Below, in pieces: positions 1 through 64,000 of a stretch of 64,000 nucleotides of DNA (its first letter is position 1; each line of letters begins with the position of its first letter). Location of the stretch: contig NZ_JAJSEC010000004.1 of NCBI RefSeq assembly GCF_021272185.1, positions 186,001-250,000 of the forward strand. Direction: 5' to 3'. Both the position numbers and the translations under genes were made by a program. The stretch is from Roseivivax sp. GX 12232 (GTDB lineage: Bacteria; Pseudomonadota; Alphaproteobacteria; Rhodobacterales; Rhodobacteraceae). The notes under the pieces are model-generated. The model was not told the origin of the DNA, made no database searches, and saw only the letters and a program-made list of their open reading frames with translations.

Positions 1-100
1 CCGCCGGGCGTTTTCTTTGGTGGCTGGGCCTGGTGCGTGGTCTCGGGCCTCAAGCGCTTGGCTTCGGGCTCTGGTCTTTCGGGTGAGGATGCGGTGCTTT

Positions 101-163
101 CTCAGCCCTCAGCCCTCAGCCCTCAGCCCTCAGCCCTCAGCCCTCAGCCCTCAGCCCTCAGCC
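101..163. repeat. Heptanucleotide tandem repeat (CTCAGCC x9)
   Basis: Nine perfect head-to-tail copies of CTCAGCC run through this stretch, and degenerate copies continue to about 190, touching the stop codon of the cupin gene. The unit is 7 bp, so slippage changes length in steps that are not multiples of three, but no coding frame is seen to depend on it. The first 100 bases of the window are G/T-rich and hold no gene I can recognise. Confidence 0.9.
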
Positions 164-184
164 CCTAGCTCTAAGCCTCAGCCC

Positions 185-637
185 TCACCCCTCCGCGCCG
201 AGGGGCGGGCCGGTGAACTCCAGGTTGTAGCGCGCCGCGGTGGCGACGATCTGTTCCATGTCCTCGGGGATGCGCAGGCCCTGGTCGGCCATCTCGGGGA
301 AGAAATCCTCGAAGCCGCCGGGCGAGAGGATCACCAGGTGCCGCGAGGGCTGTTCGCCCACGACCCGGAAGGTGTGCGAGGTGCCGCGCGGCACGAAGAC
401 CGTCTCGCCGGGGCCGCGCAGGAGGGTCTCGCCCGCGCTCCAGAACTCGGCCTCGCCGGTTAGCATCACGAAGGTCTCGTCGGCGTCGTGGTGGATGTGG
501 CGCGGCGGGCCCGAGCCGGGCTGGCCGACGCTGTCGAAGATCGCCATGGCCCCGCCCGTCGCCGCGCGCGGCAGGATTGTGCGATACTGGGTGCCCAGCC
601 ATTCGACGGTGCCGGGGCCCAGGATGTGGTCCTTCAT
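185..637 (-). CDS. Cupin-domain protein
   Basis: This encodes a 150-residue single-domain cupin. Both cupin motifs are visible: HIHHDADETFVMLTG (HxH...E...G) and GETVFVPRGTSHTF (PxG..H), which supply the metal-binding histidines and glutamate of the beta barrel. The ATG at 637 is chosen because GGAGGAGAT sits just upstream; a longer open frame upstream has no such site and would run into the LysR promoter. The gene is transcribed divergently from a LysR regulator, which may control it. Substrate and reaction cannot be told from sequence: small cupins of this type include dioxygenases, isomerases and sensor-like proteins. Confidence 0.85.
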   Translation of the reverse strand: MKDHILGPGTVEWLGTQYRTILPRAATGGAMAIFDSVGQPGSGPPRHIHHDADETFVMLTGEAEFWSAGETLLRGPGETVFVPRGTSHTFRVVGEQPSRHLVILSPGGFEDFFPEMADQGLRIPEDMEQIVATAARYNLEFTGPPLGAEG

Positions 638-768
638 GTCATCTCCTCCCTCAAGACGACCGCGACGGGACGGGCGCGCCTTGAGGCGCCCGCTGCCGGG
701 GTCGGTGACGATGTGTGGAGGGCCGGGCGGTCCGCGCGCCGGCCATGCGCGCAGGATACCCGAGTAAG

Positions 769-804
769 TAGTATTTGTTAAATCGACTTCTCTTATACTA
801 ACAA
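769..804. promoter_or_regulatory. Nested inverted repeats in the cupin/LysR divergent promoter
   Basis: TAGTAT (769-774) is mirrored by ATACTA (795-800), and TTGTTA (775-780) by TAACAA (799-804). The stretch is AT-rich within a GC-rich region and lies 9-44 bp before the LysR start. LysR-type regulators usually bind interrupted palindromes of this kind in divergent promoters, so this is the likely operator. No binding data are implied. Confidence 0.5.
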
Positions 805-812
805 TTGATGCC

Positions 813-1790
813 ATGAATTTCGCGAGCTTCGACCTGAACCTCCTGCGGGTGCTCGACGCCCTGCTCGAGACCGCCTCGACCACCGCGGCGGGGCGGCGCA
901 TCGGGCTTTCGCAGCCGGCGGTCTCGGCGGCGCTCTCGCGGCTGCGCCATGCGCTCGACGATCCGCTGTTCCTGCGGCAGGGGCGGCGGCTGGTGCCGAC
1001 CGACTATGCCGAGGGGCTGCGCGCGCCGCTCCGGGCGCTGCTCGAGGAGACCGAGCGCCTGCTGATCCCGCCCGCGGGCTTCGACCCGGCGCGGGCCGAG
1101 GCGAGCTTCAAGATCTCGGGCAGCGACTTCTTCGCCGAGATGCTGATGCCCGAGCTCGCCGATCACATCGCCCGGCAGGCGCCCGGCGTGCGGGTGCAGC
1201 TCGTGGACCTGGTGCCGGAAAGCTATATCGACACCTTCGACCGCTACCAGGTCGACCTCGCGCTGATCCCCGAGATCGCCTTTCCCGACTGGATCGCGCA
1301 TCAGCACCTTTTCCGGTCGGACTTCGTGACCATCGCGCGCCAGGGTCACGCGCGGCTGGCGCGGGCGGGCATCGCGCCGGGGGAGGTGCTGCCGATCGAC
1401 CTTTTCTGCGACCTGCCGCATGTGCTCTTCTCGCCCGAGGGCAACCTGCGGGCCATGGGCGACGCCGCCCTGGCCGAGGTCGGGCGCAGCCGGCGGGTGG
1501 CGATGACCATGCCGGTCTTCTCGGGGGTCTATACCGCCGTCGCGCGCTCCGAGATGATCGCGCTGATCCCGGCGCAGCTCGCCCGGCGGGTGGCGCCGCG
1601 CGTCGGCCTCGAGATCTACCGCCCGCCGATGCCCATCGCCCCGGCGCGGATCTCGATGATCTGGCACCGGCGGGCGACGCTCTCGCCGCCGCACCAATGG
1701 CTGCGCGACCAGATCGCGGGCCTGATGGCGCCGCTCGATCCGGGCGCGGAACTTGGCCCCAAGGCAGGCGAGGGGCCCCCTCAAGCCTGA
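813..1790 (+). CDS. LysR-family transcriptional regulator
   Basis: This 325-residue protein has the LysR layout. The N-terminal winged helix-turn-helix (about residues 3-62) includes the recognition segment IGLSQPAVSAALSRLRHAL. A linker helix leads to a periplasmic-binding-like effector domain from about residue 90, beginning FKISGSDFFAEMLMP. The start follows closely after the inverted repeats of the divergent promoter. The divergent cupin gene is the most likely target. The N-terminus (FDLNLLRVLDALL) resembles the NodD/LeuO/PcpR subgroup often tied to aromatic or lipid signals, but the inducer is unknown. Confidence 0.93.
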   Translation: MNFASFDLNLLRVLDALLETASTTAAGRRIGLSQPAVSAALSRLRHALDDPLFLRQGRRLVPTDYAEGLRAPLRALLEETERLLIPPAGFDPARAEASFKISGSDFFAEMLMPELADHIARQAPGVRVQLVDLVPESYIDTFDRYQVDLALIPEIAFPDWIAHQHLFRSDFVTIARQGHARLARAGIAPGEVLPIDLFCDLPHVLFSPEGNLRAMGDAALAEVGRSRRVAMTMPVFSGVYTAVARSEMIALIPAQLARRVAPRVGLEIYRPPMPIAPARISMIWHRRATLSPPHQWLRDQIAGLMAPLDPGAELGPKAGEGPPQA

Positions 1791-1880
1791 CCCGACGGCA
1801 AGCTCTTGCCGAGGGTGCTTTGAAACCGGCGCCAGCCGGTCTAGGTCGAGCGTCCCGAACCCTGACCGAGGAGAGCCGAG

Positions 1881-2315
1881 ATGCCGGGCCCCTTCATCGT
1901 CGGATACGACGGCAGCCCCGCCGCGACGCGGGCGCTCGAGTTTGCCGTGACCCAGGCCGCCGCCGCGGGTCTCGGGATCGTGCTGGTGCATGTGCTGGAA
2001 TGGTCGCCCTATTCCTTCCTCTCGCGCGAGGAGCTGGAAGAGCGCCACATGCGCCGCAAGGAAGAGCTGGCCCGCGCCGAAGTCGCGGTCCTGGCCCCGG
2101 CGATGGACCGGATGAAGGACCGCGGGGTCGCGATCACCCCGGTGATCCGCTACGGCCATTCCGCCGAGATCCTGAGCGACTGCGCCAGGGACGAGGCCGC
2201 GAGCCAGATCATCGTCGGGCGCGACGGCGCGGGCGGGCTCTCGGCACGGATCTTCGGGTCCACCGCCGCCACGCTCGTGCAGATCGCCCCGGTGCCCTGC
2301 ACCATCGTTCCCTGA
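1881..2315 (+). CDS. Universal stress protein (UspA family)
   Basis: This 144-residue protein is one Usp domain of normal size. It begins with a beta strand and the phosphate-contacting turn IVGYDGSPAATRAL. Near the C-terminus it has the ATP-binding pattern G-x2-G-x9-G-S (VGRDGAGG...FGSTAA), followed by the terminal strand PCTIVP, so it belongs to the nucleotide-binding subgroup. It acts in the cytoplasm, usually as a dimer, in stress or growth-arrest responses. It lies 77 bp before an AGCS symporter; a Usp next to a transporter is a common arrangement, and here may tune it, which is inference. Confidence 0.92.
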   Translation: MPGPFIVGYDGSPAATRALEFAVTQAAAAGLGIVLVHVLEWSPYSFLSREELEERHMRRKEELARAEVAVLAPAMDRMKDRGVAITPVIRYGHSAEILSDCARDEAASQIIVGRDGAGGLSARIFGSTAATLVQIAPVPCTIVP

Positions 2316-2392
2316 CCCCCGCGCGCCCGCGCAGCGCCGCTGACCCCCGGCCGCGCGCCGCGCCGCCGCTGACATCCCGAAGGAGCCAGGCC

Positions 2393-3931
2393 ATGCCCCA
2401 TCCCCTCCGAACCGCCGCCCTCGCCGCCGCGAGCCTTGCCCTGACCGCCGGGGCGGGACGGGCCCAGGGGCTCGACGCCAGCATCAACGCGGGCTTCGAG
2501 AACGCCACGGGATGGTATGTGAACCTGATCTTCGCCAATCTGCCGGGCACCGAGGTGCCCTGGATCGTCGGCTGGCTGGTCATCGCGGCGCTGGTCTTCT
2601 CGCTCTACTTCGGCTTCGTGCAGTTCCGCTGGGTCGGCCATGCGGTCCGCCTGGTGCGGGGCGATTACTCCGACCCCAATGACGCCGGCGAGGTCAGCCA
2701 CTTCCAGGCGCTGGCGACCGCGCTTTCGGGCACGGTGGGCCTCGGCAATATCGCGGGCGTCGCGGTGGCCATCGGCATCGGCGGGCCGGGGGCGACCTTC
2801 TGGATGGTCCTGGCGGGGCTTCTGGGCATGGCCACGAAGTTCACCGAATGCACCCTCGGGGTGAAATACCGCAACGAATACCCCGACGGCCGGGTCTCGG
2901 GCGGGCCGATGTACTACCTGACCAAGGGCTTCGAGGAACGCGGGCTGCGCGGCGGCACGGCGCTGGCGGTGGGCTTCTCGATCTTCACCCTTCTCGGCGC
3001 CGTGGGCGGCGGCAACATGTTCCAGGTCAACCAGGCACACCAGCAGATCGCCGGGGTGGTCGGCGACTACCCGGGCTGGATCACCGGGGTGATCTTCGCC
3101 TCGCTCGTGGGCGTGGTGATCATCGGCGGGCTGAAGTCCATCGCCCGGGTGACCGAAAAGGTCGTGCCCTTCATGGGCATCTTCTACGTCACCGCGGCGC
3201 TGGTCATCATCCTGGCCAATATCGACCAGGTCGGAGCGGCCTTCGGGCAGATCATCGAGGGCGCCTTCACCGGGCTCGGCGTCGCCGGCGGCATGGTCGG
3301 CGCGCTGATCCAGGGCTTCCGCCGCGCCGCCTTCTCCAACGAGGCGGGCATCGGCTCGGCCGCCATCGCGCATTCCGCGGTGCGCACCAAGGAGCCGATC
3401 ACCGAGGGCTTCGTGGCGCTGCTCGAGCCTTTCATCGACACCGTGGTGATCTGCACGATGACCGCGCTGGTGATCATCATCTCGGGCCAGCTCGTCACCG
3501 ACCCCGAGACCGGGCTCTTCCTGATCGAGGACGGCCAGATCGTCACCCAGACCGGGGCCGAGGGCGTGGCGCTGACCTCGGATGCCTTCGCGACCGCCTT
3601 CCCCTGGTTCCCGGTGCTCCTGGCCGTGGCGGTGGTGCTTTTTGCCTTCTCGACCATGCTGAGCTGGTCCTACTACGGGCTGAAGGCCTGGACCTTCCTC
3701 TTGGGCGAGGGCCAGGGCAAGGAGCTGGTCTTCAAGGCGATCTTCTGCCTTTTCGTGGTGATCGGCGCGGCGGCGAGCCTCGATCCGGTCATCGCCTTCT
3801 CGGATGCGGCGCTCTTCTCCATGGCGATCTTCAACGTCATCGGGCTCTATTTCCTGATGCCGGTGGTGAAGCGCGAGCTGGCCCGCTACGCCGAGAAACT
3901 GCGCCGCGGGGAGATCCGCAAATACGGCTGA
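2393..3931 (+). CDS. Sodium:alanine/glycine symporter (AGCS family)
   Basis: This 512-residue inner-membrane protein imports alanine, glycine or a related amino acid with sodium. A signal-like hydrophobic N-terminus ([19 protein letters not shown]) precedes about ten membrane segments. AGCS signatures are clear: [28 protein letters not shown] and [14 protein letters not shown], the last being highly conserved across the family. The ATG at 2393 follows AAGGAG with good spacing. It lies downstream of the Usp gene and upstream of fmt. The exact amino acid carried cannot be deduced. Confidence 0.95.
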
Positions 3932-3998
3932 CCCCGGCCTTCCAACACCGCGCCACGCGCGATATGCCCGGGGCACTGTAACTCGTAGGGAGGACGCG

Positions 3999-4913
3999 AT
4001 GCGCGTCGTGTTCATGGGCACGCCGGACTTCTCGGTGCCGGTGCTCGAGGCCCTGGCCGCCGCCGGCCACGAGATCGCGGCGGTCTATTGCCAGCCGCCC
4101 CGGCCCGCCGGACGCGGCCGCAAGGACCGCCCGAGCCCGGTGCAGGCCCGCGCCGAGGCGCTGGGCCTCGAGGTGCGCCACCCCGCCTCGCTGCGCAACC
4201 CCGAGGCGCAGGCCGAGTTCGCCGCGCTCAAGGCCGATGTGGCGGTCGTGGTGGCCTACGGGCTGATCCTGCCGCAGCCGGTGCTCGATGCGCCGGAGTT
4301 CGGCTGCCTGAACATCCATGCCTCGCTCCTGCCGCGCTGGCGCGGCGCCGCCCCGATCCAGCGCGCGATCCTCGCCGGGGACCGGATGACCGGCATCGCC
4401 ATCATGCAGATGGAGGCCGGGCTCGACACCGGGCCGGTCTTGATGAGCGAGGCGACCGAGATCGCCTCGGAGGAGACCGCCGAGACCCTGCACGACCGGC
4501 TCTCCGAGATGGGCGCGCGGATGATCGTCGAGGCGCTCTCGCGGCTGCGCCAGCTCACCCCCGAGCCGCAGCCCGACGACGGGGTGATCTACGCCGAGAA
4601 GATCGACAAGTCCGAGGCCGAGATCGACTGGACCCGCCCGGCCGCGGCCGTGGACCGGCAGATCCGCGGCCTCTCGCCCTTCCCGGGCGCCTGGACCGAG
4701 GTCGAGGGCGCGCGGGTGAAGCTCCTGGGCAGCCGGGTGACCCAAGGCTCCGGCGCACCCGGCGAGGTGCTCTCGGGCGGCTTCGTCGTGGCCTGCGGCA
4801 GCGGCGCGGTGGAGATCACCCGCGCCCAGAAGGCCGGCCGCGGCGCCCAGGAGGCCGAGGCCTTCCTGCGCGGCTTCGAACTGCCCCGCGGGCTGCGGCT
4901 CGGGCGCGACTAG
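3999..4913 (+). CDS. fmt: Methionyl-tRNA formyltransferase
   Basis: Fmt formylates the amino group of initiator Met-tRNA using 10-formyl-tetrahydrofolate. The 304-residue length is normal. The N-terminal catalytic domain starts [19 protein letters not shown], and the active-site block [19 protein letters not shown] carries the conserved asparagine and histidine with the SLLP loop; the catalytic aspartate is in GLDTGPVL. The C-terminal OB-like tRNA-binding domain begins after about residue 205. AGGGAGG precedes the ATG. In many bacteria def lies directly upstream; here it is replaced by the AGCS gene. Confidence 0.97.
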
Positions 4914-4927
4914 GGGCGCGGTGTCTG

Positions 4928-5012
4928 TCCGGCCGGGCCATCGAGGCCCGCCCGGCCGGAGCGAGGGCGCTGCCCTCGCGCTCCCGGAGTATTTTGGGCC
5001 CGGTAAGGCCGG
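4928..5012 (+). repeat. Hairpin-rich intergenic repeat, copy 1 of a tandem pair
   Basis: This and the copy at 5075-5160 are about 90 per cent alike. Each opens with an inverted repeat (TCCGG[C/T]CGGGC paired with GCCCGCCCGGCCGGA), has a GAGGGC/GCCCTC-type hairpin and ends in CTCCCGGAGTATTT. The tail resembles the CCCCGAGGTATTT tail of the repeats at 9393, 51721, 59853 and 62613. The whole 373-bp gap between fmt and the next gene holds these two copies and G/T-rich sequence, with no gene seen. Confidence 0.8.
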
Positions 5013-5074
5013 GGGCTGGGCTTTGGGTGTTTTGGGCCTGTGCTTTCCCTTTTTGCGTTTGGGCTGGCCATCCG

Positions 5075-5160
5075 TCCGGTCGGGCCATCGAGGCCCGCCC
5101 GGCCGGAGCGAGAGCTCTGCCCTCGCGCTCCCGGAGTATTTCCGGCCCGGTCAGGCCTGG
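5075..5160 (+). repeat. Hairpin-rich intergenic repeat, copy 2 of a tandem pair
   Basis: This is the second copy, offset 147 bp from the first. Differences fall in short blocks: GGGCGCTGCCC in copy 1 becomes GAGCTCTGCCC here, and TTTTGGGCCC becomes TTTCCGGCCC. The order of hairpins and the CCCGGAGTATTT tail are kept. Confidence 0.8.
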
Positions 5161-5286
5161 GGGGCGTGGTGCTTGTTGGGCGGGCGCACTTTTGGTTGCC
5201 GGGCTTGGTGCGAGGGGGCGGGGGCGGCGGCTTGCTCTTCGGGGGAAATCGCGCTTTGGTCAGGGCGGAATTCGAAAGGATGCGCC

Positions 5287-6213
5287 TTGGCGACTGCCCT
5301 CATCACCCATGACGCCGCGCGCGGCCATGTCACGCCCCAGGGCCACCCCGAGCGGGTGGCGCGGATCGAGCATCTTCTCGCGGCGCTGGCGGAGTTCGAC
5401 CTTCTGCGCGTGCGCTCGCCCCTGGCCGAGGATGCCGAGATCGAGCGTTGCCACCCGCCGGCCTATATCGGCTCGCTCGAATCCCATGTGCCGGCGCGCG
5501 GCTTCCACCCGATCGACGGCGACACCTATCTGACGCCCGGGGCGCTTGATGCCGCGCGGCGCGGGGTGGGCGGGGTCCTGAAGGCCGTCGAGATGGTCGT
5601 CGGCGGCGAGGTCGACAACGCCTTCTGCGCCATGCGCCCGCCCGGCCACCACGCCGAACGCGCCACCGCCAAGGGCTTCTGCTTCTTCGGCAATGCCGCG
5701 ATCGGGGCGAAATACGCGCTCGACGCGCTGGGGCTCGCGCGGGTCGCGGTGGTGGATTTCGACGTGCATCACGGCAACGGCACGCAGGATCTGCTCTGGC
5801 ACGAGCGCCGGGCGCTGACCGTGACCTCGCACCAGTCGCCGCTCTGGCCCGGCAGCGGGGCGGCGCAGGAGACCGGCGCCCATGACAACGTGATGAACCT
5901 GCCGCTCGCGCCCGGCACCGGCGGGGCGGAGATGCGCGCGCTCTACACCGACCGGGTCTTCCCGCGGCTCCGGCGCTTCCGGCCCGAGCTGATCATCCTC
6001 TCGGCGGGGTTCGACGCCCATGCCCGCGACCCGCTGGCCAATCTCAACTGGCAGACCGAGGATTTCACCTGGCTGACCGAGCAGCTTTGCGCCGTCGCCG
6101 CCGAGGTCTGCGGCGGGCGCGTGGTCTCGACACTCGAGGGCGGGTATGATCTTCAGGCACTGAGCGAAAGCGGGGCCGCGCATGTCGCGGCGTTGATGGA
6201 GGCCGGCCGATGA
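5287..6213 (+). CDS. Histone deacetylase-family (acetylpolyamine/acetoin-utilisation type) amidohydrolase
   Basis: This 308-residue protein has the arginase/deacetylase fold. RPPGHHAE holds the catalytic histidine pair (about residues 121-122), DFDVHHGNGTQ supplies two zinc ligands and AGFDAHARDP the third; the C-terminal LEGGYD loop is also conserved. It should hydrolyse an acetyl-amide bond of a lysine side chain, polyamine or small molecule. The start is probably TTG at 5287 with AAAGGA six bases upstream; ATG at 5280 is in another frame, and the frame upstream enters the repeat. It overlaps xseB by ATGA and heads the xseB-ispA-dxs cluster, an order familiar in Rhodobacteraceae. Confidence 0.9.
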   Translation: MATALITHDAARGHVTPQGHPERVARIEHLLAALAEFDLLRVRSPLAEDAEIERCHPPAYIGSLESHVPARGFHPIDGDTYLTPGALDAARRGVGGVLKAVEMVVGGEVDNAFCAMRPPGHHAERATAKGFCFFGNAAIGAKYALDALGLARVAVVDFDVHHGNGTQDLLWHERRALTVTSHQSPLWPGSGAAQETGAHDNVMNLPLAPGTGGAEMRALYTDRVFPRLRRFRPELIILSAGFDAHARDPLANLNWQTEDFTWLTEQLCAVAAEVCGGRVVSTLEGGYDLQALSESGAAHVAALMEAGR

Positions 6214-6458
6214 GCGCAGAGGACAAACCCGTCGAGGAGATGAGCTTCGAGGAGGCCATGCGCGCCCTCGAGGAGGTCGTGGGCCAGCTCGAACGCGGGG
6301 ATGTGGCGCTGGAGCAGTCGATCAAGCTCTACGAGCGCGGTGCGGCGCTGAAGAAGCGCTGCGAGGCCAAGCTCAAGGAAGCCGAGGAGAAGGTCGCGGC
6401 GATCACGCTCGACGCCGAAGGCCAGCCCAAGGGCACCCAGCCCGTCGAGGGGCTCTGA
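6210..6458 (+). CDS. xseB: Exodeoxyribonuclease VII small subunit
   Basis: XseB is the small subunit of exonuclease VII, which degrades single-stranded DNA from both ends in complex with XseA. The 82-residue protein shows the family core SFEEAMRALEEVVGQLERGD followed by LEQSIKLYERG and a basic heptad helix (AALKKRCEAKLKEAEEKV). It overlaps the preceding gene by four bases and is nine bases before ispA, so translation is probably coupled. xseA is not in the window. Confidence 0.97.
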   Translation: MSAEDKPVEEMSFEEAMRALEEVVGQLERGDVALEQSIKLYERGAALKKRCEAKLKEAEEKVAAITLDAEGQPKGTQPVEGL

Positions 6459-6466
6459 CGGCCAGG

Positions 6467-7330
6467 ATGTTCGACAGCGGCTTGAGCCAGGCGCAGGACC
6501 GCATCGCCGCGGGATTCGCGGATCTGTTTGCAGCCGGCGGCGAAGCGCCGCTTGATGCCGGGATGCGCTATGCGACCCGGGGCGGAAAGCGGCTGCGCGG
6601 CTACCTCGTGCTCGAGGGGGCGCGGCTGCATGGCGTCGAGGCGGCGCTGAACCCGGCTTTGGCGATCGAGGCGGTGCATGCCTATTCGCTGGTCCATGAC
6701 GACCTGCCCGCCATGGACGACGACGACCTGCGCCGCGGCCAGCCGACCCTGCATCGCAAATGGGACGAGGCCACCGCCATCCTGGTGGGCGACGCGCTGC
6801 AGGCGCTGGGCTTCGAGCTCTGCCTGGCGCCTGAGACCCATGCCGACCCCGCGGTGCGCGCCGACCTGGCGCTGAGCCTCGCGCGGGCGGCTGGCGCGGG
6901 CGGCATGGTGCGGGGCCAGGCGCTCGACATCGCCGCCGAAAGCGCCGGGACGCCCCTGAGCCTCGCCGAGATCACCGCGCTCCAGGCCGGCAAGACCGGG
7001 GCGCTGATCTCCTGGGCCGCCGAGGCCGGGCCGCGGCTCGCCGGTGCCGAGCGCGGGCCGATGCGCGCCTATGCCGCTGCCCTGGGGCTGGCCTTCCAGA
7101 TCGCCGACGACATCCTCGACGTCGAGGGCGACGCCGCGGCCATGGGCAAGGCCGCCGGCAAGGACGCCGCCCGCGGCAAGGCGACCTTCGTGTCGCACCT
7201 GGGGCTGGACGGCGCGCGGGCGCGCGCCAGATCGCTCATCGAGGAGGCCGAGGCGGCGCTGGCCCCCTATGGTGCCGAGGCGCGCGGCTTGATCGAGGCG
7301 GCGCGCTTCGTTATCGCCCGCAAGAGCTAG
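6467..7330 (+). CDS. ispA: Polyprenyl synthetase, probable (2E,6E)-farnesyl diphosphate synthase
   Basis: This enzyme condenses isopentenyl diphosphate with allylic diphosphates, giving mainly farnesyl diphosphate for ubiquinone, carotenoid and undecaprenyl synthesis. At 287 residues it has bacterial short-chain length. The first aspartate-rich motif is HDDLPAMDDDDLRRG and the second FQIADDILDVEGD, which bind magnesium diphosphate; GGKRLRGYLV is the isopentenyl-diphosphate region. Its place between xseB and dxs is the conserved isoprenoid cluster. Chain length (C15 or C20) is inferred from size and context only. Confidence 0.95.
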   Translation: MFDSGLSQAQDRIAAGFADLFAAGGEAPLDAGMRYATRGGKRLRGYLVLEGARLHGVEAALNPALAIEAVHAYSLVHDDLPAMDDDDLRRGQPTLHRKWDEATAILVGDALQALGFELCLAPETHADPAVRADLALSLARAAGAGGMVRGQALDIAAESAGTPLSLAEITALQAGKTGALISWAAEAGPRLAGAERGPMRAYAAALGLAFQIADDILDVEGDAAAMGKAAGKDAARGKATFVSHLGLDGARARARSLIEEAEAALAPYGAEARGLIEAARFVIARKS

Positions 7331-7422
7331 ATCAGGGGCGCGCGCATCTGCCAGAGGCGCCCCTGGGCGGGCCTGCCGCCCGACCCAGGGTCCGAGGCCC
7401 CGCAAGAGGAAGCTGAACCGAG

Positions 7423-9348
7423 ATGTCCGACCGTCCGACCACCCCCTTGCTCGACCGGGTCACCACGCCCGCCGACCTGAAGTCGTTCACCGACGGCGAG
7501 CTGCGCCAGCTTGCCCAGGAGCTGCGCGCCGAGACCATCTCGGCGGTCTCCGAGACCGGCGGGCACCTCGGCGCGGGGCTTGGCGTGGTGGAGCTGACCG
7601 TGGCGCTGCACGCGGTCTGGGACGCGCCGCGCGACAAGATCGTCTGGGACGTGAGCCACCAGAGCTATCCCCACAAGATCCTGACCGGGCGCCGCGACCG
7701 GATCCGCACCCTGCGCCAGAAGGACGGGCTCTCGGGCTTCACCAAGCGCGCGGAAAGCCCCTATGACCCCTTCGGCGCGGCGCATAGCTCGACCTCGATC
7801 TCGGCCTCGCTGGGCTTTGCCGTGGCGCGCGACCTCGGCGGCGCCTCCGAGACCGGCCATGGCGACGCCATCGCGGTGATCGGCGACGGGGCCATGTCGG
7901 CGGGCATGGCCTACGAGGCGATGAACCACGCCGGCCACCTCGGCAAGCGGCTGATCGTGATCCTGAACGACAACGAGATGTCGATCGCCCCGCCGGTGGG
8001 GGCGATGTCCTCCTACCTGTCGCGGCTCTACGCCGAGGCGCCCTTCCATTCGCTCAAGGATGTCGCCAAGGGCGCGGTGAGCTTCCTGCCCGAACCCTTC
8101 CGCGAGGGGGCGCGGCGCGCCAAGGACATGATCAAGGGCATGGCCGTCGGCGGCACGCTCTTCGAGGCGCTGGGCTTTTCCTACATCGGGCCGATCGACG
8201 GCCACGACATGGAGAGCCTCCTGCCGGTCTTGCGCACCGTGAAGGCGCGGGCGCATGGGCCGATCCTCATTCATTGCATCACCCAGAAGGGCAAGGGCTA
8301 CGCCCCCGCCGAGGGCCGCCCCGACCGCGGCCATGCCACGGCGAAGTTCGACGTGGGCTCGGGCGAGCAGAAGAAGGCGCCCTCGAACGCGCCGTCCTAC
8401 ACCAAGGTCTTCGGCGAGAGCCTGGTGCAGCTCGCCGAGGAGGACAGCCGGATCTGCGCGGTGACCGCCGCCATGCCCGACGGCACCGGGCTGAACCTCC
8501 TGGCCGAGCGCTATCCCTCGCGCTGCTTTGACGTGGGCATCGCCGAGCAGCACGGGGTGACCTTCGCCGCGGGCCTCGCCGCCGGCGGCATGCGGCCCTT
8601 CGCGGCGATCTATTCGACCTTCCTGCAGCGCGGCTTCGACCAGGTGGTGCACGACGTGGCGATCCAGCGCCTGCCGGTGCGCTTCGCAATCGACCGCGCC
8701 GGGCTGGTGGGCGCCGATGGCGCCACCCACGCGGGCAGCTACGACGTGGCCTACCTCGCCAACCTGCCGGGCTTTACCGTCATGGCCGCCGCCGACGAGG
8801 CCGAGCTGCGCCACATGGTGGCCACCGCCGCGGCGCATGACGAGGGCCCCATCGCCTTCCGCTACCCAAGGGGCGAGGGCGCCGGCGTCGAGATGCCCGA
8901 GCGCGGCGCACCCCTGGAGATCGGCAAGGGCCGAATGATCCGCGAGGGCGCAAGGGTGGCGCTTCTGTCCTACGGCGCGCGGCTCAAGGAGGTGGTCGAG
9001 GCCGCCGAGGCGCTCGAGGCGCGCGGCATCACGCCCACCGTCGCCGATGCGCGTTTCGCCAAGCCGCTCGACCGGGAGCTGATCCTGGGGCTGGCCGAGG
9101 ATCACGAGGCGCTGATCACCATCGAGGAAGGCGCCGTCGGCGGCTTCGGCAGCCATGTGGCGCAGCTCCTCGCCGAGGAGGGTGTCTTCGACAAGGGCCT
9201 GAAGTTCCGCAGCATGGTGCTGCCGGATGTCTTCATCGACCAGGCCAGCCCGCGCGACATGTATGCGGTCGCAGGGCTGAACGCCGAGGACATCGAGGCC
9301 AAGGTGCTGGACGTCCTGGGCGTCGCCCGGATCGAAAAGCGCGCCTGA
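7423..9348 (+). CDS. dxs: 1-deoxy-D-xylulose-5-phosphate synthase
   Basis: Dxs joins pyruvate and glyceraldehyde 3-phosphate, the first step of the methylerythritol phosphate pathway. The 641-residue protein has the usual transketolase layout. The thiamine diphosphate/magnesium motif is [19 protein letters not shown] with LNDNEMSI downstream. The pyrimidine-binding domain includes [17 protein letters not shown] with the catalytic glutamate. The C-terminal transketolase domain carries [12 protein letters not shown]. It lies 92 bp after ispA, so the two may be co-transcribed, feeding IPP to IspA. Confidence 0.98.
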
Positions 9349-9392
9349 TCCCCGGCGGCGGGGGCCGCTGGTTTTCTTCGGAAAGGTTATTG

Positions 9393-9560
9393 GGCGGTCC
9401 CCGCGCCTTGGCGGCGCGGGGGCGGGTCTGGCCCTTTGCGCCTTGGCAGGCGCAGCGGGCGGGTCCGGGCCGCCTCTGGCGTCCCGGACCGGGGGGCGCT
9501 GCCCCCTCAGCGGGCCTTTGGGCCCGCATTCACCCCCGAGGTATTTTTGCCAAGCTGAAG
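9393..9560 (+). repeat. Hairpin-rich intergenic repeat with GAGGTATTT tail (copy after dxs)
   Basis: This fills most of the 296-bp gap between convergent dxs and lpdA. It shows four successive hairpins: CCCCGCGCC/GGCGCGGGG, GGTCCGGG/CCCGGACC, GGGGGC/GCCCCC and GCGGGCC/GGCCCGC-like. It ends ATTCACCCCCGAGGTATTT then TTGCCAAGCTGAAG. The same order recurs at 51721, 59853 and 62613. A G/T-rich tract follows. It could end transcription of dxs. Confidence 0.8.
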
Positions 9561-9644
9561 CTGCGGGGGGTGGCGCGTGTTGGGATGTGGGCGCTTTGGG
9601 GTCCGGCGTGGGCCCGGCGCGCGGGACGCGCCGGGGGACCGGGA

Positions 9645-11033
9645 TCACATGTGGATCGGGCCGTCGCCGCAGGCGAGGGCGGCTTCGCGGACGGCCTCGC
9701 TGTAGGTCGGATGGGCGTGGCAGGTCAGGGCCAGGTCCTCGGCGGCGGCGCCGAACTCCATGGCGACGCAGATCTCGTGGATCAGGTCGCCGGCCATCGG
9801 GCCGATGATATGGGCGCCGAGGATGCGGTCGGTCTTCTTGTCCGCGAGGATCTTCACGAAACCGTCGGCGGCGAAATTGGCCTTGGCGCGGCCGTTGCCC
9901 ATGAAGGAGAACTTGCCGAGCTTGTAGTCGCGGCCGGCCTCCTTCAGCTGCTCCTCGGTCTCGCCCACGGCGGCGACCTCGGGGTGCGTGTAGATCACGC
10001 TGGGGATCACCCCGTAGTTCACATGGCCCGCCTTGCCGGCGATGACCTCGGCGGCGGCCATGCCCTCGTCCTCGGCCTTGTGGGCGAGCATCGGGCCCTC
10101 GGTGGCGTCGCCGATGGCGTAGATGCCCTCGACGGAGGTCTGCCAGTGGCCGTCGGTCTTCACGAAGCCGCGGTCGGTCACCTCGACGCCGAGCTCCTTC
10201 AGGCCGAGGCCCTCGGTCACCGGCTTGCGGCCGGTGGCGACCAGCACGACATCGGCGTCGAGCACCTCTTCGCTGTCGTCCTTCTTCAGGCTGTAGGTGA
10301 CCTTGGCCTTGGTCTTCAGCGCCTCCACGCCCTGCACCGCGGCGCCGAGGATGAACTTCAGCCCCTGCTTCTGCAGCAGCTTCTGGAACTGCTTGGAAAC
10401 CTCGCCGTCCATCGTGGGGGTGATCTTGTCGAGATATTCGACCACCGTCACCTCGGTGCCGAGCCGGGCGTAGACCGAGCCCATCTCGAGGCCGATGACG
10501 CCGGCGCCGATCACCACCATCTTCTTCGGCACCTTGGAGAGCGAGAGCGCGCCGGTGGAGGAGACCACCGTCTTCTCGTCGATCTCGACGCCGGGCAGGG
10601 TGGCGACATCCGAGCCGGTGGCCAGGATGATGTGCTTGGCCTCATGGGTCTCGTCGCCGACCTTGACGCGGCCCTTCTCGGGGATCGAGCCCCAGCCTTT
10701 GAGCCAGTCGATCTTGTTCTTCTTGAAGAGGAACTCGATGCCCTTGGTGTTGGTCTCGATGGTCTCGGACTTGTAGCTCTGCATCTGCTCCCAGTCGACC
10801 GAGGGGCTTTTGCCCTTGAGGCCCATCTTGGCGAAGTTGTGCTCGGCCTCGTGCAGCTGGTGGGTGGCATGCAGGAGCGCCTTGGAGGGGATGCAGCCGA
10901 CGTTGAGGCAGGTGCCGCCCAGGGTCTCGCGGCCCTCGACGCAGGCGGTCTTGAGGCCGAGCTGCGCGGCGCGGATGGCGGCGACATAGCCGCCGGGGCC
11001 GGAGCCGATCACGATGACGTCGTAAGAAGCCAT
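9645..11033 (-). CDS. lpdA: Dihydrolipoyl dehydrogenase (E3)
   Basis: E3 reoxidises dihydrolipoamide on the lipoyl domains of 2-oxo acid dehydrogenases and passes electrons to NAD. The 462-residue protein has an N-terminal FAD site ([19 protein letters not shown]), the redox disulfide [15 protein letters not shown], an NAD site ([14 protein letters not shown]) and the C-terminal dimer-interface catalytic pair in [10 protein letters not shown]. It is the last gene of the minus-strand sucA/odhB cluster, so it most likely serves the 2-oxoglutarate dehydrogenase complex. The gap of about 108 bp to the MAPEG gene leaves room for a separate promoter. Confidence 0.97.
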
Positions 11034-11141
11034 GATGGGTGTCCTTTCTGTTGTCGGTCCGGGCGGCGCGGGGGCGGGGCGGGCCGTCAGACCTGCCGGG
11101 CGCTCCGCGCCTCCCGGGGGGAAGTTAGGTCAAGAAGAAGC

Positions 11142-11537
11142 TCATAGCAGCGCCAGGATCAACAGCCCGACGGTCGCGAGCCAGCCCAGCATCCAGATCA
11201 GCGAGCGCCAGGGGCGCAGGCCGAAGTAATAGGCCGGCACGTAGAGGATGCGCGCCAGGAGGTAGAGCGCCGCGCAGAGCGTGGTCGCCGCCCCGCTCTT
11301 GTCGGCATAGGTGATCACCAGGACGGCGATCGAGAAGAGGATCAGCCCCTCGAAGTGGTTGTCGAGGGCGCGGCCCAGCCGGGCGGTGCGGGCGCTCATC
11401 TCGCGCGAGGGCGGGCGGTCGCGGGCCGACATCGTGTAGCCCGGGCCGATCTCGCGGTTGGCGGGCACGGCATAGAGCACGAACTGCAGGCATTGCAGCA
11501 GCGCCGCGAGGATCAGGATGGTCAGTTCGGGGGTCAT
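11142..11537 (-). CDS. MAPEG-family membrane protein
   Basis: This 131-residue integral membrane protein has four hydrophobic segments (about residues 5-22, 62-80, 85-102 and 110-130). The MAPEG pattern is visible: RLGRALDNHFEGLILFS after the first loop and RILYVPAYYFGLRPWRSLIW near the third and fourth helices. Eukaryotic MAPEG members are glutathione-dependent transferases; the roles of bacterial ones are mostly unknown. Its ATG overlaps the stop of the UDG-like gene upstream by four bases, so the two are translationally coupled. Confidence 0.85.
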   Translation of the reverse strand: MTPELTILILAALLQCLQFVLYAVPANREIGPGYTMSARDRPPSREMSARTARLGRALDNHFEGLILFSIAVLVITYADKSGAATTLCAALYLLARILYVPAYYFGLRPWRSLIWMLGWLATVGLLILALL

Positions 11538-12106
11538 GCGGCCCTCCGGGGGCAGGCTTGGGCCAGCGCGCCGGCGATGGCACGGGCCTTGGTCTCGATG
11601 TCCCGGCCGCGGGCCGAGGGATGGGGCAGGGCGGTATGGGCCACATGGGCCGCGGCGCAGGCCTCGGCGGCGGCGCGGCCGAGGGCGAGGGTCGGGCGGC
11701 CCGCGATTTCCTGTCGGGTGATCCGCGCGAAGCAGTCGTTCACCAGCCGCTGCGGCACCGCGCCCGAGCGCGTCGCGGGCAGGGCGTGGAAGGCATGGGT
11801 CAGATAGACCTCGGCGCGGGTCAGCCCGGCCAGGGCCAGCGCCCGGTCGAGCACCCGGTTGAAGAGCATCTCGGGCAAATATCCCTCGCGTGCCAGCCGG
11901 TCGCGATGCGCCCTGGCGGTCGGCGCATCGAGGAAGTTGTAGGACACCAGGATCGGCCCCGAGGCCGATCCGCAGGACAGCTGGTAGGGGGAGACCAGCG
12001 GCAGATCGAGGCCGATTTCATCCAAAGTGGTGAAACCCGCGGGCCGGAAGGCCCGGCGGGCGGCCAGGGCCGCGGCGCGGCCGGATATGCCCGGTGCGGC
12101 GCTCAT
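11534..12106 (-). CDS. Uracil-DNA-glycosylase-superfamily-like protein
   Basis: This 190-residue protein has features of the UDG fold: a central FNRVLDRALALAGLTRAEVYLTHA-like block cut here to ALAGLTRAEVYLTHAF, then VPQRLVNDC, EIAGRPTLALGRAAAEA and the terminal LPHPSARG, which matches the HPS motif of the substrate-binding loop. The usual catalytic motif A is not obvious; the equivalent stretch reads LVSYNFLDAPTARAH. It may therefore be a divergent glycosylase or an inactive relative. It lies between odhB and the MAPEG gene in the TCA operon, with no clear metabolic link. Confidence 0.55.
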   Translation of the reverse strand: MSAAPGISGRAAALAARRAFRPAGFTTLDEIGLDLPLVSPYQLSCGSASGPILVSYNFLDAPTARAHRDRLAREGYLPEMLFNRVLDRALALAGLTRAEVYLTHAFHALPATRSGAVPQRLVNDCFARITRQEIAGRPTLALGRAAAEACAAAHVAHTALPHPSARGRDIETKARAIAGALAQACPRRAA

Positions 12107-12216
12107 GGCCGCAGCGCCCGCCCGGGGGCGGGAGCGCGCCGGTCTTCCCCGGCGGGCGCGGGGTGCGCCGCCGGAGAAGGCTCAACCGGGCTGGCCGGAC
12201 CGCCGGGCATCGCCGA

Positions 12217-13824
12217 TCACAGATCCATCAGCATGCGGCGGGGATCCTCGAGCGCCTCTTTCACGCGCACCAGGAAGGTCACCGCGCCCTTGCCGTCGAC
12301 GATGCGGTGATCGTAGCTCAGCGCCAGGTACATCATCGGGCGGATCTTGATCTCGCCGCCGATCACCATGGGCCGCTCCTGGATCTTGTGCATGCCGAGG
12401 ATGCCCGACTGCGGGGGGTTCAGGATCGGCGAGGACATCAGCGAGCCGTAGACACCGCCGTTCGAGATCGTGAAGGTGCCGCCCTGCATCTCGCCCATCG
12501 AGAGCTTGCCGTCGCGGGCGCGCTTGCCCTTGTCGGCGATGTCACCCTCGATCTGGGCGAAGCTCTTGCTGTCGGCGTCGCGGATCACCGGCACCACGAG
12601 GCCCTGGGGCGTGCCGGTGGCGATGCCCATGTGCACGAAGTTCTTGTAGATGATCTCGGTGCCGTCGATCTCGGCGTTGACCTCGGGGACCTCCTTCAGC
12701 GCATGGGCGCAGGCCTTGGTGAAGAAGGACATGAAGCCGAGCCGCACGCCGTGCTTCTTCTCGAAGAGATCCTTGTACTCCGAGCGCAGCGCCATGACCT
12801 CGGTCATGTCCACCTCGTTGTAGGTGGTCAGCATGGCCGCGTTGTTCTGCGCGTCCTTCAGGCGGCGCGCAATGGTCTGGCGCAGGCGGGTCATCTTGAC
12901 CCGCTCCTCGCGGGCCTCGTCCTCGGCGGAGACCGGGGCGCGGGGCGCCTTCGAGGCCTGGGCCTCGGTCGCGGGGGCGGATTTGGTCGCGGCGATGGCG
13001 GCATCGACATCGGCCTTCATCACCCGGCCGTCGCGGCCCGAGCCGGTGACCTGGTCGCGGCTCACGCCCTTCTCGGCCATGGCCTTCTTGGCCGAGGGCG
13101 CATCCTCCACGTCGGCGCGGCCCTGGCCGGCCTCGGGGGTGGAATACTGGGTGTCACCCTTGGGCGCGGCGGGCTCGTCGCCGCCATGGGCGGTGCCGGC
13201 GGTCGGCTTGGCCTCGGACTGGCCGGCGCCCGCGCCCTTGGTGATCACCGCGAGATGGCCGTTGGCCTCGACCGTGGTGCCTTCCTCGGCGCTGATCTCG
13301 GAGAGCGTGCCGGCGGCGGGGGCGGGCACCTCGACCGAGACCTTGTCGGTCTCGAGCTCGCAGAGCGTCTCGTCGGCGGCGACGCTGTCGCCGACCTTCT
13401 TGAACCAGGTCGAGACGGTCGCCTCGGAGACCGACTCGCCCAGCGTCGGGACCATCACGTCGACCCGCTCGCCTTCGCCGTCCTCGGCTTTGGGCGCGGC
13501 ATCGCCGGCGCCTTGGGCGGGCTTGGCTTCGGCCTCCTTGGCGCTGCCGCCCTTGTCGGACTTGGCGGATGCGTCGCCTGCGCCCGCGCCTTCCTCGATA
13601 TTGGCGAGAAGCGCGTCGACGCCCACGGTCGCGCCTTCCTCGGCGACGATCTCGGAGAGCGTGCCGGCGGCCGGCGAGGGCACCTCGACGGTGACCTTGT
13701 CGGTCTCGAGCTCGCAGAGCATCTCGTCGGCCTCGACGCGATCGCCGGGCTTCTTGAACCAGGTGGAAATGGTCGCCTCGGAGACGGATTCGCCCAGGGT
13801 GGGCACTCGGACTTCGGTGGTCAT
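12217..13824 (-). CDS. odhB: 2-oxoglutarate dehydrogenase E2 (dihydrolipoyl succinyltransferase), two lipoyl domains
   Basis: E2 transfers the succinyl group from E1 to CoA through a swinging lipoyl-lysine. This 535-residue protein has two lipoyl domains, with lipoylated lysines at about K43 ([14 protein letters not shown]) and K161 ([14 protein letters not shown]). They are joined by Ala/Glu/Lys-rich linkers to a peripheral-subunit-binding domain ([20 protein letters not shown], about 270-300) and the acyltransferase core ending [12 protein letters not shown]. Most E2o proteins carry only one lipoyl domain. ATG at 13824 is preferred, with AAGGA upstream; a GTG nine bases earlier overlaps the sucA stop and is the alternative. 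Confidence 0.96.
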
Positions 13825-13829
13825 CTCAC

Positions 13830-16805
13830 TCACTTTCCTTCGATCGTCAGCGCTTCGTCCACGAGCGCCTGTTGTTGTGCCTTATGCGCGCTGGCAAGCC
13901 CGGTCGCCGGCGAGGCCGTGGTTGGCCGGCCGATGTAGCGCGGGCGCGGGTAATCGGCGCCGATGCGGCCCAGGACCCATTCGATGTTGGGCTCGATGAA
14001 GGACCAGGCGCCCTGGTTCTTGGGCTCTTCCTGGCACCAGATCACCTCGGCCTGCTTGAAGCGTTCCAGCTCGTTCACCGCCGAGACCGCCGGGAAGGGA
14101 TAGAACTGCTCGATCCGCATCAGGTAGATGTCGTCGATACCGCGGGCGTCGCGTTCCTCGAGCAGGTCGTAATAGACCTTGCCCGAGCACAACACGACGC
14201 GCTTGATCTCGCTGTCGGGCTTCAGCTCGGTCTCCGACAGCCCCGCCTCGGCGTCGTCCCAGAGGACGCGGTGGAAGGACGAGCCGGTGACGAACATCTT
14301 CTCGTCCGAGACGCAGAGCTTGTGCCGCAGGAGCGACTTCGGCGTCATCAGGATCAGCGGCTTGCGGAACGACCGATGCAGCTGGCGCCGCAGGATGTGG
14401 AAGTAGTTCGCCGGGGTCGAGCAGTTCGCCACGATCCAGTTGTCCTGGCCGCACATCTGCAGGAAGCGCTCGAGCCGCGCCGAGGAGTGTTCCGGCCCCT
14501 GGCCCTCGTAGCCATGCGGCAGGAGGCAGACGAGGCCCGACATCCGCAGCCACTTCGATTCCCCCGACGAGACGAACTGGTCGAACATGATCTGCCCGCC
14601 GTTGGCGAAATCGCCGAACTGCGCCTCCCAGAGGGTCAGCGCGTTGGGCTCGGCCAGCGAGTAGCCGTATTCGAAGCCCAGGACCGCGTATTCCGACAGG
14701 GCGCTGTCGATCACCTCGATCCGGGCCTGGCCGTCGCGGATGTGGTTCAGCGGGTAGTAGCGTTCCTCGGTCTCCTGGTCGATCAGGGCCGAATGGCGCT
14801 GCGAGAAGGTGCCGCGAGTCGAATCCTGGCCCGAGAGGCGCACCGGGTAGCCCTCGGTCAGGAGCGAGCCGAAGGCCAGCGCCTCGGCGGTCGCCCAGTC
14901 GAAGCCCTTGCCGGTCTCGAACATCTTCTTGCGGCCGTCGAGCAGGCGCCCGACGGTCTTGTGCAGCGGGAAGCCGTCCGGCGGGCTGGTCATCGCCCGG
15001 CCCACGGCCTCCATGGTCTCTTTCTTGATCGAGGTCTTGCCGCGCTGGTATTTGCCCTGCTTCTGCTTGTCGAGGTGCGACCAGCGCCCGTCCAGCCAGT
15101 CGGCCTTGTTGGGCTTGTAGGTCTTGCCGGCCTCGAACTCCTCGTTGAGGTGGGACTGGAAGGCGGCCTTCATGTCCTCGATCTCGCCCTCGGGGATGAG
15201 CCCGTCCTTGACCAGCCGCTCGGTATAGAGCGTCAGCGTCGTCTTGTGCCCCTTGATCTGCTTGTACATCAGGGGGTTGGTGAACATCGGCTCATCGCCT
15301 TCGTTATGCCCGAAGCGGCGATAGCAGAAGATGTCGATCACCACGTCCTTGCCGAACTTCTGGCGGAACTCGGTGGCGACCTTGGCGGCATGCACCACCG
15401 CCTCGGGGTCGTCGCCGTTGACGTGGAAGATTGGCGCCTCGACCACCAGCGCGTTGTCGGTCGGATAAGGCGAGGAGCGCGAGAAATGCGGCGCGGTGGT
15501 GAAGCCGATCTGGTTGTTCACCACGATATGCACGGTGCCGCCGGTGCGGTGACCGCGCAGGCCCGACAGCGCGAAACATTCCGCCACGACGCCCTGGCCG
15601 GCGAAGGCCGCGTCACCGTGCAGCAGCACCGGCAGGACCTTGGTCCGGGTCGGGTCCTTGAGCTGGTCCTGCTTGGCGCGGACCTTGCCCAGGACCACCG
15701 GGTTCACCGCCTCGAGGTGGCTGGGGTTGGCGGTCAGCGAAAGGTGCACCTCGTTGCCGTCGAACTCGCGGTCCGAGGAGGCGCCGAGGTGGTATTTCAC
15801 GTCGCCCGAGCCGTCCACGTCGTCGGGCTTGAAGCTGCCGCCCTGGAATTCGTTGAAGATCGCCCGGTAGGGTTTGCTCATCACGTTGGCCAGCACCGAG
15901 AGCCGCCCGCGGTGCGGCATGCCGATCACCACTTCCTGCAGCCCCAGCGCGCCGCCGCGCTTCACGATCTGCTCCATCGCCGGGATCAGGCTTTCGCCGC
16001 CGTCGAGGCCGAAGCGCTTGGTGCCCATGTATTTGACGTGCAGGAACTTCTCGAAGCCCTCGGCCTCGACCATCTTGTTGAGGATGGCTTTCCGGCCCTC
16101 GCGGGTGAACTTCACCTCCTTGCCGTAGCCCTCGATCCGCTCCTTGAGCCAGGCCGACTGCTCGGGGTCGGAGATATGCATGTACTGCAGCGCGAAGGTG
16201 CCGCAGTAGGTGCGCTTCAGCACGCTGATGATCTCGCGCAGCGAGGCGATGTCGAGGCCCAGCACCTTGTCGATGAAGATCGGCCGGTCGAGGTCGGCGT
16301 CGGTGAACCCGTAGGAGCGGTAATCGAGCTCGGGGTGTTCCTCGTCGATGTTGCGCATGCCCAGCGGGTCGAGCTGCGCGGCCAGGTGGCCGCGGATGCG
16401 GTAGGCGCGGATGATCATCAGCGCCCGGATCGAGTCGAGCACCGCGCGCTGCACGTCGTCATCGGTCAGCTCGACCTTGGCGTCCTCGGCGCGGGACTTG
16501 ATCTTGTCGGCCGCGCCCTTGGCCTCGGCGGGCATCATCGGCATCGGCCATTCGCCGGTCAGCGCGGCGGTCAGCTCGTCCTGCGGCTGCGGCGGCCAGC
16601 CGGGCTTGGCCCAGGAGGGGCCCGCGGCCTCGCGCTTCACCTCTTTCTCGTCGTCGCCCAGGCTCTCGAAGAAGCGCTGCCAGGCCTCGTCGACCGCATT
16701 GGGGTCGTTGGCGTAGCGGGCATACATCTGTTCGAGGTATTCCGCGTTGTGCCCCTGCATGAAGCTCGAGGCGTGGAACTGATCGTTGGGGCTCTGGTCG
16801 GTCAT
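13830..16805 (-). CDS. sucA: 2-oxoglutarate dehydrogenase E1
   Basis: E1 decarboxylates 2-oxoglutarate with thiamine diphosphate and succinylates the lipoyl domain of OdhB. The 991-residue protein has the usual long form. The N-terminal E2-binding helix contains [12 protein letters not shown]. The thiamine-binding region includes [15 protein letters not shown], and the pyrimidine-binding domain [13 protein letters not shown]. The C-terminal part contains [20 protein letters not shown]. It lies five bases from odhB and is clearly co-transcribed with it. The ATG at 16805 is followed by [14 protein letters not shown], a plausible free N-terminus. Confidence 0.98.
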
Positions 16806-17114
16806 TGTGTCACCTCACGAGGCTGGGGACCGTATGTGTGCGCGCCGGGGGCCGCCGGCAACGGGGAAACGAGGGTGGAACCGGAGGCACCGGGCGGCGC
16901 GGCGCCGCTCTGGGCCGGGCCTCGGGCCGGGTCCGGGGCGCGTCGGGCGCCCGCGCGGGATGTCGCGGCGGTCAGCATGGGCGAGGGGTCCTTCCCGGGT
17001 TTGCCGTCTTGAAGCCTCCGGAGCGGGGTCCGCCTTGCGGGCGCCGGTCGGGAGGCTCTTGCGGGTGCGCCGCCCCGGGACCGGGCCCGGGACGGTGCGA
17101 CGTTCCTGCGGGCC
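16806..17114. other. Gene-free gap between sucD and sucA
   Basis: This 309-bp GC-rich gap lies inside the minus-strand TCA cluster. I see only short self-complementary GC runs (for example CCCGGGACCGGGCCCGGG near 17082) and no credible gene. It may hold a promoter for sucA, but no clear -35/-10 pair stands out. Confidence 0.6.
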
Positions 17115-18002
17115 TCAGCCCTTGTCGATCGCGGCCAGGACCGCCTCGCCGAGGGTGGCGGGGCTGTCGGCGACCACGATCCCGGCGGAGTTCATCGCCT
17201 CGATCTTGTCCTCGGCGCCGCCCTTGCCGCCAGCGACGATCGCGCCCGCGTGGCCCATGCGGCGGCCCGGAGGCGCGGTGCGCCCGGCGATGAAGCCCGC
17301 GGTGGGCTTCCAGCGGCCCTTCTTCTTCTCGTCGGCGAGGAACTGCGCGGCATCCTCTTCGGCCGAGCCGCCGATCTCGCCGATCATGATGATGGCCTCG
17401 GTCTCGGGATCGTCGAGGAACCATTCCAGCACGTCGAGGTGCTCGGTGCCCTTGATCGGGTCGCCGCCGATGCCGACGCAGGTCGACTGGCCGAGGCCCA
17501 CGTCGGTGGTCTGCTTCACGGCCTCATAGGTCAGCGTGCCCGAGCGCGAGACCACGCCGACCTTGCCGCGCTTGTGGATGTGGCCGGGCATGATGCCGAT
17601 CTTGCAGGCGTCGGGGGTGATGACACCGGGGCAGTTCGGGCCGATCAGCTTCGACTTCGAGCCTTCCAGCGCGCGCTTGACCTTCATCATGTCGGCGACC
17701 GGGATGCCCTCGGTGATGCAGACGATCAGCTCCATCTCGGCGTCGATCGCCTCGAGGATCGAATCCGCGGCGAAGGGCGGCGGCACGTAGATCACCGACG
17801 CATTGGCCTCGGTGGCGTGCCGGGCCTCGTGCACGGAGTTGAAGACCGGCAGGTCGAGATGGGTCTGCCCGCCTTTGCCCGGCGTCACGCCGCCGACCAT
17901 CTTGGTGCCGTAGGCGATGGCTTGTTCCGAATGGAAGGTGCCCTGCGAGCCGGTCAGGCCCTGGCAGATCACCTTGGTGTTTTCGTCTACGAGAACGGCC
18001 AT
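17115..18002 (-). CDS. sucD: Succinyl-CoA synthetase alpha subunit
   Basis: SucD, with SucC, converts succinyl-CoA and NDP to succinate, CoA and NTP. The 295-residue protein has the N-terminal CoA-binding Rossmann domain ([19 protein letters not shown]), the second domain motif [13 protein letters not shown], and the phospho-histidine loop in [13 protein letters not shown]. It should form a heterodimer or heterotetramer with SucC. A small membrane-protein gene lies between sucC and sucD, which is unusual because the two are normally adjacent or overlapping. Confidence 0.98.
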
Positions 18003-18054
18003 TTGAGTTCCTTCGTCCCTCTGGCGGGCCCTGTCCGGCCCGCCGGTGTTTCAG

Positions 18055-18399
18055 TCAGTATTCGGCCTGGTCGTCGTCCACCAGCTCGTCGAGGGCGCGG
18101 ACGGCGATGGTCGCGCCTCCCATCAGGATGAGCGTGCGGCCGAGCGACCCGGTCAGATTGGATGGAATGAAACGCGCGATACCGTCGCGCGCCACGCGGG
18201 CCGCGTCGCGGCCGGATCTCGCCTTGCGCGCCTCGGGCGCGCCGCCGGGTTCCGGCAGGCGCAGGGGCGCGGGGTCGCTGCGCCGCAGCGCGAGCCCGCA
18301 TCCCACCAGGGCCAGGCCCAGGAGGAACGGCGTGTAGCTCGGCGCGGAGCGCGGCAGGCTGGGCAGATCGGGGGTCTTGGACGGAAAGAGGCGCGACAT
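18055..18399 (-). CDS. Small membrane protein between sucC and sucD
   Basis: I do not recognise this 114-residue protein. It has two hydrophobic stretches, [17 protein letters not shown] near the N-terminus and [15 protein letters not shown] near the C-terminus, separated by a basic, proline-rich loop, and an acidic tail ([11 protein letters not shown]). ATG at 18399 is chosen because AAGGAG lies seven bases upstream; longer frames lack such a site. It ends 52 bp before sucD and is on the same strand, so it is likely co-transcribed with the succinyl-CoA synthetase genes. A role in membrane association of TCA enzymes would be speculation. Confidence 0.7.
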
Positions 18400-18618
18400 G
18401 GCAAGGCTCCTTGGCAGGCGGTGGACCGGCGCGGCGCGCGGCACGCGCAGGCGGTGCAGAACCGTCGGGACCGGGGCGCGGAGCGCCCCGAGGTTCGAGG
18501 GACGAACCCCCGGGACCCTAGGTTTGTTCACTGCGACTGCCATGGTCATCGACCCGTTTCCGTCCCTTCGCCAGGGCCCGCGCGACGGAAGACCCGCCGG
18601 CACGCGCCTCAGGGCGCC

Positions 18619-19812
18619 TTACCCCTTCACCGCCTTCACGATCTTCGCGGCGCCGTCCTTGAGGTCGTCGGCGGCGATCACGTCGAGACCGGAGGTGTTG
18701 ATGATCTCCTTGCCCTTCTCGACGTTGGTGCCCTCGAGGCGCACCACCAGCGGCACCTTCAGGCCGACTTCCTTGACCGCGGCGACCACGCCCTCGGCGA
18801 TCACGTCGCAGCGCATGATGCCGCCGAAGATGTTCACCAGGATGCCTTTGACGTTCTTGTCCGAGGTGATGATCTTGAAGGCCTCGGTCACCTTCTCCTT
18901 GGTGGCGCCGCCGCCCACGTCGAGGAAGTTCGCCGGCTCGGCACCGTTGAGCTTGATGATGTCCATGGTCGCCATGGCCAGGCCCGCGCCGTTCACCATG
19001 CAGCCGATCTCACCGTCGAGCGCGATGTAGTTCAGGTCGTACTTGGAGGCCTCGAGCTCCTTGGGGTCTTCCTCGGTCTCGTCGCGCAGCTCGGCCACGT
19101 CGGACTGGCGGTAGAGCGCGTTGCCGTCGAAGGAGAGCTTGGCGTCGAGCACCTTCAGGTCGCCCTTGTCGGTGACGATCAGCGGGTTGATCTCGAGCAT
19201 CTCCATGTCCTTCTCGACGAAGGCGGTGTAGAGGATGCCCATCAGCTTGACGCATTGCTTGATCTGCTGGCCCTCGAGCCCCAGCGCAAAGGCGATGCGG
19301 CGGCCGTGGAAGGCCTGGTAGCCGGTCGCGGGATCGACGCTGAACGACAGGATCTTCTCGGGCGTGGAGGCGGCGACCTCCTCGATGTCCATGCCGCCCT
19401 CGGTCGAGCAGACAAAGGACACCCGGCTGGTGACCCGGTCGACCAGCAGCGCGAGGTACAACTCGCGCTCGATGTCCGAGCCGTCCTCGATGTAGATGCG
19501 GTTTACCTGCTTGCCCGCCGGGCCGGTCTGATGCGTGACCAGCGTCTTGCCGAGCATCTTGCGGGCTTCCTCGGCGGCCTCCTCGACCGACTTGGCCAGG
19601 CGCACGCCGCCCTTCTCGCCGGCGTCGGCCTCCTTGAAGCTGCCCTTGCCGCGGCCGCCGGCGTGGATCTGGGCCTTCACCACCCAGAGCGGGCCGTCGA
19701 GATTCGCGGCCTCGGTCTTGGCATCCGCCGCCTTCAGCACGACGCGGCCATCCGAGACCGGCGCGCCATAGCTGCGCAGGAGCGCCTTGGCCTGATACTC
19801 GTGGATATTCAT
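18619..19812 (-). CDS. sucC: Succinyl-CoA synthetase beta subunit
   Basis: SucC carries the ATP-grasp nucleotide domain and the subunit interface for SucD. The 397-residue length is standard. It starts [19 protein letters not shown], the family hallmark. The ATP-grasp region has [15 protein letters not shown], the magnesium/nucleotide region [13 protein letters not shown], and the C-terminal domain begins about [14 protein letters not shown] with [12 protein letters not shown] for subunit contacts. It heads the sucC-orf-sucD-sucA-odhB-lpdA block, about 110 bp downstream of a pair of GTGATCAC palindromes. Confidence 0.98.
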
Positions 19813-19921
19813 GTCATCCGTCCCGTGTTACTGCCTTTCGTGCCGCTATACCCAATCGCGCGGGGGCACTTGCAGTCAAATCGTGATGGACGGGCGCTAA
19901 CACGACAAAAAACCGACATTT

Positions 19922-19950
19922 GTGATCACTGGCTTTGCGGCTGTGATCAC
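19922..19950. promoter_or_regulatory. Paired GTGATCAC operators upstream of sucC
   Basis: Two copies of the 8-bp palindrome GTGATCAC lie at 19922-19929 and 19943-19950. Each is preceded by T on the plus strand (TGTGATCAC), and the centres are exactly 21 bp apart, about two helical turns, so a regulator could bind both on one face. They are 110-138 bp upstream of the sucC start. The same pair with the same spacing precedes sdhC (26325-26353). Weak -35-like TTGACT (19879-19874, minus strand) follows. The remaining part of the 371-bp gap to 20183 has no gene. Confidence 0.65.
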
Positions 19951-20183
19951 AAGTTGCGCGCCCTGCGTGACTCGGTCGCGCATGAGCCCGTGCGGCGCTG
20001 CATCACCGGGGCGGGAAAGGCGGTTCGGCGTTTTGACAGCCCGGGCGCCAGCGCGCAGCTTGGCGCGATGAAAGCCCGTCCTGCGCGTCATATCGAGAGG
20101 TTCGCCACCCGTTTCTGGGGTGGGGTTGGCGCGCGTTGTGGCCTCCGCGGGCGGCCCGTGGCGCCGCCCGCCCGGAGCCGCGC

Positions 20184-21146
20184 ATGACCCGCTGGGGCGT
20201 CGCCGCCACGGTCGCCGAGCCGCCCGCGCTCCTGGCCGGTTTCGTGGCGCATTACCTCTCGCTCGGCGCGAGCTCCGTGCGGCTCTACCTCGACCGCCCC
20301 GCGCCCGAGGCCGAGGCGCTCCTGTCCGACCTTCCGGGCGTCGAGCTGATCCGCGCGGACGCGGAGTTCTATCTCCGCACCCTCGGACGCCGGCGGCGGC
20401 CCGACCACCTCAACCGGCGGCAGCGGATGAACATCGACCACGCCTATGCCACGCTGCCGGTCGACTGGCTCCTGCACGTCGATGCCGATGAGTTCCTGGC
20501 CGCGCCGGAGTTCGCCGCGCGGCTCGCCGCCCAGCCGCCCGAGGTCGACAGCCTGCGCATCGCCAACGGCGAACGCGCCTGGCTCGCGGGACCGCCGCCG
20601 CGCACCATCTTCGAGGGCGTGTTGCGCTGGCAGGTGCCGGGACCGCGGCCCGCCGTCCGGGCGCGGCTCGGCCCCGAGGTCATGCGCTTCACCGACCGGG
20701 GGTTCTGCGGCCATGCGCTGGGCAAGAGCGTGACGCGCACCGGGCGCGGGCTGCGGCTCGGGCTGCACGCGCCGCGCCGCGAGCCCGTGGCGCGGATCAC
20801 GGAGATGTCTGACGCGCGGATCGTGCATTTCGACGGGCTCACCCGGGCGCATTGGAGCGCCAAGCTGATGCGCTACGCGGAGCAGGGGCTCTATGACGCT
20901 GCGCGCCCGGCGCAGCGGTTCCGCGCGGCGCAGATCGCCCATGTGACCGAGGCGGGCGGGCGTGCCGCGGCGGGGGCACTGCACGACCGGCTGCGGGTCC
21001 TGGGCGCGGCGGAGGCCGAGGCTCTGCGGTCCGAAGGTCTGCTCGAACCCATGCCCTGCGACCCGGCAGGCGCCGCGCGGGCGCTGTTCGGAGAGGGCTT
21101 CGATCTGTCGCCCGAGGGCTTCGACCGGGCGCTGGGGCTCGCCTGA
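20184..21146 (+). CDS. Glycosyltransferase family 2-like protein
   Basis: This 320-residue protein has an N-terminal Rossmann-like segment (VAHYLSLGASSVRLYLD) and a central WLLHVDADEFL, a DxD-type metal/nucleotide-sugar motif also found in the GT2/GT92-like group. Upstream, RRQRMNIDHAYATL fits the same family. The C-terminal third has a conserved-looking SDARIVHFDGLTRAHWSAKL. It would transfer a sugar to an unknown acceptor, probably for surface polysaccharide. It is oriented against the surrounding minus-strand TCA genes and converges on mdh. The start follows a GGAG seven bases upstream. Confidence 0.72.
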   Translation: MTRWGVAATVAEPPALLAGFVAHYLSLGASSVRLYLDRPAPEAEALLSDLPGVELIRADAEFYLRTLGRRRRPDHLNRRQRMNIDHAYATLPVDWLLHVDADEFLAAPEFAARLAAQPPEVDSLRIANGERAWLAGPPPRTIFEGVLRWQVPGPRPAVRARLGPEVMRFTDRGFCGHALGKSVTRTGRGLRLGLHAPRREPVARITEMSDARIVHFDGLTRAHWSAKLMRYAEQGLYDAARPAQRFRAAQIAHVTEAGGRAAAGALHDRLRVLGAAEAEALRSEGLLEPMPCDPAGAARALFGEGFDLSPEGFDRALGLA

Positions 21147-21220
21147 CGGAAGGCGCGTCGGGACGCCCCGTCGCCCAAGAGAACCGGACGCCCATCGCAA
21201 AAAAAGAAAACCAACCGCCC

Positions 21221-21250
21221 AAAAGAAAAGGGGCCGCCCGCGGCAGCCCC
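21221..21250 (-). terminator. Rho-independent terminator of mdh
   Basis: On the minus strand GGGGCTGCC and GGCGGCCCC form a stem with a 3-base loop, followed by TTTTCTTTT. It sits 28 bp after the mdh stop, between the convergent ends of mdh and the glycosyltransferase gene. Confidence 0.85.
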
Positions 21251-21277
21251 TTCTCCGAAGTCTCTAAGCCAGATCGC

Positions 21278-22372
<1,095 letters not shown>

Positions 22373-22414
22373 CTAACACTGGCCCGACGCTGTTGATTTC
22401 AGGACCGTTTTCAC

Positions 22415-23167
22415 ATGGAGATTCTAAGCTGGCCGGTCTTTGCCCTGGCCGTGCCCGCGGTGATCTTCGCGGGCATCTCGAAGGGCGGATTCGGCTCCGG
22501 GGCGGCCTTTGCCTCGGCCTCGATTCTGGCGCTGGTACTCGAACCCGGCGCGGCGCTGGGGCTGATGCTGCCGCTTCTGATGGTGATCGACGTGGTCAGC
22601 CTGCCGGCCTACTGGCGGCGCTGGAGCTGGCCCGAATCGCGGCTCCTGATCTACGCGGGACTGCCCGGCGTGGGGCTCGGGGCGCTGTTCTACCAATGGA
22701 CCAGCGCCGATGCGATCCGGCTGGTGATCGGGCTGGTCTGCCTGCTCTTCATCGGCTGGGCCTGGGCGCAGAAGTCCGGGCTGGTGCGGATCGAGCGCGC
22801 CATGGGGCGCCGCGCGGGCGTGCTGGCGGGGGTGACGCTGGGCTTCACCTCCTTCGTGAGCCATGCCGGCGGGCCGGCGGCGGCGGTCTACCTGCTGGGC
22901 CGGAAGCTCGACAAGACGGCCTTCCAGGCCTCCACCGTGCTGGTCTTCTGGGCGATCAACCTCTCCAAGGTCGGGATCTACGGGGCGATGGGCATCTTCA
23001 GCCGCGAGACGCTGCTGCTCGGGCTGGCGCTGGTGCCCGCAGCGCTATTGGGCACCTGGCTCGGCATCCGCGCGCATCGGCTGGTGCCCGAGCGGGTCTT
23101 CTTCGGGGTGACGTATGTCCTGCTGGCGGTGACCGGGAGCAAGCTGATCTTCGACGCGCTGACGTGA
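22415..23167 (+). CDS. TSUP-family membrane transporter (TauE/SafE-like)
   Basis: This 250-residue inner-membrane protein has about eight hydrophobic segments in two similar halves, the TSUP layout. The N-terminal half contains VIFAGISKGGFGSGAAF, close to the family's conserved glycine-rich start; the second half has FTSFVSHAGGPAAAVYLL, matching its HxGGP signature. Family members export sulfite or sulfoacetate or take up related organosulfur or other anions. The substrate here is unknown. It is divergent from mdh and not obviously part of the downstream mcl2 operon. Confidence 0.9.
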   Translation: MEILSWPVFALAVPAVIFAGISKGGFGSGAAFASASILALVLEPGAALGLMLPLLMVIDVVSLPAYWRRWSWPESRLLIYAGLPGVGLGALFYQWTSADAIRLVIGLVCLLFIGWAWAQKSGLVRIERAMGRRAGVLAGVTLGFTSFVSHAGGPAAAVYLLGRKLDKTAFQASTVLVFWAINLSKVGIYGAMGIFSRETLLLGLALVPAALLGTWLGIRAHRLVPERVFFGVTYVLLAVTGSKLIFDALT

Positions 23168-23563
23168 GGGGTGTGGAGCCGCGCAGCGCCGGGCCGGGGC
23201 GCGGCGATCCGACGGTCGGGCGGCGGCGCTTTATAGCAGCTATGTTTGGAAGAGGGTCTGGCGGCGTGCCTCGCTCCACCAAATCGCCGTGCCGTCCGGC
23301 CGGCCCGGCGATGCGCGGCGGCCTGCGGCCGGCTATTCCGCGCGGGAAGGGGGGCGGGCTTGGGTGGTTGAGGTGAGAAGTGGGCCGCATCACGCCTTTC
23401 AATGACGTGCCGTCTGCTCCGCAAAAAGCGCGCCCTTCACCGCCCCCAACCGACCACCCCCGCCCACCTCTCTGCACCGCGGCAATTTCTCCTTGAATGT
23501 TTCGTCAAAAACTGGCTGTCTCCGCGCAACATTATTTCGCGCGCAATCCAGAGAGGCCCCGCC
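23168..23563. other. Gene-free gap upstream of mcl2
   Basis: This 396-bp gap has no credible gene. Its last 80 bp become less GC-rich and carry the direct repeats CGCGCAA at 23523-23529 and 23540-23546 (17 bp apart) just before mcl2, which could be a promoter or operator region. There is no GTGATCAC pair here, unlike sucC and sdhC. Confidence 0.5.
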
Positions 23564-24415
23564 ATGATGACCCGTCCGCTTCGATCGGTGCTGTATATTC
23601 CCGGCTCCAAACCCCGGGCGATCGAGAAGGCGCGGGGCCTCGCGGTGGATGCGATCATCTTCGACCTCGAGGACGCGGTCTCGCCCGAGGAGAAGGCTGC
23701 CGCCCGCGCGACGCTCGCCGAGGAGCTGGAGAAAGGCGGCTTTGGCCTGCGCCTGAAGCTCGTGCGGATCAACGGGCTCGAGACCGACTGGGGCGCAGAC
23801 GACGCCCGCGCGGCTGCCGGGATGCAGGCCGACGCGGTGCTCCTGCCCAAGGTCGAAAGCACGGCCCAGCTCGATGCGCTGGCGCGGATCACCGGCGAGG
23901 CGCGGCTCTGGGCGATGATGGAGACCCCGCGCGGCATCCTGAACGCCGGCGAGATCGCGGCCCATCCGCTGATGGACGGCTTCGTCATGGGCACCAACGA
24001 CCTGGTGAAGGAGTTGGGTGCCCGGGCCACGCCCGACCGGCTCGCCATGCTGCCGGCGCTGGGCCAGTGCCTGCTCGCCGCCCGTGCCTATGGCATCGCG
24101 GCGGTCGATGGTGTCTACAACGCCTTCAAGGACACCGAAGGGCTCGCGGCCGAATGCCGCCAGGGCCGCGACATGGGCTTCGACGGCAAGACGCTGATCC
24201 ATCCCGCCCAGGTCGAGACCGCCAATGCCGCCTTTGGACCTTCGGAAGATGACCTCGACCTCGCCCGCCGCCAGATCGCCGCCTATGAGGCCGCCAAGGC
24301 CGAAGGGCAGGGGGTCGCGGTGGTCGACGGCAAGATCGTGGAGAATCTGCACGTAGACACGGCCCGCAAACTCTTGGCACAAGCAGAGGCAATCGACGCC
24401 ATCGAAAAAGGGTGA
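23564..24415 (+). CDS. mcl2: (3S)-malyl-CoA thioesterase-like CitE/HpcH-family protein
   Basis: This 283-residue TIM-barrel protein has family motifs: SVLYIPGSKPRAIEKA at the N-terminus, IIFDLEDAVSPEEK with magnesium-binding acidic residues, VRINGLETDWGADD, LLPKVES, MMETPRGILNA and GTNDLVKEL. In Rhodobacter sphaeroides the paralogue Mcl2 hydrolyses (3S)-malyl-CoA to malate and CoA, working with Mcl1 in the ethylmalonyl-CoA pathway, and lies in a similar mdh/mch/sdh neighbourhood. That context and the short length favour Mcl2 over the longer lyase Mcl1. A citrate-lyase-beta-like lyase is the alternative. The downstream gene starts five bases later. Confidence 0.85.
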   Translation: MMTRPLRSVLYIPGSKPRAIEKARGLAVDAIIFDLEDAVSPEEKAAARATLAEELEKGGFGLRLKLVRINGLETDWGADDARAAAGMQADAVLLPKVESTAQLDALARITGEARLWAMMETPRGILNAGEIAAHPLMDGFVMGTNDLVKELGARATPDRLAMLPALGQCLLAARAYGIAAVDGVYNAFKDTEGLAAECRQGRDMGFDGKTLIHPAQVETANAAFGPSEDDLDLARRQIAAYEAAKAEGQGVAVVDGKIVENLHVDTARKLLAQAEAIDAIEKG

Positions 24416-24420
24416 TCCCC

Positions 24421-24966
24421 ATGGTTCTGCTTGTCCTCGGCATCCTCCTCTGGAGCGCGGCCCATCTGTTCAAACGCGCCGCGCCCACGGCCTTCGAAGG
24501 GCTGGGCGGCGCCGGCAAGGGGCTGGTCGCCGCGGGCGTCTTCGCGGGGCTCGCGCTGATCGTCCTGGGCTACCGGGGCGCGGCCTTCATCCCGGTCTGG
24601 AGCCCGCCGGCCTTCATGGTCCACATCAACAACCTGCTGATGCTGGGGGCGGTCTTCCTCTTCGGGATGAGCGCCACCAAGGGCCGGCTGCGCGGCAAGA
24701 TGCGGCATCCGCAGCTCACCGCCGTGAAGGTCTGGGCAGTGGCGCATCTGCTGGTCAACGGCGACCTGGCCTCGATCCTGCTCTTCGGCTCGATGCTGGC
24801 CTGGGCCGTGGCCGAGGTCGTGGTGATCAACCGCAGCACCACCTGGGACCGCCCCGAACCGGGCCCCGCCAAGAAGGACGTCACCCTGGTGATCGTGACG
24901 CTCGTGGTCTTCACGGTGATCACCGGCGTGCACGCCTGGCTGGGCGTCTGGCCCTTCCCCTCCTGA
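24421..24966 (+). CDS. NnrU-like membrane protein
   Basis: This 181-residue protein has about five membrane segments. The N-terminal LLVLGILLWSAAHLFKR and the central KMRHPQLTAVKVWAVAHLL followed by NGDLASILLFGSMLAWAV match the NnrU family, named from a denitrification gene of Rhodobacter; the conserved histidines lie in those segments. Function is not established. ATG at 24421 is preferred; a GTG nine bases upstream that overlaps the mcl2 stop is the alternative. The gene sits between mcl2 and mch and is probably co-transcribed with them. Confidence 0.85.
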   Translation: MVLLVLGILLWSAAHLFKRAAPTAFEGLGGAGKGLVAAGVFAGLALIVLGYRGAAFIPVWSPPAFMVHINNLLMLGAVFLFGMSATKGRLRGKMRHPQLTAVKVWAVAHLLVNGDLASILLFGSMLAWAVAEVVVINRSTTWDRPEPGPAKKDVTLVIVTLVVFTVITGVHAWLGVWPFPS

Positions 24967-24985
24967 CAATCTCCGAGGTGAGACC

Positions 24986-25189
24986 ATGAAACTCTACCGC
25001 TTCCTCAGCGAGGACGACACCTCCGCCTTCTGCCACAAGGTCTCCGAGGCCCTGTCCAAGGGCTGGGAGCTTTACGGCGATCCGACCTATGCCTTCGACG
25101 CGGCCAACGGCGTGATGCGCTGCGGCCAGGCGGTGGTGAAGGAGGCGCCGGGCGACTACCACCCCGAGATGAAGCTGGGCGCGCAATGA
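24986..25189 (+). CDS. DUF1737-domain small protein
   Basis: This 67-residue soluble protein matches the DUF1737 pattern: MKLYRFLSEDDTSAFCHKV, then SKGWELYGDPTYAFD and a terminal GQAVVKE segment. No function is known. It overlaps mch by four bases (ATGA) and has GAGGTGAG upstream, so it is translated as part of the mcl2-nnrU-like-orf-mch operon. Confidence 0.88.
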   Translation: MKLYRFLSEDDTSAFCHKVSEALSKGWELYGDPTYAFDAANGVMRCGQAVVKEAPGDYHPEMKLGAQ

Positions 25190-26229
25190 GCGAGCCCAAG
25201 AGCAAGACCAACGCGGGCCGCTTCTTCGAGGATTACCGCGTCGGCCAGGTGATCGACCACGCGGTGCCGCGCACCGTCGGCGCGGGCGAGCGGGCGCTTT
25301 ATCACGCGCTTTATCCCGACCGGCACGCGCTCTGCTCCTCGGATGCCTTCGCCCGCGCCTCGGGGCTGGCGCAAAGCCCGATCGACCCGCTGGTCGCCTT
25401 CCACGTGGTCTTCGGCAAGACCGTGCCGGACATCTCGCTGAACGCCCGGGCCAACCTGGGCTACGCCGAGGGGCGCTGGCACCAGCCGGTCTTCGAGGGC
25501 GACACCCTGCGCGCCCGCTCCGAGGTGATCGGGCTGAAGGAGAACTCCAACGGCCGCACCGGCATCGTCTGGGTCCGCAGCGAAGGGCTGAACCAGGACG
25601 GCGCGCGAGTGATGAGCTACGTCCGCTGGGTCATGGTGAACAAGCGCGACCCCGTCGCGCCCGCGCCCGAGCCGCATGTGCCCGAGCTGGCGCCCGCGCT
25701 CTCGGCCGCTGACCTCGCGGTGCCGCCGGGGCTCGATTTCACCGGCTACGACTTTTCGCTGGCCGGAGAGCCGCACCGGCTGGGCGACTACCGCCCCGGC
25801 GAGGTGATCGACCATGTCGACGGCGTCACCGTCGAGGAGGCCGAGCACATGATCGCCACCCGGCTCTGGCAGAACACCGCCAAGGTGCATTTCGACGCCA
25901 CCCAGCGCGAGGACGGCAAGCGGCTGATCTACGGCGGGCATGTGATCTCCATGGCGCGGGCGCTCTCCTTCAACGGGCTCGCCAATGCGCAGCTCGTCGC
26001 GGGGCTGAACGCGGGCAGCCATGCCAACCCCTGTTTCGCCGGCGACACGCTGCGCGCCTGGTCCGAGGTGCTGGACACCGCCGAGACCGAAGCGCCGGGC
26101 GTCGGCGCGATCCGGCTGCGGCTTGTGGCGACCAAGGAAGCGGCGCCGGGCGACCTCAAGGATGCCTCGGGGCGCTACCTGCCGGGGGTGCTTCTCGACC
26201 TCGATTACTGGGCGCTGATGCCGGTCTGA
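25186..26229 (+). CDS. mch: Mesaconyl-CoA hydratase (beta-methylmalyl-CoA dehydratase)
   Basis: Mch hydrates mesaconyl-C1-CoA to beta-methylmalyl-CoA in the ethylmalonyl-CoA pathway. The 347-residue protein has two hot-dog/MaoC-like halves: the first has GRFFEDYRVGQVIDHAVPR and SDAFARASGLAQSPIDPL, the second DYRPGEVIDHVDGVTVEEAE and YGGHVISMARALSFNGL with the conserved histidine. Size, duplicated architecture and position between mcl2 and sdhC agree with the Rhodobacter enzyme. A generic MaoC hydratase is a less likely alternative. Confidence 0.93.
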   Translation: MSEPKSKTNAGRFFEDYRVGQVIDHAVPRTVGAGERALYHALYPDRHALCSSDAFARASGLAQSPIDPLVAFHVVFGKTVPDISLNARANLGYAEGRWHQPVFEGDTLRARSEVIGLKENSNGRTGIVWVRSEGLNQDGARVMSYVRWVMVNKRDPVAPAPEPHVPELAPALSAADLAVPPGLDFTGYDFSLAGEPHRLGDYRPGEVIDHVDGVTVEEAEHMIATRLWQNTAKVHFDATQREDGKRLIYGGHVISMARALSFNGLANAQLVAGLNAGSHANPCFAGDTLRAWSEVLDTAETEAPGVGAIRLRLVATKEAAPGDLKDASGRYLPGVLLDLDYWALMPV

Positions 26230-26324
26230 GACCGGGCCCGGAAGCCCCCGCGCGCCCCCGTCCGAGGGGGCGCGGACTGTTAACGCCAACGGATTCGCGG
26301 GGATTTCCGTCAGGGGCGTTTTCT

Positions 26325-26353
26325 GTGATCACACGTATCGGCCTTGTGATCAC
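26325..26353. promoter_or_regulatory. Paired GTGATCAC operators upstream of sdhC
   Basis: GTGATCAC occurs at 26325-26332 and 26346-26353, each with a preceding T, centres 21 bp apart. The pair lies 117-145 bp before the sdhC start. Spacing, core and distance match the pair before sucC, which strongly suggests one shared DNA-binding protein. Confidence 0.65.
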
Positions 26354-26411
26354 TAAGCCGGAAACCCGGCCTGAAACCGCGTCAAACCGGCTCAATTTTC
26401 CCGATGAGCGC

Positions 26412-26439
26412 GTGACAGCGCGGCAATTTCGATTAGAAC
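26412..26439 (+). promoter_or_regulatory. Candidate sdhC promoter
   Basis: GTGACA (26412-26417) and TAGAAC (26434-26439) are separated by 16 bp, about 30 bp before the sdhC start. The paired palindromes lie 59 bp upstream of the -35, a position suited to either an activator or a looping repressor. Confidence 0.4.
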
Positions 26440-26469
26440 CCCGAGCAAGGGAACCGAAAGGACTAGTCC

Positions 26470-26853
26470 ATGGCCGACGTGAATCGGGGCAACCGGCCCC
26501 TCTCGCCGCATCTGCAGGTCTACCGCCCGCAGCTCACCTCCGTCACCTCGATCCTGACCCGCATCACCGGCAATGCGCTGATCGTCGCGATCCTGATGAT
26601 CGTCTGGTGGTTCATCGCCGCCGCCTCGGGCCCCGAGGCCTTTGCAACGGCCGACGGTTTCGTGACCAGCTGGTTCGGTGACCTGGTGATGTTCCTGTCG
26701 CTCTGGGCGCTTTGGTATCACTTCCTCGCCGGGATCCGGCACCTGGTCTGGGACAGCGCGCGGATGCTCGAGCTGGAGACCGCCGAGAAGCTGGGCTGGG
26801 CCGTCGTCGGCGGATCGGTCGTGCTGACCGTCCTGACCGCCCTGATCGTCTGA
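26470..26853 (+). CDS. sdhC: Succinate dehydrogenase cytochrome b556 subunit
   Basis: SdhC is one of two membrane anchors of complex II and helps bind heme b and ubiquinone. The 127-residue protein has three membrane helices. RPLSPHLQVYRPQLTSVTS at the N-terminus and ILTRITGNAL correspond to the quinone-site motif with its serine and arginine; the usual histidine before that arginine is a threonine. The heme-ligand histidine lies in FLAGIRHLVWD. It is the first gene of sdhCDA, with a clear AAAGGACT region before ATG. Confidence 0.96.
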   Translation: MADVNRGNRPLSPHLQVYRPQLTSVTSILTRITGNALIVAILMIVWWFIAAASGPEAFATADGFVTSWFGDLVMFLSLWALWYHFLAGIRHLVWDSARMLELETAEKLGWAVVGGSVVLTVLTALIV

Positions 26854-26867
26854 AGGAGGCGCGAGAC

Positions 26868-27239
26868 ATGGCTTATATGACCGACCGCAAGCGCGCCGAG
26901 AACTGGGGCAGCGCGAAATCCGGCACCGCGCATTTCTGGCGCATGAAGGTGCAATCCGTGGGTCTGCTGATCCTGGTGCCGCTGTTCGTCTTCACCTTCG
27001 GCCCGACGCTCGGCGGCAGCTACGAAGAGGTGACGGCCTATTTCGCCCGGCCCTTCCCGGCGATCGTGGCTGCGTTGACGATCCTCGTCACCTGCCTGCA
27101 CTTCAAGGACGGCTTCCAGACCCTGGTCGAGGACTACGTCCACGGGATCTGGGAGAAGGTCCTGATCCTCGGCATGACCTGCCTGATGTATGCGCTCGCC
27201 GCGACCGGCCTCTTCGCCGTCGCGCGCCTGGCGCTCTGA
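26868..27239 (+). CDS. sdhD: Succinate dehydrogenase membrane anchor subunit
   Basis: SdhD is the second membrane anchor of complex II. The 123-residue protein begins [20 protein letters not shown], then [15 protein letters not shown]. Three membrane helices follow. [18 protein letters not shown] carries the histidine expected near heme b and the conserved EDYVH. ATG at 26868 follows GAAGGAGG. It lies 14 bases after sdhC. Confidence 0.95.
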
Positions 27240-27261
27240 ATTCGCGGAGTTTCACAGAGAC

Positions 27262-29067
27262 ATGGCTGAATACGAATACGAGACGCATGATTATGACGTC
27301 GTGGTCGTGGGCGCCGGGGGCTCGGGCCTCCGGGCGACCCTGGGCATGGCCGAACAGGGCCTGAAGACCGCCTGCGTCACCAAGGTCTTCCCGACCCGCT
27401 CGCACACGGTGGCGGCGCAGGGCGGCATCGCCGCCTCGCTGTCGAACATGGGCCCCGACCACTGGCAGTGGCACATGTATGACACGGTGAAGGGCTCGGA
27501 CTGGCTGGGCGACACCGACGCGATGGAATACCTCGCGCGGAACGCCCCGGCGGCGGTCTACGAGCTCGAGCACTACGGCGTGCCCTTCTCGCGCACCGAG
27601 GAAGGCAAGATCTACCAGCGCCCCTTCGGCGGCCATACCACCGAGTTCGGCGAAGGCCCCCCGGTGCAGCGCACCTGCGCCGCCGCCGACCGCACCGGCC
27701 ACGCGATCCTGCACACGCTTTACGGCCAGTCGCTGAAGAACAACGCCGAGTTCTACATCGAGTATTTCGCCATCGACCTTCTGATGGACGATGACGGCAC
27801 CTGCACCGGCGTGGTCTGCTGGAAGCTCGACGACGGCACCATCCACGTCTTCAACGCCAAGATGGTCGTGCTGGCGACCGGCGGCTACGGCCGCGCCTAT
27901 TTCTCGGCGACCTCGGCGCATACCTGCACCGGCGACGGCGGCGGCATGGTGGCCCGCGCGGGCCTGCCGCTCCAGGACATGGAGTTCGTGCAGTTCCACC
28001 CCACCGGCATCTACGGTGCGGGCTGCCTCATCACCGAGGGCGCCCGCGGCGAGGGCGGCTATCTCACCAACTCCGAAGGGGAGCGCTTCATGGAGCGCTA
28101 CGCCCCCAACTACAAGGACCTGGCGCCGCGCGACTACGTCTCGCGCTGCATGACCATGGAGATCCGCGAAGGCCGGGGCGTCGGCAAGAACGGCGACCAC
28201 ATCCACCTCAACCTCTCGCATCTGCCGAAGGAGGCGCTGCAGCTGCGCCTGCCCGGCATCTCCGAGAGCGCCCGGATCTTCGCCGGCGTCGATGTCACCA
28301 AGGAGCCGATCCCGGTCATCCCGACGGTGCATTACAACATGGGCGGCATCCCGACGAACTACTGGGGCGAGGTGCTGAACCCGACCCAGGACGACCCCAA
28401 CAAGGTGGTCCCCGGCCTGATGGCCGTGGGCGAGGCGGGCTGCGCCTCGGTGCATGGCGCCAACCGCCTGGGTTCGAACTCGCTGATCGACCTGGTGGTC
28501 TTCGGCCGCGCCGCGGCGATCCGGGCGGGCGATGTCGTCGACCGCGCCGCCTCGCCCCGTGCGGTGAACAAGGGCCAGGTGGACAAGGCGCTCGACCGCT
28601 TCGACGGGCTGCGCCACGCCCAGGGCGCCACGCCCACCGCCGAGCTGCGCCTCGACATGCAGACCACCATGCAGGAGGACGCCGCCGTCTTCCGCACCGG
28701 CGAGACCATGGGCAATGGCGTCAAGCGCATGACCGAGATCGCCGGCCGCATGTCGGACATCCAGGTCACCGACCGCAGCCTGGTCTGGAACTCCGACCTG
28801 ATGGAGACGCTCGAGCTGACCAACCTCATGCCCAACGCCCTGGCGACCATCGTCTCGGCCGAGGCCCGGACCGAGAGCCGCGGCGCGCATGCCCATGAGG
28901 ACCACCCCGAACGTGACGACAGCACCTGGCGCGTGCACACGATCAGCCGCATCGCCGAGGCCAAGGTCGACCTCGAGTACCGCCCGGTGATCACCGACCC
29001 GCTGACCCAGGAACAGCAGGGCGGCATCGAGCTGCAGAAGATCGCGCCCAAGGCGCGGACCTTCTGA
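27262..29067 (+). CDS. sdhA: Succinate dehydrogenase flavoprotein subunit
   Basis: SdhA oxidises succinate to fumarate with covalent FAD. The 601-residue protein has the FAD-binding Rossmann motif [16 protein letters not shown], the flavinylated histidine in [11 protein letters not shown] (about H48), the substrate-site motif [14 protein letters not shown], and [13 protein letters not shown] with the catalytic arginine region; the C-terminal helical domain ends IAPKARTF. Its stop shares one base with the start of the lipoprotein gene. Unusually, sdhB does not follow directly. Confidence 0.98.
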
Positions 29068-29381
29068 TGCGTCTGGCGCTGCTTGCTCTCCTGGTGCCCC
29101 TGCTTTCGGCCTGCACGGTCGAGAGCCAGGACCAGCTCGCGCGGGCGGCGGCGAAATCCACGGTGAACCGGGTGGTGCTGGCGCGCTACCCGGAGCTGCC
29201 GCTGGAGCCCGCGATCAACTGCGTGATCGACAACGCCTCCTCCGAGCAGCTCCTCTCGCTCGCCGCCGACAGCGTGACCGGCCCGACCGAGAGCAGCGCC
29301 GAGGTGGTGACCGCCATCCTGCGCCGCCCGACGACCGTGCAATGCCTCGGCGCCGCCACCCTGGCCGGGCTCGGGGGGTGA
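29067..29381 (+). CDS. Small predicted lipoprotein in the sdh operon
   Basis: This 104-residue protein begins [20 protein letters not shown], a lipoprotein signal with lipobox LSAC and acylation at C16. The mature part is mostly helical and has two further cysteines (about C52 and C94) that could form a disulfide. I do not recognise a family. The ATG shares one base with the sdhA stop, so translation is coupled. A link to assembly or envelope quality control of complex II is only a guess. Confidence 0.8.
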   Translation: MRLALLALLVPLLSACTVESQDQLARAAAKSTVNRVVLARYPELPLEPAINCVIDNASSEQLLSLAADSVTGPTESSAEVVTAILRRPTTVQCLGAATLAGLGG

Positions 29382-29471
29382 GGTGATGACGGCCCGCGCA
29401 ACCCATCGGGATCTTTGCCGCTGCCCGGACCGCGCGTCCGGCGCGCCGGGGCGGGCTGCGGGAGGCCGGCC

Positions 29472-30317
29472 ATGAGTGCCGACCTGTCTCAGCTCGACGC
29501 GCGCCCCGTGGCCCCCGAGGGCCCCTTTGAGGGTGAGACGCCCTTCGCGGTGCTCACGCTGATGACCGATGCCGCGGCCTATGCCGAGATGGTCGAGAGC
29601 TTCCGTTCGCGGGGCTTCGATGCGGCGCGCTGCGCGTTCCTCTATGGCGACAACCGCGCGGGCAATGCCTTCGATGGCTACTCCGGGCTGACCCGGATGA
29701 TCGCCGCGGCGCGGGCGCGTTACGTGATCCTCGCGCATCAGGACGTGCGCGCCGAGTTCGACGATGCCGACACGCTCCTGGCCCGGCTCGAGGCGCTCGA
29801 GGCCGCGCATCCCGACTGGGCGGTCGCGGGCAACGCCGGGCGGCAGGGCGAGGACTATCACCTGCATATCTCGGACCCCGTCGGCGAGGATCGCCGCATG
29901 GGCCGCCTGCCGCATCCCGTCGAGGCGCTCGACGAGAACTTCCTGGTCCTCAAGCGCGAGAGCCTCGTCGCCCCCTCGGTGGATCTTCAGGGTTTCCACC
30001 TCTACGGTCTGGACCTGGTCCAGAACGCGCGGGCGCGGGGTTACGGCGCCTATGCCATCGACTTCCACCTCCGGCATCTCAGCCGGGGGACGATCGACCG
30101 CAGTTACCTGGCCGCGGTTGACGCATATGAACGCAAGCACGCGCGGCTGATGCGTCCGCGGATGCTGCGGTCCCTGAATTCGCCCGTCTACCTGACGCCG
30201 AACCGGGTCGGGCGGCTGCGCTGGCTGCGCACCATGCTTGGCCACCGCAAGCACCTTCGCTGGCAGCTCGAACAAAGCGCCGCCCAGACCACCCTCGAAG
30301 CGACACATCCGGAGTAA
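29472..30317 (+). CDS. Glycosyltransferase-like protein between sdhA and sdhB
   Basis: This 281-residue protein resembles the glycosyltransferase-like family with a HQDV motif: [18 protein letters not shown] (about 72-90), then [17 protein letters not shown] and [16 protein letters not shown], where the acidic DE pair is typical. The fold would be GT-A, but no donor or acceptor can be named. GGAGG precedes the ATG at 29472. It ends five bases before sdhB, so it is transcribed within the sdh operon despite having no known tie to succinate oxidation. Confidence 0.7.
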
Positions 30318-30322
30318 CAGAC

Positions 30323-31102
30323 ATGGTCCAACTGACGCTTCCCAAGAACTCCACCATCCGCACCGGCAAGACCTGGCCGAAGCCGGAGGGGGCGACCCGT
30401 CTCAAGACCTTCAAGATCTACCGCTGGTCGCCGGACGACGGGGAAAACCCGCGCGTGGACACCTATTTCCTCGATCTCGACGCCTGCGGCCCGATGGTTC
30501 TGGACGCGCTGATCAAGATCAAGAACGAGATTGACCCGACGCTGACCTTCCGCCGCTCCTGCCGCGAGGGCATCTGCGGCTCCTGCGCGATGAACATTGA
30601 CGGGATCAACACGCTGGCCTGCATCTACGGCATCGACGAGGTGAAGGGCGACGTGAAGATCTACCCGCTGCCGCATATGCCGGTGGTCAAGGACCTCATT
30701 CCGGACCTGACGCATTTCTACGCGCAGCACGCCTCGATCATGCCCTGGCTCGAGACCAAGACGAACCGCCCCGCGAAGGAATGGCGGCAGTCGATCGAGG
30801 ACCGCGAGAAGCTCGACGGTCTCTATGAATGCGTGATGTGCGCCTCCTGTTCGACGGCCTGCCCGTCCTACTGGTGGAACGGCGACCGCTACCTCGGGCC
30901 CGCGGCGCTCCTGCACGCCTACCGCTGGATCATCGATTCGCGCGACGAGGCGACCGGTGAGCGGCTGGACGACCTGGAGGATCCCTTCAAGCTCTACCGC
31001 TGCCACACCATCATGAACTGCGCGAAGACCTGCCCGAAGGGTCTGAACCCGGCCAAGGCCATCGCGGAGATCAAGAAGATGATGGTCGAGCGCGCGATCT
31101 GA
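30323..31102 (+). CDS. sdhB: Succinate dehydrogenase iron-sulfur subunit
   Basis: SdhB passes electrons from FAD to quinone through three clusters. The 259-residue protein shows all ligands: CREGICGSC plus a cysteine 11 residues later for [2Fe-2S], [12 protein letters not shown] for [4Fe-4S], and [12 protein letters not shown] for [3Fe-4S]. The N-terminal ferredoxin domain starts about residue 25 ([15 protein letters not shown]). It completes the sdhCDA-orf-orf-sdhB operon. Confidence 0.98.
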
Positions 31103-31285
31103 TCGCGGTGTTGCGGGCCGAGGCGGCTGCCTTTGGGGTGGTGGCCTTGGTCTGCGGTGGGGTGGATCACTGAGATGGGCTGTTCCGGCGGACGGTTGGT
31201 CTAGGTCGCCTAGCCGTCGGACATGCTCGCCGCTGGATCCGCACCCCGCCCCAGAGGCCCCGCATCTGGCGCGCCGCTGAAGCAA

Positions 31286-31444
31286 GGGCGCGCGCCGGAC
31301 CGGGGACCGGCGCTGCTTCACTCTGAGTGGCGCACTTTATCCCAGCAATGTCAGGGCTCGTGTCGATCTACGCACGCCACCCCCAAGAGCGCCGGCCCAA
31401 GGGGCCGGTCCGGCGCGCGCCCGGCACCTTCGGTGCTATTCGGG
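31286..31444. repeat. 159-nt structured intergenic element, copy A
   Basis: The left arm (31286-31314, starting GGGCGCGCGCCGGACCGG) pairs with the right arm (31388-31422): an 18-bp perfect outer stem, a 6-base bulge (AAGGGG) and an 11-bp inner stem with one mismatch, enclosing a 73-base middle. A small hairpin, GCACC-TTC-GGTGC (31424-31436), follows. Copy B at 43445-43603 has the same total length. The rest of the 735-bp gap after sdhB has a bulged hairpin around 31190-31217 (CTAGG/CCTAG) and no convincing gene before 31838. Confidence 0.8.
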
Positions 31445-31837
31445 CGCAAGGGGGCGAGCTGGACCGGCTCGCTTTATATCGCAGGGGCGGGCTGGACTTT
31501 GTGCCGTCCACCCCAAGTGCTGACGTCTTGGGCAAAGAACTGACCATTTCACCGGCACACGACTCTCCGGCAACCGCGCGTCGGATTGCCTGCATCGAGG
31601 CTCTCACCGGCCCACGAATCTTCGGGCATCCACCCGCCGCAATGCCAGCATGCGAGGCGCATCGGCGCATCGGCTTTTCTATGCATCGGCCCTCAACCTG
31701 CTTGCCCCAGACCCACCATCCGCCGCCTTGAACACAGCTCATGCCGCCCATGCGCCCGGCGCGATTGTGGCCCCCGGGCCCCGGGCATAGGTCAGTCTCA
31801 CGCAAAGGGAGGTCGGATCAGCAGAAAGAGGTCTGAC

Positions 31838-31999
31838 ATGACCACCACCGCAGCCAAGCACAGCCCGCAGGACGCCCTGAGCCTTCTCGAAGACGCGCTG
31901 GCCTATTACGACCCGAGCGATCTCGGCACCGAGGCCGATGCGCGCGCCGCCAACCTGGCCTCCGCTCCGGGCGAGGACACCGACCGCGAGGCGGCCTGA
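31838..31999 (+). CDS. Small acidic hypothetical protein
   Basis: This 53-residue frame encodes MTTTAAKHSPQDALSLLEDA followed by LAYYDPSDLGTEADARAANL and an acidic end. It has a plausible ribosome site (AAAGAGGT) seven bases before ATG and alanine-rich, acidic composition like a folded small helix pair. No family is recognised. It stands alone between the structured element and an FAD dehydrogenase gene, so it is tentative. Confidence 0.45.
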   Translation: MTTTAAKHSPQDALSLLEDALAYYDPSDLGTEADARAANLASAPGEDTDREAA

Positions 32000-32349
32000 G
32001 ACGGCGCCATCGCTCCGGCGCGGGCCAAGGCTGCGCGCTGGGGCGGTGATCTCCAGACAGTGGGCCTTCGATCGCACCGTCGCTTGTTGCGCCAACGAAC
32101 GGCACGCGCTCACCACAGCGCTGGCAGCAGCGTTTGCGGCGCTAGGCGGAGCCATATGATCAATTTGGCCTGCCCGCCCCAATAGGTGCGAGACGGCCAA
32201 AACGCGCCGAGCGGTGTCCGGTCACCTCACCACGCCGACCCCCAACCCCACCCCCTCACGCGGCGTCAACCGCCCTGCCGGCTTGGCAGTGAAGCGGCCC
32301 TCCGCCTAGCCTGCACCGGTGTTTCGCGTGACCAGTTGGGAGGCAGTTC
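32000..32349. other. Gene-free gap upstream of the FAD dehydrogenase
   Basis: This 350-bp gap has no convincing gene or repeat. Around 32053-32160 a short open stretch on the plus strand could be a decayed coding remnant, but it has no start signal and no recognisable motif. Confidence 0.4.
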
Positions 32350-33987
32350 ATGCATGATGTCATCGTCGTCGGGGCCGGTCTGGCCGGCCTCACCGCCGCA
32401 ACCGAGGCCGCCGATCGCGGGCGGCGGGTGCTGATCGTCGACCAGGAGGGGCCGCAGAGCCTCGGCGGGCAGGCCTTCTGGTCGCTGGGCGGGCTCTTCA
32501 TGGTCGACACCCCCGAACAGCGCCGCATGGGCATCCGCGACAGCCACGCGCTGGCGCGCTCGGACTGGATGGGCAGCGCGGGCTTCCACCGTCCCGAGGA
32601 CGAGATGCCCGCCCGGGTCGCCGAAGCCTATCTCGACTTCGCCTCGGGCGAGATGCGCTCCTGGCTGCGCGGCATGGGCATGCGCTGGTTTCCGGTGGTC
32701 GGCTGGGCCGAACGCGGCGGCGGGCTGGCGCAGGGGCACGGCAACTCGGTGCCGCGCTTCCACCTGACCTGGGGCACCGGCCCGGGCGTCCTCGCCCCCT
32801 TCGAGCGCCGCGCCCGCGCCCATGAGGAGGCCGGCCGCATCACCTTCGCCTTCCGCCACCGCGTCACCGACCTGATCGTCGAGGGCGGCGCGGTGAAGGG
32901 CGTCGCGGGTGCGGTCCTCGCCCCCGACGCGGCCCGCCGCGGCGCGCCGAGCAGCCGCCAGGTGGTGGATGACTTCGAGCACAACGCCGAGGCCGTGGTG
33001 CTGACCAGCGGCGGCATCGGCGGCAATCTCGAGCTGGTGCGCCGCCGCTGGCCCAAGGACCTGGGCGCACCGCCCAGGAGCCTCGTCGCGGGCGTGCCCG
33101 ATTACGTCGACGGGCAGATGGGTGAGGCCGCCAAGGGCGCCGGCGCCCGGGCGATCAACGAGGACCGGATGTGGCATTACACCGAGGGGCTGAGGAACTG
33201 GGACCCGATCTGGCCCGACCACGGCATCCGCATCCTGCCCGGGCCCTCCTCGATGTGGTTCGACGCGCTGGGCAACCGGCTCGAGGCGCCCTGCCTGCCG
33301 GGCTTCGACACCCGTGCGACCTTGCGGCGCATCCTTGAAACCGGACATGCCCACAGCTGGTTCATCCTCACACAGTCGATCATCAAGAAGGAGTTCGCCC
33401 TGTCCGGCTCCGAACAGAACCCTGACCTGACCTCCGGCCGCTGGACCGAAGTGCTGCGCGCGCGGCTCGGCGCCAAGGGCGCGCCGCCGCCGGTCGAGGC
33501 CTTCAAACAGCACGGCGCGGATTTCGTCGTGGAGCGGGACTTCGGCGACCTCGTGCACGGGATGAACGCGCTGACCCCCGAGGCGCCGCTCGATCCCGCG
33601 CGGCTCCGGGCCCAGATCGAGGCGCGCGACGCCCAGATCGACAATCCCTTCTGCAAGGACGCCCAGGTCACCGCGCTGCGCCAGGCGCGGGCCTATCGCG
33701 GCGACCGGCTGATCCGCACCGCCAGGCCGCACCGCATCCTCGACCCCGCGCATGGGCCGCTGATCGCCGTCAGGCTCAACATCCTGACGCGCAAGTCGCT
33801 GGGCGGGCTGATGACCGACCTCGAGGGCCATGTGCAGCACCGGGACGGCGGCTGGTTCGAGGGGCTCTTCGCCGCGGGCGAGGTCGCGGGCTTCGGCGGC
33901 GGCGGCTACCACGGCGAGAACGCGCTCGAGGGCAGCTTCCTCGGCGGCTGCCTGTTCTCGGGCCGCGCGGTGGGGCGCACGGTCTGA
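32350..33987 (+). CDS. FAD-binding dehydrogenase (fumarate reductase/ketosteroid dehydrogenase-like)
   Basis: This 545-residue protein is an FAD_binding_2 flavoenzyme. It starts with the dinucleotide motif VIVVGAGLAGLTAATEA and has SLGGQAFWSLGGLF, LTSGGIGGNLELVRRRWP, and a C-terminal FAD-closing segment GLFAAGEVAGFGGGGYHGEN. This subgroup removes hydrogen across a C-C bond (delta-1 or similar), but the substrate is unknown. No signal peptide is seen, so it is cytoplasmic. Its stop shares a base with the start of a small membrane protein, suggesting coupled translation. Confidence 0.88.
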   Translation: MHDVIVVGAGLAGLTAATEAADRGRRVLIVDQEGPQSLGGQAFWSLGGLFMVDTPEQRRMGIRDSHALARSDWMGSAGFHRPEDEMPARVAEAYLDFASGEMRSWLRGMGMRWFPVVGWAERGGGLAQGHGNSVPRFHLTWGTGPGVLAPFERRARAHEEAGRITFAFRHRVTDLIVEGGAVKGVAGAVLAPDAARRGAPSSRQVVDDFEHNAEAVVLTSGGIGGNLELVRRRWPKDLGAPPRSLVAGVPDYVDGQMGEAAKGAGARAINEDRMWHYTEGLRNWDPIWPDHGIRILPGPSSMWFDALGNRLEAPCLPGFDTRATLRRILETGHAHSWFILTQSIIKKEFALSGSEQNPDLTSGRWTEVLRARLGAKGAPPPVEAFKQHGADFVVERDFGDLVHGMNALTPEAPLDPARLRAQIEARDAQIDNPFCKDAQVTALRQARAYRGDRLIRTARPHRILDPAHGPLIAVRLNILTRKSLGGLMTDLEGHVQHRDGGWFEGLFAAGEVAGFGGGGYHGENALEGSFLGGCLFSGRAVGRTV

Positions 33988-34181
33988 TGGTCATCGTCGT
34001 TGGCCTCATCCTCGCCTTCGTGCTGATCGCGATCTTCGCCAACCGCGAGACCCGGTCCTGCCGCTGGCGCGAGTATCGCCAGTCCGAAGGCGAGAGCATC
34101 TGGCGCTGCGTGCAATGCGGCGCCGCGACCGAGGGCCAAAGCGGCAAGCCGCCCCAGATCTGCCTGAAAAGCGACGATTGA
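33987..34181 (+). CDS. Small membrane-anchored Cys-rich (zinc-ribbon-like) protein
   Basis: The 64-residue product has one N-terminal membrane helix (VIVVGLILAFVLIAIFA) and a short cytoplasmic or periplasmic tail with CRWREY, CVQCGAATEG and a final C in PPQICL. The CxxC with outer cysteines looks like a minimal zinc ribbon, as in small rubredoxin-like or quality-control tails. I do not recognise a named family. It overlaps the FAD dehydrogenase stop by one base, so it may serve that enzyme. Confidence 0.75.
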   Translation: MVIVVGLILAFVLIAIFANRETRSCRWREYRQSEGESIWRCVQCGAATEGQSGKPPQICLKSDD

Positions 34182-34200
34182 CCCGCGCGGCGACCCCCCG

Positions 34201-34231
34201 AATTTGATCAAACTCTTCAAGGGGATATCGC
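34201..34231 (+). promoter_or_regulatory. Decarboxylase promoter with AATTTGATCAAA operator
   Basis: AATTTGATCAAACT (34201-34214) is a near-perfect palindrome. TTGATC within it (34204-34209) can serve as -35 with TATCGC (34226-34231) as -10 after 16 bp, so a bound protein would block the promoter. The same palindrome occurs at 57456-57469 and 58376-58389 in the polyamine cluster. Confidence 0.55.
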
Positions 34232-34441
34232 GCGCCCGGCCGCGGCGTGACAGGGCGGAAAAATTCCGCCGGCGGGGGCAAAATTTCTCTTGAAACGACT
34301 CGGGCAAGGCCCGATATGCGCCTCACCAGACGCCAACGCACGCGCCTCTGTCCCATGGGTCCGCCCCACGGTTACGTAGCGACGGTAACGTCTCTGACAG
34401 AACTGAGCGGTCATATATGGCCGGGTCTATTGGAGATGGAC
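34232..34441 (+). promoter_or_regulatory. Long, possibly structured 5' leader of the decarboxylase gene
   Basis: If transcription starts near 34240, the leader is about 200 nt. It has a stable hairpin GGCGGAA-AAA-TTCCGCC (34254-34270), a second stem around CTCGGGCAAGGCCCGA, and the inverted repeat GTTAC...GTAAC near 34371-34389. A conserved speF leader RNA is known upstream of alphaproteobacterial ornithine decarboxylase genes; whether this is one was not tested. Confidence 0.35.
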
Positions 34442-35611
34442 ATGAACGCATACGTTGCCGATTTCTCGGCTTACTCCGCTATTGAAACCTCCCGCGTCGA
34501 GCGTTTCATCTTCGACACCCACTTCGACCGTCCGACCCTCGTGATCGACCGCGAGGCGGTGGCCCGCCAGTTCCGCGCCCTGCGCGACGGGCTGGGCCGC
34601 GCCTCGATCCATTACGCGGTCAAGGCCAACCCGGCCCGCGAGATCATCGAGACGCTGGTCGGCCTCGGCTCGCATTTCGACGCCGCCTCGCGCGGCGAGA
34701 TCGAGCTCTGCCTGGCCCAGGGCGCCGCGCCCTCGGAGATCTCCTTCGGCAACACCATCAAGCGCGCCTCGGACATCGCCTGGGCGCATGGCGTGGGCAT
34801 CACGCTCTTTGCCGCCGACGCCGAGGAAGAGCTCGAGAAGATCGCCGAGCACGCCCCCGGCGCGCGGGTCTACATCCGCCTGATCGTCGACGCCTGCGAG
34901 GCCGACTGGCCGCTGACCCGCAAGTTCGGCTGCGGCCGCGACAAGGCGGTGTCGTTGATCGCGCGCGCTGCCGAGCTGGGCCTCGATCCGGTCGGCCTGT
35001 CCTTCCACGTCGGCTCGCAGACCAAGCGCGCGGCGGCCTGGGCACCGATCCTCGACCAGGTCAAATCGGTCTGGGACGCGGCAGAGGACGCCGGCTTCCC
35101 GCTGTCGCTCCTGAACATCGGCGGCGGCTTCCCGGCCTTCTACACCGACGCGGTGCAGGGCCCGACGCCCTATGCCGCCGAGGTCATGGCCCAGGTCGAG
35201 GCGCGCTTCGGCACCGAGATCGAGATCATGGCCGAGCCCGGCCGCGGCATGGTCGCCGAAGCCGGCGCCATCGCCGCCGAGGTGGTGCTGGTCTCGAAGA
35301 AGTCCGACAGCGACCTGCACCGCTGGGTCTACCTCGACATCGGCCGCTTCTCGGGCCTGGCCGAGACCGAGGGCGAGGCGATCCGCTACCAGTTCGCCAC
35401 CCAGCGCGAGCACGAGGCGAAGGGCCCCTGCGTCATGGCCGGCCCCTCCTGCGACAGCGCCGACGTGCTCTACGAGAAGCGCCCGGTCGAGCTGCCGCTG
35501 GGGCTGCGCGCCGGCGACAAGGTCGCGATCCGCTCCTGCGGGGCCTATACCTCGACCTATTCCTCGGTCGGGTTCAACGGCTTCCCGCCGCTCGACGTGG
35601 TGGTGATCTGA
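34442..35611 (+). CDS. Ornithine/lysine decarboxylase, fold type III (SpeF/LdcA-like)
   Basis: This 389-residue PLP enzyme is of the eukaryotic-type ornithine decarboxylase family. The PLP lysine is in HYAVKANP (about K61), the phosphate-binding glycines in LNIGGGFPAF, AEPGRGMVAEAG binds the cofactor, and the C-terminal active-site loop has GPSCDSADVLYEK with the catalytic cysteine and aspartate. It should make putrescine from ornithine and possibly cadaverine from lysine. ATG at 34442 is favoured by GGAG six bases upstream; ATG at 34436 is too close to it. A palindrome shared with the polyamine genes at 57-58 kb lies in its promoter. Confidence 0.93.
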   Translation: MNAYVADFSAYSAIETSRVERFIFDTHFDRPTLVIDREAVARQFRALRDGLGRASIHYAVKANPAREIIETLVGLGSHFDAASRGEIELCLAQGAAPSEISFGNTIKRASDIAWAHGVGITLFAADAEEELEKIAEHAPGARVYIRLIVDACEADWPLTRKFGCGRDKAVSLIARAAELGLDPVGLSFHVGSQTKRAAAWAPILDQVKSVWDAAEDAGFPLSLLNIGGGFPAFYTDAVQGPTPYAAEVMAQVEARFGTEIEIMAEPGRGMVAEAGAIAAEVVLVSKKSDSDLHRWVYLDIGRFSGLAETEGEAIRYQFATQREHEAKGPCVMAGPSCDSADVLYEKRPVELPLGLRAGDKVAIRSCGAYTSTYSSVGFNGFPPLDVVVI

Positions 35612-35698
35612 GCGCGGGACGCTTGGGCGTCTAGGGCGGGTGAGCGTGCAGCGCTGCCGCGCGGAGGCCCCCGACGGACCGCAGAGACGACCCTTCAG

Positions 35699-35724
35699 GG
35701 GCCGGGCACTTGCCCGGCCCTTTT
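35699..35724 (+). terminator. Rho-independent terminator after the decarboxylase gene
   Basis: GGGCCGGGC (35699-35707) pairs with GCCCGGCCC (35712-35720) around ACTT and is followed by TTTT. It separates the decarboxylase from the DUF1989 gene. Confidence 0.92.
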
Positions 35725-35771
35725 GCTTTGTGCTCTGGGGGCCTTGAGGATTTGACCAAGGAGACGCCGCC

Positions 35772-36620
35772 ATGCCCCAGCCCGATGCCGAGGAACAGGC
35801 CGCCCGCCGCGCCGTGCCGCCGGTGATCTGCTATCCGCCCGAGACCCTGCCGGAGCTGCCGCTGACCCGCTACGCCGAGGCGCTGGAGGGCGCGAAGCTC
35901 GTCGACAGCGTCACCGTGCCCCCGCGCGAGGCGCTGACCTTCGACGTGCCGGCGGGGCATTTCTTCCGCATCGTCTCGGTCGAGGGGCCGCAGGTGGGCG
36001 ATCTGAACCTCTGGAACGCCGCCGACCTCTCCGAGCGGTTCTATTCCGGCAAGACCCGGGCGCTGCACGGCACCCATGTCAGCACCGGAGACCGGCTCTG
36101 GTCGGCCTTCCCGCATCTGCGGCCCTTGGCCAGCGTGGTCGCGGATACGCTCGACTGGTATGGCATCGACGCCCACGGCGGCTCGGTGCACGACGTGATC
36201 GGCACGCGTTGCGATCCCTATACCGCGCATCTCTTGTCCGGGCAGGATTACCACCACTGCTGCCATTCGAACCTGACCCGGGCGCTGGCCGACCGGCTGG
36301 GCCTGCCGCTCGCCGAGGCCGAGCCGCATGTGCACGACGTGCTCAACGTCTTCATGTGCACCGGCTTCACCCGCGACACCGGGCAGTACTTCATGAAGGC
36401 AAGCCCGGTGCGCCCCGGCGATGCGCTGACCTGCCTGGCCGAGGTTGATCTCCTGGGCGCGCTCTCGGCCTGTCCGGGCGGCGACTGCGGGTCCGAGCAT
36501 TCCTCGGACAGCGCCCCCTGCTATCCGCTGCGGGTGGAGATCCTGGCCCCCGAGGCGGGCGCGCTGGGCGAGTGGCAGAGCCCCGCGCGGGCGGGCTATG
36601 ACCGCAGCCACGGGCGGTAG
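35772..36620 (+). CDS. DUF1989 (urea carboxylase-associated) family protein
   Basis: This 282-residue protein has the DUF1989 core: VPAGHFFRIVSVEGPQVGDL, LHGTHVSTGDRLWSAF, HCCHSNLTRAL, DVLNVFMCTGFTRDTGQYF and a cysteine-containing LSACPGGDCGSEHSS. The conserved Cys/His clusters suggest a metal site. Relatives are often encoded next to urea carboxylase or guanidine/aminomethyl-transferase genes, but none is present here. An AAGGAG lies before the start. It follows the decarboxylase but after a terminator, so it has its own promoter. Confidence 0.85.
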   Translation: MPQPDAEEQAARRAVPPVICYPPETLPELPLTRYAEALEGAKLVDSVTVPPREALTFDVPAGHFFRIVSVEGPQVGDLNLWNAADLSERFYSGKTRALHGTHVSTGDRLWSAFPHLRPLASVVADTLDWYGIDAHGGSVHDVIGTRCDPYTAHLLSGQDYHHCCHSNLTRALADRLGLPLAEAEPHVHDVLNVFMCTGFTRDTGQYFMKASPVRPGDALTCLAEVDLLGALSACPGGDCGSEHSSDSAPCYPLRVEILAPEAGALGEWQSPARAGYDRSHGR

Positions 36621-36754
36621 GGCCGGGGGGCCTTGGGCGCTTCCTTTGGGGGCGCGGGCGGTCCGACCCACGGGGGCAGGGGGCCACAAGGGGGCGCCCC
36701 TGTCCGGCCCTCGGGCCCCGACCAAGGCGTGCGCCTCCCGGCACACCCCCACCC

Positions 36755-36800
36755 AAAAAAGAAAATGCGCCGGCCCGGGAATAACCCGGCCGGCGCATTT
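36755..36800 (-). terminator. Bidirectional terminator between DUF1989 and deoD
   Basis: AAATGCGCCGGCC and GGCCGGCGCATTT form a long stem with one bulge and a short loop. On the minus strand it is followed by a T-rich run (TTTTCTTTTTT), suited to end the H-NS-like/deoD transcript; on the plus strand ATTTC follows. The G/T-rich stretch 36621-36754 has no gene. Confidence 0.85.
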
Positions 36801-36839
36801 CAATTCTCGCAATAGCCTTTCCCGGCCTTTGCCCCGCGC

Positions 36840-37544
36840 TTAGGGGAAGGCGGCTTCCAGCGCGATCTCGACCATTTCGCCGAAGCTCTTTTCGCGATCC
36901 TCCGACGGCAGCGCCTCATGGGTGATGAGGTGGTCGCTGACGGTCAGCACGCAAAGCGCCCGGATGCCGTGGCGCGCGGCGAGATTGTAAAGCTCGGCGG
37001 CCTCCATCTCGACGCCCAGAATACCGTGGCGGGTCATCTGTTCGTTCAGGTCCGGGCGTTCGTCATAGAAGACATCCGCCGAATAGATCCCGCCGACATG
37101 CACCCGCGATCCTTTCGCCTCGGCCGAGGTGACCGCGTTGCGCAACAGCTCCCAATCGGCCGGGGGCGCGAAGTTGAATTCGCGGAAAATGCCGCGCGAC
37201 GGGGTGGAAATGGAAGAGGCGGTCATCGCGACGATCACATCGCGAATGGCCACCTTCTCCTGCATTCCGCCGCAAGAGCCGATGCGGATCAGGGTTTTCG
37301 CGCCGTAGTCGCGGATCAGTTCATTCGCGTAGATCGACAGCGAGGGCATTCCCATGCCGCTGCCGTGAATGGTGACGGGATGACCCTTCCAGGTGCCGGT
37401 ATAGCCCAGCATCCCCCGCACTTCGTTCACCAGCCGGGGGTTTTCGAGATAGGTTTCCGCCGCCCAGCGGGCCCGATAGGGATCGCCGGGCATGAGCACG
37501 GTTTCGGCGATATCGCCGGGTTTCGCACCAATATGAATCGACAT
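36840..37544 (-). CDS. deoD: Purine-nucleoside phosphorylase, DeoD type
   Basis: DeoD cleaves purine (deoxy)nucleosides with phosphate to free base and (deoxy)ribose 1-phosphate. The 234-residue protein has [44 protein letters not shown] and VEMEAAELY, with the catalytic aspartate in LTVSDH, as in the hexameric E. coli type. Its ATG shares one base with the stop of the upstream H-NS-like gene (TGATG), so its translation is coupled to that regulator, which is unusual. Confidence 0.96.
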
Positions 37545-37855
37545 CAGATCTTCATGTCGTCCAGTGACTTGCCGGCGGCCAGCGCCTCGTTCAGCCATTT
37601 CGGCTTGCGGCCCCGGCCGGTCCAGGTCTGGCTGGCATCGGCGGGATTGGCGTATTTCGGAACGCCCTTCGAGGCCTTGGGGGCATTTGCGCCGTAGAGT
37701 TCCTCGAGCGAGAAGCCGAATTCGCGGGCGGCGTGATCCGCGGCGCGTTTCGCTTCGGCCTTGCGGCGGGCGTCGACGGATTTCAGCGCCTTATCCACGT
37801 CTTTTTTCAACTGTTCGAGGTCCTCGCGGGAAAGTTTCTCGAGATCGATATCCAT
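37544..37855 (-). CDS. H-NS-family DNA-binding protein (HvrA-like)
   Basis: This 103-residue protein has an N-terminal coiled coil ([20 protein letters not shown]) for oligomerisation, a basic linker and the C-terminal H-NS DNA-binding motif [16 protein letters not shown], with the RGRKP AT-hook-like loop. Relatives in Rhodobacter (HvrA/Spb) act as nucleoid-associated regulators of photosynthesis and nitrogen genes. AGGAG lies seven bases upstream of ATG. It forms a one-base-overlap pair with deoD and has two adjacent palindromes in its promoter. Confidence 0.93.
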
Positions 37856-37891
37856 TTGATCGCTCCTAAAAAGGGGTATGCCTTCTTTTAA

Positions 37892-37917
37892 CAGGAATTC
37901 CTGAATGACAAGTCATT
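37892..37917 (-). promoter_or_regulatory. Twin palindromes in the H-NS-like gene promoter
   Basis: CAGGAATTCCTG (37892-37903) and AATGACAAGTCATT (37904-37917) are perfect or near-perfect palindromes lying end to end. On the minus strand TTGTCA inside the second can act as -35, with a spacer formed by the first and a TTAAAA-like -10. This suggests operator control, perhaps self-repression. Confidence 0.45.
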
Positions 37918-37940
37918 AAAAACCCCGAGTCACAAAAAAG

Positions 37941-37975
37941 AAAAACCCCGCACGCCTTAATGGCGACGTGCGGGG
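37941..37975 (-). terminator. Rho-independent terminator of ecm
   Basis: On the minus strand CCCCGCACGTCGCC and GGCGTGCGGGG form a stem around ATTAA and are followed by TTTTTCTTTTTT. It lies 26 bp after the ecm stop and upstream of the H-NS-like promoter. Confidence 0.92.
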
Positions 37976-38001
37976 CGGAAATTCGTGAAAAGGATGAGTT
38001 G

Positions 38002-39996
38002 TTATTCCGCCGCGACCGCTTCGGGGTCGGCGAGGGTCACGATATCGCGCATGATTCCGTTCAGCGCGAAGTCCTTGGGCGTATAGACCCGGGCGACGCC
38101 CATGGCCCGGAGCCGGCGGGCGTCTTCCTCGGGAATGATTCCGCCGACGATCAGCGGCAGATCCCCGAGCCCCTCGGCGCGCAGCCGCGCCAGCGTATCC
38201 TCGACCAGCGGCAGGTGGCTGCCCGAGAGGATCGACAGGCCGATCACATGGGCGCGGCCCTCGCGGGCGGCGGCGACGATCTGCTCCGGGGTGAGGCGGA
38301 TGCCCTCGTAATCGATCTCCATCCCGCAATCGCGGGCGCGCACGGCGATCTGCTCGGCGCCGTTGGAATGGCCGTCGAGCCCGGGCTTGCCGATCAGCAG
38401 CTTCAGCCGCCGGCCGAGCTTGTCCGAGACCGCGTCGACCGCGGCGCGCAGGTCCTTGAGCCCCTCGGTGCGGTTCGAGGCCGAGGGCGAGACCCCGGTC
38501 GGCCCGCGGTATTCGCCATGGGCGGCGCGCATCTCGGCGGCCCATTCTCCGGTGGTCACCCCGGCGCGGGCGGCGGCGATGGAGGCGGGCATGACATTCT
38601 GCCCCTCGCGCGCGGCGGCGCGCAGATCGGCCAGCGCCCGGGCCACCGCCTCGGCGTCGCGCGCCTCGCGCCAGGCCGTCAGCCGGGCGATCTGGTCGGC
38701 CTCGACCGCCGGGTCGACGGTCATGATGCCGCCGTCCTCGCCCAGAAGCGGCGAGGGCTCGCTCTCGGTCCAGCGGTTGACGCCGACGACCACGGTTTCG
38801 CCGGCCTCGACGCGGGCCACGCGGTCGGCGTTGCTCTCCACGAGGCGCGACTTCATGTAGTCGATGGCCTCGATCGCGCCGCCCATGGCGTCGAGATTGG
38901 CCAGCTCCGCCCGCGCGCCGTCCTTCAGCGCCGCGACCTTGCGCTCGACCGCGGGGTTCTCGTCGAAGAGGTCGTCGAACTCCAGAAGGTCGGTCTCATA
39001 GGCCATGATCTGCTGCATCCGCATCGACCATTGCTGGTCCCAGGGGCGCGGCAGGCCAAGCGCCTCGTTCCATGCGGGCAGCTGCACCGCCCGGGCGCGG
39101 GCCTTCTTCGACAGCGTGACCGCCAGCATCTCGATCAGGATGCGGTAGACGTTGTTCTCGGGCTGCTGTTCGGTCAGCCCCAGCGAGTTGACCTGCACCC
39201 CGTAGCGGAAGCGGCGGTAGCGCGCGTCCTCGATGCCGTAGCGCTCGCGCAGGAGCTCGTCCCAGAGGTCGACGAAGGCGCGCATCTTGCACATCTCGGT
39301 GACGAAGCGGATGCCCGCGTTCACGAAGAAGGAGATCCGCCCGGCGAGCACCGGGAAGTCTTCCTCGGGCACGCGCGGCTTCAGCTCGTCGAGCACCGCG
39401 ATGGCGGTGGCCAGCGCATAGGCCAGCTCCTGTTCCGGCGTCGCGCCGGCCTCCTGCAGGTGGTAGGAGCAGACGTTCATCGGGTTCCACTTGGGGATGT
39501 TCCGGTAACAATATTCCGCCACGTCCCCGATCATCTTGAGCGAGGGTTTCGGCGGGCAGATATAGGTGCCCCGGCTGAGGTATTCCTTGATCAGGTCGTT
39601 CTGCACCGTTCCCTGCAGCTTGGCGGGATCCGCGCCCTGTTCCTCGGCCACCGCGACGTAAAGCGCCAGGAGCCAGGGCGCGGTCGCGTTGATCGTCATC
39701 GAGGTGTTCATCTGCTCGAGCGGGATCTGGTTGAAGAGCGTGCGCATGTCGCCCAGGTGGCAGATCGGCACGCCGACCTTGCCGACCTCGCCGCGCGCCA
39801 GAAGGTGGTCGCTGTCGTAGCCGGTCTGGGTCGGCAGGTCGAAGGCCACCGACAGCCCGGTCTGCCCCTTGGCGAGATTGCCGCGATAGAGCGCGTTGGA
39901 CGCCTCGGCGGTGCTGTGGCCCGCGTAGGTGCGGATCAGCCAGGGCTTGTTTTTCTGCGGCGCCGCTTCGGCGGCGGCGGGTGGGGTCTGGGTCAT
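38002..39996 (-). CDS. ecm: Ethylmalonyl-CoA mutase (coenzyme B12-dependent)
   Basis: Ecm converts (2R)-ethylmalonyl-CoA to (2S)-methylsuccinyl-CoA in the ethylmalonyl-CoA pathway. The 664-residue protein fuses an N-terminal mutase TIM barrel (KPWLIRTYAGHSTAEASNAL, AFDLPTQTGYDSDH, MNTSMTINATA) to a C-terminal B12-binding domain with GKPGLDGHSNGAEQIA (DxHxxG, histidine ligand of cobalt) and IVGGIIPEEDARRL. A methylmalonyl-CoA mutase is possible, but the pathway neighbours ccr, mch and mcl2 favour Ecm. ATG at 39996 is preferred to a TTG 12 bases upstream. A TTGACA-type promoter lies 75 bp upstream. Confidence 0.92.
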   Translation of the reverse strand: MTQTPPAAAEAAPQKNKPWLIRTYAGHSTAEASNALYRGNLAKGQTGLSVAFDLPTQTGYDSDHLLARGEVGKVGVPICHLGDMRTLFNQIPLEQMNTSMTINATAPWLLALYVAVAEEQGADPAKLQGTVQNDLIKEYLSRGTYICPPKPSLKMIGDVAEYCYRNIPKWNPMNVCSYHLQEAGATPEQELAYALATAIAVLDELKPRVPEEDFPVLAGRISFFVNAGIRFVTEMCKMRAFVDLWDELLRERYGIEDARYRRFRYGVQVNSLGLTEQQPENNVYRILIEMLAVTLSKKARARAVQLPAWNEALGLPRPWDQQWSMRMQQIMAYETDLLEFDDLFDENPAVERKVAALKDGARAELANLDAMGGAIEAIDYMKSRLVESNADRVARVEAGETVVVGVNRWTESEPSPLLGEDGGIMTVDPAVEADQIARLTAWREARDAEAVARALADLRAAAREGQNVMPASIAAARAGVTTGEWAAEMRAAHGEYRGPTGVSPSASNRTEGLKDLRAAVDAVSDKLGRRLKLLIGKPGLDGHSNGAEQIAVRARDCGMEIDYEGIRLTPEQIVAAAREGRAHVIGLSILSGSHLPLVEDTLARLRAEGLGDLPLIVGGIIPEEDARRLRAMGVARVYTPKDFALNGIMRDIVTLADPEAVAAE

Positions 39997-40044
39997 GGCT
40001 CCTCGCAAACGAGTCGGAACGGTAATAAAATTGCGCTAGGGCAC

Positions 40045-40073
40045 AGGTAGGCGAAAGAATGTGGCGGTGTCAA
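40045..40073 (-). promoter_or_regulatory. Candidate ecm promoter
   Basis: On the minus strand TTGACA (40073-40068) is followed after 17 bp by CTACCT (40050-40045). Just upstream, CTGC-N6-GCAG (40078-40091) forms an interrupted palindrome. The region also holds the start side of the acyltransferase gene, so the promoter is divergent. Confidence 0.5.
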
Positions 40074-40278
40074 TTCGCTGCGTTGCGGCAGAGCGCGAAA
40101 CGCTGCGGCGCAGCCATGGGGCAGGGCGGGCCGGGGGGCCTTCCCCGACAAGGCCGGGGCGGTCCGGCCCCGGCGCGCGCCGTCCCGTCCGTCTCTCAAC
40201 CCCAGTGCCCACCGCGCGACATCCTCACGCGCCCCCGCGCGCGCCGTTCGGCGCAACTCGCGGGTGGAGCGTGGAGAC

Positions 40279-41664
40279 ATGACCTGCTTATCTGAGCCCA
40301 TGACCGGCACCGTAACGCTTCCTGTCTGGCTCTTCGCGCTGATTCTCGCCTTCGCCGGCGTGACCTTCGCCTCGCATTTCCTGTTCCCCTCGGTGCGCTG
40401 GTTCTTCCGCCGCCGGGCCGAGCGCATCGTGGCGCGGCTGAACCAGCGGCTCGAGCGCCCGATCCAGCCCTTCAAGCTCGCGCGCCGCTACGACCTGATC
40501 CAGCGGCTGATCTACGACCCCGAGGTCACCGAGGCGGTCCTGGCCCATGCCCGCGAGAACGGGCTGCGCGAGGATGTCGCCTTCGAGGACGCCCGCCGCT
40601 ACGCCCGCGAGATCGTGCCGGCCTTCTCGGCCTCGGCCTATTTCGGCTTCGCGATCCGCGCCGCGCGCTGGCTCTCGAACGAGCTTTACCGCGTCGATGT
40701 GGACGAAAGCGGCGCGGGGCCGCTGGCGCAGGTCGACCGCGACGCGACCGTGGTCTTCGTGATGAACCACCGCTCGAACATGGATTACGTGCTGGTCACT
40801 TACCTCGCCGCGCAGCGCTCGGCGCTGTCCTACGCGGTGGGCGAATGGGCGCGCGTCTGGCCGCTCTCGGCGCTGATCCGGGCCATGGGGGCCTATTTCA
40901 TCCGGCGCCGCTCGCGCACGGCGCTCTATCGCAAGGTGCTGGAGAAATACGTGCAGATGGCGACCCGGGGCGGGGTGGCCCAGGCGATCTTCCCCGAGGG
41001 CGGGCTGTCGCTCGACGGCGGGCTGAAGACGCCCAAGGTCGGGCTGATCAAATACCTCGCCGAGGGCGCCAACCTCGAGGCCCGCGACCTGGTCTTCGTG
41101 CCGGTGGCGCTGAACTACGAGCGCGTGCTCGAGGACCGGATCCTGATCGACGCCGACCGGCGCGGCGAACGAAAGTTTCGCGCCTCGGTGGTCTCGGCGA
41201 TCTTCAACGCGCTGGCGCTTCTCTGGCGGCGGGCGACCGGGCGCTTCCGGCGCTTCGGCAGCACCGCCGTGCGGATCGGCGCGCCCTTGTCGCTGCGCGA
41301 GAACCCCGGCCTCGCCGCCACCCCCGAGGCGCTCGGCCGCGAGATCATGTCCCGCATCGCCGAGGCCGTGCCGGTGCTGCCGGTGCCGCTGGTGGCGCAT
41401 CTCCTGCTCTGCCGTGGCCCGATGCGCCGCGAGGCGCTGATCGAGGCGGTGGAGACCACGGGGCAGGGGCTGGGCGAGCGGCTGGTCCTGCCGCGCGGCA
41501 CCGCCGAGGCGGCGGTTGATCACGCGCTCGAACGGCTGGGCGCGCGCGGGCTTCTGAGCGTGGCCGACGGACTGCACGGCCCCACCGAGGAGGCCGAGCC
41601 GATCCTGCGCTTCTACGCCAACTCGGTGCGCCACCTGCTGCCGGATTGTGCAGGTGCAGCGTAA
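40279..41664 (+). CDS. PlsB-like glycerol-3-phosphate / lysophospholipid acyltransferase
   Basis: This 461-residue protein has an N-terminal membrane helix (LPVWLFALILAFAGVTFASH) and the acyltransferase blocks VVFVMNHRSNMDYVL (catalytic HxxxxD-like NHRSNMD) and AQAIFPEGGLSLDGGLK (the FPEG block). The pattern fits the PlsB/PlsC superfamily that acylates glycerol phosphate for phospholipid synthesis. It is shorter than E. coli PlsB (about 800). It lies between ecm and ccr, so its link to carbon flux into lipids is plausible but untested. The start is uncertain: ATG at 40300 is an alternative. Confidence 0.85.
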   Translation: MTCLSEPMTGTVTLPVWLFALILAFAGVTFASHFLFPSVRWFFRRRAERIVARLNQRLERPIQPFKLARRYDLIQRLIYDPEVTEAVLAHARENGLREDVAFEDARRYAREIVPAFSASAYFGFAIRAARWLSNELYRVDVDESGAGPLAQVDRDATVVFVMNHRSNMDYVLVTYLAAQRSALSYAVGEWARVWPLSALIRAMGAYFIRRRSRTALYRKVLEKYVQMATRGGVAQAIFPEGGLSLDGGLKTPKVGLIKYLAEGANLEARDLVFVPVALNYERVLEDRILIDADRRGERKFRASVVSAIFNALALLWRRATGRFRRFGSTAVRIGAPLSLRENPGLAATPEALGREIMSRIAEAVPVLPVPLVAHLLLCRGPMRREALIEAVETTGQGLGERLVLPRGTAEAAVDHALERLGARGLLSVADGLHGPTEEAEPILRFYANSVRHLLPDCAGAA

Positions 41665-41719
41665 CTTTCTGCAGGCGCTCGGTCATAAAATTACAAACTG
41701 GGCGTAAATATGATTGAAT
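41649..41719 (+). promoter_or_regulatory. ccr promoter region with TGCAG repeats
   Basis: TGCAG occurs three times (41649, 41655 and 41670), the last within the palindrome CTGCAG. Downstream, TTACAA (41691-41696) and TTGAAT (41714-41719) are 17 bp apart. The stretch is clearly AT-richer than its surroundings. TGC-rich sites are known for PhaR-type regulators of PHB/acetyl-CoA metabolism, so PhaR is one candidate; this is inference. Confidence 0.4.
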
Positions 41720-41806
41720 AGTTGCGTGGCCCCTTATATCCCGTGGGAACACATCGAATCCACGCCGCGATGCGGCGCCGCCCGAGATTTACCTGAGGAG
41801 GCAGTC

Positions 41807-43090
41807 ATGGCTCTCGACCAGCAACCCGGCATCGCGCAATACGATGCGCCCGAGAAGGACCTCTACGAGATCGGGGAAATGCCCCCGATGGGCTATGTGC
41901 CGAAGTCGATGTATGCCTGGGCGATCCGCCGCGAGCGCCACGGCCTGCCCGACAGCTCCTTCCAGGTCGAGGTGGTCGACGTCCCCAAGCCCGACAGCCA
42001 TGACGTGCTGGTCCTGGTGATGGCCGCGGGGGTCAACTACAACGGCGTCTGGGCCGGCCTCGGCCAGCCGATCTCGCCTTTCGACGTGCACAAGGCGCCC
42101 TTCCATATCGCCGGCTCCGACGCCTCGGGCATCGTCTGGGCGGTGGGCGACAAGGTGCGCAACTGGAAGGTCGGCGACGAGGTGGTGATCCACTGCAACC
42201 AGGACGACGGCGACGACGAGGAGTGCAACGGCGGCGATCCGATGTTCTCGCCGACGCAGCGGATCTGGGGCTACGAGACGCCCGACGGCTCCTTCGCGCA
42301 GTTCACCTGCGTGCAGGCCCAGCAGCTCATGCCGCGTCCGCGCCATCTGACCTGGGAGGAATCGGCCTGCTACACGCTGACCCTGGCCACCGCCTACCGG
42401 ATGCTCTTCGGGCACCACCCGCACGAGCTGAAGCCGGGCCAGAACGTCCTGGTCTGGGGCGCCTCGGGGGGCCTTGGCTCCTACGCGATCCAGCTCGCCA
42501 ATACCGCCGGGGCCAATGCCATCGGCGTCATCTCCGAGGAGGACAAGCGCGACTTCGTCATGTCGCTTGGCGCCAAGGGGGTGATCAACCGCAAGGACTT
42601 CAACTGCTGGGGCCAGCTGCCGACGGTCAATTCGCCGGAATACAACGAGTGGCTGAAGGAGGCCCGGCGCTTCGGCAAGGCAATCTGGGAGATCACCGGC
42701 AAGGGCGTCAGCGTCGACATGGTCTTCGAGCACCCCGGCGAGTCGACCTTCCCGGTCTCCACGCTGGTGGTGAAGAAGGGGGGCATGGTGGTGATCTGCG
42801 CCGGCACGACCGGCTACAACACGACCTTCGACGTGCGCTACATGTGGATGCACCAGAAGCGGCTGCAGGGCTCGCATTTCGCCCATCTCAAGCAGGCTGC
42901 GGCGGCCAACAAGCTGATGATGGAGCGCCGGCTCGATCCCTGCATGTCCGAGGTCTTCCCCTGGGCCGAGATCCCCGAGGCGCACATGAAGATGTACCGC
43001 AACGAGCATAAGCCTGGGAACATGTCGGTCCTGGTGCAGGCGCCGCGCACCGGGCTGCGGACGCTCGAGGACGCGCTCGAGGCGCGCTGA
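41807..43090 (+). CDS. ccr: Crotonyl-CoA carboxylase/reductase
   Basis: Ccr reductively carboxylates crotonyl-CoA with NADPH and CO2 to (2S)-ethylmalonyl-CoA, the key step of the ethylmalonyl-CoA pathway. The 427-residue MDR protein has VLVMAAGVNYNGVWAGLG, HIAGSDASGIVWAVGD, the NADPH-binding VLVWGASGGLGSYAI, and the hallmark large insertion HCNQDDGDDEECNGGDPM; FEHPGESTFPVS lies in the CO2/CoA region. GAGGAGG precedes ATG. A strong terminator follows. Its presence implies growth on C2 compounds without the glyoxylate shunt. Confidence 0.97.
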   Translation: MALDQQPGIAQYDAPEKDLYEIGEMPPMGYVPKSMYAWAIRRERHGLPDSSFQVEVVDVPKPDSHDVLVLVMAAGVNYNGVWAGLGQPISPFDVHKAPFHIAGSDASGIVWAVGDKVRNWKVGDEVVIHCNQDDGDDEECNGGDPMFSPTQRIWGYETPDGSFAQFTCVQAQQLMPRPRHLTWEESACYTLTLATAYRMLFGHHPHELKPGQNVLVWGASGGLGSYAIQLANTAGANAIGVISEEDKRDFVMSLGAKGVINRKDFNCWGQLPTVNSPEYNEWLKEARRFGKAIWEITGKGVSVDMVFEHPGESTFPVSTLVVKKGGMVVICAGTTGYNTTFDVRYMWMHQKRLQGSHFAHLKQAAAANKLMMERRLDPCMSEVFPWAEIPEAHMKMYRNEHKPGNMSVLVQAPRTGLRTLEDALEAR

Positions 43091-43214
43091 TCCCTCCGGG
43101 CGCGGGTTTCCCTGCCGCGCCCGACCTCGGGGCGGCAGGTGGTCTGCCGCCCCAATCTGGGCCTTTGGGCGGGTTTGTGCCCGTCCCCGGCCCGGCGCAT
43201 GCCCCGCGCCCGAC

Positions 43215-43261
43215 CCACGGCCCGCGTCCCGCCCGATCGGACGCGGGCCGTGGTGGTTTTT
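43215..43261 (+). terminator. Strong terminator after ccr
   Basis: A perfect 15-bp stem, CCACGGCCCGCGTCC (43215-43229) with GGACGCGGGCCGTGG (43239-43253), closes a 9-base loop and is followed by TGGTTTTT. It ends the ccr transcript about 125 bp downstream of its stop. Confidence 0.88.
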
Positions 43262-43444
43262 GGGGGGGGCGGAGGATCTCGGAGGCGGAGGCAGGCGCGG
43301 CGGTGGCGGTCGGGCCGTGTGGCAGACGGGCACTATTGTGCGTGCAGTCTCTCGTGCGTCATCCCTCTCAGCGACATCCCAGCGTCCGTCCCCAAGTCAC
43401 GACCGTTGGTGAAGCCCTCTCCCCTATCAACACACCCCAACAGA

Positions 43445-43603
43445 GGGCGCGCACCGGACCGGGGGCCGGCGCTGCCGACCTCTGAGCTAAACGCTTTATC
43501 CCAGCAAGGTCAGGACTGGCTGTGAGCTAATCACGCCACCCCAAGGAGCGCCGGCCCAAGGGGCCGGTCCGGCGCGCGCCCGGCATCTTCGATGCTGTTC
43601 GGG
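43445..43603. repeat. 159-nt structured intergenic element, copy B
   Basis: This has the same length and arm geometry as copy A (31286-31444): left arm 43445-43473, 73-base middle, right arm 43547-43581, then hairpin GCATC-TTC-GATGC (43583-43595). The right arms are identical and the left arms differ by two transitions. The small hairpin keeps pairing through a C-G to T-A double change. It sits in the 679-bp gap between ccr and the helicase gene. Confidence 0.82.
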
Positions 43604-43680
43604 CGCAAGAGGGTCAATCTTCACCGTTGGCCCCTTAATCCGGCCTAGCCATCGGAGCACCTCATCGCAGCGCCACATCA

Positions 43681-43720
43681 CCGCAGCACCGCAGCACCGC
43701 AGCACCGCAGCGCCCCCGAC
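43681..43720. repeat. Octanucleotide tandem repeat (CCGCAGCA x5)
   Basis: CCGCAGCA is repeated four times, followed by CCGCAGCG, ending 49 bp before the helicase start. A change in copy number would alter spacing of a promoter or leader but no reading frame that I can see. Confidence 0.9.
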
Positions 43721-43769
43721 CCTTCGCTCTCTCTGGCGCCTCCCGCGCACGCCCGGTAGGGTCCGCGGC

Positions 43770-45308
43770 ATGACCCTGCCCGCGCTGACCTTCTCCGACG
43801 ACCAGGCCGAGGCCTTCGACCGCGTCTCCGCCATGATGAAGGAGGCCGGCGTCGACCTCGACGGGGGCTATGCCCAACCCGCCCGCGACGGCGGCTCCCG
43901 CGTTATGGCGCTGATCGGCAAGGCGGGCTCGGGCAAGACCATGCTGCTAGCGGCACTCGCCAAGGCGCTGGACGACGCGGGCGTCGAAACCGTCTCGGGC
44001 GACTACGAGGGCCGCAAGCGCAAGGAGCGCCGCACGCTGGCGATCCTCGCGCCGACCAACAAGGCGGCCAGCGTCCTGCGCAACCGCGGCGTGCCGGCGA
44101 CCACCATTCACCGCATCCTCTACACCCCGGTCTACGACCCGGAATACGAGAAGATCGCCGAATGGCTCATGGGCAACGGAGAGAAACCCGAGATCGAGGG
44201 GCTCACCCCCGAGGCGCTCGACCGCGCGCAGGGCTCTTTCGCGACCCACAAGTCGGTGCCCGCGGCGCTGGCGGCGGCGGGCCTGCGCGGGTCGGATTTC
44301 ATCACCGGCTGGAAGCGCCGCGAGGAGCCGCTTGACATCGGCTTCGTCGACGAGGCCTCGATGCTCGACGCCCGCCAGTTCGAGGACCTGCAGGAGATCT
44401 TCCCCAACCTCATCCTCTTCGGCGACCCCGCGCAGCTCGCCCCGGTGAACCAGTCCGGCGCCATGGTCTTCGACGGCATGCGCGAGGAGCAGAAGCTCGA
44501 ACTGGCCCGCGTGCACCGGCAGGAGGCCGACAACCCGATCCTCGATCTGGCCCATGCGCTGGCCGACCCGGCGCTGCGCTTCGAGGATTTCGAGCGCATG
44601 GTCGAAGAGACCGCCCGCCGCGACGACCGCGTGGTCTGGGGCCAGCGCGTCGAGGTCGACCTCATGGCACGCTCGCCGGTTCTGGTCTGGCGCAACGCCA
44701 CGCGGATCCGGCTGATCAACGCCTTCCGCGCGGTCTACGGCGCGCCCGAGACCGAGCTTCTGGAAGGCGAGCCGCTGATCTGCGACGGCATCGAGCTGCC
44801 GCTCAAGCACCGCAAGAAGCGGCTCGACCTCGAGGCCCGGGGGCTGATCAAGGGCGCGCAGGTGGTCTACCTCGGGCCCGGGCGCAAGCCGGGCTTCTCG
44901 CGGCTGCACGTCATGGGCGCGCCCGATCCGCGTATCTCGGCGGCCTCGATCGTGAAGATCGAGAAGCCCGACGAGGAGGAGCCCTTCATCCCCTATGCCG
45001 CGCGCATGGGGGCGACCTTCCTGCATGGTGCGGCGGTGACCATCCACAAGGCGCAGGGCTCGCAATGGGACGCGGTGCAGGTCTTCGCGCCCGACCTCTA
45101 CGCCGCCGCGCGGGCCGGGCGCACCGAGGCGGGCCAGCCGCTCTGGAAGCGGCTTGCCTATGTGGCGATCACCCGGGCGCAGGAGCGGCTGATCTGGGTG
45201 GTGCGCAACCGGCTGGCCAAGCCCAGCCAACCCCTGACGGTCGCGGATCTGCGCGCCGAGGCTCCGGCGCCCGCGCTCGAACTGACCAGCGGAGAGGAGG
45301 AGCAATGA
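43770..45308 (+). CDS. RecD-like ATP-dependent DNA helicase / AAA ATPase
   Basis: This 512-residue superfamily 1 helicase has Walker A ALIGKAGSGKTMLLAAL (about 48-64), motif Ia APTNKAASVLRNRG, Walker B IGFVDEASMLD, motif III LFGDPAQLAPV and the C-terminal AAVTIHKAQGSQWD with YVAITRAQERL (motifs V/VI), as in RecD2/TraI/Dda-type enzymes. It should unwind DNA 5' to 3'. It is much shorter than RecD2 and lacks its N-terminal hairpin domains. It overlaps an SDR gene by ATGA, an odd partnership. Confidence 0.88.
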   Translation: MTLPALTFSDDQAEAFDRVSAMMKEAGVDLDGGYAQPARDGGSRVMALIGKAGSGKTMLLAALAKALDDAGVETVSGDYEGRKRKERRTLAILAPTNKAASVLRNRGVPATTIHRILYTPVYDPEYEKIAEWLMGNGEKPEIEGLTPEALDRAQGSFATHKSVPAALAAAGLRGSDFITGWKRREEPLDIGFVDEASMLDARQFEDLQEIFPNLILFGDPAQLAPVNQSGAMVFDGMREEQKLELARVHRQEADNPILDLAHALADPALRFEDFERMVEETARRDDRVVWGQRVEVDLMARSPVLVWRNATRIRLINAFRAVYGAPETELLEGEPLICDGIELPLKHRKKRLDLEARGLIKGAQVVYLGPGRKPGFSRLHVMGAPDPRISAASIVKIEKPDEEEPFIPYAARMGATFLHGAAVTIHKAQGSQWDAVQVFAPDLYAAARAGRTEAGQPLWKRLAYVAITRAQERLIWVVRNRLAKPSQPLTVADLRAEAPAPALELTSGEEEQ

Positions 45309-46033
45309 AATCCATCCTGATCACCGGGGCGAGCTCCGGCATCGGCGCGGCGGTGGCCCGCGATTTCCTAGACGCGGGCTGGCAGGTGGGGCTTCTCGCC
45401 CGCCGCGCCGAGGCGCTCGAGGAGGTGGCCGCGGGCCGCGAGGGTGCCGTGGTGCTGCCCGCCGATGTGACCGACCCCGAGGCGGTCGAAGGGGCCTTCG
45501 CCACCTTCCACCGCGCCGCCGGGCGGCTCGACGTGCTGTTCAACAACGCCGGGGCCTTCGGGCCCGCCGCCACCATCGACGAGGTTCCCGTCGAGGACTG
45601 GCTGAAGGTCGTGAACGTGAACCTCACCGGCATGTTCCTCTGCGCCCGCGCGGCCTTCGCGCAGATGCGCGCGCAGGAGCCGCAGGGCGGGCGGATCGTG
45701 AACAACGGCTCGATCTCGGCCTATGTCCCGCGCGAGACCTCGGTCTGCTACACCACGACGAAACACGCGATCACCGGGCTGACGCGCTCGCTCAGCCTCG
45801 ACGGGCGGGGCTTCGGCATCGCCTGCGGGCAGATCGACCTCGGCAATGCCAAGACCGAGCTTCTGGAAGGCATCATCGAGAGCAACCGCGCCAAGGGCCA
45901 GCCGGAGCCGCCGGTGATGGATGTGGCCGAGGCGGTGCGCTCGGTGCGGCTCATGGCGGAGATGCCGCCCGAGGCCAACGTGCAGTTCATGACGGTGATG
46001 GCGACGACCATGCCGTATATCGGGCGGGGCTAG
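45305..46033 (+). CDS. Short-chain dehydrogenase/reductase
   Basis: This 242-residue classical SDR has the coenzyme motif TGASSGIGAAVA near the N-terminus, LFNNAGAFGPAA, the catalytic serine in NNGSISAYVP and the YxxxK motif as CYTTTKHAI. The arginine after the second strand (ARRAEAL) suggests NADP preference, and the substrate is unknown. It starts within the stop of the helicase gene and is co-translated with it. The end shows FMTVMATTMPYIGRG, a common C-terminus for this subgroup. Confidence 0.92.
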   Translation: MKSILITGASSGIGAAVARDFLDAGWQVGLLARRAEALEEVAAGREGAVVLPADVTDPEAVEGAFATFHRAAGRLDVLFNNAGAFGPAATIDEVPVEDWLKVVNVNLTGMFLCARAAFAQMRAQEPQGGRIVNNGSISAYVPRETSVCYTTTKHAITGLTRSLSLDGRGFGIACGQIDLGNAKTELLEGIIESNRAKGQPEPPVMDVAEAVRSVRLMAEMPPEANVQFMTVMATTMPYIGRG

Positions 46034-46140
46034 GCAGCGTCTCAGGAGGGGGGGCAGTTCGCAGCCGGAGCGGGATGCCACAGGGTTTACCGTGCCCTGA
46101 GCATGAATACGCCCTGCGCAGACAACGCGAAGCCCCCCGC

Positions 46141-46175
46141 AATAAAAACGCGGCCCGGAACGCTGCCGGGCCGCG
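46141..46175 (-). terminator. Terminator of the MDR oxidoreductase gene
   Basis: CGCGGCCCGG (46149-46158) and CCGGGCCGCG (46166-46175) form a 10-bp stem. On the minus strand TTTTTATT follows, so it ends the leftward oxidoreductase transcript; it lies between convergent genes. Confidence 0.88.
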
Positions 46176-46252
46176 CCACATTCACTGAAAAAATCGCCAA
46201 GCACGGGCAACCCCGGGAGGGAAAGCCCCCAGCACCGCCCGCGCCCGGCACC

Positions 46253-47269
46253 TCAGATCTTCACCACCTGCTTGCCGGTGTTGCCGCCCTTCAGCATGTT
46301 CAGGAAGGCTTCGGGGGCGTTTTCCAGCCCTTCGGCCACATCCTCGAGATAGGCGATCTCGCCCTGGCCGACGCGCGGGCCCACGTCCTTCAGGAATGCC
46401 GGGTAGTGATCCCAGTGGTCGAAGATGATGAACCCGTCGACCGAGAGCCGCTTGGTCAGGATCGAGCGCCAGGCCATCGGCAGCAGGTTCGCCTCGCCGA
46501 CCTCGCCGCTGTACCAGGCCACCGCGCCGCAAAGCGGGATGCGGCCATGGGTGTTCATCAGCGGCAGCACGGCCTCGAGGAGGTTGCCGCCGACGTTCTC
46601 CCAGTAGATGTCGACGCCGTCGGGAGCCGCCTCGGAGAGCGCCGCGCGCAGGCTCTTGGCATCGCCGTGGGCGCGGTGGTCGATGGCCGCGTCGAAGCCG
46701 AAGGTCTCGGTGGCGATGCGGCACTTCTCCGCGCCGCCGGCGACGGCGACGGTGCGCAGGCCCATGGACTTGGCGAGCTGGCCGACCATGGAGCCGACCG
46801 GCCCGGTGGCGGCGCCGACGACCAGGGTCTCGCCCTTCTTCGGGCGGCCGTATTCGTGCAGGCCGCGCCAGCCGGTGAAGCCCGGCATGCCGAGGACGCC
46901 CAGCACCGCCGAGGGCGGCGTGCCTTCGTCGAGCTTGCGGATCTCGCCGGCCTTCAGGACCGCGTGCTCGGCCCAGCCGGTCATCCCGGTGACGCGGTCG
47001 CCCTCGGCGAAGCCCTCGGCCTTGGAGGCGATGACCCGGCCGACGCCCTGGGCGGTCATCGTGCCGCCGATCTCGACCGGCTCGGCATAGCTCTTGGCGT
47101 CATCCATCCGCCCGCGCATGTAGGGATCGAGGGACATCCACTCGACGGCGACCAGGACCTCGCCGTCCTGGGGGGTCGGCATGGGATCGGTCTCGAGCGA
47201 GAAATCCTCGAGGACGGCGGCGCCCTGGGGACGGCGGGCGAGCGCGATGCGGCGATAGGTATCGGACAT
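46253..47269 (-). CDS. NADP-dependent MDR oxidoreductase (leukotriene-B4 dehydrogenase/CurA-like)
   Basis: This 338-residue zinc-independent MDR enzyme starts MSDTYRRIALARRPQG. It has VEWMSLDPYMRGRMDD, the NADP site LVVGAATGPVGSMVGQLAK and GVDIYWENVGGNLLEAVLPL, all typical of prostaglandin/leukotriene-type double-bond reductases; VSDTY-type E. coli CurA is one example. It would reduce alpha,beta-unsaturated ketones or aldehydes. It is divergent from the acyl-CoA ligase gene and could share its promoter region. Confidence 0.92.
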   Translation of the reverse strand: MSDTYRRIALARRPQGAAVLEDFSLETDPMPTPQDGEVLVAVEWMSLDPYMRGRMDDAKSYAEPVEIGGTMTAQGVGRVIASKAEGFAEGDRVTGMTGWAEHAVLKAGEIRKLDEGTPPSAVLGVLGMPGFTGWRGLHEYGRPKKGETLVVGAATGPVGSMVGQLAKSMGLRTVAVAGGAEKCRIATETFGFDAAIDHRAHGDAKSLRAALSEAAPDGVDIYWENVGGNLLEAVLPLMNTHGRIPLCGAVAWYSGEVGEANLLPMAWRSILTKRLSVDGFIIFDHWDHYPAFLKDVGPRVGQGEIAYLEDVAEGLENAPEAFLNMLKGGNTGKQVVKI

Positions 47270-47373
47270 GAAATGCCTTTTCGTTACGTCGTCTGGCTTA
47301 TTGGTTGCGGAAGCGCGGCTGGCTTCGCACAGTGAGGTGGTGTTCTGACGCGCAGACGGCAAGGGAGGGCCAG

Positions 47374-49005
47374 ATGCACGGAATGATGATGACCCAGCCG
47401 CTCTCGATCATCGAGATCCTGCGATACGCGGCGGGGGCGCATCCCGGCGGCGAGATCGTATCGGTGCGGACCGAGGGCGACATCCACCGCGAAACCTATG
47501 CAGAGGCCTTCGGCCGCGCCGCGCAGCTCGCCCATGGGCTCGAGGGGCTCGGCGTCGGCGAGGGCGACCGCGTGGCGACGCTGGCCTGGAACGGCTACCG
47601 CCACTTCGAACTTTATTACGGCGTCTCGGGCATGGGGGCGGTCTGCCACACCATCAATCCGCGGCTCTCGGCCGAGCAGATGCTCTATATCATCCGCCAC
47701 GCCGACGACCGGGTGCTCTGCTTCGACGTTACCTTCACCCCGCTGATCGAGGGGCTGGCCGAACATCTGCCCGAAGACCTGGTGCTGGTCGCCATGACCG
47801 ACCGGGCGCATATGCCCGACAGCAAGCTCGAGCTTCTGTGCTACGAGGAGCTGCTGGAGGGCCAGCCCGATACCTACGACTGGCCCGAGCTCGACGAGGA
47901 GGCCGCCGCGGCGCTCTGCTACACCTCGGGCACAACCGGCAATCCCAAGGGCGCGCTTTATTCCCACCGCTCGACCGTGCTGCACGCCTTCTCGGTCGCC
48001 GTGGCCCTGTCGAAATCCCTGAAGGAGGGCGGGCGCGTCCTGCCGGTGGTGCCGCTTTTCCACGTCAACGCCTGGGGGCTGCCCTATGCGGCGCCGCTGA
48101 CCGGGGCCTCGCTGATCATGCCGGGGCCGAAGCTCGACGGGCCCTCGCTCTTCGAGCTGATGGACGGCGAAAAGGTCACCTCGGCCTGGGGCGTGCCCAC
48201 GGTCTGGCTGGGCCTGCGCGCCGAGATCGATGCCCGCGGCCGCAACCCCGAGGGCTTCGGGCACGTGGTGGTCGGCGGCTCCGCCGCGCCGCGCTCGATG
48301 ATCGAGGGGTTCGAGAAAAGCGGCGTCGACGTCTGCCACGCCTGGGGCATGACCGAGATGAGCCCGGTCGGCACCCATGGCCTGCTCTCCGAGCCGATGC
48401 GCGAGCTGCCCTTCGACGCGCAGATCGACCTGAAGTCGAAACAGGGCCGGCGGCTCTTCGGGGTCGAGTTGAAGATCGTCGACGAGGGTGGCCAGCCGCT
48501 GCCGCACGACGGCCGCGCGGCGGGCGAGTTGTTCGTGCGCGGCAATGGCGTGATCTCGGGGTATTTCAACAACGCCGAGGCCAGCGCCGCCGCCTTCGAC
48601 GACGAGGGCTGGTTCGGCACCGGCGATGTCGCCTCGATCGACGACAAGGGCTTCCTGGTGATCCAGGACCGCACCAAGGACCTGATCAAGTCGGGCGGCG
48701 AATGGATTTCCTCGATCGACCTCGAGAACATCGTGATCGCCCATCCCAAGGTGGCAAGCTGCGCGGTGATCGCGGTGCCGCATCCGAAATGGGACGAACG
48801 CCCGCTCCTGGTGGTCGTGCCCGAGGGCGGCGAGAAGCCGACCCTGCCCGAGGTGCACGAGATGCTGCTCGAGCATGTGGCGCGCTGGCAGCTGCCCGAC
48901 GACATGGTCTTCGTCGAGGAGCTGCCGCTGACCGCCACCGGCAAGGTCTCCAAGCTGACCCTGCGCGACCGCTTCGGCGATCACGCCCTGCCCGATGTGG
49001 GCTGA
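47374..49005 (+). CDS. AMP-forming acyl-CoA ligase (FadD/DmdB-like)
   Basis: This 543-residue ANL enzyme activates a carboxylic acid with ATP and CoA. The adenylation motif YTSGTTGNPKGALYSHRST (about 188-206), the core HAWGMTEMSPVGT and DEGWFGTGDVASID, and the C-terminal GGEWISSIDLENI and LPLTATGKVSKL lysine loop are complete. The N-terminus MMTQPLSIIEILRYAA resembles the methylmercaptopropionate ligase DmdB and medium/long-chain ligases. GGAGGG precedes ATG. It heads an operon with MaoC, acyl-CoA dehydrogenase and phosphotransferase genes. The substrate is not deducible. Confidence 0.93.
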   Translation: MHGMMMTQPLSIIEILRYAAGAHPGGEIVSVRTEGDIHRETYAEAFGRAAQLAHGLEGLGVGEGDRVATLAWNGYRHFELYYGVSGMGAVCHTINPRLSAEQMLYIIRHADDRVLCFDVTFTPLIEGLAEHLPEDLVLVAMTDRAHMPDSKLELLCYEELLEGQPDTYDWPELDEEAAAALCYTSGTTGNPKGALYSHRSTVLHAFSVAVALSKSLKEGGRVLPVVPLFHVNAWGLPYAAPLTGASLIMPGPKLDGPSLFELMDGEKVTSAWGVPTVWLGLRAEIDARGRNPEGFGHVVVGGSAAPRSMIEGFEKSGVDVCHAWGMTEMSPVGTHGLLSEPMRELPFDAQIDLKSKQGRRLFGVELKIVDEGGQPLPHDGRAAGELFVRGNGVISGYFNNAEASAAAFDDEGWFGTGDVASIDDKGFLVIQDRTKDLIKSGGEWISSIDLENIVIAHPKVASCAVIAVPHPKWDERPLLVVVPEGGEKPTLPEVHEMLLEHVARWQLPDDMVFVEELPLTATGKVSKLTLRDRFGDHALPDVG

Positions 49006-49447
49006 GAGCCTGCGCAGCCTCGGACCAAGCGCCTCGCGCTGGTACGAGGTCACGCCCGACCAGGTGCGGGCCTTCGCCGGTGCCAGCCTCGACTGGCAGG
49101 GCATCCACCTGGAGGACGAGGCGGCGCGGGCGGCGGGCTTCCCGGGGCCGGTGGCCCATGGGTTCCTGGCGCTCTCGCTCCTGTCGACCATGCTTTACGA
49201 CGTGCTGCCCGAGCTGCCGGGCGGGGCCTGGTCGGTGAACTACGGCTTCGACCGCGTGCGCTTCCTCGCGCCCATCGCGGTCGGCACAAGGCTGCGCGGC
49301 CAGTTCCAGATGTCCGAGATGCGCCCCCGCGAGGGCGGCGGCATGTTGCTGCGCTGGGACGTGACGGTCGAACGCGAGGGCGAAGAGAAACCGGCGCTGG
49401 CGGCCGATTGGCTGACGCTGGTCAACTGGACGGAGGACGAGAGCTGA
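48995..49447 (+). CDS. MaoC-like enoyl-CoA hydratase
   Basis: This 150-residue hot-dog protein has the MaoC hydratase motif FAGASLDWQGIHLEDEAAR, with the catalytic aspartate and histidine, followed by GPVAHGFLALSLL. It would hydrate an enoyl-CoA. It overlaps the ligase gene by 11 bases and the acyl-CoA dehydrogenase by one base, so the four-gene set is tightly coupled. Confidence 0.9.
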   Translation: MWAESLRSLGPSASRWYEVTPDQVRAFAGASLDWQGIHLEDEAARAAGFPGPVAHGFLALSLLSTMLYDVLPELPGGAWSVNYGFDRVRFLAPIAVGTRLRGQFQMSEMRPREGGGMLLRWDVTVEREGEEKPALAADWLTLVNWTEDES

Positions 49448-50682
49448 TGGATCTGGGTGTCACGGAGCGGGTGCGCCCGCTGATCGAGGCGGTGCGCGAG
49501 ATGGTCACGGACGAGATCGCGCCGCTCGACCGGGAGTTTCACGCCGAGGTCGGCAAGCACCCCAAGGGCCGGTTCTTCCACACCGACCGCCAGCTCGAGA
49601 TCCTGAACGGGCTGAAGGAGATGGCCCGGGCGCGCGGGCTCTGGAACTTCTGGCTGACCGACAGCGAGCGCGGCTACGGGCTGACCACCGTCGAATACGC
49701 CTATCTCGCCGAGGAGATGGGCAAGGTGCCGCTCGCCGCCGAGGTCTTCAACTGCAACGCCCCGGACACCGGCAACATGGAGGTGCTCGAGCGCTACGGC
49801 GAGGACTGGATGAAGACCCGCTGGCTGACGCCGCTCCTGAACGGAGAGATCCGCTCGGCTTATGTGATGACCGAGCCCGAGGTGGCCTCCTCGGATGCCG
49901 CGCAGCTCGCCTTCGAGGCCCGGCGCGAGGGCGACCACTACGTGTTGAACGGCGAGAAATGGTGGATCTCGGGGGCGGGCGATCCGCGCTGCGGGCTTTA
50001 TATCCTCATGGCCTGCACCGATCCCGAGGCGCCCAAGCACCAGCGCCACACGATGTTCGTCCTCGACCCCGACCTGCCCGGCATTGAGGTGCTGCGCCCG
50101 ATGACCGTCTTCGGGGCCGACGACGCGCCGCACGGGCATATGCACATCCGCTTCACCGACGTGAAGGTCCCGGTCGAGAACGTCGTCCTCGGCCCCGGGC
50201 GCGGCTTCGAGGTGGCCCAGGGGCGGCTCGGCCCCGGGCGCATCCACCACTGCATGCGCGCCATCGGCCAGGCCGAGAAGGCGCTCGAGATGATGTGCCG
50301 CCGCGGGCTCGACCGCGAGGCCTTCGGCAAACCGCTGGTCGAACTGGGCGCGAATTACGACATCATCGCCAACGCCCGGATGGAGATCGAGATGGCGCGG
50401 CTCCTCTGCCTCAAGGCGGCCTGGATGATGGACACCAAAGGGGTGCGGGCGGCCCAGCCCTGGATCTCCAAGATCAAGGTGATCGCGCCGCTCATGGCAG
50501 GCCGGGTGCTGGACGAGGCCATGCAGATGTTCGGCGCCGCCGGCATCAGCCAGGACACCGAGCTGGCGCATATGTGGACCCATCTGCGCACCCTGCGCTT
50601 CGCCGACGGGCCCGACGCGGTGCACCGCCGCCAGGTCGCCCGCGCCGAGCTGCGCAAGCTGAGCCAGCGGGAGGCGGGATGA
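49447..50682 (+). CDS. Acyl-CoA dehydrogenase (ACAD10/11-like)
   Basis: This 411-residue FAD enzyme oxidises an acyl-CoA to the enoyl-CoA. Motifs are SAYVMTEPEVASSDAAQ, the FAD region GEKWWISGAGDPRCG, and GPGRIHHCMRAIGQAEKAL with RREAFGKPL-like RGLDREAFGKPL near the C-terminal helical bundle; MQMFGAAGISQDTELAHM is the typical C-terminal FAD-binding loop. Pairing with an APH-type kinase downstream points to the ACAD10/11 subgroup. It starts within the MaoC stop. Confidence 0.93.
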   Translation: MDLGVTERVRPLIEAVREMVTDEIAPLDREFHAEVGKHPKGRFFHTDRQLEILNGLKEMARARGLWNFWLTDSERGYGLTTVEYAYLAEEMGKVPLAAEVFNCNAPDTGNMEVLERYGEDWMKTRWLTPLLNGEIRSAYVMTEPEVASSDAAQLAFEARREGDHYVLNGEKWWISGAGDPRCGLYILMACTDPEAPKHQRHTMFVLDPDLPGIEVLRPMTVFGADDAPHGHMHIRFTDVKVPVENVVLGPGRGFEVAQGRLGPGRIHHCMRAIGQAEKALEMMCRRGLDREAFGKPLVELGANYDIIANARMEIEMARLLCLKAAWMMDTKGVRAAQPWISKIKVIAPLMAGRVLDEAMQMFGAAGISQDTELAHMWTHLRTLRFADGPDAVHRRQVARAELRKLSQREAG

Positions 50683-51695
50683 GCGAGCTCGACCGGCAGG
50701 CCGTCGCCGCCTGGATGGAGGACAACATCCCGGGCTACGCGGGCCCGCTTTCGGTGACCAAGTTCGAGATCGGCCAGTCGAACCCGACCTACCGGCTGAA
50801 CGCCGGATCGGGCTCCTACGTGCTGCGCCGCAAGCCCGAGGGGGCGCTTCTGAAATCCGCCCATGCGGTCGACCGGGAGTTCCGCGTCCAGCGGGCGCTC
50901 TGGGACAGCGACGTGCCGGTGCCCCGCGTCATCGCGCTTTGCGAGGACGAGAGCGTCATCGGCTCGATGTTCTACGTGATGGAGCATGTCTCGGGCCGCA
51001 GCCTCGACGAGCCCGCCATGCCCGGCCTGGTGCCCGGCGAACGCGCCGACATCATGGCCGAGATGGCCCGGGTGCTGGCGGCGATCCACGAGGTCGACCT
51101 CGAGGCCGTGGGCCTCTCGGACTACGGCCCGCCGGGGCATTACTACGCCCGGCAGCTCAAGCGTTGGGCCGGGCAATATGCCGCCAGCGAAACCGAGAGC
51201 CTGCCCGCCATGGACCGGCTGATCGCCCGGCTCGGCGAGGAGATGCCCGAGGACGACGGCACCCGCACGCTGGTGCATGGCGACTACCGGATCGATAACA
51301 TGCTTTTCGAGACCGAGGGCGCGCGGGCGACCGCGGTCCTCGACTGGGAGCTCTCGACCCTGGGCCATCCTTTCGCCGATCTCGCCGGCGTGGTGATGCA
51401 ATGGCAGATGCCCCCCGGCGCCGAGGGCCGGGGGCTCGCGGGGCTCGACCGCAGGGTGCTGGGGCTGCCTACGGACGAAGAGTTCGTCGGAGCCTATTGC
51501 GCCGCCCGCGGCATCGCCCGTCCCGCGCGCTTCGGCTATTACGTGGCCTTCGCCTTCTTCCGCATGGGCGCGATCCTGCAGGGGGTGAAGAAGCGCGCGC
51601 TCGACGGCAATGCCTCGAACCCCGAAAGCGCGCTGCGCCTCGGCGCCTATGTGCCCCGCTTCGCGGAGATGGGGCTGGAGTGGCTCGACCGGTAG
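50679..51695 (+). CDS. APH-family phosphotransferase (ACAD10/11-type kinase)
   Basis: This 338-residue kinase-like protein has the APH fold: FEIGQSNPTYRLNAGSGSYV (nucleotide loop), YVLRRKPEG with the ATP lysine, and the catalytic loop LVHGDYRIDNMLF followed by AVLDWELSTLGHPFADLA with the magnesium aspartate. Relatives phosphorylate 4-hydroxyacyl-CoA before acyl-CoA dehydrogenase action. Its ATG overlaps the dehydrogenase stop by four bases, so it is the last gene of the ligase operon. Confidence 0.92.
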   Translation: MSELDRQAVAAWMEDNIPGYAGPLSVTKFEIGQSNPTYRLNAGSGSYVLRRKPEGALLKSAHAVDREFRVQRALWDSDVPVPRVIALCEDESVIGSMFYVMEHVSGRSLDEPAMPGLVPGERADIMAEMARVLAAIHEVDLEAVGLSDYGPPGHYYARQLKRWAGQYAASETESLPAMDRLIARLGEEMPEDDGTRTLVHGDYRIDNMLFETEGARATAVLDWELSTLGHPFADLAGVVMQWQMPPGAEGRGLAGLDRRVLGLPTDEEFVGAYCAARGIARPARFGYYVAFAFFRMGAILQGVKKRALDGNASNPESALRLGAYVPRFAEMGLEWLDR

Positions 51696-51720
51696 GGGTT
51701 GTCTCTTGGGCATCTTTGGT

Positions 51721-51824
51721 GGGGTCCGGGCCGCCTGCGGCGCCCCGGACCCGGGCAGGGGGCTCTGCCCCCTCTGCGGGCGTGCCGCCCGCATTCACCC
51801 CCGAGGTATTTGGACAAGCTGAAG
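51721..51824 (+). repeat. Hairpin-rich intergenic repeat with GAGGTATTT tail (after the phosphotransferase gene)
   Basis: This is a shorter copy without the first CCCCGCGCC hairpin. It keeps GGTCCGGG/CCCCGGACC, GGGGGC/GCCCCC and GCGGGCG/CGCCCGC, and the tail ATTCACCCCCGAGGTATTT then GGACAAGCTGAAG. The G/T-rich sequence from 51825 to 52100 that follows has no gene and shows a strong lack of A and C on the plus strand up to about 51990. Confidence 0.8.
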
Positions 51825-52100
51825 CATGTGGGGTGGTGCTGGCTGCTGCGGAGGCGCGCCGGGTTGGGGTGTGGTGTTTGCTGGTGGGTGAGAGGCCTGT
51901 GGTGCGGGGCGCGCTTGGGGCCGGGCGTGGCGCGGGTTTTGGGTTGGGCCGGATGGTGTGGTGGATTGCTGGTGTGGTGGCGGCGGTGATGTGAGTGGCG
52001 CTTGGACTGTCCAAGCGGTGAATGGCGGACGGAGTGGCGGGCTGGAGGTTATAGGAGCCCGGCGCCCGGGTGGCCGAGCGGCGCGCGCCTCTTATGCCGC

Positions 52101-53417
52101 TCAGAGGTCCAGCGTCTCGGCGGCGAGATAGGCGGGGGCGAGCAGGGCGCGGCGGAAGCGGCCGAGCGGGAAGCGGCGCGGCGGCGCGGCGACGGCGCGG
52201 GGCAGGGCGGTCTCGGGGGAGAGGATCTTCCGCGCGACCTCTCCGCCGAGGTGGCTCGCCATGGCGACGCCGTTGCCGTGGTAGCCCAGCGCGGCGAAGA
52301 GGCCGGGATGGCCCGGCACCGGGCCCGCGAATGGCGTCAGGTTGGCCATCAGGCAAACGAGCCCGGACCATTCGTGGGTGATCTCGACCTCGGACCAGGC
52401 GGGGAAGAGCCGCGCGAAGTCGCCACGGATTTTCCGCGCGATCCGCGCCTGGGCGCGGGGCGTCGCATGCAGCCCGCCGCGCATCCCGAAGAGGAAGCGC
52501 CCGTCCGGCAGGCGGCGGAAGTAATGCAGAAGCTCGCGGCTGTCGTAGCACATTTGCTCCGAGTGCCAGCCCTGGGCCTCGGCCTCGGCGGCCTCGAGCG
52601 GGCGGGTGAGGATGATCGAGCTTTGCACCGGCAGCGTGCGGCCCGCGAGCCAGTCCGGCAGGTCCTCGGAGGAATAGCCGTTGGTGGCGATCAGCACTGC
52701 CTTGGCCCGGACCCGGCCCCGGGGTGTGTCGAGCCGCCAGCCCGCGCCGTCGCGGCTGAGCGCGATGACCGGGCTGGACCCGAAGGCGCGCAGGCCCGCC
52801 TCTGTCGCGGCGCGGGCCAGGCCGTGGTGGTATTTCCTTGGGTGCAGCGCGAAGCCGAGCGGCGTGGTCAGCGCGCCGTGGAAGCCGCCGCCGAGGCCCG
52901 CGCCGGGCAGCGCCTCGGCGGGCAGGATCTCGGGCGTCACGCCATAGGCGGCCTCCGTGGCGCGGGCCTCGGCCTCGAAACCCCGGGCGGCGCGCGGGTT
53001 GTGGGCGAGCTGCGTCTCGCCGCGCGAATGGGTGTCGCAGGCGATGCCGTGGCGCGCGATCAGCCCGGCCACGGTCTCGATCGAGGCGACCTGGGTGGCA
53101 TGCCATTCGGCCAGCCCCTCGGCTCCGAAGCGGCGGCGCAGGAGCGCCTCGGGCGCCTTGGCGCCGCCGAGGCAGCAGAAGCCGCCGTTCCGCCCCGAGG
53201 CGCCCCAGCCCGGGGCCTCGGCCTCGAGGAGGAGGCAGTCGGTGCCCGCCTCGGCCAGGGTGAGCCCGGCGGTGAGCCCGGTGTAGCCGCCGCCGATCAC
53301 CGCGACGTCGGTCTGATGCGCGCCCGCAAGCTCCGGCCAGTCGGGCGGCGTGACCCCCTCGGCCCAGAAGCAGCCGGGGGCGGGCCCGTAGGCCGCGGGC
53401 TCGTAGAGCCGCCTCAT
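52101..53417 (-). CDS. FAD-dependent amine oxidoreductase (PuuB-like)
   Basis: This 438-residue DAO-type flavoenzyme has the dinucleotide motif VAVIGGGYTGLTAGLTLAEA and EAPGWGASGRNGGF, then AKAVLIATNGYSSEDLP and a C-terminal GLFAALGYHGNGVAMASH FAD-binding block. This pattern is that of gamma-glutamylputrescine oxidase PuuB and related amine oxidases. It is translationally coupled (ATGA overlap) to the last permease gene of the polyamine ABC transporter, so it most likely oxidises putrescine or its gamma-glutamyl form. No PuuA ligase is nearby. Confidence 0.88.
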   Translation of the reverse strand: MRRLYEPAAYGPAPGCFWAEGVTPPDWPELAGAHQTDVAVIGGGYTGLTAGLTLAEAGTDCLLLEAEAPGWGASGRNGGFCCLGGAKAPEALLRRRFGAEGLAEWHATQVASIETVAGLIARHGIACDTHSRGETQLAHNPRAARGFEAEARATEAAYGVTPEILPAEALPGAGLGGGFHGALTTPLGFALHPRKYHHGLARAATEAGLRAFGSSPVIALSRDGAGWRLDTPRGRVRAKAVLIATNGYSSEDLPDWLAGRTLPVQSSIILTRPLEAAEAEAQGWHSEQMCYDSRELLHYFRRLPDGRFLFGMRGGLHATPRAQARIARKIRGDFARLFPAWSEVEITHEWSGLVCLMANLTPFAGPVPGHPGLFAALGYHGNGVAMASHLGGEVARKILSPETALPRAVAAPPRRFPLGRFRRALLAPAYLAAETLDL

Positions 53418-54235
53418 GCGGTGGCGCGGGCCGCGGCCTGTTCGTCGCGGGCCTGGGCGACGGCGGCGCGCTTGGAGATCAGCGAGGCGGTGATCACCCC
53501 GACCGTCACGATGGCGATCATCAGCGTCGACAGCGCGTTGATCTGCGGGCTGACGCCCAGCCTGACCGCCGAGAAGATCTTGATCGGCAGCGTCGTGGCC
53601 GAGGGCCCGGTGGTGAAGCTCGCGATCACCAGGTCGTCGAGCGAGAGGGTGAAGGCCAGGAGCCAGCCCGAGATCACCGCCGGCGCGATGATCGGCAGGG
53701 TCACCAGCCGGAAGGCCTGGAAATGCGAGCAGCCGAGGTCCAGCGCCGCCTCCTCGAGCGCGCGGTCGAAGGTGGCGAGCCGCGAGGAGACCACCACCGA
53801 GACGTAGCACATCGAGAAGGTCGTATGCGCCAGCACGATGGTGAAGATCCCCCGGTCGAGCCCGATGCCGATGAACAGCAGGAGCAGCGACAGGCCGGTG
53901 ATCACCTCGGGCATGACCAGCGGCGCGTAGATCATCCCGGAGAAGAGCGTCCGCCCGGCGAAGCGCCCGGCGCGCACCATGACCGTGGCCGCCATGGTGC
54001 CCAGCACCGTGGCGATGGTCGAGGAGAAGACCGCGACGCGGATCGTCACCCAGGCGGCGTCGAGGAACTCCTGGTCGGCGAAAAGCTCGCCATACCAGCG
54101 GGTCGAGAACCCCGCCCAGACGGTGACCAGCTTCGAGGCGTTGAAGCTGTAGATCACCAGAAGGATCATCGGCAGGTAGAGGAAGGTGAAGCCCAGCGTC
54201 AGCGAGGTCGCGTTGAACCAGGAAAAGCGTCTCAT
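53414..54235 (-). CDS. Polyamine ABC transporter permease (PotI-like)
   Basis: This 273-residue inner-membrane permease has six membrane helices and the BPD_transp EAA loop EEAALDLGCSHFQAFRLVTLP, which contacts the ATPase. The N-terminus FLYLPMILLVIYSFNASKL matches PotI/PotC-type permeases. It pairs with the adjacent PotH-like permease, whose stop overlaps its start by four bases. Confidence 0.94.
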   Translation of the reverse strand: MRRFSWFNATSLTLGFTFLYLPMILLVIYSFNASKLVTVWAGFSTRWYGELFADQEFLDAAWVTIRVAVFSSTIATVLGTMAATVMVRAGRFAGRTLFSGMIYAPLVMPEVITGLSLLLLFIGIGLDRGIFTIVLAHTTFSMCYVSVVVSSRLATFDRALEEAALDLGCSHFQAFRLVTLPIIAPAVISGWLLAFTLSLDDLVIASFTTGPSATTLPIKIFSAVRLGVSPQINALSTLMIAIVTVGVITASLISKRAAVAQARDEQAAARATA

Positions 54236-55122
54236 CCCTCGGCCTCCCGCGCCTTCTGCTCGTTGCGCTGGAACAGCACGATCGGCACGATCAGGATCAT
54301 CAGCAGGATGATCGCCACGGCGCTGGCCACCGGCCAGTCGCGGTTGGAGAAGAACTCCTCCCAGAGGACCTTGCCGATCATCAGCGTGTCCGAGCCGCCC
54401 AGGAGCGAGGGGATCACGAATTCCCCGATGGTCGGGATGAAGACCAGGAAGCAGCCGGCGATGATGCCGCCCTTCGACAGCGGGATGGTCACCAGCCAGA
54501 AGGCCTCGAGCCGGGAGCAGCCCAGGTCCTCGGCGGCCTCGAGCAGGGAGTCGTCCATCTTCTCCAGCGTCGCGTAGATCGGCAGGATCATGAAGGGCAG
54601 ATAGGTGTAGACGATGCCGATATAGACCGCGGTATTGGTCGAAAGGATCTGCAGCGGCGTGTCGATCAGCCCCAGCGCCATGAGGAACTGGTTCAGCACC
54701 CCTTCGGAAGACAGGATCCCCATCCAGGAGTAGACCCGGATCAGGAAGGAGGTCCAGAACGGCAGGATCACCAGCATCAGGAGCGTCGGCCGCCATTCGG
54801 GCGCGGCCCGGGCCATGGCATAGGCGATCGGATAGCCGATCAGGAGCGTGATCACCGTGGCCACCGCCGCGATCTTCAAGGACGAGAGATAGGCCCGCCA
54901 GTAAAGGTCATCGGTGGTCAGGAAAACGAAGTTCTCGAAGTCGAGCCCCGAGAGGAAGGCGCGGATGCCGGCCCAGCCTTCGGAGAGGTCGAGCGTCGGC
55001 GTGTAAGGCGGGATCGCCAGCGCGATATCCGAAAGCGCGATCTTCAGCACGATGGCGAAGGGCACCAGGAACAGCGCCAGAAGCCAGATGTAGGGCACGG
55101 CGATGAGGAACAGGCGGCGCAT
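54232..55122 (-). CDS. Polyamine ABC transporter permease (PotH-like)
   Basis: This 296-residue permease has six membrane helices beginning MRRLFLIAVPYIWLLALFLV. Its EAA loop is EAAEDLGCSRLEAFWLVTIP. A long periplasmic loop between helices 1 and 2 (about 40-75) is typical of PotB/PotH. It lies three bases downstream of the ATPase gene and forms the heterodimeric channel with the PotI-like subunit. Confidence 0.94.
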   Translation of the reverse strand: MRRLFLIAVPYIWLLALFLVPFAIVLKIALSDIALAIPPYTPTLDLSEGWAGIRAFLSGLDFENFVFLTTDDLYWRAYLSSLKIAAVATVITLLIGYPIAYAMARAAPEWRPTLLMLVILPFWTSFLIRVYSWMGILSSEGVLNQFLMALGLIDTPLQILSTNTAVYIGIVYTYLPFMILPIYATLEKMDDSLLEAAEDLGCSRLEAFWLVTIPLSKGGIIAGCFLVFIPTIGEFVIPSLLGGSDTLMIGKVLWEEFFSNRDWPVASAVAIILLMILIVPIVLFQRNEQKAREAEG

Positions 55123-55125
55123 GGC

Positions 55126-56250
55126 TCAGTGCTCCAGCAGGATGCCGGCGGTTTCGGTGAAGGAGAGCCAGACCCGGTCCTCCCAGGTGATGTCGCGATT
55201 GGCGAGCCGCCGGGTGTTGGCGGTCTGGGCCTTCATCATCTGCCCGTTGGCGAGCTGGACGTGATAGGTCGAGATATTGCCGAGATAGGCGATGTCGACG
55301 ACCTCGCCTTCGAGCATGTTGCGCCGGTCGGCGGGCTTTTCCTTGGAGATCGAGACCTTCTCGGGGCGGATCGCGAAATAGACCGCCCGGTCGGTCGAGA
55401 GCGCGCCGCGCGGGGTGCCCCAGATCGGCGGCTGGCCCTCGGCCCAGTCGAGCCGGATTCGCTCGCCCTCGCGGGTGCCGCGGCCCTCGACGATGTTCAC
55501 GTCGCCGATGAAATCGGCCACATAGACCGAAGAGGGCGCCTCGTAGATCACGTCCGGCGTGGCGACCTGGATCAGCTTGCCCTCGTCCATGACCGCGACG
55601 CGGCTGGCCACGGTCATCGCCTCTTCCTGGTCGTGGGTCACGATGACGAAAGTGGTGCCGGTCTTCTCCTGGATGTCCATCAGCTCGAACTGGGTCTGTT
55701 CGCGCAGCTTCTTGTCGAGCGCGCCGAGCGGTTCGTCCAGAAGCAGGAGCTTCGGCGCCTTGGCGAGGCTGCGGGCCAGGGCCACGCGCTGGCGCTGGCC
55801 GCCGGAAATCTGGTGCGGCTTGCGCTTGGCGAACTTGGTCAGCCGGGTGAGGCGCAGCATTTCCTCGACGCGGGCGGCGATGGCCTCGCGGTCCTGGGAT
55901 TCGCGCTTCAGCCCGAAGGCGATGTTCTCCCAGACCGAAAGATGCGGAAAGAGCGCGTAGCTCTGGAACATCATGTTCACCGCGCGGCGGTTCGGCGGGA
56001 TCGGCGCGATGTCCTGGCCGGACAGCAGGATGGTGCCGTCGCTCGGCGCCTCGAAGCCCGCCAGCATCCGCATCATCGTGGTCTTGCCGCAGCCCGAGGG
56101 GCCCAGCAGCGCGAAGAACTCGCGGGTGTAGATGTCGAGCGTCAGATCGTCGATGGCGGTGAAATCGCCGAACCGCTTGGTCACGTTGCGGAACCGGATC
56201 AGCGGCTCTTCCTCCGGGTTTTCCCAGGGGGCGAAGACGGTCTGGCTCAT
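55126..56250 (-). CDS. Polyamine ABC transporter ATP-binding protein (PotG/PotA-like)
   Basis: This 374-residue ATPase drives uptake. Walker A is GPSGCGKTT (about 50-58), the signature ISGGQRQRVALARSLA, Walker B LLLLDEPLGALD and the switch histidine in VIVTHDQEEAM; a C-terminal TOBE-like domain (from about 290) is present. ATG at 56250 has AGGA seven bases upstream and is preferred to a TTG 24 bases earlier. The closeness of all four transporter genes marks one operon. Confidence 0.95.
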   Translation of the reverse strand: MSQTVFAPWENPEEEPLIRFRNVTKRFGDFTAIDDLTLDIYTREFFALLGPSGCGKTTMMRMLAGFEAPSDGTILLSGQDIAPIPPNRRAVNMMFQSYALFPHLSVWENIAFGLKRESQDREAIAARVEEMLRLTRLTKFAKRKPHQISGGQRQRVALARSLAKAPKLLLLDEPLGALDKKLREQTQFELMDIQEKTGTTFVIVTHDQEEAMTVASRVAVMDEGKLIQVATPDVIYEAPSSVYVADFIGDVNIVEGRGTREGERIRLDWAEGQPPIWGTPRGALSTDRAVYFAIRPEKVSISKEKPADRRNMLEGEVVDIAYLGNISTYHVQLANGQMMKAQTANTRRLANRDITWEDRVWLSFTETAGILLEH

Positions 56251-56320
56251 GTAGCTATCCTGATTGTCGGACAAGACGGGGCCCGCGCCGCCGGGATGGG
56301 GCGCGGGCCGGAGGCTGGGC

Positions 56321-57406
56321 TCAGACGCCCGATTTGATCTCGGTCCAGAGCCGGGTCACCGTGCGCTGCACGCGCGGCGGATAGGGCGTCGTGGTGAAGA
56401 GATTGTCCAGCGCCGCCTCGGAGGGATAGATCGCCGGATCGCCGATCACGTCCTCGTTCAGATGCGCCTGGGCGGCCTTGTTGCCGTTGGCGTAGTAGAC
56501 GTAGTTCGAGGCCTGCGCCATGTTCTCGGCCTCCATGATGAAGTTCAGGAAGGTATGGGCCGCCTCGGGGTTGGGCGCATCGGTGGGGATCGCCATCTGG
56601 TCGAACCACATCTGCGCGCCCTCGTCCGGCGCGTTATAGGCGATCTCGACGCCGTTCCCGGCCTCGGCGGCGCGGTCGCGGGCCTGCAGGATGTCGCCGG
56701 ACCAGCCGACCGCCACGCAGATGTCGCCGTTGGCCAGCGCGTTGATGTATTCCGAGGAATGGAACTTCTGGATGTGCGGGCGGACCTTCTCGAAGACGTC
56801 GCCGGCCTTGGCGATGACATCGGGGTCATGGCTGTCGGGGTTCTCGCCGATGTAGTTCAGCGCCGCGGGGATCATCTCGGCGGGGGCGTCGAGGAAATGC
56901 ACGCCGCAGCTTGCCAGCTTCTCCATGTTGGCGGGGTCGAAGACCAGGTCCCAGGAGGAGATCGGGGCGTCCTCGCCCAGAAGCTCCTGCACCTTGCCGA
57001 CGTTCACGCCGATGCCGGTGGTGCCCCACATGTAGTTGATCGAATACTCGTTGCCCGGGTCGTAGGTGGCGGTGCGCTCGGCGACCACATCCCACATGTT
57101 GTCGAGGTTGGGCAGCTTCGACTTGTCGAGCTTCTGGAAGGCGCCGGCCTGGATCTGGCGCTGCAGGAAGGTGCCCGAGGGAACCACCACGTCATAGCCC
57201 GAGGAGCCCGCCAGCATCTTGGTCTCGAGCACCTCGTTCGAATCGAAGACGTCGTAGATCAGGTCGATCCCGGTTTCTTCCTCGAACTCGGTCAGGAGAT
57301 CCTCGTCGATGTAGTCGGACCAGTTGTAGACCCGGACCTCCTGCGCGAGCGCGGATCCGGCGACAAGCGCAAGCGCCGCGGCGCCGGTCATCAGTTTCGC
57401 AGTCAT
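56321..57406 (-). CDS. Periplasmic putrescine/polyamine-binding protein (PotF/SpuD-like)
   Basis: This 361-residue protein has a Sec signal peptide (MTAKLMTGAAALALVAGSAL, cleavage after SALA) and a type II binding fold. The start of the mature part, VRVYNWSDYIDEDLL, matches PotF/SpuD, where the Trp-Ser-Asp segment contacts the polyamine; VVVPSGTFLQRQIQAGAF and AVGWSGDILQARD are further family blocks. It delivers ligand to the PotGHI-like transporter. Putrescine is more likely than spermidine because of the downstream oxidase and aminotransferase. Confidence 0.95.
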   Translation of the reverse strand: MTAKLMTGAAALALVAGSALAQEVRVYNWSDYIDEDLLTEFEEETGIDLIYDVFDSNEVLETKMLAGSSGYDVVVPSGTFLQRQIQAGAFQKLDKSKLPNLDNMWDVVAERTATYDPGNEYSINYMWGTTGIGVNVGKVQELLGEDAPISSWDLVFDPANMEKLASCGVHFLDAPAEMIPAALNYIGENPDSHDPDVIAKAGDVFEKVRPHIQKFHSSEYINALANGDICVAVGWSGDILQARDRAAEAGNGVEIAYNAPDEGAQMWFDQMAIPTDAPNPEAAHTFLNFIMEAENMAQASNYVYYANGNKAAQAHLNEDVIGDPAIYPSEAALDNLFTTTPYPPRVQRTVTRLWTEIKSGV

Positions 57407-57455
57407 TCTTCATTCTCCCATCATGCCGAGGCGGTCTGTCCGCTCTGACCGTTTT

Positions 57456-57469
57456 ATTTTGATCAAATT
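57456..57469. promoter_or_regulatory. AATTTGATCAAAAT palindrome between spuD-like and gntR
   Basis: ATTTTGATCAAATT on the plus strand is a near-perfect palindrome (TTTGATCAAA core at 57458-57467). It lies midway between the divergent binding-protein gene and the GntR gene. The same core precedes the aminotransferase (58376-58389) and the decarboxylase (34201-34214). Confidence 0.6.
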
Positions 57470-57572
57470 CGGCGGCACCTCGCAACATTGGGATGTTTTC
57501 ACCAGTGCGGCGCCCGTGCAAGATGGGCCGCATTGCCCGGCAAGCGGGCATCACGGCAGGATGAGGGCGGAG

Positions 57573-58271
57573 ATGAAGACTTCGGCAGATCAGGCGGAGA
57601 CCCCGGGCGCGGCGCGGCTGCCGGTGCACGAACAGGTCTACCGCCAGCTGCGCGACATGATTCTGTTCGGCGAGCTGGCGCCGGGGCAGGCGGTGACCAT
57701 CCAGGGGCTGACCGAGGTCCTGGACGCTGGCATGACGCCGGTGCGCGAGGCGCTGCGCCGGCTCACCGCCGAAGGGGCGCTGGATTTCCGCGGCAACCGG
57801 CGCATCGCGGTGCCCGAGCTCGACGCCGAGGCGCTGGAGGAGCTGACCGTGGCGCGCCGGGCGCTGGAGCCCGAGCTTGCCCGCCGCGCCACCGCCCGGA
57901 TCGACGCCGCGGGCATCACCCGCCTGCGCGAGATCGACGCCGCGCTCGACGCCGCCATCGCCCGGGGCGACGTCGGCGGCTATCTGACCGGGAACCACCA
58001 TTTCCACGCGACGCTGAACGGGTTCGCCGGTGCGGCGATCCTCACCGGGCTGGTCGACGGGCTCTGGCTGCGCTTCGGCCCCTCGCTGCGGGTGGTCTGC
58101 GGGCGTTTCGGCACCGAGGGGCTGCCCGACCGCCACAAGGAGCTGATCGCCGCGCTCGAGGCCGGCGCCCCCGAGGCCGCCGCACGGGCCATGGACGAGG
58201 ACGTGCTGCAGGGCATGGAGCAGATCGCCGAGGGGCTCGGGCCCCGGGCCGTCCCGCCTGCGTGCGGCTGA
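57573..58271 (+). CDS. GntR/FCD-family regulator of polyamine genes
   Basis: This 232-residue regulator has an N-terminal GntR winged helix (VHEQVYRQLRDMILFGELAP, then LTEVLDAGMTPVREALRRL) and a C-terminal FCD effector domain with the metal-ligand histidines of NHHFHATLN. It probably represses the polyamine genes by binding the TTTGATCAAA palindromes and releases them when polyamine binds. ATG at 57573 is chosen; ATG at 57561 is also possible. The final 12-bp repeat array starts within its last codons. Confidence 0.9.
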   Translation: MKTSADQAETPGAARLPVHEQVYRQLRDMILFGELAPGQAVTIQGLTEVLDAGMTPVREALRRLTAEGALDFRGNRRIAVPELDAEALEELTVARRALEPELARRATARIDAAGITRLREIDAALDAAIARGDVGGYLTGNHHFHATLNGFAGAAILTGLVDGLWLRFGPSLRVVCGRFGTEGLPDRHKELIAALEAGAPEAAARAMDEDVLQGMEQIAEGLGPRAVPPACG

Positions 58272-58371
58272 CCGCGGGAGGGACCGGGCGGCTGACTGCG
58301 GGAGTGACCGCGCGGCTGACCGCGTGGCTGACTGCGCGAGTGCCCGCGCGATTGCCCGCAAGATTGACAGC
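58264..58371 (+). repeat. Nine degenerate 12-bp repeats before the aminotransferase promoter
   Basis: The unit is GCGGCTGAC[C/T]GC, with variants such as GCGAGTGCCCGC, GCGATTGCCCGC and AAGATTGACAGC. The first unit contains the gntR stop codon and the ninth contains the -35 TTGACA of the aminotransferase promoter. Array length is 108 bp. Confidence 0.85.
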
Positions 58372-58391
58372 GCGGAATTTGATCATATTTT
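58364..58391 (+). promoter_or_regulatory. Aminotransferase promoter with operator in its spacer
   Basis: TTGACA (58364-58369) and TATTTT (58386-58391) are 16 bp apart. The operator AATTTGATCATATT (58376-58389) occupies the spacer and the -10, so bound GntR would directly block RNA polymerase. The start codon is 35 bp downstream. Confidence 0.7.
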
Positions 58392-58425
58392 GGGCGCACT
58401 CCCCTGAGACCAGAGAGGCGCGCCC

Positions 58426-59820
58426 ATGGCCCAGCTCACCAACACCGTTCCCACCGCCGAGCTTCAGGCGCTCGACGCGGCGCATCACATGCATCCCTTC
58501 ACCCATGGGGCCGAGCTTGGCCGCAAGGGCGCGCGGATCATCACCTCGGCCGAGGGCTGCTGGCTGACCGATAGCGAGGGCAACCGCATCCTCGACGGCA
58601 TGGCCGGGCTCTGGTGCGTGAACATCGGCTACGGCCGGCAGGAGCTGGTCGATGCCGCCGCCCGGCAGATGGCCGAGCTGCCCTTCTACAACACCTTCTT
58701 CCAGACCAGCCACGTGCCCGCGATCCGGCTCGCCGAGAAACTTGCGGAACTGGCGCCGGGCGATCTGAACCACGTCTTCTTCGCGGGCTCGGGCTCCGAG
58801 GCCAATGACACCAACATCCGCATGGTGCGCACCTACTGGGAGATGAAGGGAGAGCCGCAGAAAAAGGCGATCATCTCGCGCTGGAACGCCTATCACGGCT
58901 CTTCCGTGGGCTCCGGCTCGCTGGGTGGCATGAAGGGCATGCACGCCCAGGGCGGCCTGCCGATCCCTGATGTGCACCACATCGACCAGCCCAACTGGTG
59001 GGCCGAGGGCGGCGAGATGAGCCCCGAGGAGTTCGGCCTCGCCCGCGCCCGCCAGCTCGAGGAGAAGATCCTCGAGCTCGGCCCCGAGAACGTCGCGGCC
59101 TTCATCGCCGAGCCGGTGCAGGGCGCCGGCGGGGTGATCGTCGCGCCCGAGACCTATTGGCCCGAGGTCTCGCGCATCGTGAAGCACTACGGCATCCTGC
59201 TGATCGCCGACGAGGTGATCTGCGGCTTCGGGCGCACCGGCAACTGGTTCGGCTCGCAGACGCTGGACCTCGCGCCCGACATCATGACCGTGGCCAAGGG
59301 GCTCTCTTCGGGCTACCAGCCGATCGGCGGATCGATCGTCTCCTCCGAGGTGGCCTCGGTCATCGGCGGCGGCGAGTTCAACCACGGCTACACCTATTCC
59401 GGCCATCCCGTGGCCGCCGCCGTGGCGCTGGAGAACCTGCGCCTCCTCGACGAGGAAGGCGTGGTGACCCGCGTCCGCGAGGACACCGGCCCCTACCTCA
59501 AGGAGCGCTTCGAGAGCCTGGGCGAGCATCCCATGGTGGGCGAGGCGAAGATCGTCGGCATGATGGGCTCGCTGGCGCTGACGCCCGACAAGAGCGCGCG
59601 CGCCGCCTTCAAGGGCGAGGGCGGCACCGTCGGCTACCTCTGCCGCGAGCGCTGCTTCGCCAACAACCTGGTGATGCGCCACGTCGGCGACCGGATGATC
59701 ATCTCGCCGCCCCTGGTGATCTCCCGCGAGGAGATCGACGCGCTGATCGCCCGCGCCTGGAAGAGCCTCGACGAGGCCATGGCGGAAGCCAAGGCGCAGG
59801 GGCTCTTCGCCCCGGCGTGA
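58426..59820 (+). CDS. Class III aminotransferase, probable putrescine-pyruvate type (SpuC-like)
   Basis: This 464-residue PLP enzyme has the omega-transaminase layout: HMHPFTHGAELGRKGARII at the N-terminus, AGSGSEANDTNIRMVR (phosphate site), RWNAYHGSSVGSGSLGG, the PLP aspartate in LIADEVICGFGRTGNWFG and the PLP lysine in MTVAKGLSSGYQPIGG. SpuC-type enzymes move the amino group of putrescine to pyruvate, giving 4-aminobutanal. Beta-alanine or taurine-pyruvate aminotransferase is an alternative, but the neighbouring polyamine uptake genes and shared operator favour putrescine. Confidence 0.9.
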   Translation: MAQLTNTVPTAELQALDAAHHMHPFTHGAELGRKGARIITSAEGCWLTDSEGNRILDGMAGLWCVNIGYGRQELVDAAARQMAELPFYNTFFQTSHVPAIRLAEKLAELAPGDLNHVFFAGSGSEANDTNIRMVRTYWEMKGEPQKKAIISRWNAYHGSSVGSGSLGGMKGMHAQGGLPIPDVHHIDQPNWWAEGGEMSPEEFGLARARQLEEKILELGPENVAAFIAEPVQGAGGVIVAPETYWPEVSRIVKHYGILLIADEVICGFGRTGNWFGSQTLDLAPDIMTVAKGLSSGYQPIGGSIVSSEVASVIGGGEFNHGYTYSGHPVAAAVALENLRLLDEEGVVTRVREDTGPYLKERFESLGEHPMVGEAKIVGMMGSLALTPDKSARAAFKGEGGTVGYLCRERCFANNLVMRHVGDRMIISPPLVISREEIDALIARAWKSLDEAMAEAKAQGLFAPA

Positions 59821-59852
59821 TGGGGGGTGTCCTAGTGTTGAGCCGGTGAGCC

Positions 59853-60027
59853 GGCGGTCCCCGCGCCTTTGAGGCGCGGGGGCATGTCTGGCCCGCGGCG
59901 CTTTGTGAAAGCGCCTTGGGCGGGTCCCGGGGGCTTGTGGCCCCCCGGACCGGTTGAGGGGGCGCTGCCCCCTCTGCGGGCCTGTGCGGCCCGCATTCAC
60001 CCCCGAGGTATTTTGGCCAAGCTGAAG
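59853..60027 (+). repeat. Hairpin-rich intergenic repeat with GAGGTATTT tail (after the aminotransferase)
   Basis: This 175-bp copy is nearly identical to the one at 62613-62789. The order of hairpins is CCCCGCGCC/GGCGCGGGG, GGCGCTTTGTGAAAGCGCC, GGTCCCGGGGGC/GCCCCCCGGACC, GGGGGC/GCCCCC and GCGGGCC/GGCCCGC, then ATTCACCCCCGAGGTATTT and GGCCAAGCTGAAG. Confidence 0.85.
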
Positions 60028-60119
60028 GGGCTGATCGTGGCGCGGGCTTTTGTGGGCGCGCCCGGGTGGTGGGTGTTTTTACTATTGGTGATGGCGGGGA
60101 TTTGCGGCTTTTGGGTCTG

Positions 60120-60437
60120 CGCATTCAAGAATACGCAAATAAATAATTGCATGGAATTACCACTCTAATTCAAGAATTGTTTTATATTGATATTCGCATA
60201 AACGATTGTTTTTATTGCGGATATGCAATTCCGGGCAATTGAAAAATTCAAATGCACCGGGGTTTACACTCTACTTTCGCTTGTGGTTCTTTGCCATTGC
60301 TCGGGCTCACCGGGCGCGTCGGAAAGAAAGCGGGATTTCCAGAACAATAAAGAAAACCCCGCTCCGGAATTGATCCGGAGGCACGATGTTTTGTGCCATG
60401 CGACCGGCGTTATTCAAGCAACGTGAACGAGGAATAC
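60120..60437 (+). promoter_or_regulatory. AT-rich leader of the TbpB-like/Slam operon
   Basis: The stretch 60125-60260 is far richer in A/T than anything else in the window. It contains inverted repeats TTGAA-AAA-TTCAA (60239-60251) and CAATT...AATTG (60226-60241). A hairpin CTCCGG...CCGGAG (60362-60380) lies in what would be the leader. It may hold the promoter and a regulator or nucleoid-protein site. The short open frame 60223-60426 here is not called a gene. Confidence 0.4.
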
Positions 60438-61322
60438 ATGCGAGTTCTTATTCTGGGCGCTTCCGCTCTCTCTCTTCTTGCGGCCTGCAGCACCGGTGGC
60501 GGGAGCAGCTCCGATAGCCCCGCAGTCCTGCCCGAACAGCCGGCATTCAAGTCCTTCCAGGCCTCCCAGGAAGACGGCGGCACCTATCGCGCCGCGGGCC
60601 AGGTGACCTCGGCGGACTTCGCCGCGGACGAGAACGGCGACGTGGAAGTGACCCGTGAGCCGGAAACCGAAAACCGCGCCGTTATCGACGTCACCTGGGA
60701 CGCGGAAACCGGCGAAGCCACCAAGATCTGGGTCCGCAACTCCAAGAGCAACTTCGTTGTCGACACGGCAGACGGCGGCGAGATCACCACCGACGGTGAC
60801 ACCATCGTGGCGATCGACGAAGATCGCGGCGTCGCAGCGGTCTTCGCCGATCCCGAAGGGCAGGGCCTCGAGTACCAGAGCTTCGGCGCATGGCAGACCG
60901 GTGTGGATGGCCTGTCGGGTTCGGCCGGCGTCGGCTCCTTCGGCTCCTACACCATGGCGAGCCAGCTGCCGGACGATGACGCTTCGGCGACCTACAACGG
61001 CCAGAGCTATGGTCAGACCGCTGACGCGGACGGCAATGTCTTCGAGACCACCTCGGACATCGAAGTGACGACCGATTTCTCGGCGATCACCGTGAACAGC
61101 AGCAACACCAGCGCGGGCACCACCTCGCTCAGCGACCTCGACTTCACCGCCACCGGTCAGCTGAACCGGGCAAGCTTCGAGGCCACGTCCCAGGGCGACG
61201 TCTCGGGCACCGTCACCGGCCGCTTCTACGGCCCCGAGGCGGAAGAAGTCGGCGGCACCTTCGTGATGGACGCGAACGACAACGGCTACATCGGCGCCTT
61301 CGGCGGGGTTCAGCAGCCGTGA
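60438..61322 (+). CDS. TbpB-like surface lipoprotein (Slam substrate type)
   Basis: This 294-residue protein begins MRVLILGASALSLLAACSTG, a lipoprotein signal with lipobox LAAC (C17), then a flexible GGGSSSDSP tether. The rest is beta-rich and acidic, ending in a small barrel with GRFYGPEAEEVGGTFVMD, a hallmark of the TbpB/HpuA-type barrel handles. It would be displayed on the outer surface. It is followed with a four-base overlap by a Slam-like outer-membrane protein, the known type of partner. The ligand (iron, heme or other) is unknown. Codon usage looks less GC-biased than its neighbours. Confidence 0.85.
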   Translation: MRVLILGASALSLLAACSTGGGSSSDSPAVLPEQPAFKSFQASQEDGGTYRAAGQVTSADFAADENGDVEVTREPETENRAVIDVTWDAETGEATKIWVRNSKSNFVVDTADGGEITTDGDTIVAIDEDRGVAAVFADPEGQGLEYQSFGAWQTGVDGLSGSAGVGSFGSYTMASQLPDDDASATYNGQSYGQTADADGNVFETTSDIEVTTDFSAITVNSSNTSAGTTSLSDLDFTATGQLNRASFEATSQGDVSGTVTGRFYGPEAEEVGGTFVMDANDNGYIGAFGGVQQP

Positions 61323-62584
61323 ACGCCCTGCGCATTCTGACAGCGGCCGCCCTGGCGGCCGCTGTTTTCACGACCGCCCTGCCGATGCGGGCGGAGGCCC
61401 AGACCGGTGCCGCCACGCCCGCTCGGGCGCCGGGGCAGATGGAGGCCGAGTTCCAGGGCGCGCTGCGCGCCATGGCAGAGGGCAGGCCCCAAAGCGCCGC
61501 GCGGCGGCTCCGGGCGCTCCTGGCCGAGGACCCGAGCCTTGTCCGCGTGCGTCTCGAACTGGCGCGGGCGCTTTTCGAGGCCGGGCGGTTCGGCCAGGCC
61601 CGCGACGAGTTCCGCCTGGTGCTTTCGGGCGGCGGGCTGCCCGATCCGGTTCGCACACGCGTGTTGCGCTACATCCGCGAGATCGACGACCGCCGCGGCT
61701 GGCGGCTGGATTTCACCCTGGGCCTCGAGGCGCCGCCGGGTGCCGGGCGCGCCTATGACACCGACGAGATCGAGGTGACCTTCGGCGGCCAGACCCTGGT
61801 CTTCGAGATGGACCGCGAAGCCCCGCCCGACACCGGGCTGGCGCTCGAGGGCGGGCTGCGCCGGCAATGGGCGCTAGAGCTCGCGCCGGGCGACGCCGGG
61901 GCCGCGGCCTATGCGCAGATCGAAGGCGACCTCTACCAGACCGAAGGCGAGGCCTACGACCGCGAGAGCGGCGACCTGGCGCTGGGGCTGCAGTTCACCT
62001 GGCCGCAACGCACGGTCTTCGTCGAGGCCACGGCGGGACGCTCCTGGGCTGGGCATGACCTCTCCGAGACCCGCGTGGGGATGCGCAGCGGCGTCAGCTT
62101 CCAGCGCGCCAGCGGGCTGCGGACCACGCTCGAGGCCGGGCTACAGGAGGTGCGCTTCGGTCGCGAGGGCGACCAGGAGGCCACGCGCGGACAGATCGCG
62201 CTGGAGGTGGCCCGGCCGCTCGAGGGCCGCGCGCAGCTTTCGCTCGAAGGCAGCTACCAGCGCCAGAACGCCGAGGACCCGAGCCAGGCCTATGATTTCG
62301 CCGAGCTGCGGCTGGGCTACAGCAAGGAGTTCGCCGGCGGCTGGCGCATCGCGCCCGAGGTCTACCTGCAGGGCTTCCGCCAGGAAGAGCCCACGGCGGG
62401 GCTGTCCGAGCGGCGCATCGAGACCGAATACGGGGTGGAGATGCGCATCGAGAAGACCGAAGTGGTGCTGCTCGGGCGGTTTTCGCCTTACGTCGACCTG
62501 GGCGCGGCCCGGCGGGAAAGCTCGATCGAGGCCTATGGCTATCGCGACCTGAGCATTGGGGCGGGGCTGACCAATGCGTTTTGA
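61319..62584 (+). CDS. Slam-like outer-membrane protein (surface lipoprotein assembly modulator, DUF560)
   Basis: This 421-residue protein starts with a GTG inside the stop of the TbpB-like gene. It has a signal peptide (about 1-28, ending AEAQ), a short TPR region (about 35-110; LRALLAEDPSLVRVRLELAR, ALFEAGRFGQARDEFRLVL) and a C-terminal beta barrel with alternating strands ending in AYGYRDLSIGAGLTNAF, whose final phenylalanine is typical of Bam substrates. This is the Slam architecture (N-terminal TPR, DUF560 barrel), slightly shorter than Neisseria Slam1. It likely carries the TbpB-like lipoprotein across the outer membrane. Confidence 0.82.
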   Translation: MNALRILTAAALAAAVFTTALPMRAEAQTGAATPARAPGQMEAEFQGALRAMAEGRPQSAARRLRALLAEDPSLVRVRLELARALFEAGRFGQARDEFRLVLSGGGLPDPVRTRVLRYIREIDDRRGWRLDFTLGLEAPPGAGRAYDTDEIEVTFGGQTLVFEMDREAPPDTGLALEGGLRRQWALELAPGDAGAAAYAQIEGDLYQTEGEAYDRESGDLALGLQFTWPQRTVFVEATAGRSWAGHDLSETRVGMRSGVSFQRASGLRTTLEAGLQEVRFGREGDQEATRGQIALEVARPLEGRAQLSLEGSYQRQNAEDPSQAYDFAELRLGYSKEFAGGWRIAPEVYLQGFRQEEPTAGLSERRIETEYGVEMRIEKTEVVLLGRFSPYVDLGAARRESSIEAYGYRDLSIGAGLTNAF

Positions 62585-62612
62585 GCGCGGGGTCGGGCCG
62601 GTTTTTTGATCC

Positions 62613-62789
62613 GGCGGTCCCCGCGCCTTTGGGGCGCGGGGGCATGTCTGGCCCGCGGCGCTTTGTGAAAGCGCCTTGGGCGGGTCCTGGGGGGCCTGTG
62701 GCCCCCCCGGACCGGTTGAGGGGGCGCTGCCCCCTCTGCGGGCCTGTGCGGCCCGCATTCACCCCCGAGGTATTTTGGCCAAGCTGAAG
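62613..62789 (+). repeat. Hairpin-rich intergenic repeat with GAGGTATTT tail (after the Slam gene)
   Basis: This 177-bp copy is almost identical to 59853-60027, differing by a few bases in runs of G or C. It fills most of the 330-bp gap to moaE; the remaining G/T-rich sequence to 62914 has no gene. Confidence 0.85.
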
Positions 62790-62914
62790 GGGCTGGGGGT
62801 GGCGCCTTGGTGGGCGCGGTGCGCTTTTGATTGGCTGGGTGGTGGCGGTTTGGCGCTTGGGGGTTTGACCTGTGGTGCGGGCGAGTGCCTCTCCGCCCAC
62901 CTCCGCCCCGCCGC

Positions 62915-63352
62915 TCACCAGCGGGTCAGCGCGTCCTCGTCCTCGTCTTTCGCCTCGACCCAGGCGGCGCCTTCGGCGAAGTGTTCCTTCTTCCAGAACG
63001 GCGCGCGGGACTTCAGGTAGTCCATCAGGAATTCCGCGGCCTCGAAGGCGTCGCGGCGGTGGCGGGCGGCGGTGGCGACCATCATGATGCGCTCGCCGGG
63101 CAGCAGTCGGCCGTGGCGATGGATCACCAGCACCTCGCCGAGCGACCAGCGGCTGCGGGCCTCCTCGGCGATGCCGCGCAGGGCTTTCTCGGTCATGCCG
63201 GGGTAGTGCTCGATCTCCATCCGCGCGAGCCCGCCGCTGTCGCGGACCTGGCCGGTGAAGGTCACCACGGCGCCGAGATCGGCGCGGCCCTTGGCGAAAG
63301 CCTCGGCCTCGGCTGCGAAGTCGAAGGGGCTCTCCTGCACCAGGATCCGCAT
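62915..63352 (-). CDS. moaE: Molybdopterin synthase catalytic subunit
   Basis: MoaE, with thiocarboxylated MoaD, puts two sulfurs into precursor Z (cPMP) to form molybdopterin. The 145-residue protein shows GAVVTFTGQVRDSGG, LEIEHYPGM-like MEIEHYPGMTEKAL, VIHRHGRLLPGE and the catalytic-lysine region DYLKSRAPFWKKE. It overlaps moaD by one base and is the last gene of the pgsA-moaD-moaE operon. Confidence 0.97.
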   Translation of the reverse strand: MRILVQESPFDFAAEAEAFAKGRADLGAVVTFTGQVRDSGGLARMEIEHYPGMTEKALRGIAEEARSRWSLGEVLVIHRHGRLLPGERIMMVATAARHRRDAFEAAEFLMDYLKSRAPFWKKEHFAEGAAWVEAKDEDEDALTRW

Positions 63353-63597
63353 CAGCCGCCCGTCATCGGCGGGAAGAAGGCGACCTCGCGCACGCCCGCG
63401 AGCGGGGCGTCGAAATCGGCGAGCTCCTGGTCGAGCGCCACGCGCAGCGCGGAGAGATCGGCGAAGGCCAGGGCGTAGCGCTCCTCGCGGGCGCGCAGCT
63501 CCTCCACCAGCTCGTTGACCGTGGCGGCCTCGGTCTCGATCCGGTCCTTGGGCGCGCCGATGCGTTCGCGCAGCCAGGCGAAATAGAGCACATCCAT
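63352..63597 (-). CDS. moaD: Molybdopterin synthase sulfur carrier subunit
   Basis: MoaD is a ubiquitin-fold sulfur carrier for molybdopterin synthase. The 81-residue protein begins MDVLYFAWLRERIG and ends in the required Gly-Gly (FPPMTGG), where thiocarboxylate forms. Its start shares one base with the stop of pgsA upstream, and its stop with the start of moaE. Confidence 0.96.
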   Translation of the reverse strand: MDVLYFAWLRERIGAPKDRIETEAATVNELVEELRAREERYALAFADLSALRVALDQELADFDAPLAGVREVAFFPPMTGG

Positions 63598-64000
63598 CAG
63601 CGGTCCTCCGTCAGGTGGGGCAGGGCCTTGCGGAAATAATCGAGCCCGGTGATCGCGGTCAGCACCGCCGCGACCCAGAGGAGCAGCAGCCCCAGGTTGC
63701 CGGTCCAGATCATGCCGGTTTCCTTCCAGCCGAGGCCCAGCTCGTCCGGGGTTTCGCCCGCGAGGATCGACTGCACCAGCGCCTGGTCCATGCCGTAGGT
63801 CGAGGCGACGAGGTAATGCTCGAAGATGCCCTGGGCGAAGAGCACTGCGATGGCGACCATCTGCAGCGTCGTCTTCCACTTGGCGAGCCGGGTCACCTTC
63901 AGCGTGCCAGCGGTGTCGCCGAGGTATTCCCTCAGCCCCGAGACGAAGACCTCGCGGAAGAGGATCACGGTGGCCGGCAGCACCAGCCAGGGCGAATAGG
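63597..64000 (-). CDS. pgsA: CDP-diacylglycerol--glycerol-3-phosphate 3-phosphatidyltransferase, 5' end beyond the window
   Basis: This is the C-terminal part, about 134 residues, of a membrane phosphatidyltransferase that makes phosphatidylglycerol phosphate. FREVFVSGLREYL and KVTRLAKWKTTLQMVAIA are conserved PgsA segments after the catalytic CDP-alcohol motif, which lies outside the window. Three membrane stretches follow. The frame stays open to the window edge, and GTG at 63983 is only an internal codon. The one-base overlap with moaD makes a pgsA-moaD-moaE operon, typical of alphaproteobacteria. Confidence 0.9.
   Translation of the reverse strand, partial: YSPWLVLPATVILFREVFVSGLREYLGDTAGTLKVTRLAKWKTTLQMVAIAVLFAQGIFEHYLVASTYGMDQALVQSILAGETPDELGLGWKETGMIWTGNLGLLLLWVAAVLTAITGLDYFRKALPHLTEDR

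Follow-up and report, generated by a model that had tools for sequence, protein, structure and literature searches.

Two operons of the TCA cycle on opposite strands of the Roseivivax sp. GX 12232 genome are each preceded by two copies of the palindrome GTGATCAC, which raises the question of which regulator, if any, reads these sites. The window analyzed here (64,000 nucleotides, positions 186,001 to 250,000 of contig NZ_JAJSEC010000004.1) contains on the minus strand the genes sucC (18619–19812, ATG at 19812, succinate-CoA ligase beta), sucD (17115–18002), sucA (13830–16805, 2-oxoglutarate dehydrogenase E1), sucB (12217–13833, dihydrolipoyl succinyltransferase) and lpd (9645–11033, dihydrolipoyl dehydrogenase, assigned to the operon by gene order and strand). 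The plus strand carries sdhC (26470–26853, ATG at 26470), sdhA (27262–29067, searched as 27190–29067) and sdhB (30323–31102). The gene identities given in an earlier note on this DNA hold for the Suc, Lpd and Sdh proteins by NCBIfam and Pfam matches, which also confirm Mdh, and sucC and sdhC are the first genes of the two putatively controlled operons.

The operator pairs described in the earlier note were found at the same coordinates. Upstream of sucC, the distal operator (19943–19950, minus strand, identified by sequence and alignment) consists of the core GTGATCAC within the longer TGTGATCACA, and the proximal operator GTGATCAC (19922–19929, minus strand) ends 109 nt before the start codon. 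Upstream of sdhC, the distal operator (26325–26332, plus strand, sequence and alignment) is again a GTGATCAC core within TGTGATCACA, and the proximal operator GTGATCAC (26346–26353, plus strand) ends 116 nt before the start codon, in line with the range of 110–117 previously proposed for the two operons. The centre-to-centre spacing is 21 bp in both pairs. In alignments of homologous promoters the operator letters are invariant and the spacer is variable. A scan of the 4.12-Mb genome for two copies of GTGATCAC separated by a gap of 0–30 bp returned only the sucC and sdhC pairs, so that a scattering of pairs without a link to genes, which the earlier note had named as evidence against a regulatory role, was not observed. 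The sequence TGTGATCAC is found at 11 places in the genome in all; part of these places was inspected, and no further regulon members are claimed from single TGTGATCAC places.

The earlier note had attributed the pairs to a single regulator of succinate-node genes to which no known protein could be assigned. The first part of this claim stands, given the fixed spacing and the position of the pairs in other genomes (see below), but the second does not, since the palindrome, the regulator and its targets are in print for Rhodobacter sphaeroides (PMC6365646, PMC4344238). The sites reported to bind AkgR, an activator of the GntR family, include GTGATCAC (PMC6365646), and RSP_0981 (AkgR, GntR family) was predicted to regulate succinyl-CoA synthetase (RSP_0967-6, sucCD), sdh (RSP_0974-6) and alpha-ketoglutarate dehydrogenase (RSP_0965-62) (PMC4344238). 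AkgR and its target operons are thus already known from R. sphaeroides. The Roseivivax genome encodes an intact akgR orthologue of 224 amino acids with GntR and FCD domains, which scores 415 bits compared with 178 bits for the next GntR protein of the same genome and has 72% identity with the protein of genome G059 in the aligned region. G059 was identified as R. sphaeroides 2.4.1 by three published chromosome-1 motifs that lie inside the published peak coordinates. Its akgR gene, which may be RSP_0981 itself, was placed by position rather than by locus tag: it adjoins sdhB and lies near the position expected from the tag numbering in PMC4344238. Both 21-bp pairs, before sucC and before sdhC, are present in G059 together with akgR. 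The AkgR regulon of R. sphaeroides (RSP_0981) was reportedly described by Imam et al. (2015, mBio 6:e02461-14). The tandem architecture, its phasing and the putative autoregulatory site described below were not found in the AkgR literature that was searched, a body of work that does not include the primary AkgR paper. A literature search with the literal sequence TGTGATCAC gave nothing evidently on the subject among the matches listed, and a search with broader terms gave no direct match among the matches listed.

Conservation was analyzed in 295 genomes of the same family, one per genus. The exact pair with a gap of 12–14 bp is present in 266 of these, and the spacing of the pair is kept across many related genera, in agreement with the conservation that the earlier note expected of a true operator. 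The exact pair and AkgR occur together in 260 genomes and are both absent from 21, while eight genomes contain only akgR and six only the pair (14 out of 295 discordant by exact match); the underlying lists were read by eye and recounted, with seven akgR-negative genomes scored by their absence from the list. The joint presence is highly significant when kinship is ignored (Fisher P = 1.5e-20), but this value overstates independence because the losses are clustered and a SucC tree (G242 omitted), on which the pair and akgR traits both change six times, contains only one contrast on well-supported branches. Among the discordant genomes, G048 and G339 carry akgR and a pair with one mismatch, no pair was seen at the promoter(s) inspected in G329 and G249, which carry akgR, and akgR was undetected in six genomes with an exact pair (G027, G144, G162, G304, G312, and G321), three of which are 73–77% complete. 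In akgR-less genomes without an exact pair, the best upstream pair scores reach only 9–13 out of 16 for all promoters examined (sucC 15/15, sdhC 12/12); in this scoring the sucC start was not located in G157, G249, and G016 and the sdhC start was not located in G056, G339, G257, G022, and G107. A 21-bp pair scoring at least 14/16 is lacking in two out of 30 rows of the sucC alignment (G010 and G017, both with 20-bp pairs) and in five out of 30 rows of the sdhC alignment (G012 and G016 are akgR-less, G017 and G020 have one site, and G015 was misread at a locus cut by a contig end). In the ten genomes fetched, which were chosen for having two pairs, each of the 20 pairs immediately precedes sucC or sdhC, and akgR is located within the suc/sdh neighborhood in six of the ten. 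Among 80 named akgR loci, sdhB was found in the same fetched locus in five cases and sucB in 31, with many loci cut by contig ends; the nearest named Cereibacter loci (C. ovatus and C. flavus) contained no suc/sdh gene in the 10-kb flanks of akgR.

The sdhC promoter displays a conserved candidate -35 box (GTGACA, 26412–26417, plus strand, from the alignment) and, after a 16-bp spacer, a candidate -10 box (TAGAAC, 26434–26439, plus strand, from the promoter alignment). From the centre of the proximal operator to the first base of the -35 box the distance is 62.5 bp. With a -35 pattern that was picked after the alignment had been viewed, this distance is 61.5–64.5 bp in 23 out of 25 promoters, and the two remaining pairs lie 11 and 22 bp nearer (51.5 and 40.5 bp). 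The distance from the -35 box to the ATG, in contrast, is variable (counted from SdhC residue 8 in G030). The fixed distance between pair and -35 box suggests that AkgR may activate sdhC from one face of the DNA. For sucC, a candidate -10 box (TATAGC, 19845–19850, minus strand) was proposed from homologous promoters, and no clear -35 box is seen in the Roseivivax sp. GX 12232 genome; the -35 box is weak across the homologues, with best scores at 51.5–53.5 bp in only 15 out of 28. Two loci (L118 and L124) carry three sites before sucC, spaced 21 bp apart.

A further copy of TGTGATCACA is located 11 nt before the ATG of the Roseivivax akgR gene. Of the 27 GntR-domain loci of the genome, only the akgR locus (L033) has a palindrome that immediately precedes the GntR gene, and two others (L013 and L035) contain it elsewhere in the fetched stretch. 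An exact copy of this putative autoregulatory site is found in only 26 out of 80 akgR loci and is not present before akgR in G059; its presence before akgR in many genera suggests a feedback loop, one that is missing at this position from the R. sphaeroides model genome.

Three other explanations for the pairs were considered. The palindrome could be a matter of chance, or a by-product of GATC and Val-Ile-Thr composition, given that the genome (4,120,283 bases) contains 146 copies of the 8-mer and that six of the seven window copies outside the pairs read in frame as GTG-ATC-ACN (Val-Ile-Thr) in the ORFs tried, the seventh (at 11311) being out of frame. Coding bias thus explains most single copies, as the earlier note had supposed for coding DNA. 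Both pairs are non-coding, however, and a Poisson estimate for the genome gives 0.005 pairs at exactly 21 bp against two seen (P ~1e-5), which bears out the earlier view that a noncoding pair with matched spacing and distance, seen twice, is unlikely to arise by chance; the conservation of the pair across genera, with variable spacers between invariant sites, refutes this reading, which is left with a vanishingly small probability. Ownership of the sites by a CRP/FNR-type regulator is highly improbable: the half-sites resemble the CRP consensus half-sites TGTGA/TCACA, but CRP-type sites have a 6-bp spacer whereas the half-sites of GTGATCAC abut, and the presence of the sites goes with akgR. 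In print, moreover, the palindrome belongs to a GntR-type regulator (PMC6365646).

Within the GntR proteins, another GntR/FCD paralogue (e.g., the gene at 57423–58271, the 178-bit protein encoded in the window) or a co-opted relative might read the sites, either in place of AkgR or together with it. The genome contains 27 GntR-domain matches, the same palindrome has been proposed as the site of a Pseudomonas GntR protein that is 32% identical to AkgR (PMC6365646), and in G074, which belongs to another family, a related GntR gene lies near a 22-bp pair. Against this, the pairs track proteins of the AkgR clade (>200 bits), most genomes without AkgR have no pair even where other GntR proteins are present, and among the 27 loci only that of akgR has the palindrome just before its GntR gene, leaving a paralogue an unlikely reader.

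The four palindromes are therefore very probably AkgR operators that would activate sucCDAB-lpd and sdhCDAB, an assignment that is based on the sites, their spacing and conservation, the orthologue, synteny, their co-occurrence with akgR and the constant -35 distance at sdhC, and that offers the best explanation as a whole. AkgR is a GntR/FadR-type protein (GntR and FCD domains), and one dimer is expected to bind each palindrome, so that two dimers would occupy one face of the DNA with a separation of two helical turns, both upstream of the -35 box. If the -35 box begins ~35 bp upstream of the transcription start, the sdhC sites would be centred at about -98 and -119. The spacing suggests that the two dimers may bind cooperatively. 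They would help RNA polymerase to start transcription of both operons, possibly by a class-I-like contact and in response to an effector. An activator role is reported for AkgR in R. sphaeroides (PMC6365646), and we infer binding and activation in Roseivivax by analogy. The single operator in the akgR promoter, downstream of the -35 box and upstream of the ATG, would allow AkgR to repress its own gene. The more specific proposal of a two-dimer module in helical register at both TCA operons, combined in many genera with repression of akgR by its own product through one site, has about an even chance of being correct; if true, it would represent a homeostatic circuit conserved in the TCA cycle of Alphaproteobacteria, to which some genera have added further in-phase sites. 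The assignment to AkgR places an orphan motif in a known regulon, where it can be tested, and which is widespread in the family. The strict 21-bp pairing and the promoter distance, fixed but for changes by roughly one helical turn at a time, provide a clean and easily mutated GntR/FCD activation system.

The closest known system is the AkgR regulon of R. sphaeroides, which shares with Roseivivax the palindrome GTGATCAC, the sucCD and sdh targets and an orthologous GntR/FCD protein. The two differ in that akgR adjoins sdhB in R. sphaeroides (G059) but is separated from sdhC by ~137 kb of the same contig in Roseivivax, and in that only the Roseivivax akgR gene has its own upstream operator. The same palindrome is found at -47 to -40 before the gene of the PS417_07240-type GntR protein of the deoxyribonate clusters in Pseudomonas simiae, a protein with other targets and 32% identity to R. 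sphaeroides AkgR, and the passage on it in PMC6365646 mentions no tandem pair. In a profile comparison the closest solved structure (E 1e-23, positions 18–205) is that of E. coli McbR (PDB 4p9f), a FadR-type GntR protein. The sequence similarity of McbR to AkgR is distant only. Its target genes differ from those of AkgR as well. E. coli NanR, a GntR/FCD protein, binds tandem repeats cooperatively as several dimers; it is a repressor with a motif and a ligand unlike those of AkgR, and it may serve as a mechanistic analogy to the proposed binding of two AkgR dimers.

The palindrome GTGATCAC occurs 11 times in the window, and four of these copies form two pairs, each with a centre-to-centre spacing of 21 bp. 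As the earlier note had claimed in proposing one shared regulator, matched pairs stand before both operons, that of sucC (minus strand) 109 nt and that of sdhC (plus strand) 116 nt upstream of the respective start codon. The gene identities also held: mdh and a mesaconyl-CoA-hydratase-type gene separate sucC, sucD, sucA, sucB and lpd from sdhC, sdhA and sdhB. In-frame Val-Ile-Thr codons account for six of the seven remaining copies (ORFs tried). The genome scan that the earlier note had called for (38 contigs, 4,120,283 bases) identified the sucC and sdhC pairs as the sole two with a 0–30 bp gap; with 146 palindrome copies in the genome, chance would give 0.005 pairs spaced exactly 21 bp (P(≥2) ~1e-5). 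Just past the sucC pair, GCTAACA at window 19896–19902 (TGTTAGC on the sucC strand) resembles a putative half-site of the CceR motif, given as [AGT]GTT-N6-8-AAC[ACT] in excerpts of PMC4344238.

Conservation, on which the earlier reading turned, was found widely in the family: the exact pair (12–14 bp gap) is present in 266 of 295 Rhodobacteraceae genomes, each from a different genus, and with a 0–30 bp gap in 57 of a set of 101 relatives that counts the Roseivivax genome itself. Among the matches listed from the family search, nearly all plus-strand pairs have 21 bp spacing, six cases of 20 bp were seen by eye (G334, G182, G222, G199 and twice G181), and no plus-strand pair within the 12–14 bp gap has 22 bp. 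In 10 genomes picked for carrying two pairs each, every one of the 20 stands immediately upstream of sucC or sdhC. Within two sets of 30 loci, 24 sdhC and 23 sucC upstream regions carry the exact 21-bp pair (25 and 28, respectively, with up to two mismatches), and the alignments show a variable 13-base spacer and almost no change within the palindromes. Additional arrangements include a third exact 21-bp pair off the suc/sdh contig (G050:C16:228293-228321), three sites in 21 bp steps upstream of sucC in Pseudotabrizicola sediminis (L118:19903-19952) and in a Gemmobacter nectariphilus MAG (L124:20188-20237, with a fourth site 26 bp further), and sites at 21 and 26 bp spacing in the stretch L133.

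The palindrome is given among the binding sites of AkgR, a GntR-family activator of R. sphaeroides, in excerpts of PMC6365646 citing Imam et al. 2015. The orthologue in the Roseivivax genome (G000:C33:349159-349833, L066:9159-9833, minus strand) encodes a 224-aa protein with GntR and FCD domains, and TGTGATCACA stands 11 nt upstream of its ATG. It scored 415 bits in the AkgR profile search against 178 bits for the next GntR match (window 57597–58226), a GntR/FCD paralogue at window 57423–58271 with no GTGATCAC in the ~3 kb examined. The closest of 80 named AkgR loci is that of Cereibacter ovatus (94%); the fetched akgR stretches of this species and C. flavus carry no suc or sdh genes. Overall, sdhB shares the akgR stretch in 5 and sucB in 31 of the 80, many stretches ending at contig ends, and where upstream sequence sufficed the pair precedes sdhC in 4/5 and sucC in 7/7.

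Across the 295 genera (exact pair; AkgR at E ≤1e-60), 260 have both pair and AkgR, 21 neither, 8 AkgR alone and 6 the pair alone (Fisher P 1.5e-20, uncorrected for descent). Genomes lacking akgR and the exact pair score 9–13 of 16 upstream of sucC (15 examined) and 9–11 of 16 upstream of sdhC (12 examined). A one-mismatch pair accompanies akgR in G048 (both genes) and G339 (sucC), and promoter inspection found no pair despite akgR in G329 (both genes) and G249 (sdhC). In the fragmented assemblies G304, G162 (both genes) and G027 (sucC), akgR was undetected though exact pairs are present. Each trait changes six times on a 49-row SucC tree; because a single contrast falls on well-supported branches, independent co-loss of pair and akgR is suggested, not proven. 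In another family of the class, G074 (contig C1; L311:8808-8837) carries two GTGATCAC sites at 22 bp spacing, flanked by TonB-dependent receptor and alpha/beta-hydrolase genes. An AkgR-like GntR/FCD gene lies ~2.5 kb away, so this is perhaps a sister system that applies the same motif to other genes.

The sdhC promoters share a conserved GTGAC[AT] box, 61.5–64.5 bp past the centre of the proximal operator (the site nearer the start codon) in 23 of 25 (51.5 in G031 and 40.5 in G026). It lies at a variable 57 to 112 nt from the start codon and is followed in the Roseivivax genome by a candidate -10 box, TAGAAC, after a 16-bp spacer. At sucC, a simple promoter score peaks at 51.5–53.5 bp in 15 of 28 promoters, about one helical turn shorter. 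An activator would fit better than a repressor, since the sites lie upstream of the promoter at a fixed distance and on one face, and the two-turn spacing, which puts the palindromes in phase, suggests a pair of AkgR dimers side by side. The site before akgR is exact in 26 of 80 loci and, where present, is positioned downstream of a TTGAC-type box and ahead of the start codon; AkgR bound at this predicted operator should therefore hinder akgR transcription. Unlike these loci and the Roseivivax genome, G059 (contig C4) has no GTGATCAC within 160 nt upstream of akgR; individual clades may have gained or lost autoregulation.

G059 was taken to be R. sphaeroides 2.4.1 from the positions of three ChIP-seq motifs of PMC4344238 (seen in excerpts), which fall within published peaks. 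Its 21-bp pairs lie upstream of sucC (2729961, 2729982) and sdhC (2734765, 2734786), and a GntR gene just past sdhB (2739663–2740310), inferred from position to be RSP_0981, encodes a protein 72% identical over the alignment to the Roseivivax orthologue. Neither the tandem pair and its phasing nor the akgR upstream site was found described in excerpts of PMC4419725, PMC6365646, PMC4344238, PMC11323563, PMC7471390, PMC5507952 and PMC8557541 or in literature search listings; the primary paper (Imam et al. 2015) may describe them. The GntR-family RSP_0981 is a predicted regulator of the succinyl-CoA synthetase, succinate dehydrogenase and alpha-ketoglutarate dehydrogenase genes (PMC4344238), and, going by excerpts of this source and PMC6365646, regulator, motif and target operons are already in print for R. 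sphaeroides.
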